From Aquabacterium sp. (GTDB lineage: Bacteria > Pseudomonadota > Gammaproteobacteria > Burkholderiales > Burkholderiaceae_C): a stretch of 34,979 nt of DNA. The translations under genes were made by a program, and so were the position numbers. The stretch lies in contig JACPOH010000171.1 of NCBI GenBank assembly GCA_016185075.1, positions 1 to 34,979 of the forward strand, in the 5' to 3' direction. This document shows, one piece after another, positions 1 through 34,979 of the stretch; position 1 is the first letter of the stretch; each line of letters opens with the position of its first letter. A model generated the notes under the pieces. The model was not told the origin of the DNA. It saw only the letters and a program-made list of their open reading frames with translations, and did no database searches.

Positions 1-1
1 C

Positions 2-706
2 TACGGCAACGCCACCCAGGCCCGCCTGCGCGCCGAAGCCGTGGAGCGCGAACTCAACGAAGGCAAGTGGGAAACCGACCCCACCGTGATCGAACAGCTC
101 ACGCTGATGAACGCCAACGTGCTGCGCCAGGAAGACGAGCTCAACCAGCGCAAGGCCAGCAATGCCGCGGCCGCCATCGCCGTGGACAACGCCCGCGAGC
201 GCTACACCGACGTGCTCAAGGTCACGGTGCGCCGCTACCGCAAGAACATCATCGAGCTGGGCCAGCTGGCCGGTGTGGAAGTCAACGCCGAGCTGCCCCA
301 CCTCGATGGCGACGACACAGGCCTGCGTCAGGCCGAGCTCAAGGTGCACTTCAACTTCGACGGCAAGGGCAGCATTGGCCTGAACGACGGCGAAGCCTCA
401 GGTGGCCAGCAGGTGATCAAGTCCCTGATCCTGCTGGTGGGCCTGATGAAGGACGACGAGACCCCTGGCGGCTTCGTGTTCATCGACGAACCCTTCGCCC
501 ACCTGGACGTGCGCAACATCCAGCTGGTTGGCCACTTCCTGCGCAGCACGCGTGCGCAGTACGTGCTGACCACACCGATCACGCACAACGTCGAGGTGTT
601 CGAGCCGGCCGACGTCACCCTGGTCACGGCCAAGAAGCCCAAGGGCGCGCGCTGGGCGCCGCCGATCGGCGTGCTGCAGCGCCGCCCGCCGCCCGACGTG
701 ATCTGA
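2..706 (+). CDS. SMC-like ATP-binding protein, C-terminal part (5' end outside window)
   Basis: The frame is open from the first bases, so this is the C-terminal part (about 234 residues) of a larger protein. The first half is charged and helix-like with many Glu, Arg and Gln, as expected for the end of a coiled coil. It is followed by an ABC-type head: an S-G-G-Q signature (GEASGGQQ) and then a Walker B stretch (FVFIDEPFAHLD) with the catalytic Glu and D-loop. This order, with Walker A presumably far upstream beyond the window, is typical of SMC/Rad50/RecN-type ATPases acting on DNA. The exact subfamily cannot be named because the N-terminal half is missing. The gene ends 36 bases before the convergent M4 protease gene. 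Confidence 0.75.
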   Translation, partial: YGNATQARLRAEAVERELNEGKWETDPTVIEQLTLMNANVLRQEDELNQRKASNAAAAIAVDNARERYTDVLKVTVRRYRKNIIELGQLAGVEVNAELPHLDGDDTGLRQAELKVHFNFDGKGSIGLNDGEASGGQQVIKSLILLVGLMKDDETPGGFVFIDEPFAHLDVRNIQLVGHFLRSTRAQYVLTTPITHNVEVFEPADVTLVTAKKPKGARWAPPIGVLQRRPPPDVI

Positions 707-712
707 TGGCAC

Positions 713-729
713 GCCTGGCCGGGCCAGGC
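713..729. terminator. GC-rich hairpin between convergent genes
   Basis: A perfect 7-bp stem (GCCTGGC / GCCAGGC) with a CGG loop lies in the 36-base gap between the convergent stops of the SMC-like gene and the M4 protease gene. There is no T tract on either side, so it would be a weak intrinsic terminator in both directions. The assignment rests on position and symmetry only. Confidence 0.35.
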
Positions 730-742
730 GCCACCATCACGA

Positions 743-2365
743 TCAGTTCACCTTGACGGCTGTCCAGGCGGCAGCCACAGCCGCCACCTCATTGCTGCTG
801 GCGCCGTACAGATCGGTCGCGGCCTTGAGGGTGGCCTGACGGGCGCCCGCGTAATTGGTGTTCGAGGTCATGTACACCGTCAAGGCGCGGTACCAGATCT
901 TCTCGGCCTTCTGACGGCCGATACCCTGCACGCTCCCCTTGCCCGTGGCCACGCGGCTGTCGCCCGCGGCACAGGTGCGCGATGGTGAGCCGTTGGATGT
1001 GCCTTCGGCCAGCAGGTAATAGAAATGGTTGCCCAGGCCGGACGAATAGTGGACATCCAGCGAACCCATGTTGCTGTACCAGCAGTCGGCCGACTTGCCG
1101 TCATCGCTGGGGTTCATCATGTTGCGCAGGGCCGGCGAGCCCAAGGACGGGCCGGCAATCTTTTCGCCGATCAGGTAGTCCCCCGTGTCCACGCTGTTGG
1201 CCGCGTAGAACTCCACCATCGAGCCGAAGATGTCCGAGGTGGACTCGTTCAAGCCACCGGACTCGCCTGAATACGTCAGCCTGGCGGTCGTCGATGTCAC
1301 ACCATGCGACATCTCATGGCCCGCCACATCCAGCGCCACCAGGGACTTGAGCACCTTGCCATCCCCATCGCCATAGGTCATGCAAAAGCAGTTGTCCGTC
1401 CAGAAGGCGTTGTTGTAGTTGCTGCCGTAATGCACCCGGGAGTAGGCCTTCTTGCCCGTGTTGTCGATGCCATTGCGGCCATGCACCTTGGCAAAGTAAT
1501 CCCAGGTCGTCTGAAAGCCGAAGGCCGCGTCAGCCGCGGCGCTGTTGCGGTTGGCGGTGGTGCCATCACCGAACACGCCCGTGGTGCTGGTAGACGTCTT
1601 GCCCGAAGCCGGAATCACGAACAGCAGGAGGTTGGTATCGGTGCCATTGTTGACATCGGACACGTAGTGCCCACCGCGGCCGTTGTCGACCAGCGAGTAG
1701 GTGCCATTGCTCAGGCTGGCCTTGACGCCGACATCGCCACCATACAAGGTGCGCCCCGTCACGCCAACGTCGGCGGTGTGAACGTCATCCCACCTGTCAA
1801 GGATCTGGCCATTGCCCGCATTCACGATCAGGTGCATCTGGCTGGGTGTGCCATCGGCCTGGACCCCGTTGATGGTGACATCCCAGGCCAGCCGCGGCTG
1901 CGCCTCGCGTGCCCAGATGACCAGCTCCTTGTTGCCCATCTTGCCTTGCCGATGCGGGAAGGCGGCCAACGCGGCGCGCATGGCTTCGGCGGCACCGCGG
2001 ATCGGGTTGATGTCCAGCGCGGCGGCACGGTGCCACGTGCGGCTGATGCCCTGGTGGCCCGCTTGCGGGTGGCCATGCACCACCGCATCGCCGCCGATCA
2101 CGCGCAGGCCCTTGTAGCGGCGTGCCATCCGAACGTGCTCGGTGCCGTCGGCATCGACGATCAGGTCCACCGCTTCGAAGGCGTCATCGCTGGACACATG
2201 CTCGCTGGCGGCCGCAGCGGCGCGGGCCATCGCCTGCCCGCTCAAGGCATTCAAGGCGCGCAACACCGCAGGGCGATCCGGCGCGGGCTGGCCGGCCCAG
2301 GCCGGCAAGGCGGCCCCGCAGATCACGGCCACGCTCCAGCTCAACAGACGCTTTTGGTACTTCAT
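743..2365 (-). CDS. Secreted thermolysin-like M4 metalloprotease
   Basis: This 540-residue preproprotein belongs to the M4 (thermolysin/elastase LasB) family of secreted zinc endopeptidases. Residues 1-24 form a Sec signal peptide ending AWA. A propeptide of roughly 180 residues (FTP/PepSY-type region) precedes the catalytic domain. The zinc motif HEMSH is at 350-354, with ligands H350 and H354 and catalytic E351. The third ligand E374 lies in GGLNESTSD, and the proton-donor His is H439 in DVHYSSG. The protein ends soon after the C-terminal helical lobe, with no extra PPC domain. Paired cysteines in the mature part fit an exported protein. M4 proteases of this kind are classical type II secretion substrates in gammaproteobacteria, and a gsp locus lies 20 kb away. 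The upstream AAGGG is a weak ribosome binding site. Confidence 0.93.
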   Translation of the reverse strand: MKYQKRLLSWSVAVICGAALPAWAGQPAPDRPAVLRALNALSGQAMARAAAAASEHVSSDDAFEAVDLIVDADGTEHVRMARRYKGLRVIGGDAVVHGHPQAGHQGISRTWHRAAALDINPIRGAAEAMRAALAAFPHRQGKMGNKELVIWAREAQPRLAWDVTINGVQADGTPSQMHLIVNAGNGQILDRWDDVHTADVGVTGRTLYGGDVGVKASLSNGTYSLVDNGRGGHYVSDVNNGTDTNLLLFVIPASGKTSTSTTGVFGDGTTANRNSAAADAAFGFQTTWDYFAKVHGRNGIDNTGKKAYSRVHYGSNYNNAFWTDNCFCMTYGDGDGKVLKSLVALDVAGHEMSHGVTSTTARLTYSGESGGLNESTSDIFGSMVEFYAANSVDTGDYLIGEKIAGPSLGSPALRNMMNPSDDGKSADCWYSNMGSLDVHYSSGLGNHFYYLLAEGTSNGSPSRTCAAGDSRVATGKGSVQGIGRQKAEKIWYRALTVYMTSNTNYAGARQATLKAATDLYGASSNEVAAVAAAWTAVKVN

Positions 2366-2708
2366 ACATAACCCTTTTCGACTACATTGGCCACCCCTCC
2401 AATCGGGCAGCCAACACAGGCGGCCATGGTAGGGATCCAGCGCGTTGCCGCCATTCGGTAAGCCCCCCTGCTCCGTCTCCCTAGAAGACAGGGCGAAATG
2501 TCATCGCGTTGACATCCCCATGCCGGTGGGCTCGCTATAAGTCAGACAGGGGCCACCGCCCATTCGGCTTCGGTCGTGATGCAAATCACGCCAACTAACC
2601 TGAAATGACTAGGTGCTTGCCCGAAAACGTCCAGCGCCCGACAAAGCCACGACAGCCGTCGCCAGACACTCGCGCACCAACTTGATCAAAGTCGTTCCGG
2701 AGTTGTCG
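2366..2708. other. Divergent intergenic region (343 bases)
   Basis: This is the shared upstream region of the M4 protease (minus) and the metallohydrolase operon (plus). I see a TTGACA at 2509-2514 and a TATAAG at 2536-2541, but the 21-base spacer is too long for a confident sigma-70 promoter. A 16-base palindrome resembling a CRP/FNR-family site is at 2575-2590 and is listed separately. An open frame runs into the metallohydrolase from 2613, but it lacks a good ribosome binding site and its N-terminus does not resemble a signal peptide. No other gene is seen. Confidence 0.6.
2575..2590. promoter_or_regulatory. Candidate CRP/FNR-family operator
   Basis: CGTGAT-GCAA-ATCACG is a perfect inverted repeat containing GTGA-N6-TCAC, the core of CRP-type sites. 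It lies between the divergent M4 protease and metallohydrolase genes, about 120 bases before the latter's start. Which gene it controls, and which regulator binds, cannot be told from the sequence. Confidence 0.45.
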
Positions 2709-4961
2709 ATGTCGTCCAAGAACAAGCTCACTGCCAAAGCCACGACCCTGGCCGCCATGCTGCTGTGCTCGGCCCATGCCCACGCGGGCCTTTTTTCCGT
2801 GTTCACCAACCCCCAGGCGACGCTGGGCAACCTGCTGGGCACCTCAGCCTCGCCAGCCGAACCGGCCACGGTCCATCAATTTGCCAACGGTTGTTATGCC
2901 GCCAAGGTCGGCGGCGGCTTTCTGCGGCCTGGCCCTCTGGGGCAGGCCTACCTGGCCAACGGCGGCAGCGCCAACGATGGCACCCCCTTTTTCATGAAGC
3001 CCACCGGCCTGGGCTCCTACATGCTGTACGACAGCAGCGCGCAGTACCTGCACGCTGGCCTGCTGATGACACGCACCAAGGACCTGTCTGACAACGTCGA
3101 GTGGCGACTCGACCCGGTGAGCGGCCAGGCGGGCACCTTCCAGCTGTACTCGCCGGCTACGAAGATGTGGCTCAACCGATCGCCATTGGGCACCATCAGC
3201 CAGACCCCTCTGCAGAGCCTGGCCGCCAGCGTGCAGTTCGTGCCCAGGCAGGGCTGCCTGCCCTACCCCGAGCTGAGCACCAACTCGACGGGCGTGGTCA
3301 AACCCAAGCAGTGGGAAGATGGCAGCGTCTACGGCATCGCCGACTCGCACAACCACATGTTCTCCAGCGACCTGTTCGGTGGTTCGATCATGCACGGCGA
3401 GGTCTACCACAAGCTGGGCGTGACCAAGGCGCTGGACGACTGCAACAAGACCCACGGCGACAACGGCTGGCACGACGTCATGGCCAGCAGCACCGGCGCG
3501 GGTGCCGAAGACATCCTGGGCATCTTCTACCGCAAGCCACGCCACAAGACCGATGGCTACCCGACCTTCACCGATTGGCCCAAGCGCGACACCATCACGC
3601 ACAACGTGAGCTACTACAAGTGGGTGGAGCGCGCCTACCAGGGCGGCCTGCGCTTCATGAACGTCTCGCTGACCACGAACAACGTGATCTGCGACATCTA
3701 CAAAGGCCTGATCGGCACACTGGACCCGACCTATCGCTCCGGCTCCTGCAACGACATGGACAACCTCGACATCGGCATCGCGCGCGTCAAGGGCCTGCAG
3801 GACTACATCGATGCGCAAAGCGGTGGCCCCGGCAAGGGCTGGTTCCGCATCGTGTACTCGCCCCAGGAAGCGCGTGATGTGATCAACCAGGGCAAGATGG
3901 CCGCCATCATCGGCCTGGAGAACTCCAACCTGTTCAACTGCCTGGACACCAACCCGCTGTGCACCAAGGAGTACATCGCCCGCAAGGTCGATGAGTACTA
4001 CAAGAAGGGCGTGCGCACGATGTTCACCATCCACAAGTTCGACAACGCCTTCGGCTCGCCCAACGTGGATGGCGGCACGCTGATCAATGTGGGCAACTTC
4101 ATCGAGAACGGCCGTTTCTTCAACATGGAAACGTGCGAGTCCCCGCTGGTCAACGGCGGCACCTACCATGAAGCCAACATCACCGACCTGCTCGGCGGCG
4201 TGCCCGCTGGCGTCAAGGTGGCGGTGTCCAGCTCGGTCAAGGCCGCCTTGGGGCCCAACAACATCATCAGCAAGGCCATCGACGGCGCCATCATTTACCA
4301 GGACCCACCCAAGGGCTACTCGCACTGCAATGCCGGCACGCTGACTTCCAAGGGTGCCTTCCTGCAGGTGGAAATGATGAAGCGCGGCATGATCCTGGAG
4401 GCCGACCACCTGTCGCCCAAGGCCTATGACGTCTTCCTGGGCATCGCCCGCGCCTACGACTACCCCTTTGTCTTCAGCCATGCCTTGACGCACCAGCAGG
4501 CTCGTGGCTTCGACACCTGGAAGGAGCCTTTGGCGCTTGGCGGTGCGGCCTACCCCATGCTGACGGAAAACAGCGTGGGGCGCATCGACACGATCCGCCA
4601 GCATGCGGCACAGCGCCGGGCCATGGGTGCCTTCGAAGCGGTGGGCTGGGGCTCGGACAACAACGGCATGGTGGGCCTGCCCAATGCCTGCGGGCAGGAC
4701 GCCGGCGGCAAATGTACGCCCGTGACCTACCCCTTCAAGTCCCTGGACGGCCAGATCACCTTTGACAAGATGGTGATGGGCAAGCGCACGGTGGACTACA
4801 ACAAGGAAGGCATGTCCACCATTGGCCAGTTGCCCGAGTACATCGAAGAAATGCGCCTCAATGGCGCCACCGATGCCGACATGGCCGCCCTGTTCCGCTC
4901 CGCCGAAGGCTACATCCGCACCTGGGAGCGCTCGCTGCAACGTGCCGCCACCATTCGCTGA
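2709..4961 (+). CDS. Exported metal-dependent hydrolase, amidohydrolase / M19 dipeptidase-like
   Basis: This protein has 750 residues from the ATG at 2709, chosen because GGAG sits 7 bases upstream and because it places a Sec signal peptide (cleavage after AHAHA, near residue 18) at the N-terminus. An earlier in-frame start at 2613 adds 32 residues that hide the signal. Residues 20-205 are a beta-rich region of unknown type. A TIM-barrel metallohydrolase domain follows, with an HxH motif in DSHNHM (H214, H216), E404 in IGLENS, H591 and H595 in FSHALTH, and D650 in GWGSDNNG. This set resembles the amidohydrolase superfamily and membrane dipeptidases, which bind one or two divalent metals. Several Cys residues fit periplasmic folding. 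The substrate is unknown. Its stop overlaps the next start (TGATG), so it is probably translated together with the DUF3299 and ABC transporter genes. Confidence 0.75.
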   Translation: MSSKNKLTAKATTLAAMLLCSAHAHAGLFSVFTNPQATLGNLLGTSASPAEPATVHQFANGCYAAKVGGGFLRPGPLGQAYLANGGSANDGTPFFMKPTGLGSYMLYDSSAQYLHAGLLMTRTKDLSDNVEWRLDPVSGQAGTFQLYSPATKMWLNRSPLGTISQTPLQSLAASVQFVPRQGCLPYPELSTNSTGVVKPKQWEDGSVYGIADSHNHMFSSDLFGGSIMHGEVYHKLGVTKALDDCNKTHGDNGWHDVMASSTGAGAEDILGIFYRKPRHKTDGYPTFTDWPKRDTITHNVSYYKWVERAYQGGLRFMNVSLTTNNVICDIYKGLIGTLDPTYRSGSCNDMDNLDIGIARVKGLQDYIDAQSGGPGKGWFRIVYSPQEARDVINQGKMAAIIGLENSNLFNCLDTNPLCTKEYIARKVDEYYKKGVRTMFTIHKFDNAFGSPNVDGGTLINVGNFIENGRFFNMETCESPLVNGGTYHEANITDLLGGVPAGVKVAVSSSVKAALGPNNIISKAIDGAIIYQDPPKGYSHCNAGTLTSKGAFLQVEMMKRGMILEADHLSPKAYDVFLGIARAYDYPFVFSHALTHQQARGFDTWKEPLALGGAAYPMLTENSVGRIDTIRQHAAQRRAMGAFEAVGWGSDNNGMVGLPNACGQDAGGKCTPVTYPFKSLDGQITFDKMVMGKRTVDYNKEGMSTIGQLPEYIEEMRLNGATDADMAALFRSAEGYIRTWERSLQRAATIR

Positions 4962-5620
4962 TGAACGGCATGTGCTTGTCCAGGCGCTCAGCCCTGGCGG
5001 CTTTGCTGCTGGGGCTGACGATGGGGGCCGCGCAGGCCGCCCCCGAGCCCTACGCCCTGAAATGGGCTGAACTCCAGCCCGATGCGCCTGCACTGCGCCA
5101 GACGCTGGTGGCCATGAGCCCGGCCCAGAAGGAGCGCCTGATGCGCGCCCTGCAGCAACGCGAGTTGCAGCGCCAGCTCGACACGGGGCGCCTCAGCACC
5201 GACGCCCTCCCCGCGACACAGGCTGCACTCATGCAGGAGGACCTGCGAGACCTGGCCCCCTTGCTCAAGGACATCACCGCGTTCGAGGCGCGTCGATCCA
5301 GGGAGATGAACCCGGCCAGGCAGGACCAGCTCGTCTCCTTGCGCGGCTACCTGCTGCCCATGCGCATGAAAGACAACAAGGTCACCGAGTTCCTGCTGGT
5401 GCCCACAGCCGGGGCCTGCATCCACGCGCCGCCGCCACCCATCAACCAGATGGTGGTGGTGAGCTATCCCGCAGGCTGGCCCCTGGGGGACCTGGCCGAC
5501 CCCGTCACCGTGGCGGGCAAGCTGAGCATAGGCCGAACGCGCGCCAGGCTCGCGCTGTCTGACGGGACCAGTGACGTTGAAGCCGGCTACACGCTGGCCG
5601 CCGACCTCGTCCGCCCCTGA
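4961..5620 (+). CDS. DUF3299-family exported protein
   Basis: This 219-residue protein has an N-terminal signal (about residues 1-26, ending AQA) that contains SRRSALAALLLG. That motif may direct it to Tat or Sec. A Gln/Arg/Leu-rich helical segment follows. The DUF3299 core starts near residue 120 with SLRGYLLP and continues to EFLLVP, then CIHAPPPPINQMV near 146-158. This Cys-His-Pro-rich motif is the family hallmark. The biochemical role is not established. Genes of this family are often found beside MacB/LolCDE-like ABC exporters, as here, where it starts inside the stop of the metallohydrolase gene and ends 2 bases before the ATPase. It is probably a periplasmic partner of the transporter, possibly in metal handling; that is inference. 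Confidence 0.75.
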   Translation: MNGMCLSRRSALAALLLGLTMGAAQAAPEPYALKWAELQPDAPALRQTLVAMSPAQKERLMRALQQRELQRQLDTGRLSTDALPATQAALMQEDLRDLAPLLKDITAFEARRSREMNPARQDQLVSLRGYLLPMRMKDNKVTEFLLVPTAGACIHAPPPPINQMVVVSYPAGWPLGDLADPVTVAGKLSIGRTRARLALSDGTSDVEAGYTLAADLVRP

Positions 5621-5622
5621 CC

Positions 5623-6309
5623 ATGCGAACCGACAGGCCTGCACCTTTGGTGGAACTCAGCTCGCTTCGCCACACCTGGCCGGGGCAGGCCGCCCCCACG
5701 CTGGACATCCCACAACTGCACATCGCCCCCGGTGAGCGCGTCTTCCTGCATGGCCCCAGCGGTTGCGGCAAGAGCACCCTGCTCTCCCTGATCACGGGCA
5801 TGCGCCCGGCCCAGAGCGGGCGGGTCAGCGTGCTGGGGCAGGACCTCGGCGCACTCAGCCCCGCACAACGCGATCGCTTCCGCGCAGACCACATCGGCTA
5901 CGTCTTTCAGCAATTCAACCTGCTGCCTTACCTGTCCGTGCTGGACAACGTGACCCTGTCTGCCCGCTTCTCTGCCCTGCGCCGTCAACGCGCTCGCACA
6001 TCGCCACAGCACACCAGCGCCCTGCTGACCCGCCTGGGCCTGAGCGAGTTGCAAACGCGCCCCGTGCACAGCCTGTCGGTGGGACAACAGCAGCGCGTGG
6101 CCCTGGCCCGCGCGCTCATGGGCCATCCCGAGCTGATCGTGGCCGACGAACCGACCTCCGCCCTGGATGACGACCATCGGGATGCTTTCATGGCCCTGCT
6201 GATCCAATGCGCCGAAGCCCAGGGTGCCAGCGTGCTGATGGTCAGCCACGACGACGCGCTGGCCCGGCACTTTCACCGCCAGATCAGCCTGGCCCGCCCC
6301 CATGCTTGA
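5623..6309 (+). CDS. ABC transporter ATPase, LolD/MacB type
   Basis: This 228-residue nucleotide-binding subunit has all motifs intact: Walker A GPSGCGKST with K50, Q-loop VFQQFNLLPYLSV, signature LSVGQQQRVALARAL (SVGQQ in place of SGGQ, within the normal LolD range), Walker B IVADEPTSALD with D175 and catalytic E176, and H-loop MVSHDD with H209. The DEPTSALD and QQFNLLP forms are typical of the MacB/LolD/FtsE class, which drive mechanotransmission rather than classical import. It starts 2 bases after the DUF3299 stop and overlaps the permease start by 8 bases, so the three are certainly one transcription unit. Confidence 0.9.
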   Translation: MRTDRPAPLVELSSLRHTWPGQAAPTLDIPQLHIAPGERVFLHGPSGCGKSTLLSLITGMRPAQSGRVSVLGQDLGALSPAQRDRFRADHIGYVFQQFNLLPYLSVLDNVTLSARFSALRRQRARTSPQHTSALLTRLGLSELQTRPVHSLSVGQQQRVALARALMGHPELIVADEPTSALDDDHRDAFMALLIQCAEAQGASVLMVSHDDALARHFHRQISLARPHA

Positions 6310-7573
6310 GATGGCGCTGGCCAGCCTGCTCAGCCGCCGCCTGACCGTGGCCCTGAGCACCTTGACGGTGGCACTGGCCACCCTGCTGCTGCTCGGGGTC
6401 GAGCGCGTGCGCACCGAAACGCGCACCAGCTTTGCCCAGACCATCAGCGGCACCGACCTCATCGTCGGCCCGCGCACGGGCGGCATGCAACTGCTGCTGA
6501 CCAGCGTCTTCCACATCGGCAACGGCCCGGACTCGGGGGTGAGTTGGGCCAGCTATGAACGCTGGGGGCAAGATGCCCGCGTGGCCTGGCGCGTGCCCAT
6601 CGCGCTGGGCGACAGCCACCAGGGCTTCACCGTGGTCGGCACCACACCCGGCTATTTCACCCACCTGCGTTACGGCGAGGGACAAGCCCTGCGCATGGCC
6701 CAGGGGGCCTCTTTCCAGCAGGCCCACGACGTGGTGCTGGGTGCGCAGGTCGCGCGCCAGTTGGGCTACCGCCTGGGCGACAAGCTGACCCTGAGCCATG
6801 GCGCAGCCCGGGCACACCATGACGGCGACGAGGCCCCACACGAGGATGAACACGATCACGCCCAGCACCCCTTCGTGGTGACGGGCATCCTGGCGCCCAC
6901 CGGCACACCCATCGACCGAACCCTGCACGTCAGCCTCGATGCCCTGACCCGCATCCACGAAGGCTGGGAATCCGGCAGCGCCTCCCTGCTGGCGCAGACG
7001 GGCGTGCTGGCCGCCGCGCAAGACACCGCCACCGCGCCCCCCACACGCATCAGCGCCTTTCTCGTCGGCCTGCATCAACCCACCGCCATCCTGGGCTACC
7101 AGCGCGCGGTCAACCAGTTCCAGGGCGAGGCCCTGCAAGCGGTCATGCCCGGCGTCGCCCTGGCCGAGTTGTGGCAACTCATGGCCCTGGCCGAACAGGC
7201 CTTGCGGGTGCTGTCTGGCTTCGTCATGTTGATGGGCCTGCTGGGCATGCTGGCCGCCCTGCTCACGGGCCTGAACGAACGCCGCCAGGAAATGGCCATC
7301 CTGCGTGCCGTCGGCGCACAACCCAGGCACATCGCGGCCTTGCTCATGGGCGAGACCACCACGCTCGTCTCACTGGGGATCGCCTGTGGCCTGGCCGGCC
7401 TGTACGCCTGCATCCTGACGCTGGCACCCTGGCTGCGCAGCAGCTACGGGCTGGACCTGCCCGTGCGTGCCCCGACACCGACCGAGTGGCAACTCATGGG
7501 CGGCACGCTGATCGCCGGCGCCTTGATCGGCCTGCTGCCAGCCTGGCGTGCCTGCCGCCTGACCAGCCCATAG
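6302..7573 (+). CDS. ABC transporter permease, FtsX/MacB-like, with His-rich periplasmic segment
   Basis: This 423-residue permease has the MacB/LolCE topology: one transmembrane helix at about 14-34, a large periplasmic domain (about 40-285), then three helices at about 296-322, 340-370 and 395-415. The sequence ALLTGLNERRQEMAILRAVGA is the FtsX-domain coupling motif between the second and third helices. Within the periplasmic domain, residues 166-189 hold seven His and six Asp/Glu residues, including HEDEHDH, which looks like a metal-binding loop and is not part of the usual MacB fold. The start codon overlaps the ATPase stop (ATGCTTGA). With DUF3299 and the ATPase it forms a likely homodimeric exporter or extractor. 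Zinc or another metal is a reasonable guess; the substrate is not shown. Confidence 0.85.
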   Translation: MLEMALASLLSRRLTVALSTLTVALATLLLLGVERVRTETRTSFAQTISGTDLIVGPRTGGMQLLLTSVFHIGNGPDSGVSWASYERWGQDARVAWRVPIALGDSHQGFTVVGTTPGYFTHLRYGEGQALRMAQGASFQQAHDVVLGAQVARQLGYRLGDKLTLSHGAARAHHDGDEAPHEDEHDHAQHPFVVTGILAPTGTPIDRTLHVSLDALTRIHEGWESGSASLLAQTGVLAAAQDTATAPPTRISAFLVGLHQPTAILGYQRAVNQFQGEALQAVMPGVALAELWQLMALAEQALRVLSGFVMLMGLLGMLAALLTGLNERRQEMAILRAVGAQPRHIAALLMGETTTLVSLGIACGLAGLYACILTLAPWLRSSYGLDLPVRAPTPTEWQLMGGTLIAGALIGLLPAWRACRLTSP

Positions 7574-7751
7574 GCCCGAAGGCGGCATCGAGGGCATGAA
7601 AACGCGGGCCAGCGCGGCTGGCGCACCCAACACACCGAACACACCCAAACGGCCAAACATTAACTTTGTCGGCCAAACGACGACTCGGGATTACCCGACG
7701 CGCATTACACGCCAAGCGTCATCGCCTTGACACTTTCACCCCCCTTGGCTT

Positions 7752-7808
7752 AGGGGTGACCGGGTCCGAGCGGAGGCTAACCCACCCCCTGAAAAAAACA
7801 CCGTGTTT
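7752..7808 (+). promoter_or_regulatory. Possible structured leader upstream of the esterase gene
   Basis: In the 279-base gap 7574-7852, AGGGGTG (7752-7758) can pair with CACCCCCT (7783-7790), leaving one bulged C. A second inverted repeat AAACAC-C-GTGTTT follows at 7796-7808. A TTGACA at 7727-7732 lies just upstream but has no good -10 at the right distance. A further hairpin (GCCAGC/GCTGGC, 7608-7622) lies soon after the permease stop and may end the upstream operon. These are symmetry observations only; no known riboswitch class is recognised. Confidence 0.22.
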
Positions 7809-7852
7809 CAGACTGCCTCACATGGTCCACACAACCCGTTGATGGAGTCAAC

Positions 7853-9139
7853 ATGTCACTCAATGCATTGATCAAGGCCGCGTCCAAGGCCATCGGTGTC
7901 AGCCTGCTGTGCAGCCTGTGCAGCCTCGCGGCACAGGCTGCCTACCTGAAATGGGAAATGGTCGAATTGCCCGCATCCAGCGGTGCATCCTGCGGCAACG
8001 GCACGCCTTACCGCTTCTTCGTCAACCGCACGCCCTTCACCAGCAAGACGGTGGTGATGTACGAAGGCGGCGGCGCCTGCTGGGAAAAGGGCACCTGCGA
8101 AAACAAGGCCGGTACGCTGCTGGGCGCCGTCAACCCCGATGGCATCCCCTCCAACTACATGAGCGACTGGAACCGCCAGGCCCACTATGGCCTGGTGACG
8201 CCCTTTACCGCCCGCATCGACCCGCTGACCTCCACACAAACCCAGAGCTGGAACATCGTCTACCTCACCTACTGCACAGGTGACGTGCACGCCGGCAACA
8301 AGGTCACGACCTACACAGACAACACCGGCTCGGTGGCCTGGTACCACCGTGGTGCCGTCAACGCCAAGGCTGTCAGCGACTGGATGGCCGCCAACCTGCC
8401 CAAGCCCGACGTGCTGCTGCTCACCGGCTTCTCGGCAGGCGGCACCGGCTCGACGGTGAACTTCCCCTACATGCGCACCGTCACCAAGGCCAACAAGGCC
8501 GCGCTGCTGGCAGACTCGGGCCCGCTGTTCTGGGCGCCTCGTGACAGCACGCCGGAGCAGTCGCCTTCGCTGCCACTGCACAACAAGATCCGTCAAGTCT
8601 GGGGCCTGGACGAACCCAATGGCCTGGCCACCGAGCTGATCAGCAAGTACCCCACGGCTGGTGACGTCAACAACCTGGGCTCGATGACGGCGGGCTTGAG
8701 CAAGATCTTCCCGAATGACCGCATTGGCTATGCGATGTTCCAGGAAGACACGAACTACTCGGCCTTCTCGTACGAAAAGTTCTACCCGGAGATCTCTGGT
8801 GCGGCCACACCTGAAGCTCGACTGGCTGCCCTGAACAGCCGTTGGCGCCAGGACATCAACACCATGGTGGCCCACCTGCCGGCCGGCCCCAACCTGGGCT
8901 ACTACCTGCCCAACTACCGCGAGATCAACGGATCACACTGTCTGACCATCGTGACCTTCGGTGACACGGGCATCAAGGAAGCCAAGCTCGCGGGTGTAGG
9001 CACCTTCCTGGACAACCTGCTGGACTTCTCAGGCAAGACACCGGTGATCCGCTCGCTGGAGCTGAGCCGCGAGAAAGCCCCTGCCACGACCATCTCTGAC
9101 CTGATCGCACAGATCATCGGCAAGGCCGGTCTGTTCTGA
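7853..9139 (+). CDS. Exported pectinacetylesterase (PAE/Notum)-family hydrolase
   Basis: This 428-residue protein has a signal peptide of about 30 residues ending AAQA. The fold is of the pectinacetylesterase/Notum family: YEGGGACW near residue 65 corresponds to the family's GGGWC oxyanion-hole region, and GFSAGG holds the nucleophile S194. D299 in the FQEDTNY stretch and H362 in GSHCLT are placed to complete the Ser-Asp-His triad. Cysteines at CTGD and SHC also fit family disulfides. The family hydrolyses carboxyl esters (acetyl groups on polysaccharides in plants, palmitoleate on Wnt in animals). Bacterial substrates are mostly unknown. GGAG 6 bases before the ATG supports the start. It has its own promoter region and a strong terminator, so it is probably a single transcript. 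Confidence 0.85.
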   Translation: MSLNALIKAASKAIGVSLLCSLCSLAAQAAYLKWEMVELPASSGASCGNGTPYRFFVNRTPFTSKTVVMYEGGGACWEKGTCENKAGTLLGAVNPDGIPSNYMSDWNRQAHYGLVTPFTARIDPLTSTQTQSWNIVYLTYCTGDVHAGNKVTTYTDNTGSVAWYHRGAVNAKAVSDWMAANLPKPDVLLLTGFSAGGTGSTVNFPYMRTVTKANKAALLADSGPLFWAPRDSTPEQSPSLPLHNKIRQVWGLDEPNGLATELISKYPTAGDVNNLGSMTAGLSKIFPNDRIGYAMFQEDTNYSAFSYEKFYPEISGAATPEARLAALNSRWRQDINTMVAHLPAGPNLGYYLPNYREINGSHCLTIVTFGDTGIKEAKLAGVGTFLDNLLDFSGKTPVIRSLELSREKAPATTISDLIAQIIGKAGLF

Positions 9140-9173
9140 CCTGCCTGCACAGGCCAGGCACAGGCCAAACAAA

Positions 9174-9198
9174 ACGGGCTCCACTGGAGCCCGTTTTT
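9174..9198 (+). terminator. Intrinsic terminator of the esterase gene
   Basis: A perfect 9-bp stem ACGGGCTCC / GGAGCCCGT with an ACT loop is followed by a T run, 35 bases after the esterase stop. It is a textbook rho-independent terminator on the plus strand and also separates this gene from the convergent PEP-CTERM gene. Confidence 0.9.
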
Positions 9199-9240
9199 CA
9201 TGGAGCGCGATGACGCCCCGGTTCAGCCAAGGGCCTGCGC

Positions 9241-9732
9241 TCAGTGACGCCGCCGACGGCTGGCCACCAGGCCCATCACACCCAGGCCGGCCAGGGCCAG
9301 GGCCAGGGACTCGGGTTCGGGCACGGCCGGCGTCGCGTACAGGCTGCCCAGGTAGGCATGGCCGCCCTTGGGGAAGATGCCTTCCACAGTCAGCGTGTGC
9401 GTGCCAGCCGCCAGGCCACTGAAGCTGAAGCCATAGCCGGTCGGCGTGCTGGCCAGCGTCAGGGCATTGCCATCGATCAGCACCGAGCTGAACGAGACCG
9501 TCCCGAAGAACGTGCCCACGGAGCCAATCACATCGCTCTTGATGGCCAGGTCAAAGAAGAAATCGTTGCTGAAGACCCCGCCGGCGGCTTTGCCGGTGGA
9601 CAGCAGATTGCCATACAGCGCAGGGGTAGGCGACAAGACGCCCAGGCTGTCATCGGGGTACGCCGCCACGCCCGCCGACGCCGCACCCGCCATCAGCACC
9701 GATGCCGCCGCAAGAACCACGTTCAGTTTCAT
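9241..9732 (-). CDS. PEP-CTERM sorting-domain protein
   Basis: This 163-residue exported protein has a signal peptide at 1-20 (ending ASA) and a small beta-rich middle of unknown function. Residues 137-163 are a PEP-CTERM anchor: VPEPESLALALAG, a hydrophobic helix and the basic tail SRRRRH. Such tails are recognised by exosortase and an Arg-rich end is normal. The FFFDLAIKSDV segment resembles repeats seen in FxDxF-type PEP-CTERM proteins, but this is a weak match. No exosortase or exopolysaccharide gene is in the window. A strong Shine-Dalgarno AGGAGG lies 5 bases before the ATG. It is probably a cell-surface or matrix protein. Confidence 0.85.
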   Translation of the reverse strand: MKLNVVLAAASVLMAGAASAGVAAYPDDSLGVLSPTPALYGNLLSTGKAAGGVFSNDFFFDLAIKSDVIGSVGTFFGTVSFSSVLIDGNALTLASTPTGYGFSFSGLAAGTHTLTVEGIFPKGGHAYLGSLYATPAVPEPESLALALAGLGVMGLVASRRRRH

Positions 9733-9935
9733 GAAAACCTCCTAAAACCCGCCACACGAACCACATGGCGGCCGGAAACAACCAGAGTTCACGCCTGACG
9801 CCATCAATTTGACCCAAGCAGGGTGTGTTTTACGTCACGAACCGGGCGCGCAGCACCCCCCAACTTAATGGAACATCGTGACAAGTCGCAAGGCGCCATG
9901 GGCCGAATGAACCATTCGGACACATGCGTGCAGGC

Positions 9936-9962
9936 AAAGAAAAAGGCCCCGAAGGGCCTTTT
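9936..9962 (-). terminator. Intrinsic terminator of pckG
   Basis: Read on the minus strand, AAAAGGCCC-TTCG-GGGCCTTTT forms a 9-bp stem with a UUCG tetraloop, followed by TTCTTT, 20 bases after the pckG stop. This is a very stable rho-independent terminator. Its symmetry could also act on transcripts from the other strand. Confidence 0.9.
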
Positions 9963-9981
9963 CTGCGCAAGCGGTGCCAGA

Positions 9982-11841
9982 TCAGGCAGCCAGACGCTGC
10001 TCCAGCTTGGCCTTGGTGGCGGGCATGGCAGCAGGCAGGTTGTAAGCCAGTTGCGTGAACAGCTCGTCGTGCAGCTTGAGCTCTTGTGCCCAGGCAGCCT
10101 TGTCGATGCCGATGACGGACTGGAACTGTTCCTTGGTGAAGTTCAGGCCATTCCAGTTGATGTCTTCGTAGTTGGGGCTCAGGCCGAACGCGTTTTCGGT
10201 GCCCTTGGCCTTGCCTTCCAGGCGGCCAACCATCCACTCCAGAACGCGCATGTTCTCGCTGTAGCCAGGCCACACGAACTTGCCGTCAGCGCCCTTGCGG
10301 AACCAGTTCACGCAGTAGATCTTGGGCAGCGCGTGGCCGGCGGCCTGCAGCTTGGCGCCCAGATCCAGCCAGTGCTGGAAGTAGTCGCTCATGTTGTAGC
10401 CCATGAAGGGCAGCATGGCGAACGGGTCGCGGCGCACCACACCTTGCTGGCCGAAAGCGGCAGCGGTGGTTTCCGAACCCATGGTGGCGGCCATGTAGAC
10501 GCCTTCGGTCCAGTCACGGGCTTCGGTCACCAGCGGCACGGTGGTCGAGCGACGGCCGCCGAAGATGAAGGCGTCGATGGCCACACCAGCGGGGTTGTCC
10601 CACTCGCTGTCGAGCGCGGGGTTGTTGGTGGCAGCCACGGTGAAGCGGGCGTTGGGGTGAGCGGCCTTGACGCCCTTTTCCTTGGCGATCTGGGGCGTCC
10701 AGTCATTGCCTTGCCAGTCGATCAGGTGGGCGGGCGGCTCGTCGGTCATCGACTCCCACCACACGTCGCCGTCATCGGTCAGGGCCACGTTCGTGAAGAT
10801 CACGTCGCGGTCCAGCGACTTCATGCAGTTGAAGTTGGTCAGGGTGTTGGTGCCAGGGGCCACGCCGAAGTAACCGGCTTCGGGGTTGATGGCGTACAGC
10901 TTGCCGTCGGCACCGGGCTTGATCCAGGCGATGTCGTCACCGATGGTGGTGACCTTCCAGCCCTTGTAGCCCTCGGGCGGGATCAGCATGGAGAAGTTGG
11001 TCTTGCCGCAAGCCGAGGGGAAGGCGGCCGCCACGTGGTATTTCTTGCCTTCGGGGTTGGTCACGCCCAGGAGCAGCATGTGCTCGGCCAGCCAGCCTTG
11101 GTCACGGCCCATCGTGGAAGCGATACGCAGGGCGAAGCACTTCTTGCCCAGCAGGGCGTTGCCACCGTAGCCCGAACCGTAGGACCAGATTTCGCGGGTC
11201 TTGGGGTAGTGAACGATGTACTTGGTGTCGGGGTTGCAAGGCCATGCCACGTCCTTCTGACCTTCGGCCAGCGGGGCGCCCACGGTGTGCACGCAAGGCA
11301 CGAACTCGCCGTCGGTGGCCAGCACGTCGATCACGCCCTTGCCCATGCGGGTCATGAGCTTCATGTTGACGGCCACGTAGGCGCTGTCAGACAGTTCAAC
11401 GCCGATGTGGGCGATGTTCGAACCCAGCGGGCCCATCGAGAACGGCACGACGTACATCGTGCGGCCCTTCATGGCGCCCTTGAACAGGGCGTTTTCACCG
11501 GTCTGCAGCTTGGCGCGCATCTCGGCGGGGTCACACCAGTTGTTGGTGGGGCCGGCGTCTTCCTTGCGGTCAGAGCAGATGAAGGTGCGGTCTTCCACAC
11601 GGGCCACGTCGGACGGGTGGGTCCAGGCCAGGTAGCTGTTGGGGCGCAGTTCGGGGTTGAGCTTCTTGAACGAGCCGGCAGCCACCAGCTGGGCGCACAG
11701 GCGGTCGTATTCTTCGGTAGTGCCGTCGCACCAGTAGATGTCCTTGGGCTGCAGCAGGGCAGCCATCTCGGCCACCCAGGCGATCAGCTTGGTGTTTTTG
11801 ACGTAGGCAGGTGCGTTCACCTGTGCAGCAGTCGTCGTCAT
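9982..11841 (-). CDS. pckG: Phosphoenolpyruvate carboxykinase (GTP)
   Basis: This cytosolic enzyme converts oxaloacetate and GTP to phosphoenolpyruvate, CO2 and GDP, the entry step of gluconeogenesis. It has 619 residues from the ATG at 11841, normal for the GTP-dependent class. The hallmark P-loop [13 protein letters not shown] holds the hypermobile-loop Cys C278 and K280. Other family stretches include [25 protein letters not shown] and [12 protein letters not shown]. The start at 11841 (MTTTAAQV) is preferred to an in-frame one 15 codons upstream because GGAG lies 8 bases before it. It stands alone between a strong terminator and a 364-base upstream region. Confidence 0.97.
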
Positions 11842-12205
11842 GTGAAAAGCTCCAGAAAGTAAAAAACAGGGTCTCGGCAGCCCCATAAAGTGCGCGATTC
11901 AGCTTATGAATCAACAACTTATGACGCTATCGACACCCCGCTAGCGGTGTGATCCCTGGCCCTTGTGAGGCCGACAATCCGTGACAGTGGAACCGCGTAG
12001 TTTAGTCCACTCGCCGGGTTTTGAGTTCCCCCCTCGGCCGGGGGGGCCGCGACAGGGGGGCCTATCAGGGTGAGACTTGAGTCACGAAGCGCCCGTGTTT
12101 TTGTATCCTGATACATCTTGCGTCCCGGGTTTCGGGCCGCACCGAGCCGCTGCGGGCACACTTGTCACACAGGCGCTTTTCGCGATTTTTTTCACACCCA
12201 CCACC
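11842..12205. other. Divergent intergenic region between pckG and the Mo/W-type transporter operon
   Basis: This 364-base region carries promoters for both directions, but no clear -35/-10 pair was found. It holds a direct repeat CTTATGA at 11903-11909 and 11918-11924 near the pckG side. A C-run/G-run inverted repeat around 12026-12047 is probably a hairpin. GTGA-N8-TCAC lies at 12070-12085, and a 14-base palindrome at 12102-12115 is listed separately. A frame open from 12077 runs into the binding-protein gene, but its extra 43 residues are not signal-like and overlap the palindrome, so it is not used. Confidence 0.5.
12102..12115. promoter_or_regulatory. Candidate operator upstream of the Mo/W-type transporter operon
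   Basis: TGTATC-CT-GATACA is a perfect 14-base inverted repeat located about 90 bases before the start of the binding-protein gene. Its position suits an operator in the promoter or leader of the operon. It does not match the ModE box well enough for that regulator to be named. Confidence 0.35.
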
Positions 12206-13009
12206 ATGCCCGAACTGGCTCGCCGCCCCTTCCTGCAATTGAGCGCCCTTGGCCTGCTGGGGTGGAGCGTGCCCCCCTCGGTGCTGGCGCGCGAGCGGGT
12301 GGTCGCCAGGGCCGAGAGCCCCCTGGTCGGTGTGGACCCTCTGCTCGTGGCCTCCGGCCTGACGGGTCGCTGGCAATCGGCCATGAAACAGGATCTGGGC
12401 TGGTCGGCACGCTGGACGACGCTGGAAACCAGCGACGTGCTGCAGCAACTGGAGCAGGGCCAGGTGGATGCGGGGCTGTTTTTGTCCCACCCGCGCGCCG
12501 ACGAGCTCGACAAGCAGGGCCTGATCTACAACCGCGTCACGCTGGCGCGCACCGATGTGCTGCTGCTGGGCCCTGCCGACGATCTGGCCGGCATCCGCAG
12601 CGAAACCGACCCGGCTCGCGCACTGGCCCAGGTGCTGGCGGCACACCATGCGGGTGCGGCGCGATGGCTGCCGCCACCCGCCGGTTCGGCGCTGGCCGCC
12701 CTGGCAGATCAGCTCACCAAAGGGTTGGCCAGCAAAGGCTTGCCGCCCGTTGCCGCAGCCAAGGCCGGGCAAAGCGCCCCGGCGTACCGCCTCATGACCC
12801 GCGCACAGTGGCTCAAGGCCCCGCCCAAAGGCGAGCGCCTCAAAGTCTGGCTGGCCGATGGGCCCGCCATGTCGCTGCAGGCCCAGATTGCCAGCTCGTT
12901 TCGGGCTCGCCACCCAGGTGCCAAGCTGCTGACCACCTGGCTGCAATGGCCCTTGGCCCAGAACGCGATCAAGTCCACCCGTCCGGCCTGGCAGGCCATG
13001 AAGGAGTGA
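12206..13009 (+). CDS. Divergent TupA-like periplasmic binding protein (tungstate/molybdate type)
   Basis: This 267-residue protein begins with a likely twin-arginine signal (LARRPFLQLSALGLLG, then a cut near VLA). The mature part aligns by eye with TupA proteins: an SHPRADEL stretch followed by LARTDVLLLGPADDLAGI matches the TupA VHDPAAE...GPxxDPAGI pattern. The ligand motifs expected in TupA are changed: the N-terminal TTTS is replaced by ARAES, and the RGDDSGTH loop by WLPPPAGSA. Its ability to bind tungstate or molybdate is therefore doubtful. The permease start follows 3 bases after the stop, so the two are co-translated. The start at 12206 places the Tat signal at the N-terminus. Another small-ligand binding protein of the same fold cannot be excluded. 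Confidence 0.7.
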   Translation: MPELARRPFLQLSALGLLGWSVPPSVLARERVVARAESPLVGVDPLLVASGLTGRWQSAMKQDLGWSARWTTLETSDVLQQLEQGQVDAGLFLSHPRADELDKQGLIYNRVTLARTDVLLLGPADDLAGIRSETDPARALAQVLAAHHAGAARWLPPPAGSALAALADQLTKGLASKGLPPVAAAKAGQSAPAYRLMTRAQWLKAPPKGERLKVWLADGPAMSLQAQIASSFRARHPGAKLLTTWLQWPLAQNAIKSTRPAWQAMKE

Positions 13010-13012
13010 GCC

Positions 13013-13744
13013 GTGTCCTCATTTGAACTCGAAGCGCTGTCCTTGAGCCTGCAGGTGGCGGTGATCACCTTGCTGATCTCCACACCGCTGGCGGTCGCGC
13101 TGGCCACCCTGATGGCGCGCACGACCTGGCGTGGCAAGGTGGTGCTGGACACCCTGATCCTGCTGCCCATGGGGCTGCCGCCAGCCGTGATCGGCTTCGG
13201 CCTGCTCATCAGCCTGGGCGGAGTCGGTGGCAATGGCGGTTGGCTGCACAGCTGGACGGGCTACAGCCTGAGCTTCTACCCGGCGGGCGCCATCATCGCC
13301 GCCAGCGTGATGACCGTGCCGCTGATGGTGCGCATCCTGCGCCCCGCCTTCGAGGCCACGGACCCCATGCTGCTGCCGGTGGCACGCACCTTGGGCGCCT
13401 CGCGTTGGCAGGGCTGGTGGACGATCACGCTGCCCCTGGTGTGGCCGGCCGTGGCGTCGGCCATGGCGCTGGGGCTCACGGCCGCCTGGGGGGACTCGGG
13501 CGCCACGCTGGTGCTGGCTGCAGCCCTGCGCCCGCATCACATCGGCGACACCACCGCACCGGTGGCCCTGGTGCAAGCCTTGCTCAACCAACAGGACGGT
13601 GAAGACGCGGCCTGGCATCTGGCCCTGGTGTCGCTGCTGATCGCCATGGCGGCCATAGCCATCAGTGAATGGGGGCGTCAACGCTGGCGTCGTCGCTGGC
13701 AGGCTCGCCTGCGCCCCGTGGGCCTGAGCATCAAGACCTCATGA
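13013..13744 (+). CDS. ABC transporter permease, ModB/TupB-like
   Basis: This 243-residue inner-membrane permease has about five to six hydrophobic helices (for example at 14-34, 47-68, 88-108, 150-170 and 205-225). The cytoplasmic EAA loop runs from FEATDPMLLPVARTLGAS to ITLPLVWP (about 118-146), the contact site for the ATPase coupling helix, and it is well preserved. The start is a GTG 3 bases after the upstream stop, with AAGGAG inside the end of the upstream gene as ribosome binding site. The stop overlaps the ATPase start (ATGA). It forms a complete importer-type transporter with its neighbours, although the ATPase partner is unusual. Confidence 0.85.
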   Translation: MSSFELEALSLSLQVAVITLLISTPLAVALATLMARTTWRGKVVLDTLILLPMGLPPAVIGFGLLISLGGVGGNGGWLHSWTGYSLSFYPAGAIIAASVMTVPLMVRILRPAFEATDPMLLPVARTLGASRWQGWWTITLPLVWPAVASAMALGLTAAWGDSGATLVLAAALRPHHIGDTTAPVALVQALLNQQDGEDAAWHLALVSLLIAMAAIAISEWGRQRWRRRWQARLRPVGLSIKTS

Positions 13745-14895
13745 ATGAACAAACACTGCCGCGCACGCTGAGCGTCGAGTTGCGGCTGCAACAACCCGGG
13801 CTGGACATCCGCGCACAGTTCCGCGTTCCGCCGGGCAAAGTGTGCGCCCTGGTCGGGCGAGCAGGCTCAGGCAAGAGCGCCTTGCTCAAGGCGACGGCTG
13901 GCCTGATGCCATCCAAGGGAGGCCGCATCGCCCTGGGCACGGATGCCGTGTACGACTCGGCCTCCCGCGTCAACAAGCCACCGCATGAACGCCGCATCAC
14001 CTGGCTGGACGGGCACACGCACCTGTTTCCGCATCTCAATGTGAAGGCCAATCTGCAGTACGGCATCAAAGGCCTGGGCATCACCCGCAAGGCGCCCGAG
14101 TTCGACAAGGTGGTGAGCTGGCTGGACCTGTCCTCGCTGCTGAACCGCCGCCCCGAGGCCCTGACGGTCAGCCAGCGCGTCAGGGTGGCCCTGGGCCGCG
14201 CCCTGATCTCCGGCCCCAATGCCCTGCTGCTGGACGACCCGCTTGGCGAAGTGCCCACGCATGAGCAGGAAGCCCTGCTGGAGCTGCTGGCCGAGGTGCC
14301 CGAGCGCTTCAAGCTGCCCATGGTGCTGGTGAGCCCGCGCATGAACGAGGTCATCCGCCTGGCAGACGAGGTGGTCATCCTGCACGAAGGCCGCATGGCC
14401 AGCGCCGGCCCGGCCGCGCAGATCCTGTCCGACGTGTCCTTGTCCACCTTCCTGGAGGGCGTGCATGCAGGCAGCGTGCTGGAGGGTGAAGTCAAGCGCC
14501 ATGACATCGACTGGCTGCTCAGCGAGGTGGACGTATCCGGCCAGCGCGTGACGGTACCCGCCACGCTGCACCCCGTGGGCAGCAAGGTGCGCCTGAAGGT
14601 GCGTGCCCGCGACATCACGCTGCACCGCGCCGAGCCCACGGACACCAGTTGCAGCAACCACCTGCGCGGCCGCATCACCCAGATCATGCTGGCGGGCGAA
14701 CACGGTACCTACGGCGCCGTCGGCATGGAGCTGGACCGCGCGCTGGATGCCGCCGACAGTTCGCAGCTCAAGCCCGGCGCGCCCATCTGGGCGCTGCTCA
14801 CACGCAAGTCCATCCAGAAGATGGGCTGGGCCCCCGGGCAACCGGTGGTGCTGGGCTTCAAGGCCATGGCCACCACGGTGTCAGCCTGGCGCTGA
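13741..14895 (+). CDS. ModC-like ABC ATPase with degenerate catalytic motifs
   Basis: This 384-residue protein has the ModC layout: nucleotide-binding domain 1-235 and a C-terminal MOP/TOBE-like region (about 245-380). Walker A is intact (GRAGSGKSA, K45). The other motifs are changed. The Q-loop Gln is Asp (TWLDGHTHLFPH, D90). The LSGGQ signature is LTVSQR (141-146). Walker B is ALLLDDPLGEV, with D166 where the catalytic Glu belongs and the SALD D-loop replaced by GEVP. The switch His is Pro (LVSPRM, P199). Flanking sequence (LFPHLNVKANLQYG, LADEVVILHEGRM) is otherwise typical ModC, so this is not misreading or frameshift. It may bind ATP without normal hydrolysis. The start at 13741 overlaps the permease stop. 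Confidence 0.85.
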   Translation: MNEQTLPRTLSVELRLQQPGLDIRAQFRVPPGKVCALVGRAGSGKSALLKATAGLMPSKGGRIALGTDAVYDSASRVNKPPHERRITWLDGHTHLFPHLNVKANLQYGIKGLGITRKAPEFDKVVSWLDLSSLLNRRPEALTVSQRVRVALGRALISGPNALLLDDPLGEVPTHEQEALLELLAEVPERFKLPMVLVSPRMNEVIRLADEVVILHEGRMASAGPAAQILSDVSLSTFLEGVHAGSVLEGEVKRHDIDWLLSEVDVSGQRVTVPATLHPVGSKVRLKVRARDITLHRAEPTDTSCSNHLRGRITQIMLAGEHGTYGAVGMELDRALDAADSSQLKPGAPIWALLTRKSIQKMGWAPGQPVVLGFKAMATTVSAWR

Positions 14896-14973
14896 CGCGG
14901 TGATCGGGGTGGCGGCATACTGGCAAGCCACTTTCTGTCACCCTCCTTGCGCATCCCTGCCCCCGGCCCTGCC

Positions 14974-15579
14974 ATGCCCAGCCTCCTGCCTCGCCAACTG
15001 CTGTCGATCAACGTCGCCGCCCCCAGCCCGCTCACCATCGAGGGCCGCCAGATCATGAGCGCCATCGGCAAGCGGGCCGTGAGCACCCTGGCCGACCCGC
15101 AACGCGTGGTGGTTCACCCCCTGGGCCTGGAAGGCGACGACCAGGCTGACACCAGCGTGCACGGTGGTTTGAGCAAGGCCGTGTACGCCTACCCGCACGA
15201 GCACTACACGTTCTGGCAGACGGTGCGTGCGCAGGCACAAGCCCAGGCCTGGGGTGAGGTGATGCCACATGGCATGCTGGGGGAGAACCTGACGCTCACC
15301 GGTCTGCTGGAAGGCGATGTGTACGTCGGTGATGTGCTGCAGTTCCCCGATTGCAGCCTGGCCGTCAGCGAGCCGCGCCGGCCCTGCTACAAGTTCCAGG
15401 CCATCATGGGCTTCAAGCACGCGGTGAAGATGATGGCGCAATCCGGCTACTGCGGCTTTTACCTGGCCGTGCGCCAGCCCGGCACCATCGCGGCGGGCGA
15501 GTCTTACGAGGTGATCCCCGGCGCGCGCGAAGTCAGCATCGCCGAACTGTTCAAGGCCCGGATGCACCGCGGCGTCTGA
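14974..15579 (+). CDS. MOSC domain protein, YiiM-like
   Basis: This 201-residue protein has a single MOSC domain, the C-terminal fold of molybdenum-cofactor sulfurases. Motifs include VHGGLSKAVYAYPHEHY (about 59-75), GENLTLTGLLEGDVYVGD, and SEPRRPCYKF, whose Cys is expected to bind or be modified with the cofactor. In E. coli, YiiM uses molybdenum cofactor to reduce N-hydroxylated base analogues. The ATG at 14974 is used; a TTG 27 bases upstream is in frame but less likely. It follows the ModC-like gene after 78 bases with no terminator between, so it is likely co-transcribed. That gives the transporter a molybdenum context. Confidence 0.88.
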   Translation: MPSLLPRQLLSINVAAPSPLTIEGRQIMSAIGKRAVSTLADPQRVVVHPLGLEGDDQADTSVHGGLSKAVYAYPHEHYTFWQTVRAQAQAQAWGEVMPHGMLGENLTLTGLLEGDVYVGDVLQFPDCSLAVSEPRRPCYKFQAIMGFKHAVKMMAQSGYCGFYLAVRQPGTIAAGESYEVIPGAREVSIAELFKARMHRGV

Positions 15580-15609
15580 GCCTCCCACACACCCTCACAG
15601 GAGAAGCCC

Positions 15610-16242
15610 ATGTCCAGCGAACGCCACGTCATCCTGCACCATGCCCCTCAGACCCGGTCGGCCGGCGCCCTGGCGTTGCTGGAAGAGCTGGGCGCCGACT
15701 ACGAGCTGCATGTGCTCAACTTGAAAACCGGCGAGCAACGCCAGCCGGCCTACCTGGCCATCAACCCGATGGGCAAGGTGCCCGCCTTGTCGCACCAGGG
15801 CACGCTCGTCACCGAGCAAGGCGCCATCTACATCTACCTGGGTGACCTGTATGCCGACAAGGGCCTGGCGCCGCAGATGGGTGACCCGCAACGCGGCGCC
15901 TACCTGCGCTGGCTGGTGTTCTATGGCTCGTCATTCGAGCCCGCCGTGGTGGACCGCGCCATGAAGCGTGAGCCCGCGCCGCCCTCGACCTGTCCCTATG
16001 GCGACTTCGACACCATGCTCAAGACGCTGACGGACCAGCTGGCCAAGGGGCCTTACCTGCTGGGCGACCGCTTTTCGGCAGCCGACGTGCTGTGGGGCAC
16101 GGCCTTGAGCTGGACCACCCGGTTCGGGCTGGTACCGGCCACGCCCGTGATCCAGGCGTACATCGAGCGGGTCACGTCACGCCCAGCCTCCGTGCGCGCA
16201 GCGGCCATTGACGCGGAGCTGATCGCCAGCCAGACTGCCTGA
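15610..16242 (+). CDS. Glutathione S-transferase family protein
   Basis: This 210-residue cytosolic protein has the usual two-domain GST arrangement. The N-terminal thioredoxin-like domain (1-80) includes NPMGKVPAL with the cis-Pro, and TEQGAIYIYL in place of the usual glutathione-contacting E/Q-S-x-A-I. The all-helical C-terminal domain has YLLGDRFSAADVLWG, the conserved N-capping/hydrophobic-staple motif. The substrate is unknown. GGAG 9 bases before the ATG supports the start. It follows the MOSC gene by 30 bases and is followed by an SRPBCC gene after one base. The trio suggests small-molecule detoxification, as inference. Confidence 0.88.
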   Translation: MSSERHVILHHAPQTRSAGALALLEELGADYELHVLNLKTGEQRQPAYLAINPMGKVPALSHQGTLVTEQGAIYIYLGDLYADKGLAPQMGDPQRGAYLRWLVFYGSSFEPAVVDRAMKREPAPPSTCPYGDFDTMLKTLTDQLAKGPYLLGDRFSAADVLWGTALSWTTRFGLVPATPVIQAYIERVTSRPASVRAAAIDAELIASQTA

Positions 16243-16243
16243 C

Positions 16244-16633
16244 ATGCGCACCCTCAACATCACCGTCGACATCGCCGTGGAACCTGACGCGGTCATGGCT
16301 TTTGCGGCCGACCCGCGCAACCTGCCTCGCTGGGCGCCCGGTTTTGCGCGGGGCATCGCCCCCGAAGGCGATGAGTGGGTCGTGCAGACCGAGCAAGGCC
16401 CCGTGCGGCTGTGGTTCACGCCGCCCAATGCGGACGGCATCCTCGACCACGTGGTGCGCCTGCCCAATGGCGCTGAAATCATGAACACGATGCGGGTGCT
16501 GGCCCATGCCACCGGCAGCACCGTGTCCTTCGTGCTGCATCAGCATGCGGGCATGAGCGAGGCGCAATTCGCGCAGGACGCCGAACTGGTGCGCGCCGAC
16601 CTGCTCAACCTCAAGGCCCTGCTGGAAGACTGA
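16244..16633 (+). CDS. SRPBCC (START/polyketide-cyclase-like) family protein
   Basis: This 129-residue protein has the small SRPBCC helix-grip pattern. The opening strand is followed by PDAVMAFAADPRNLPRWAPGF, a typical ligand-pocket start, then alternating strands (EWVVQTEQGPVRLWF, GSTVSFVLHQH) and a final long helix. Members bind or modify small hydrophobic ligands; no specific function can be given. It begins one base after the GST stop, so it is translated with it, and it ends back-to-back with the stop of the convergent small gene (the two stops form TGATCA). Confidence 0.75.
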   Translation: MRTLNITVDIAVEPDAVMAFAADPRNLPRWAPGFARGIAPEGDEWVVQTEQGPVRLWFTPPNADGILDHVVRLPNGAEIMNTMRVLAHATGSTVSFVLHQHAGMSEAQFAQDAELVRADLLNLKALLED

Positions 16634-16957
16634 TCAGTCCTCGTCGTCCCAGCGCTTGAGGCTGCGTTTGACCTCGTCGAGCCACTTGCGCACCTCCGCG
16701 CTCGATGCCAGTTGTTGCTTGAGCCAATCGGGGCGCTGGCTGGGCCGCTTCGCCAGCGACACAGCCAGGGCAGGCTTGTCGCCTGGCTGAAGGGCCAACT
16801 CGATCACCGGCAGCCCCTTCCAGTCGAAGCGCACCAGTGCGCCCGTGCCCTTCTCGGCCAGGGGCTTGAGCTCACGCAGGTCTCGACGCAGCTTGACCAA
16901 GGCCTCGTCGGCCTTGAAGGGCGGCAGGGCAAAAAAGTCCGACAGTTCGTCGCTCAT
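16634..16957 (-). CDS. Small conserved-type protein, function unknown
   Basis: This 107-residue cytosolic protein has no signal or transmembrane segment. It is rich in Lys, Arg, Asp, Glu and Leu. A predicted helix (FKADEALVKLRRDLRELKPL) is followed by a short beta pair (ALVRFDWKGLPVIELAL) and an amphipathic acidic/basic C-terminal helix ending KRWDDED. I do not recognise the family. The start overlaps the 5'-nucleotidase stop (ATGA) and AGGAG lies about 7 bases before it, so it is translationally coupled to that gene and is a real CDS. Confidence 0.65.
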   Translation of the reverse strand: MSDELSDFFALPPFKADEALVKLRRDLRELKPLAEKGTGALVRFDWKGLPVIELALQPGDKPALAVSLAKRPSQRPDWLKQQLASSAEVRKWLDEVKRSLKRWDDED

Positions 16958-17874
16958 GATGGGGCTCCTGCATTGACGATGCCGGCGGCCACATGCCCCG
17001 ATGGCACATGGGGCGCGGCGTTTTCGACATGACCGGTCTGGTCATCGAAGAAGAAATCGGGCTCGAACTCGCGCAGGAACTCGCCCTTGGGCAAGCCGCC
17101 CAGGAACAAGGCTTCGTGCACGTCGATGCCCCAGTCCATCAGCGTGCGAATGGCACGCTCGTGCGCCGGCGCCCCGCGTGCCGTGACCAGGGCTGTGCGG
17201 ATGCGCATGGCGGTTTCACCCTGGGCAGGGTCACGCTGCTGCAGCTCGTGCAAGGCCATCAGCAAGGGCTTGAACGGCCCGCCCTGCAGAGGTTGCTCGG
17301 CCATGGCCACCTCGTGCGCATGGAAGGCATCCAGGCCGCCTTTCTGGAACACCCGCTCGGCCTCATCCGAGAACAACACGGCGTCACCGTCAAAGGCAAT
17401 GCGCACTTCGTTCGGGTGCGCGTCCCCGGCCCGCGCGGCATGCGGCAAGACACGGGCAGCGGGCACCCCCGCGGCCAGCGCCGAGCGCACATCGTTTTCG
17501 TTGGCCGACAGGAACAGATGCGCCTGCAGCGGCCGCAGGTAGCGCCAGGGGCTTTGCCCACGCGTGAACACACCGCGCTCGATGGGCAGGCCGTAATGCT
17601 TGGCCGAGCGGAACACCCGCATGCCCGACACCGGGTCGTTGCGCGACAGGATCACCACTTCGACGCGGGCGTGATCCGGCGTGTTGAAGGCCAGCAGCTT
17701 GCGCACCAGCGAGAAGGCCACACCCGGCTTGGCAGGCTCGTCGACCTTGTCGAGTTGCAGCTTCATGTAAGCGCGGTCGTCCTCACCCTCGAACAGGCGG
17801 TTCTCTTCTTCGAAATCGAACAGGGCGCGCGACGAGATCGCAACGACCAGACGTCCGGACAGGCTGGCTGGCAT
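16954..17874 (-). CDS. 5'-nucleotidase, cytosolic NT5C1-like
   Basis: This protein has 306 residues from the ATG at 17874. Motifs match the bacterial relatives of cytosolic 5'-nucleotidase I: LVVAISSRALFDFEEENRLF at the N-terminus (in place of the DxD of other HAD enzymes), VVILSRNDPVSGMRVFRS, LFLSANENDV, the RIAFDGDAVLFSDE acid motif, and a C-terminal FFFDDQTGHV. HAD-like hydrolases of this group release phosphate from nucleoside monophosphates. An in-frame ATG at 17934 adds 20 residues and cannot be excluded. The stop overlaps the small downstream gene. The divergent alpha/beta hydrolase starts 244 bases away. Confidence 0.85.
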   Translation of the reverse strand: MPASLSGRLVVAISSRALFDFEEENRLFEGEDDRAYMKLQLDKVDEPAKPGVAFSLVRKLLAFNTPDHARVEVVILSRNDPVSGMRVFRSAKHYGLPIERGVFTRGQSPWRYLRPLQAHLFLSANENDVRSALAAGVPAARVLPHAARAGDAHPNEVRIAFDGDAVLFSDEAERVFQKGGLDAFHAHEVAMAEQPLQGGPFKPLLMALHELQQRDPAQGETAMRIRTALVTARGAPAHERAIRTLMDWGIDVHEALFLGGLPKGEFLREFEPDFFFDDQTGHVENAAPHVPSGHVAAGIVNAGAPS

Positions 17875-17992
17875 GAATGACAAAGCCTTCACAGGGTGTG
17901 CACAAGGCTGCGAGTTTAGTGGCGAGCCACCCATGCCCTCATGCAGATCGCATCAGAGAGGACGGGTAACAAAGTGCAATGCCCGTTGCGCA

Positions 17993-18010
17993 AGTGATAT
18001 GCGCATCACT
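17993..18010. promoter_or_regulatory. Candidate operator upstream of the alpha/beta hydrolase
   Basis: AGTGAT-ATGCGC-ATCACT has perfect 6-base inverted arms around a 6-base centre, about 110 bases before the hydrolase start and between divergent genes. The core reads GTGA-N8-TCAC, two bases wider than a CRP site. The binding protein is unknown. Confidence 0.35.
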
Positions 18011-18118
18011 ATTATTCGGACAAACGCACAGCGGCACGAGATCCAGGGAGACCCCACAAGGAGCGACGACCCCATCACGGGTGATCGGTACGCCATCAAC
18101 GCAACGAGAGGACATCGC

Positions 18119-19672
18119 ATGAAAAAGGCATTGGGCGCACTCGCCCTGCTGCTCGCCACCGGCGCACACGCCGCACCAGAGGTTTTGCTGGAACCCGGCC
18201 CGCCCGGAGAGCCCGACAAGACCTTGAACTTCGCCTACGCGGTCAAAGCCACCAGCACCCCGTTTCGCTGGACGGTGCGCATCAAGTCGACGGAATTCAA
18301 CGGCATCACACCCGGCTCGCTGGTCATTCGGGATGTGGCCAACAACCTCAGCCGGACGATCGCGCTGAGCAGCGGGAGCTTCATCGACAAGGTCGTGCAC
18401 GTTTGCACCTTCCGTATCGGCACAACCTGCTACTACACCAGCCCCGTCAACTACAAGTTCGCGTCCGGGGTGACCTCCTTCACGCCCACACGCGACTCGC
18501 AAACCTACAGCGCCAGCTTCAGCTACACCCCTTCCGGCGGCACGCTGACCACCGCATCGGCCAGCACCCAGACCGTCGGCGGGCTGGACCGCTACTGCGG
18601 CGGCACCGGCTATGACCAGGGCATGTTGCGTTCGGTCCCCACGGGCACGCCGCCTGCAGGCGGATGGCCAGCCGTGGTCCTGATCCATGGTGGCTTCTGG
18701 CGAGACCGCTCCCCCAAGGACATGATCACCTATGCCAACGAATTGAAGAACGCGGGCTACTACGTCATCAACATCGACTATCGCCTCACGCCCTTCACGG
18801 GTCGCTTCAACGAGGTGTTCAACTTCACCCACCCCACCATCGAATGGCCAGAATTCAAAGCCCAGAACACCCTTGACACACTCAAGGTGGTCGAGAACGA
18901 CACGATGAATGCCACGGGCACACATCTGCGAAACACGGTCTCGGACGTCAAGTGTGCGGTGCGCTATCTGCGCAGCCAGGCGGCCACCCTGTCCATCAAC
19001 CCCGACAAGATCGCCCTGATGGGCTTCTCTGCGGGTGCGCACCTGTCGATGTTGGCGGGCCTGACTTCTGACGGCCCCGTCGCCGACTGGGAGAACAAGG
19101 GCGGCTATTCAGGCGTCTCGCCTGCCGTCAAGGCCATCGTCTCGATCTCCGGCCCATCCGGGCGCTTCGCCGAGCTCTACAACAAGTTCTCAACCGAGCT
19201 GGTGTGCGACTTCCGCGCCGCATTCGGCATGAGCCGAGGCACCTGCTACGAAAACGGCAGCATCCCTGCGCTGACGTCGGCAGAAGCAGATGCCTTCAAG
19301 ATGTATGAGCCGATCAACTCGAGCTACGTCGGCAAGCCCATCAACGCCGGCATGCCCTTGTTGATGCTGCAAGGCGCCAAGGACCCCTTGCTGACGGTGC
19401 TGGATACCCCCAGCAGCCCCAACAGCATGGTGACGGCCATGGTCACCGCCATGAACAACGCCGCCACAGCTGCAGGCAAGGCGGGCAACGCCTACGGCAA
19501 GATCTACGACAACGGCACACACGATGACTTCAACGGGGGCGGCTTCTGCTCGGCAGAAGCCTCGGCCGCCGCGATGGCCTTCCTGAACGCCTATGTCAAG
19601 GGCACGGGCAGCGCCAGCGAGGTGCAGGCCTTTGCCAACGCCCTGGCCGCGCAGTCCAGCACCTGCAACTGA
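18119..19672 (+). CDS. Exported alpha/beta hydrolase (esterase/lipase-like)
   Basis: This 517-residue protein runs from the ATG at 18119, which places a clean signal peptide (MKKALG..., cut after HAA near residue 17) at the N-terminus with GAGAGGA about 8 bases before it. Residues 20-150 form a beta-sandwich-like N-terminal domain with no recognised family. The catalytic alpha/beta-hydrolase domain follows: HGGFW oxyanion-hole motif at H190, nucleophile S304 in GFSAGAH, acid D422 in GAKDPLL, and H468 in GTHDDF. The pattern resembles carboxylesterases of the BD-FAE/hormone-sensitive-lipase type. Several Cys residues fit an exported protein. It is a likely candidate for type II secretion; the substrate is unknown. 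Confidence 0.85.
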   Translation: MKKALGALALLLATGAHAAPEVLLEPGPPGEPDKTLNFAYAVKATSTPFRWTVRIKSTEFNGITPGSLVIRDVANNLSRTIALSSGSFIDKVVHVCTFRIGTTCYYTSPVNYKFASGVTSFTPTRDSQTYSASFSYTPSGGTLTTASASTQTVGGLDRYCGGTGYDQGMLRSVPTGTPPAGGWPAVVLIHGGFWRDRSPKDMITYANELKNAGYYVINIDYRLTPFTGRFNEVFNFTHPTIEWPEFKAQNTLDTLKVVENDTMNATGTHLRNTVSDVKCAVRYLRSQAATLSINPDKIALMGFSAGAHLSMLAGLTSDGPVADWENKGGYSGVSPAVKAIVSISGPSGRFAELYNKFSTELVCDFRAAFGMSRGTCYENGSIPALTSAEADAFKMYEPINSSYVGKPINAGMPLLMLQGAKDPLLTVLDTPSSPNSMVTAMVTAMNNAATAAGKAGNAYGKIYDNGTHDDFNGGGFCSAEASAAAMAFLNAYVKGTGSASEVQAFANALAAQSSTCN

Positions 19673-19689
19673 TAGGCATGCTCACCAGC

Positions 19690-20697
19690 TCATTGGGTGA
19701 AACCGATGGGCTGGCGCTTGCTTCCCTGCTCAGGCAAGTCCCGCACTTCCAGCACATAACGGCCATCCAGCTTGGCATTGCCAAAGGCCGTCATCAGGGC
19801 GCGCCGCATCTCGCGTGGCGCGCAGCGGCTCAGCTCGGCCAGCACCGCCTCGCTGAGATCCGGCTCGAAACGCTGCCCCCAATCGTGATCCGCACGGATG
19901 CTGCGGTACAGCTTGGACGCGATCTTGCGCGCAGCCGCCTCATCCGGCATGTCGATGTCGAACACGTTCATGCGGTTGAGGATGGGGTCGGGGATGCTGC
20001 GCAAATCATTGGCCGTGGCCACCCAGATCACCTGGCTGGCGTCGATCGACACCTCGGCGAATTCATCGGTGAACTGCCCGGCCGTGTCGTGCTCCAGCAG
20101 GCTGTAGAGCGAACCCAGCGGGTCATAGGCGTGTTCACCGCCGCTCTTGTCGATCTCGTCGACCACCATCACCGGGTTGGCATACTGGCCATCCACCAAA
20201 GTCTCGAACACCTTGCCGGGGCGCGCGCCCTTCCATTGGCTGGAAGCGCCCGACAAGACCCAGCCGGCGGTCATCGAGCTCATGGAGATGAAACCCATGC
20301 CCGTGCCCAGCAGTTGCGCCACCTCGCGGGCGAAGTGGGTCTTGCCGACACCGGGTGGGCCCAGCAGCAGCATGGGCGTGATCTCCAGCGCATCACGGCT
20401 GTCGCTGCACAAGGCCAGCTGGCGTTTGAGATCGTCGAGTACCTCGTGGAAGTTGGGCAACTCGTCGTAGAGGTGTTCCATGGCAGGCAGGCCGGACGGC
20501 TTGACCTGGAAGCGCTCGGGGCCCATCTCCAGCATGCGCTCATACGTGGCTCGCAGGGATTCATGTTCGCGCGGCGGCAACTTGCCCAGGCGCTTTTCAA
20601 CTTCCTGGAGCTTGTAGACGTGCCGCATGTGGGCGATGGGGATTCGCCCTTTGTAGGACGCTTGTTGCAGAGGAACAAGTTCGGTACAGCTGCTCAT
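19690..20697 (-). CDS. Lon-type AAA ATPase lacking the protease domain
   Basis: This 335-residue protein runs from the ATG at 20697, supported by GGAGGG 6 bases upstream. After a helical N-terminal 90 residues comes a single AAA+ module: Walker A GPPGVGKT (K119), a pore-loop region SGASSQWKGARPGK, Walker B MVVDEIDK, sensor 1 VIWVATAND, arginine finger in ILNRMNVF, and sensor 2 in APREMRRAL. The spacing and wording (ARPGKVFETL, NPVMVVDEIDK) are those of Lon, but there is no LAN substrate-binding domain and no Ser-Lys protease domain. It probably remodels or unfolds a partner; the target is unknown. It is convergent with the alpha/beta hydrolase and divergent from the hybrid kinase. Confidence 0.85.
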   Translation of the reverse strand: MSSCTELVPLQQASYKGRIPIAHMRHVYKLQEVEKRLGKLPPREHESLRATYERMLEMGPERFQVKPSGLPAMEHLYDELPNFHEVLDDLKRQLALCSDSRDALEITPMLLLGPPGVGKTHFAREVAQLLGTGMGFISMSSMTAGWVLSGASSQWKGARPGKVFETLVDGQYANPVMVVDEIDKSGGEHAYDPLGSLYSLLEHDTAGQFTDEFAEVSIDASQVIWVATANDLRSIPDPILNRMNVFDIDMPDEAAARKIASKLYRSIRADHDWGQRFEPDLSEAVLAELSRCAPREMRRALMTAFGNAKLDGRYVLEVRDLPEQGSKRQPIGFTQ

Positions 20698-20922
20698 ATC
20701 AGCCCTCCAGCCATCAGCACACACTCCCCATCATTCCAGCAAAGACCTCGACGCCAGAGCCCTTGAACAAGGGGGATGCAGCCATTCATATCATCGAATC
20801 AGGACCACGCCAAGAGGCCCGCCCCGCACAAACGCACGGCATCCGTGAGCAAAGGCACAGCGGCGCGCCGAACAGCGACAATAGGCCCATCGTCCAGATG
20901 GCCCCGTGTGGCCCACCCTGAC

Positions 20923-23322
20923 ATGCGCACCGCATCTGTCGTGCTCGACCCGACCATCGAACGGCCGGCTCGCAGCCCTGCTCAACGTTTACTGTTTGCC
21001 CTGCTGGGCTGGATCGCTGTGGCCTCGGCCATCACCTTCGTGGTGTGGCTGGTCAGCCCCTGGTTGATTCCGCCGACCAGCAACGCCGCGGTCGAGTTCA
21101 CCGTGCACCGCTTTCGCATGCTGCCCTCGGCCAGCCAGCCCGGCACCAACTGGCAGGATGTCAGCCTCCCCGACACCTGGGCCGCGCGCGGCCTGCCTGC
21201 CAAGGGCATCGCGCGCTATGAGTCCACCTTCCTGCTCATGCAGGCACCGGCCACGCTGCAGCAGCAGACCTGGGCCGTGCGCGTGGACCGCCTGAGCTTC
21301 CAGCACCGTGTGTGGGTCAATGGCCAGTTGATCCATGCCCAGTTGCTGGACGCCGATCCGCTGGGCCGCCCCATGGCCTACCTGCTGCAATTCCCCACCA
21401 GCTTGCTGCAACCCGGCCTGAACCACCTGCAGATCGAGGTGCAGCACGCCAGCATGGGCGGCATGTCCGCGCCCATGATCGGCGCCACCGACGAGCTGCT
21501 GCCCGGCCACACCATGCAGGCCTTCCTGACGCAGACGCTGCCGCTGACCATCAACATCGTGGCCACGGCCTTTGCCTGCTTCCTGATCAGCATCTGGCGC
21601 CAGCGCCCCTCCGAGTTGGACATGGGCCTGCTGGGCCTGCTGTGTGTGGTGGTGTCGGTACGCAACTGCAGCTACTACATCGTTGACGGGCCCACGCTGT
21701 CGCAGGCCATGACGGGCTGGCTCTACCTGACTGCCCAGGTCACGGCCACGGTGCTGCTGGGCGCCTTTGCCATGGCCATTGCGGGCAAGCGCTGGCCCTG
21801 GTTCACGAAGGCCCTGTGGGTGGTGCAGATCAGCTTCCCGCTGCTGGCCGGGCTGGCTGCACAACAAGGCATGCTGGAGGCCGCCCGCGCGGCCACCTAC
21901 CCCGTGCTCTTGCTGCTCATGCTGCCCACGCTGGCCCTGCTGCTGCGTCTGCACAAGCGTTTCAGCAAGCTGGCGGCCATCGGCATGGTGCTGGGCATCG
22001 CCGTGTCGCTGGTGGCCGGCGTGCACGACTACCTGCGCCTGATCGGCATGGTGTCGGTCATGCACACCTACTGGCTGCCCATGGCCACACCCATCACCCT
22101 GGCCAGCTATGGCCTGGTGCTGATGAACCGTTTTGTGGAAGCAGGCAAGACGGCCGAGCAACTCAACATCGAACTCGAAGCCAAGGTGCAGGAGCGCACC
22201 CAGGCCCTGGTGGCTGCCAACGCCGCCAAGGGGCACTTCCTGGCCGCGGCCAGCCATGACCTGCGCCAACCCGTGGCGGCCATTGGCTTGTTGTCCGGCC
22301 TGTTGCGCGACCGCCTGCGCGACTCCGCGCTGCATGCCATGACGCTGCGCCTGATCGATGCCGTGCGCGCCATGGAGAACCTGCTCAACGGCCTGCTGGA
22401 CCTGTCCCGCCTGGAAGCCGGCGCCATCAAGCCACACTGGCAGGTGGTGGACCTGCACGCCATGCTCGAGCGCATCGGTGCCCACGAACAGGAAATGGCC
22501 CGCAGCAAAGGCTTGCGCCTGCGCGTGCACCCCACCCGCGCCATGGCCTACAGCGACCCCATCTTGCTGGAGCAGATCGTGCGCAACCTGATCGGCAATG
22601 CCCTGCGCTACACGCAACAAGGCGGGGTGCTGGTTGGCGTGCGGCAACGCGGCGAGCACCTGCGCATCCAGGTGTGGGACAGCGGCCAGGGCATCGCCCC
22701 TGAAGACCAGCAACGCATCTTCGAAGACTTCGTGCAACTGGCCAACCCCGAGCGCAACCAGGCCAAGGGGCTGGGCCTGGGTCTGGCCATCGTGCAGCGT
22801 GCCTCCAGGCTGCTGGGCAGCCGCATCCTGCTGGCTTCGCGCGTAGGCAAGGGCTCGTGCTTCTCGATCGAGGTGCCGGCGGCCCGCGAGGCCAAGCAGG
22901 GCCACCGGTCGACACGCGCCGACTCGGCCGGGCAGGTGGCCAGCGATGGCGACAAGCCCTTGCGCGACCGCCACATCATCCTGCTGGACGACGACGAGGT
23001 CCTGCGCCCGGCCCTGGCCGAACAGTTGCGCACCTGGGGCGCCCATGTCAGTCAGGTCGGCTCGCTGGAAGACCTCGACGAATTGCTGCAACGCGTGATG
23101 CAGGTGGACCTGCTGCTGACCGACCACCGCCTGCCGGATGGCTCAGGGCTGCAGGCCATCGGGATGGCCCGCGCGCGTCATGCGGCACTGGGTGCGGTGG
23201 TGATCACCGGGGACACGGGCGAAGCACCCATGCAAGCCCTGCAAACCAGCGGGGCGCCGGTGCTGCACAAGCCCTTCCCCGCCGAGGCGCTGCTGAAAGC
23301 CCTTCAGCAGCAGCTCACTTGA
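20923..23322 (+). CDS. Hybrid sensor histidine kinase with 7TM-type sensor region
   Basis: This protein has 799 residues from the ATG at 20923; an in-frame ATG at 20776 adds 49 residues rich in Arg/Ser/Thr without membrane features. One helix at about 23-45 leads to a periplasmic beta-sandwich (about 60-190) like the extracellular part of 7TMR-DISM receptors. About seven hydrophobic helices follow (200-400). The HisKA domain has SHDLRQP with phospho-acceptor H445. The ATPase domain shows NLIGNALRYT, DSGQGIAPEDQ and GLGLGLAIV. A C-terminal receiver has DDDEV, phospho-acceptor D734 in LLTDHRLPDG, and the switch Lys in HKPF. No partner regulator with a DNA-binding domain is adjacent. The end overlaps the convergent gspF by 8 bases. 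Confidence 0.9.
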   Translation: MRTASVVLDPTIERPARSPAQRLLFALLGWIAVASAITFVVWLVSPWLIPPTSNAAVEFTVHRFRMLPSASQPGTNWQDVSLPDTWAARGLPAKGIARYESTFLLMQAPATLQQQTWAVRVDRLSFQHRVWVNGQLIHAQLLDADPLGRPMAYLLQFPTSLLQPGLNHLQIEVQHASMGGMSAPMIGATDELLPGHTMQAFLTQTLPLTINIVATAFACFLISIWRQRPSELDMGLLGLLCVVVSVRNCSYYIVDGPTLSQAMTGWLYLTAQVTATVLLGAFAMAIAGKRWPWFTKALWVVQISFPLLAGLAAQQGMLEAARAATYPVLLLLMLPTLALLLRLHKRFSKLAAIGMVLGIAVSLVAGVHDYLRLIGMVSVMHTYWLPMATPITLASYGLVLMNRFVEAGKTAEQLNIELEAKVQERTQALVAANAAKGHFLAAASHDLRQPVAAIGLLSGLLRDRLRDSALHAMTLRLIDAVRAMENLLNGLLDLSRLEAGAIKPHWQVVDLHAMLERIGAHEQEMARSKGLRLRVHPTRAMAYSDPILLEQIVRNLIGNALRYTQQGGVLVGVRQRGEHLRIQVWDSGQGIAPEDQQRIFEDFVQLANPERNQAKGLGLGLAIVQRASRLLGSRILLASRVGKGSCFSIEVPAAREAKQGHRSTRADSAGQVASDGDKPLRDRHIILLDDDEVLRPALAEQLRTWGAHVSQVGSLEDLDELLQRVMQVDLLLTDHRLPDGSGLQAIGMARARHAALGAVVITGDTGEAPMQALQTSGAPVLHKPFPAEALLKALQQQLT

Positions 23323-24541
23323 CCCAGGTGTTCATCTGCATGATCGGCATCATCACCGACATCACGATAAGCATCACGACCAGGCCCATGACCACGATCA
23401 GCAAAGGCTCCAGCACGGTGGCGATGGCCAGGGCCTTTCGCTGCACCTCGCCCGAGAGCTGATTGGCCGCGCGCTGCAGCATGACGGGCAACTGACCGGT
23501 CTGTTCGCCCAGGCGGGCGAACATGGCCAGCAAACCGGGAAAGCGCTTCTTGGCCGCCAGGGCCGAAGCCAGCGGCGCGCCTTCGCGCACCTGCACCAGC
23601 GCCTCCATGGCATCCGCGCGCATCGCGCGGTTGGACAAGGTTTCGGCCGCAGCTTGCAAGGCTTTCAGGATGGGCACCCCCGAGCCCGCCAGCATGGCCA
23701 GCGTGCCGGCAAAGCGCGCCGCGTTGTAGCCACGCGAGAGCTTGCCGATCAGGGGCAACTCCAGCCAGAAGGCATCAAACTTCTGGCGGAAATCTTCATT
23801 GCGGCGCGCCAGCATCAGGCCCACGCCCCCCACGATCAACACGATGGCGAGCAGCCAGCCCCAGTTGCGCATGAAGGCGCTCAGGCCCAGCATGAACTGC
23901 GTGAGCGCCGGCAGCGCCCGCTTGCCACTGGAGAACACCTGGGCCACCTGGGGCACCACGAACACCAGCAAGGCGATCACGATCACGATGGCGAACACCG
24001 ACACGATGGCCGGGTACAAGGTCGCGCCGATCAGCTTGGATTTCAGCGCCTGCTGCTCTTCCAGGTCATTGGCCAGCTTGTCGAGCACGCCGCCCAGCTG
24101 GCCGCTTTGCTCACCCGCAGCGACCACGCCCCGGTACACATCGTCGAACTCGCGCGGCGAGCCCGCCAGCGCCCGTGCAAACGGTGAGCCGGCATTGACC
24201 TCGGCGCGCAGGTGCGACACCAGCTCGCGCTGGCGCGGATCTTCGGCTTCGTCGGCCAGGGCCGTCAGCGCGCGCTCCAATGGCAGCCCCGCCACCACCA
24301 GGCCCGACAACTGACGCGTCCAGATGGCCAGCGCCGAGGAGTTGAACACGCGGCGAACGAAGATCTGCTTGTTGAGCCCCTCGCCCTCACCGGCCGTGCC
24401 CTGGACAACGGTCTCGACCTTGAGCGGCACCAGTTGCTGCAGGCGCAGTTGCGCGCGCGCAGCTTTCGGGTTGTCGGCCTCGACCAGGCCATTGACGGTC
24501 TTGCCGGCAGGGTCCAGGGCTTCAAAGCGGAAGGCAGGCAT
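23315..24541 (-). CDS. gspF: Type II secretion inner-membrane platform protein GspF
   Basis: This 408-residue polytopic platform protein has two GspF/PilC-type cytoplasmic domains. The N-terminus (MPAFRFEALDPAGK) is characteristic. Three membrane helices lie at about 170-192, 224-243 and 374-400. The repeated cores are RQLSGLVVAGLPLERAL and FAGTLAMLAGSGVPILKAL. GspF couples the GspE ATPase to pseudopilus assembly. It is the last gene of the minus-strand operon, 15 bases after gspE. It appears intact. Confidence 0.95.
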   Translation of the reverse strand: MPAFRFEALDPAGKTVNGLVEADNPKAARAQLRLQQLVPLKVETVVQGTAGEGEGLNKQIFVRRVFNSSALAIWTRQLSGLVVAGLPLERALTALADEAEDPRQRELVSHLRAEVNAGSPFARALAGSPREFDDVYRGVVAAGEQSGQLGGVLDKLANDLEEQQALKSKLIGATLYPAIVSVFAIVIVIALLVFVVPQVAQVFSSGKRALPALTQFMLGLSAFMRNWGWLLAIVLIVGGVGLMLARRNEDFRQKFDAFWLELPLIGKLSRGYNAARFAGTLAMLAGSGVPILKALQAAAETLSNRAMRADAMEALVQVREGAPLASALAAKKRFPGLLAMFARLGEQTGQLPVMLQRAANQLSGEVQRKALAIATVLEPLLIVVMGLVVMLIVMSVMMPIMQMNTWVK

Positions 24542-24556
24542 GGTGTGTGGGCCTTG

Positions 24557-25981
24557 TTACTCTCGGGTCACCCGCAGGACTTCTTCCAGCGAGGTCACCC
24601 CTTCGGCCACCAGGCGGTCACCGTCGTCGCGCATGGTCTTCATGCCGGCCAGTTGCGCACGCTCGAACAGCTTGGCCTCCGAAGCCTGCTCATGGATCAA
24701 CGTGCGGATGTCGTCATCGGCCACCATCAGCTCGTACACACCGGTACGGCCCTTGTAGCCGCTCATGCCGCATTCGCTGCAGCCCACCGGGTGCCACTTG
24801 CCCTGGCCGTCCTGGCGCTTGCAATGGGGGCACAGCTTGCGCACCAGGCGCTGGGCCAGCACGCCCAGCAGCGAAGATGACAGCAGGAAGGGCTCGATGC
24901 CCATGTCGGTCAAGCGGGTGACGGCGCTGGGCGCGTCGTTCGTGTGCAGCGTGGCCAGCACAAGGTGGCCGGTCAGCGAGGCCTGCACGGCGATCTGGGC
25001 GGTTTCCAGGTCCCGGATTTCACCGATCATGATGACGTCCGGGTCCTGACGCAGGATGGCGCGCAAGGCCTTGGCAAAGGTCAGCTCGATCTTGGCATTG
25101 ACCTGGGTCTGGCCGATGCCGGGCAGCTCGTATTCGACCGGGTCTTCCACGGTCAGCACATTGGTGGTGGCCGAATCGACGGTGCTCAGGCCGGCATACA
25201 ACGTTGTCGTCTTGCCGGAACCGGTGGGGCCGGTGACCAGCACGATGCCGTGGGGCTGGCGCAGCAGGCGCTTGAAACGTTCCAGCGAGTCGCCACTCAT
25301 GCCCAGTGATTCGAGCGTGAACTTGTTGGCGTCGCCCTTGTCCAGCAGACGCAGCACCGCACGCTCGCCATGCGCGGAAGGCAGGGTCGAGACGCGCACG
25401 TCCACCGCGCGACCGCCAATGCGCAGGCTGATGCGACCGTCTTGTGGCAGGCGCTTCTCAGAGATGTCCAGCTCGGCCATGATCTTCAGGCGCGAGATCA
25501 GTGCCGCGTGCAGGGCCTTGTTGGGCTGCACCACTTCGCGCAGCGTGCCATCCACGCGGAAGCGCACGGCCGACGAACGCTCATAAGGCTCGATGTGGAT
25601 GTCGGACGCGCCATCCTTGGCCGCCTGCGTCAGCAGCGCATTGAGCATCCGGATGATGGGCGCATCGTTGCTGGATTCCAGCAGGTCTTCCACGGCGGGC
25701 AGGTCCTGCATCATGCGAGACAGGTCCACCGCGCTTTCAACTTCGCCGACCACCGCGGCTGCACTGCCCTCACCGGCCGCATAAGCCGTGGCAATGCGTT
25801 GCGACAGCGTCTCGGCAGGCTCCTGCTCAATGGCGTGGACCACATACAGGCGCATCACCTCGGACAGCGCCGCAGGCGACACGGCCGGGCTGGCCCACAA
25901 GGTGGCGCGCGTCTCATCGCACTCCAGCAAGATGCCATTGGCCTTGGCAAAGGCATAGGGAAGAGGGTGACGTGCGGCCAT
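24557..25981 (-). CDS. gspE: Type II secretion ATPase GspE
   Basis: This 474-residue cytoplasmic hexameric ATPase powers pseudopilus assembly. After a short N1E-like domain and a linker come the [10 protein letters not shown] motif and the catalytic core: Walker [10 protein letters not shown] (K257), Asp box [11 protein letters not shown], Walker [10 protein letters not shown], and His box [13 protein letters not shown]. The zinc-binding four-Cys module (CPHCKR ... CSEC) lies near 385-405, as in GspE and unlike PilT. It starts 17 bases after gspD. All motifs are intact. Confidence 0.96.
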
Positions 25982-25998
25982 GGCCTTCTATCCCTTGC

Positions 25999-28260
25999 TT
26001 ACTTGCTGCCCGCGGCCGCAGCAGGCTCCTGGCCCGAGGTCTGCGGCGCCAGCTTGGGCGCGAAACCCGAGCTCGACGGCATCACCACGGTGGGAGCTGG
26101 CGCATTGGGGTCATCCAGCGGCTGGCGCACAGAGGGCATGCTCAGCTTGTTGCTCAGCTTGAGCGGGTCCAGCTCCGGCGTATCGTTGATGGGCAAGACC
26201 GTGCTCTTTTCAGGAATCATGTTGACCTGGCGCTGGCGCATGTACTCGTAGCGGTCCATCGTCAGGTTGTTGCTGTCGTCCTGCGTGCGCATCACAGCTG
26301 GCCGCAGGAAGACCATCAGGTTCTTCTTGCTGCGCTCTCGCGAGCGGCTCTTGAACAGGTTGCCGAGCACAGGGATGTCGCCCAACAGCGGCACCTTGCT
26401 GTCGCCATCGCCATAGGAGTCCGACAACAAGCCGCCCAGCACCAGCGTCTGGCCGTCATCGACCACCACGGTGGTTTCGATGGTGCTCTTGTTGGTCGTC
26501 AGGCCATTGGGCGAGGACTTGCTGGACGGATCGACGTCCGACTTCTCCTGGAACACCGTCATGCGCACGGTACCGCCTTCGCCCACCTGCGGGCGCACGC
26601 GCAGCACCAGGCCCACGTCCTTGCGCTCGACCGTGGTGAAGGGGTTCACCGAGCCACTGCTGGAGGTCGCACCGTTGGTGTACGAGCCGGTCACGAAGGG
26701 CACGTTCTGGCCCACCACGATCTTGGCCTCTTCATTGTCCAGCGCGATCAGATTGGGCTTGGACAACACGTTGGCGCCGGTGTTCTGCTCCAGGAAGCTG
26801 GCCAGGGCGCCCAGGTTGTAGGTGCCTTCCGAGTTCTTGTGCAGCAGACCGATGTTGAACCCGGTGAGGCTCTGTACCGCCGATTTCGTGGTCACGCTGA
26901 ACAGCCCCGGCACGGTGCCATTGGCCAGGTTGGTGCCCGCACCAATGACATTGGTGGAACCGGCCGCACCCGCCCACTGGAAGCCCACCTGAGCGAGCTT
27001 GCTTTCGTCCACCTGGACGATCATGGCCTCAATGTAGATCTGCGCACGGCGCCCATCCAGCTGATCGATGACCGCGCGCAATTGCTTGTACAGCGAATCG
27101 GTGGCCGTGATGATCAGCGAGTTGGTCGACGGATCAGCCTGGATGAAGCCGCCTGTCGACGGTTGGGCCGAGGCACCAACCGGCGCCGTCGATTGCGCGG
27201 ACGCCCCCCCTGCCGCGCCCGGCATGCCAGCACCCGTGCCCGAGTTGGGCAAACCGCTGCCACCCGAGCCGGCCGAGCCGCCCGCCCCACCGGTGGAGCC
27301 CCCCGCCCCCGGGAAGGCCGCACGCAGCACCTGCGCCAGCTTCACCGCATCCGCGTTCTTCAGGTAGACCACGTGGATGCCACTGCCCCCCAGGCCCGAG
27401 GTACCCGGGCGATCCAGTCGCTGGATCAGGTTGCGCACCAGCGCCATGCGGGCCGCATTGGGCGCCCGCACCATGAGCGTGTTGGTCCGGGCATCAGACA
27501 GCACCATGGTGCTCTGGCCACCCCCTGGCGCACCAGGTGCGCCAGCAGCCGCTCCCCCACCGTCGGCCAGCTTCTGCACCACCGGCGCCAGGTCGGAGGC
27601 AATCGCGTATTGCAGCGGGATGGCCTCCATGTCCGTGGCGGTGGGCACATCCAGCGCCGCGATCATCTGCCCGATGCGCTTGAGGTTGTCCGCGTAGTCG
27701 GTGATGACCAGGGTGTTGGTCGACGCGTTGGCGTTGATCGTGTTGTTCGGGCTGATCAAGGGGCGCAGCACGGTCACCAGGTTGTTGGCGCTTTCATACT
27801 GCACGCGGAAGATCTGCGTGATCACCTGGTCACCCGATTGCTTGACGGCACCCACGTCCACCGTGCCCGTCTGCAGCTTGGCTTCGGCTTCTGGCACGAC
27901 CTTGAGCAAGCCAGCCACTTCCACCAGGCTGAAGCCTTGACCACGCAAGGCAGCCAGGAAGTTCAGGTAAGCCTCGCGCGGCGTCAGCGGTTGATCGCTG
28001 TACAGCGTGATGGCCCCTTTGACACGGGGGTCAACCAGAATCTGGCGGTTGATGATCGCGGCCATCGCGCGCGCCACGCCTTCGATCTCGGCGTTCACGA
28101 AGTTCAGCGTGACCGTGGGCGCCGACGCGGCCTTGCGCGCGGCGGGCGGCGCAGCCAGCGCCAGACCGACCGGCAGCAAGCCACCAGGCCCGAAGGTCAA
28201 TGCCAGGGCCACGGCCAGTGCGCCAGCACGGGGTCGAGTCAGCAGGGGATGGGTCTTCAT
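25999..28260 (-). CDS. gspD: Type II secretion outer-membrane secretin GspD
   Basis: This 753-residue secretin has a signal peptide of about 35 residues (cut near LALAAP), an N0 domain, then repeated N1-N3 ring domains (NTLVITDYADN; RTNTLMVRAPN; NSLIITATDS). The C-terminal beta-barrel secretin domain carries QVGFQWAG, NVLSKPNLIALDNEEAKI, VGQNVPFVTGSY and VPLLGDIPVLGNLFK. A Gly/Ala/Ser-rich stretch at about 313-370 sits within the N3 region, where secretins have a flexible loop; here it is long. The C-terminus (about 690-753) is Pro/Ser-rich and may be a pilotin-binding S-like end. It begins 3 bases after the gspN stop. Confidence 0.95.
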   Translation of the reverse strand: MKTHPLLTRPRAGALAVALALTFGPGGLLPVGLALAAPPAARKAASAPTVTLNFVNAEIEGVARAMAAIINRQILVDPRVKGAITLYSDQPLTPREAYLNFLAALRGQGFSLVEVAGLLKVVPEAEAKLQTGTVDVGAVKQSGDQVITQIFRVQYESANNLVTVLRPLISPNNTINANASTNTLVITDYADNLKRIGQMIAALDVPTATDMEAIPLQYAIASDLAPVVQKLADGGGAAAGAPGAPGGGQSTMVLSDARTNTLMVRAPNAARMALVRNLIQRLDRPGTSGLGGSGIHVVYLKNADAVKLAQVLRAAFPGAGGSTGGAGGSAGSGGSGLPNSGTGAGMPGAAGGASAQSTAPVGASAQPSTGGFIQADPSTNSLIITATDSLYKQLRAVIDQLDGRRAQIYIEAMIVQVDESKLAQVGFQWAGAAGSTNVIGAGTNLANGTVPGLFSVTTKSAVQSLTGFNIGLLHKNSEGTYNLGALASFLEQNTGANVLSKPNLIALDNEEAKIVVGQNVPFVTGSYTNGATSSSGSVNPFTTVERKDVGLVLRVRPQVGEGGTVRMTVFQEKSDVDPSSKSSPNGLTTNKSTIETTVVVDDGQTLVLGGLLSDSYGDGDSKVPLLGDIPVLGNLFKSRSRERSKKNLMVFLRPAVMRTQDDSNNLTMDRYEYMRQRQVNMIPEKSTVLPINDTPELDPLKLSNKLSMPSVRQPLDDPNAPAPTVVMPSSSGFAPKLAPQTSGQEPAAAAGSK

Positions 28261-28263
28261 GAC

Positions 28264-29190
28264 TTATCCGATCGAAATGACAGAACGGTCGCCCTCGCGG
28301 CGGCCGATGATGTTCAACAAATTGTCCAGCGCGCCGCGTTCGGCCTCACTGGCGCGGGCTTCGCCACGAAAGCGCATCCCGCTGGTGCTCACGCCCCCTT
28401 GGCCAGACAGCTGCAAGGCGCCGTCCAGCGTGGTCAATTGCATCTGCAGCAGGCCTTGGGCATCGCCGTTGAGATTGAGCCGATACGAGCCCAGCCGGTC
28501 CAGCGTGGTCACACGTGATGCCACGTTTTCAAGCAGCAGGTCGGCCTGGCCTTCGATGCGCAGGCGCCCTTGCGCCCATTCGAATGACAGGTCGCGGCTG
28601 GACAGGCGCAAGGCACCCGCCAGTTGCAGGGTGTTCCAAGGGGTGCCCAGCCCGCCCAGCCAGGCGGCAGGCCAGTGCCCGATCTCGCCGGCCGTTTGCA
28701 AGGCACCGGCCGCATCGCCCGGTGCCTGCATGCGCACCTCGGTCTTGACGCGGCCCAAACCAAGTGCCACCTGCATCACCACGGGCGACGGGATGCAGCA
28801 ATCTTGCTGCAAGGTCAGGCGCAAACCCAGGCCGCTCACACGCATCGTCCAGTTCAGCCGGCCCGGCAAGGCCCGCGCGTCGCGGCTGCCAGGCCCGCCC
28901 GTGAGCACCACCACGGCGTCACCGTGCCAGATGGTGCCTTGCGACTCGGCCAGCAGCAAGCGCTTGCCCGACAACTCGACCACACCTTGTGCCAGCCAGC
29001 TGGCCGGTGCATACACCACCAGGCCGACCAGCGTGCCCAGACCGGCACCCCACCAGCCCCAGCGACGGCCCGCCTTGCGCATGTTCTCCCAGCGCGCGAT
29101 CTCCATCGTGGACTCGAGCCAGCGCGTGGTCAAGGCGCCCGCCCCCTGCATCCACGCAGGGCGACGGTTCAGAAAAGGGATACCGGCCAT
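28264..29190 (-). CDS. gspN: Type II secretion protein GspN
   Basis: This 308-residue bitopic protein has a short cytoplasmic N-terminus rich in Arg and Trp, one membrane helix at about 45-64 (GAGLGTLVGLVVYAPASWLA) and a periplasmic domain rich in beta strands, with LLLAESQGTIWHGDAVV and GRLNWTMR as typical GspN motifs. The start at 29190, 16 bases after the gspM stop, is used. An ATG at 29082 would give a shorter protein starting closer to the helix and is an alternative. GspN is an accessory inner-membrane component present in some T2SS. No lesion is seen. Confidence 0.85.
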   Translation of the reverse strand: MAGIPFLNRRPAWMQGAGALTTRWLESTMEIARWENMRKAGRRWGWWGAGLGTLVGLVVYAPASWLAQGVVELSGKRLLLAESQGTIWHGDAVVVLTGGPGSRDARALPGRLNWTMRVSGLGLRLTLQQDCCIPSPVVMQVALGLGRVKTEVRMQAPGDAAGALQTAGEIGHWPAAWLGGLGTPWNTLQLAGALRLSSRDLSFEWAQGRLRIEGQADLLLENVASRVTTLDRLGSYRLNLNGDAQGLLQMQLTTLDGALQLSGQGGVSTSGMRFRGEARASEAERGALDNLLNIIGRREGDRSVISIG

Positions 29191-29206
29191 GTGCGTGCGC
29201 CCGGCC

Positions 29207-29725
29207 TCAGCGGCCGCCCCCCGCGCCTGGCCCCATGGCCAGGACGATGTTGCCGGAGTACACACCAGGCTCGACCTGCATCAGGCCGGCCTCGGTGGGT
29301 TTGGCGCGTGCGGCGCCACGGGCCTCATCCAGCCAGGTCGCCAGGGCGTCACCCGACACGCGATTGAGCGTGAGCGTGGCCCGGTCACCTTGCAGATTGA
29401 GCTTGGCCCCTGCACCCAGCCGCTCCGTGGCCGAACGCAAGGCCGCCTCGGATTGAGCCGGCGGCACCGGCGGGCGTTGGCGCAGCATCTGCGCTTCGTC
29501 AGCCAGCCGGCGCATCTGGTCCAGCTGGGCATCGAGCTCACGCAATTGGGCTGGCGTCTCGGACAAGGTGCGCAAGGCCGGGCGAATGCCCACGAGCACC
29601 AACAGCGTCAGCGCGAGCAGCCAGGCGGCCACCGTGGCCATCTGTCGCTCGCGCGGCGCCAGCGCGGCCCATTTGGCCTGCAGCTCCTGGCGCAGCGCTT
29701 GAAGGGAAGAAGCTTGAGAACTCAT
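29207..29725 (-). CDS. gspM: Type II secretion protein GspM
   Basis: This 172-residue bitopic inner-membrane protein has a cytoplasmic N-terminus with LAPRERQM, the standard GspM/PilO-like lead-in, then a helix at about 30-48 (TVAAWLLALTLLVLVGI). A periplasmic coiled coil (TLSETPAQLRELDAQLDQMRRLADE) and a ferredoxin-like domain (about 95-165) follow. It binds GspL in the inner-membrane platform. It begins 21 bases after the gspL stop and is intact. Confidence 0.92.
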   Translation of the reverse strand: MSSQASSLQALRQELQAKWAALAPRERQMATVAAWLLALTLLVLVGIRPALRTLSETPAQLRELDAQLDQMRRLADEAQMLRQRPPVPPAQSEAALRSATERLGAGAKLNLQGDRATLTLNRVSGDALATWLDEARGAARAKPTEAGLMQVEPGVYSGNIVLAMGPGAGGGR

Positions 29726-29746
29726 CTGTTGCTTTCCATGCGTGCG

Positions 29747-31012
29747 TCAGCCATTGGCGCGCCGCACTGTCAGGCGCCCATCGGCCGTCTCGACCTGCAC
29801 ACCCGCAGCACCCAGCTTGCGGCGGAATTCGTCCAGCTCGGCCGGCCCCCAGGACGCGGGCGGCATCAAGGTCAGGGAGGCGCCGTCGTACTGCAAACCG
29901 GCGGTGGGCTGCTCCAGGGGCCAGGCACTGGCCACGGCCGCCATCAGCGCCTCCAGGTCATTGCCGCCCGCTTGCCCCGCCTGGGCACGCAAGGCTTCGG
30001 TTTCGCGACGCATCTGGGCGGGCGCGTCCAGCACAGCCTGCACCTGCGGGTGCGCCTGCTTGAGCAACTGCACCATGGTGGCACGCTTGGTCTTGACCAG
30101 CTGCGATTGCTGCCAGGCCCAGAGGTTGAGCCCCAGCACCTGCGCACCGACCAGGGCCATCAGCCCCATGCGGGCAGGCCGCCATTGCGGGCTCATGAAA
30201 CGCCGCCACTGGTCGCTCAAGGCATACAGGCCCTTGCTGCGCGGGGTCAGTTCGAACTGAAGCAGGTTCCAGATGGAGCGTGCCGCCAGCAGCAGGTGCT
30301 CGGGCTGGCTCTGAACCGTCACGGCCCGGCCCAGCCAGCGCTCGGCCGGCGAGGCCACAGGTGGCGTGGCAAAGAAGCGCGCATTGATGGGCAGCGGGTC
30401 GGGCAGCAAGGCGCGCGACAGGCTGCCCGCCACGGGCCAGGTGGCCACGCCGTCCGGGGTGGACCAGGTCAGCAGCATCTCGGAGCCGGGCTCGGCACCT
30501 TCGGGCGCACCGGCTTCACCGAATTCGTGAAAGTAGGCCGAGGGTGGCTCGTCTGGCGCCACGCTGGGTACCACCCGCTCCACGCGGATCTTGGCCTTTT
30601 CCAGCGCCATCAACTGGCTGGTCAGCCAGGTGTGGTCGCACGCGGCGATCCAGGTGGGCTGACCCGCCTTGGCCATCGGGGCCACGGCCAGATGCATGTT
30701 GTCCGGGTCATCCAGCAGGGCCTCTTCCAGCATGCTGGCCAGCGCAGCGCGCAAGCGGGCCGCGGGCGCCTTGGGCAGATTCAGGCGGTGCCAGCTCAGA
30801 TCGGTCGGGGCCATCACCGCAACGACACTGTCTGCACGAGGCAGCATGGGCGCGGTGCAACGCCCCTGCCGCGTGGCGGACATGCCATCGACGCTGAGCA
30901 CGTAGCTGTACTCCTTCGACCCGGGCGACGCAGGCGCAGCCCCGGCCTCCGACGCGGCCGCGTCGGTGCTCAGGCGCGTGCGCGCCGGCAATTGAATGAT
31001 GAGAATGCTCAT
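29747..31012 (-). CDS. gspL: Type II secretion protein GspL
   Basis: This 421-residue protein has an actin-like cytoplasmic domain (about 1-260; VVAVMAPTDLSWHRLNLP and EEALLDDPDNMHLAV are typical), one membrane helix at about 277-298 (ARMGLMALVGAQVLGLNLW), and a periplasmic ferredoxin-like domain reached through a coiled coil. It recruits GspE to the membrane and pairs with GspM. Unlike the rest of the operon it is separated from the upstream gene by 124 bases and no strong ribosome binding site is seen, so the start at 31012 is likely but not certain. It appears intact. Confidence 0.92.
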   Translation of the reverse strand: MSILIIQLPARTRLSTDAAASEAGAAPASPGSKEYSYVLSVDGMSATRQGRCTAPMLPRADSVVAVMAPTDLSWHRLNLPKAPAARLRAALASMLEEALLDDPDNMHLAVAPMAKAGQPTWIAACDHTWLTSQLMALEKAKIRVERVVPSVAPDEPPSAYFHEFGEAGAPEGAEPGSEMLLTWSTPDGVATWPVAGSLSRALLPDPLPINARFFATPPVASPAERWLGRAVTVQSQPEHLLLAARSIWNLLQFELTPRSKGLYALSDQWRRFMSPQWRPARMGLMALVGAQVLGLNLWAWQQSQLVKTKRATMVQLLKQAHPQVQAVLDAPAQMRRETEALRAQAGQAGGNDLEALMAAVASAWPLEQPTAGLQYDGASLTLMPPASWGPAELDEFRRKLGAAGVQVETADGRLTVRRANG

Positions 31013-31136
31013 GCCCAGACGGTCAGATATTCAGATTTTTTCAGCATCCAGCATAGATGCCACGGGATTGTAGAAGCGCGGGAATAGCGCCCATTTAAGG
31101 ATTGATACCTGCTTCGAGCGTAAAGAATGCTTCCCA
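31013..31136 (-). other. Untranslated gap inside the gsp operon
   Basis: This 124-base stretch lies between gspK and gspL in an operon whose other genes overlap or lie within about 21 bases. It is locally more AT-rich than its surroundings (runs such as AAAAAATCTGAATATCTGA on the minus strand). TACAAT on the minus strand could be a -10 element, but no good -35 was found. No ORF is seen in it. It may hold a secondary promoter for gspL onward. Confidence 0.35.
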
Positions 31137-32098
31137 TCATGGGGGCGTCACCCCCTCGGCGCCACGGTCCATGCCCGAAAAACGCGACTGCTGTAGCACC
31201 TGCACGTCAGAGCCACCGGGCTGGCGCTGCACAAGGTGACGCTGCTCGATGATGTTGTCCTCGTAACGCAGGCGGCCCTTGACTTCAAAAAATTCGGATT
31301 CAACTGTCAGACGGCTGGTATCCCATTGCGGCTGGGCCTGGCCCAACACATCGATGAAATCCCCCGGCAGCGCCTTGAACGGCTTGCGCTGCCTCGCCTG
31401 CACCAGACGGGCGGCCCTCGCCAGGTCAAGGCCATCGACCATGGCGGCAATCACTTCCTTGGGGGCCGTGTTGATGTTGACCATGGTGGCGGCTGTAGGC
31501 AACAAGGTGACATAAGGCCGCAGTTTTTCCAGTGTGCCGGCATCCAGCCCCAACCACAACAACTGGTCAAAGCTCTGCGGCATCAAGGGGGCCTGGGCGC
31601 GCCCCGCCTCGCCGCCCAGTTTCTCCAGCACGGCCGGGTCCGAACTGACAAACGAGGCCTCGGCCAAAGCGGCCTTGGTCATCGAGGCCGCGATGCCGTC
31701 CGCCAGCGAAGGCGGCAGGCTCACGAACTCCAGCAAACGCTTGAACACCTTGACCTCGGCCGCGTTGGTCGTCACGCCGTCCACCAGGTGGCGCAGGTTG
31801 TACTTGGCGTGCGCGTCGTCCACCTTGCCCGACAGGAAGGCCTCGGGCGCATCGTCCGAATCCGAGGCACTGTTGTTGGCGTCAGCAGCCAGGAAGGTCG
31901 ACAGCCGGGCCTCGGCCAGCGGCATGGCCCACACCTCGCCCAGGTGGTCCACCTTCTCGTTCTTGCCGTCTTCGCGCAGACCAGCGTCACGATGACCATG
32001 GCCATCAACAAGGCCGCGCCCCGCTGGGCCGCCCGGCCGGCCAGAAAAGGCGTTGTGCGCGAGGGGAGCCGATTCTGAATGAGGGTCCGACACGCCAT
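31137..32098 (-). pseudogene. gspK: gspK with internal deletion and frameshift
   Basis: GspK is the large minor pseudopilin capping the T2SS pseudopilus. Translation from the ATG at 32098 (GGAG 6 bases upstream, 2 bases after the gspJ stop) gives a correct start: a basic leader, then QRGAALLMAMVIVTLV, a prepilin-peptidase site and half a helix. At about 31975-31984 the reading goes out of frame (CAKTARTRR). The genuine GspK body continues in another frame (LREDGKNEKVDHLGEVWAMPLAEARLS) to the stop at 31137. By comparison with ordinary GspK, about 40 residues are missing at the junction: the second half of the helix and the neck. The downstream frame can also be read from a GTG at 32093, but that product has neither leader nor helix. 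Either a real deletion or a sequence error explains this. Confidence 0.85.
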
Positions 32099-32100
32099 GA

Positions 32101-32808
32101 TCAGCTCCCTTGCAACTGGGGCGCCAGCATGACGTCCCGTGTCAGCGTACCGGCAAAGCCACTGCCCTCACCCAAGGTCATCTGGCAACGCACGGCATTG
32201 GGCAAGGCCTGCCGCAGCGGAGCGGCACCAGCGGCGCCCGTTGCCCCACCGACAGGCGTCGCCGTCCTGACGGCGTCACCGGTTGACTGGCAGCTGCTCA
32301 TCGAGCCCCCCCGGAAGCAGTACACCTGCCAGCGCTCGACGCCTTTCAGGGCGGTCAAGGTGCCCGGCTCGCGCCCCTGCAGCTGGTAGGAACTCAACCA
32401 ATAGCGCTGCAGCTCGCCCACCTTCGTGGTCACCGGGCTGGCCCAGCGCAGCAGGCGGTTGCGTTGCACATACCAGGTCACCACCTGCATGCCTTCGCCA
32501 CTGCGGCGGGTCAGGCGCAGGTGCGCGCCATCGAACTGCATGCCGTCCACGATCTGCGTGTCCATGATCTGCCCCATGTCCGCCTCGAACTGCGTCACGA
32601 CAGACTGCAGACGCAATGTCTGCTTGAGGTTGCCATCGGCCACCTGGCGGGCTGTGCTGATGCTGTCCATGCCCTTCCAGGCCGTGGCCGAGAGCACCGC
32701 CAGGATCAGCAAGGACACCAGCACCTCGATGAGCGTGAAGCCGCGCGGCGCACGCACGGGCGCACCCGCAAGGGGTGAACGGCGAGGCTGGTAGGTGGAA
32801 GAGGTCAT
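32101..32808 (-). CDS. gspJ: Type II secretion minor pseudopilin GspJ
   Basis: This 235-residue minor pseudopilin has a leader of about 22 residues ending PRG, then FTLIEVLVSLLILAVLSATAW, the conserved prepilin site with Glu at +5. The C-terminal globular domain includes QFEADMGQI and WYVQRNRLLRW. Two Cys residues (YCFRGG and SSCQ) may form a disulfide. GspJ assembles with GspI and GspK at the pseudopilus tip. The start overlaps the gspI stop by one base (TGATG). Confidence 0.93.
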   Translation of the reverse strand: MTSSTYQPRRSPLAGAPVRAPRGFTLIEVLVSLLILAVLSATAWKGMDSISTARQVADGNLKQTLRLQSVVTQFEADMGQIMDTQIVDGMQFDGAHLRLTRRSGEGMQVVTWYVQRNRLLRWASPVTTKVGELQRYWLSSYQLQGREPGTLTALKGVERWQVYCFRGGSMSSCQSTGDAVRTATPVGGATGAAGAAPLRQALPNAVRCQMTLGEGSGFAGTLTRDVMLAPQLQGS

Positions 32809-33182
32809 CAGAAGCGCGGCAACACCGTGGACAACTTGACGATAGGCTGCTGGGCTTCGTCCATCACCTGCGCATCCACACGCCTGAAATTGAGGTTGGG
32901 CGTCGGGCGAACGGTCATGTGGCCAGGGAAGGTCCGGCCCAATTGCTGGCAGCTGAAGTCGCTGTCGCCAACGGGCGGATAGATCTTGGCCAGCTTGAGC
33001 GAGGTGATCTGGTTTTCAGCGCACCATTGGGCCAGCGTCAGGTCGCTCATGCGCTGCGCGTTGAGCGTCAGGCCGCCTGCCGCCTTGATACCGGCCGACA
33101 GCGTGATGGCCACGATGGCCAGGGCCACCAGAACCTCGATCAGGGTCATGCCAGAACTGGGGCGATCAGCGTGCTGGCGCAT
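32808..33182 (-). CDS. gspI: Type II secretion minor pseudopilin GspI
   Basis: This 124-residue pseudopilin has a short leader MRQHADRPSSG, then MTLIEVLVALAIVAITLSAG: the prepilin site has Met at +1 and Glu at +5, as in GspI. The motif QWCAENQI (the LA-x-W-x-A-x-N hallmark of GspI) follows. The start at 33182 overlaps the end of gspH by 17 bases. An AGGAGG 6 bases before it, inside gspH, supports this start over the internal Met at the cleavage site. Confidence 0.93.
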   Translation of the reverse strand: MRQHADRPSSGMTLIEVLVALAIVAITLSAGIKAAGGLTLNAQRMSDLTLAQWCAENQITSLKLAKIYPPVGDSDFSCQQLGRTFPGHMTVRPTPNLNFRRVDAQVMDEAQQPIVKLSTVLPRF

Positions 33183-33687
33183 TCGCCACCTCCTGCCCGG
33201 CGCCAGCCACAGCGTCTTCTTCGGCCTCGTTGCCGGTGATCACGGCAAACGGGCTCAGGCCATCCGTGCCCACAATGATCTGTTTGTCTTCCACGCGCAG
33301 GATGACGCTTTGCGCCCCGATCACCGGCTCGGGCCCCAGCACGATGCTGCGCGCCCCGGCGACTTCGGCCTTGGTGTCCGACTCCAGCCATTTGAGCGGG
33401 GGCATCAAGGCGGGCGGCAAGCCCAGGAACTGGTAGTCGGCCTCGGGGCCATTGGGCTGCGGCACCCACAGCACCGTCATGGCTCCGGCGCGCGCCTGTG
33501 TGCGGGCCGATTCAAGCAGGGCGATGAGCCGTGCGGCCTCGCGCTCCAGGCGGGTCGAAGACGGGTCGGGAATGGCAAAGGCGACCACCGCCGTGGTGAT
33601 CGCGATCATGGCCACGACCACCATCAGCTCCAGCAAGGTGAAGCCGCGCGCGCGGCGGGCCTTACTGCCAGGAGCCGATATCGGCAT
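33166..33687 (-). CDS. gspH: Type II secretion minor pseudopilin GspH
   Basis: This protein has 173 residues from the ATG at 33687, which overlaps the end of gspG by 26 bases and has GAAGG 5 bases upstream. The leader MPISAPGSKARRARG is followed by FTLLELMVVVAMIAI with Glu at +5. The conserved EREAARLIALLESARTQA helix and a beta-rich C-terminal domain match GspH. A longer in-frame start at 33735 lies further into gspG and lacks support. It is intact. Confidence 0.9.
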   Translation of the reverse strand: MPISAPGSKARRARGFTLLELMVVVAMIAITTAVVAFAIPDPSSTRLEREAARLIALLESARTQARAGAMTVLWVPQPNGPEADYQFLGLPPALMPPLKWLESDTKAEVAGARSIVLGPEPVIGAQSVILRVEDKQIIVGTDGLSPFAVITGNEAEEDAVAGAGQEVANAPAR

Positions 33688-34120
33688 CGCGGCCTTCGCC
33701 ACCGGCCTGGCCATCCGCACCGAAGCTGAACACATCCACAGGCCCCTTCACACCGGGGTTCACATACTGGTAGGCGTGGCCCCAGGGGTCACTGGGCAGC
33801 TTTTCAAGATAGGGCTTCCAGTTGGGCGGGACGGGCGAAGCCGTGGGCTTGGTCACCAGCGCCTGCAGGCCTTGCTCGGCGGTCGGGAAGCGCTGGTTGT
33901 CGAGCTTGTACAACTTGAGGGCCTGCATCAGGTTGCTGACGTCGGTCTTGGCTGCGGTCACGCGGGCGTCATCGGCACGGTCGAGCACGTTCGGCACGAT
34001 CAGGGCAGCCAGCAAACCGATGATCACCAGCACGACCATCAGTTCGATCAGCGTGAAGCCACGCTGCACGGCTTGAACGGCCTCCCGGGCCCGCTGAGGG
34101 GTACGCGCAAACATCTTCAT
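33662..34120 (-). CDS. gspG: Type II secretion major pseudopilin GspG
   Basis: This 152-residue major subunit of the pseudopilus has a leader of about 19 residues ending QRG, then FTLIELMVVLVIIGLLAALIVP. The GspG-specific body includes AAKTDVSNLMQALKLYKLDN, PTAEQGLQALV and DPWGHAYQYVNPG. The calcium-site region FGADGQAGGEGRDADIGSW is at the end, with the conserved Asp residues present. Three in-frame Met codons are close together; 34120 has the best spaced ribosome binding site (GGA about 8 bases upstream), 34126 is an alternative. It is the first gene of the minus-strand operon. Confidence 0.93.
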   Translation of the reverse strand: MKMFARTPQRAREAVQAVQRGFTLIELMVVLVIIGLLAALIVPNVLDRADDARVTAAKTDVSNLMQALKLYKLDNQRFPTAEQGLQALVTKPTASPVPPNWKPYLEKLPSDPWGHAYQYVNPGVKGPVDVFSFGADGQAGGEGRDADIGSWQ

Positions 34121-34300
34121 GTTCATTTCCAAAACAATCTTTTCAATCAGACACCGAAACCGACACCTTGGTTCCGCACGGTGCTGCGAGGGCGCAAGCA
34201 TGCACGAGGACCCGGTCGCCCTGATGCGGGATGAACCCGAGGTTCAAAGGCCACTTTTGAGGGCCACGGTGCATCGAACACCCATCATAATGGCCGGATC

Positions 34301-34734
34301 ATGGCATCACGCTGGACCAGTCCGCCGCTTCGGCGCTGGCAAGCCGGATCAAGCTGCTGGGCGTGGTGGCGCCGCGTCAGGAGGGCGACACCGGTGGCGT
34401 GGCCCTGCTGTCCATCGATGGCAAGCCACCCAAGGCGTTCCGCATCGGCGCCACGATCGAAGGTGATCTGGTGCTCAAGTCCTTGACGCAACGTGGTGCA
34501 GCCATCGGCACGGCGGATGGCCCTGCCACCACCCTGGATCTGCCCTTGTTGCCGCCCCCACCCACGGGCGCCCTGCCCCCGGTCAGTGGGTTCAGCACCA
34601 CGGGCAGCGACTTGACCCACGCCCCTGGCGGCGTGCCGCCACCGCCTGCCGGCGGCATGCCGGGCGCGGTGGGTCGCCTGAGCACCCCGGAAGGCATACC
34701 GGGCGGCATGCCGCCCCCCGGCGTGTCCCGCTGA
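34301..34734 (+). pseudogene. gspC: gspC, 5' region deleted and frameshifted
   Basis: GspC links the inner-membrane platform to GspD through its HR domain. In one frame an HR domain is clear: ASRIKLLGVVAP, GVALLSIDGKPPKAFRIGATIEGDLVLKSL, then a Pro/Gly-rich tail to the stop at 34734. That frame has no ATG before it and a stop at 34288-34290. In another frame an ATG at 34301 begins MASRWTS, a plausible GspC N-terminus, but then reads nonsense (PPLRRWQAG) to a stop at 34486. The expected cytoplasmic tail, membrane helix and linker, about 50-60 residues, are absent between about 34318 and 34335. No hydrophobic helix is encoded upstream in any plus-strand frame. The gene is divergent from gspG and convergent with ilvA. 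Confidence 0.78.
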
Positions 34735-34763
34735 GCCTTGCGGCACCGGGCCCAGCGCCTGGT

Positions 34764-34979
34764 TCAGCGCAAGAAGAGCCGATAGACCGGGTTGCGTGTC
34801 TCGTCCACGTAGATGTAGCCCAGACCATCCAGAAATGGCTTGATGGCCTTGGTCTCGGCCTTGGGCACCTGCAGCCCCACCAGGATGCGGCCGTAGTCGG
34901 CCCCCTGGTTGCGGTAATGGAAGAGGCTGATGTTCCACCCCTGCGGCAAGCTGGTCAGGAAGGTCATCAAGGCGCCTGG
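34764..34979 (-). CDS. ilvA: Threonine dehydratase IlvA, C-terminal end (5' part outside window)
   Basis: The frame runs off the end of the window. The visible 71 residues are the last regulatory ACT-like domain of biosynthetic threonine ammonia-lyase: PGALMTFLTSL, WNISLFHYRNQGADYGRILVGLQVP, and a final FLDGLGYIYVDETRNPVYRLFL. The enzyme makes 2-oxobutanoate for isoleucine synthesis and is inhibited by isoleucine through this domain. It is convergent with gspC, with 29 bases between stops. Confidence 0.92.
   Translation of the reverse strand, partial: PGALMTFLTSLPQGWNISLFHYRNQGADYGRILVGLQVPKAETKAIKPFLDGLGYIYVDETRNPVYRLFLR

Follow-up and report, generated by a model that had tools for sequence, protein, structure and literature searches.

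The type II secretion gene gspK is split between two reading frames in the window (the whole stretch of Aquabacterium sp. DNA analysed here, 34,979 nucleotides), and the gap in it is in all likelihood a defect of the assembly, not biology, an assignment that draws on the likeness between the gspK join and other joins in the same draft genome. Similar blunt losses occur elsewhere in the draft, one of them in the only rpsG detected, which makes an assembly defect the better account. In the organism itself, both gspK, at full length, and the type II secretion system (T2SS) are most likely ordinary. The window is the whole of contig C174 of a draft (G000) of 3,357,698 bases in 411 contigs, with a completeness of 81.63% and a contamination estimate of 2.86%; the 411 contigs and the 81.6% completeness indicate that the genome was most likely assembled from a metagenome. 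The nearest relative found by gspK is the Aquabacterium sp. MAG NC_groundwater_871 (G003; contig NZ_JACPYU010000010.1). Around gspK, G003 has the same gene order as the window and its gspK body protein is 89% identical, but its gspK is whole and in a single frame, unlike the split gene of the window.

The divided gspK and the surrounding gsp genes

The gene lies between gspJ and gspL in the gsp operon, the position expected of a GspK family member, and is encoded in two parts on the minus strand. The 5ʹ part (31980-32098, -), termed frame A, starts with an ATG at 32098 and encodes the leader, the prepilin-type cleavage region and the first half of the N-terminal helix, the GspK-like sequence reading RGAALLMAMVIVTLV. 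The open reading frame (ORF) containing it (31772-32098, -; 108 aa) is GspK-like through MAMVIVTLV and then leaves the family, and frame A gave no family match in the NCBIfam and Pfam profile search. The gspK body (31137-31979, -) lies without stops in a second frame, termed frame B, within an ORF spanning 31137-32093 (-). Here the GspK body starts at LREDGKNEKVDHLGE, and the frame matches the NCBIfam model T2SS_GspK (NF037980) at 175.8 bits (cut-off 130) over profile positions 57-306 of 307; it is also above the cut-off for Pfam PF03934 and PF21687. Each part stays open as far as the join.

The sequence-only reading had reported the GspK start and body in different frames, with the switch at about 31975-31984 and roughly 120-130 bases, or about 40 residues, absent. 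All of this was confirmed: the frames run from 32098 to 31980 and from 31979 to 31137 (-), the break falls at 31979/31980, and alignment to the nearest gspK, that of G003, places 124 missing bases there with 0 bases between the flanks. The edges of this blunt join share no matching base, as judged from G003. Since 124 bases equal 41 codons plus one base, their loss explains both the missing helix and the change of frame. The deletion with frameshift described in that reading is therefore real, relative to the family, in the assembled sequence, but the biological interpretation placed on it found no support.

Comparison across the genus shows the same region to be intact. A gspK match was present in all 36 other genus genomes searched (one with an internal TAG, two partial), from which 29 loci were fetched; seven were left out, among them the internal-TAG match and one short match. 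In 28 of these 29 loci, the helix continues into the body unbroken and in one frame from the prepilin site, and the remaining locus (L030, from G002) is partial, with its N-terminal match on another contig. The genomes G019 and G005 also cross the missing stretch without a break. Within the draft, a DNA search with the missing segment returned only weak matches (best E 0.1), and a protein search returned the window's two gspK pieces plus five weak matches (E 0.12 and worse). A segment that had failed to assemble, or had been omitted, would be absent from the rest of the draft in just this way. A second gspK copy was also considered, but none was recognised among the draft's contigs; two weaker T2SSK matches, one above the cut-off on C388 and one below it on C166, fall in open frames of 876 aa and 840 aa, respectively.

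These comparisons also bear on the idea of a working short or recoded GspK, in which programmed frameshifting would join the two frames and the shortened helix would function. While the openness of both parts up to the join fits such recoding, the 41 helix and neck residues present in 28 of the 29 genus loci would still be missing after the frame change, and the unrelated gene rpsG shows the same anatomy (see below), which leaves this idea next to impossible.

The gsp genes around gspK follow the order gspG-H-I-J-K-L-M-(N)-D, and all but gspK are open on the minus strand. The genes that exceed the curated cut-off of at least one profile library are gspG (33662-34201), gspI (32808-33182), gspL (29747-31012), gspM (29207-29725) and the secretin gene gspD (25999-28260). 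Open frames also mark gspH (33166-33735; NCBIfam gspH 59.3 bits, below its cut-off of 80), gspJ (32101-32808; NCBIfam gspJ 41.5 bits, below its cut-off of 64.85) and gspN (28264-29265), the last assigned by place only, with no family match. Two further ORFs (25987-24560 and 24556-23318), which are 98.7% and 97.8% identical to G003, are by their place probably gspE and gspF.

The claim that all neighbours look intact proved wrong for gspC (34301-34734, +), which is divergent from the gspG-K genes and carries a blunt 178-base loss like that of gspK. The gspC start (MASR; 34301-34312, +) ends at a blunt join (34312-34315, +) just past the first four codons, where the window has 2 bases in place of 180 in G003 (net 178) and the frame is broken. 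The gspC body continues in another frame (34315-34734, +) and is identified by its place, by a matching ORF in G003 and by a T2SSC score of 21.6 bits (Pfam cut-off 27). The gspC ORF is whole in G003, and G019 runs unbroken over the loss.

Outside the gsp genes, the window encodes several proteins in stretches where it departs from G003. A thermolysin-family (M4) metalloprotease with a propeptide motif (743-2365, -) lies within the stretch 707-7663, for which G003 has no aligning sequence at this place. The same unaligned stretch encodes a 782-aa protein (2613-4961, +) with a Peptidase_M19 (membrane dipeptidase) match of 36.2 bits (cut-off 26). An esterase-like alpha/beta hydrolase (BD-FAE, Abhydrolase_3; 17873-19672, +) is encoded in a 1.8 kb stretch that G003 lacks there. 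The M4 protease and the esterase-like hydrolase are plausible type II secretion cargo. In G003 itself, a segment of about 250 bases (14644-14896 of locus L066, on its contig C15) has six matches in G019 and two in G000 and may be a small repeat element of this genus.

The gspK and gspC lesions lie within 2.4 kb of each other, and two broken T2SS genes so close together are what might be seen if recent frameshifting deletions in both gspK and gspC were real and had inactivated the organism's type II secretion system. Shortly after such a loss, the remaining genes would still be open and conserved, and they are. The gspK body has no stops and a dN/dS of 0.089 versus G003, and for eight other gsp genes the ratio ranges from 0.037 to 0.209, gspD having the highest. 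With G019 as outgroup, 14 amino-acid changes in gspK are unique to the window versus 6 to G003, a mild imbalance. Old decay of gspK was considered and left no clear sign in dN/dS or in the unique changes; a very recent lesion would look alike, so that these selection data speak against old decay only. A real deletion is nonetheless improbable, given that 28 of the 29 fetched genus loci are whole at this site and the other is partial, that similar losses on other contigs hit rpsG and rplA, and that the window encodes a thermolysin-family protease and an esterase-like protein that are, by inference, plausible cargo. There is accordingly a slim chance that gspK and gspC are truly broken in the population, which would mean that one Aquabacterium lineage has recently lost the type II secretion that its relatives examined here retain.

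Even a real loss of GspK need not abolish secretion, as the phenotype of Pseudomonas aeruginosa xcpX (gspK) mutants indicates. In PMC6211770, these mutants kept growth on lipid agar and skim milk clearing, unlike xcpV and xcpW mutants; the same paper states that gspK deletion may influence PulA secretion in Klebsiella. The loss of the GspI-J-K tip complex that the sequence-only reading had predicted is unsupported, as the draft holds similar blunt losses elsewhere, including in the only rpsG detected.

Blunt losses in the draft genome

An event was termed blunt when two colinear blocks were separated by at most 12 bases (or overlapped by at most 12) on one side and by 40-600 bases on the other. 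The sample from G000 consisted of the window and six contigs, namely C403 (20,000 of 27,077 bases), C184, C18, C399 (30,000 of 30,392), C330 and C397. The first four of these contigs were found with four 20-kb pieces (out of 18) of the G003 contig C15 and the last two through rpoB, making the choice of contigs a non-random one that left out those with only short matches.

Of the 138,228 bases given (7 contigs, 33 colinear junctions), 113,512 aligned to G003, and in these the draft had 13 blunt losses as opposed to 2 gains, so that in the contigs examined a blunt loss occurs about every 9 kb of alignment. The same script found 1 loss and 1 gain in the control G019 (131,021 given, 89,082 aligned) and 0 losses and 0 gains in the control G005 (40,000 given, 35,231 aligned). 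Losses differed from gains with p 0.007 and the draft differed from the controls with p 0.0006, the controls being more diverged from G003, which may hide blunt events. Leaving out C330 and C397 gives 11 losses and 2 gains. The 13 losses are spread over six of the seven contigs, C18 having none.

The net length of the loss is not divisible by three in 7 of the 13 (gspK, 124; gspC, 178; C403, 76 and 347; C399, 205; rplA, 293; rpsG, 217) and is a multiple of three in the other 6. Joins sharing 1-5 bases at their edges account for 6 of the 13, the gspK join sharing none. The missing segments are 61-73% GC, mostly at or above the 65% of the reference contig, in a list of 13 segments that partly differs from the counted set. 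Additionally, C184 contains a run of 56 N, which is either masked sequence or a scaffold gap; a scaffold gap here would show that some gaps had been retained.

A third genome shows on which side the bases were lost. G019 is unbroken across five of the 13 stretches (gspK, gspC, C403:1367, rplA and rpsG), so in these cases the bases were lost in G000. All five confirmed losses break or cut a gene, and none of the five lengths is a multiple of three. At three other positions (C403:2567, 2747 and 7835, one of them in repeated sequence), G019 differs as well, and these losses may be natural variation. The third-genome comparison did not span the remaining five (C403:11711, two on C184 and two on C399).

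A scan for lesions at the protein level gave, for 86 G003 ORFs in G000, 11 split matches and, for 82 in the reverse direction, 9; the controls gave 3 with 58 and 4 with 57 (G019), and 2 with 31 and 1 with 31 (G005). Most of these split matches look like start-of-frame or shadow-frame noise, and the clear gene-internal splits in G000 number four (three on C403 and one on C399). The scan of G000 did not flag gspK or gspC, and the DNA-level count was used instead for this reason.

Lesions in rpsG and rplA

Two of the confirmed losses fall in genes for ribosomal proteins. On C397, a loss of 217 bases at about position 9716 lies inside rpsG, and the halves of the gene are in two frames around it, one reading ESSRKRSEKSMAQRLANELL, an anatomy like that of gspK. 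The rpsG model has one match in G000, which is partial (positions 104-153 of 154) and below the cut-off, while rpsG is whole in both G003 and G019. On C330, a loss of 293 bases at about position 2631 takes the last part of rplA, including the stop codon. The gspK join resembles the rpsG and rplA joins in form and size. As a further candidate lesion, rpoB was set aside, only its first 190 positions being in the draft; contig C330 ends there, so the gene was not counted.

Ribosomal protein S7 (uS7), the product of rpsG, is held to be essential to the cell. A split rpsG is hardly compatible with life, and this class of lesion is therefore best read as an assembly defect; some of the blunt joins in the draft very probably exist in no living genome. 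PMC10931766 describes uS7 as a key primary assembly protein of the small ribosomal subunit.

The same lesion weighs on a mixture of strains, in which true deletions within the population would have been taken up into a multi-strain consensus. An assembly of a mixed sample would be a consensus, and the contamination estimate is 2.86%, but a strain carrying the broken rpsG would scarcely be viable, and no other contig of this incomplete draft was found to carry an unbroken gspK segment or a second rpsG. The chance of such a mixture is very remote.

Probable collapsed gaps and the GspK family

An assembly error, which the sequence-only reading had offered as its alternative, is now the favoured account. 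Like lesions occur in genes that must be whole, and losses are in excess over both gains and controls. Counted on the other side are the 8 of 13 losses without third-genome confirmation, the 6 of 13 lengths that are multiples of three, the greater divergence of the controls, the 56 N in C184 and the 14 versus 6 changes in gspK. Under the favoured account, assembly of the draft would have omitted short stretches and put the flanking sequences directly next to each other, with hardly any overlap. This could happen if flanks were linked, for example by read pairs, while the stretch between them stayed unassembled and the gap was closed to zero. Gap collapse during contig scaffolding is a candidate step.

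It follows that gene breaks in this draft are not to be read as biology, and any other broken-gene finding from it, including gspC in the window, is equally suspect. Nothing unusual is left about the T2SS itself.

Among known systems, the split gene of the window is close to the GspK minor pseudopilin family. The body domains are present (NF037980, PF03934 and PF21687, all over their cut-offs), and as far as VTLV the N-terminal piece is like that of the relatives. In the family, however, the leader and full helix are in frame with the body, an arrangement that the assembly of the window lacks. That the organism's real gene belongs to the GspK family is not in doubt, the split being judged an assembly defect. 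Collapsed-gap errors are a known kind of error in draft metagenome assemblies, and the losses described here are like them, being short, blunt and placed in unrelated genes, one of which is held to be essential.
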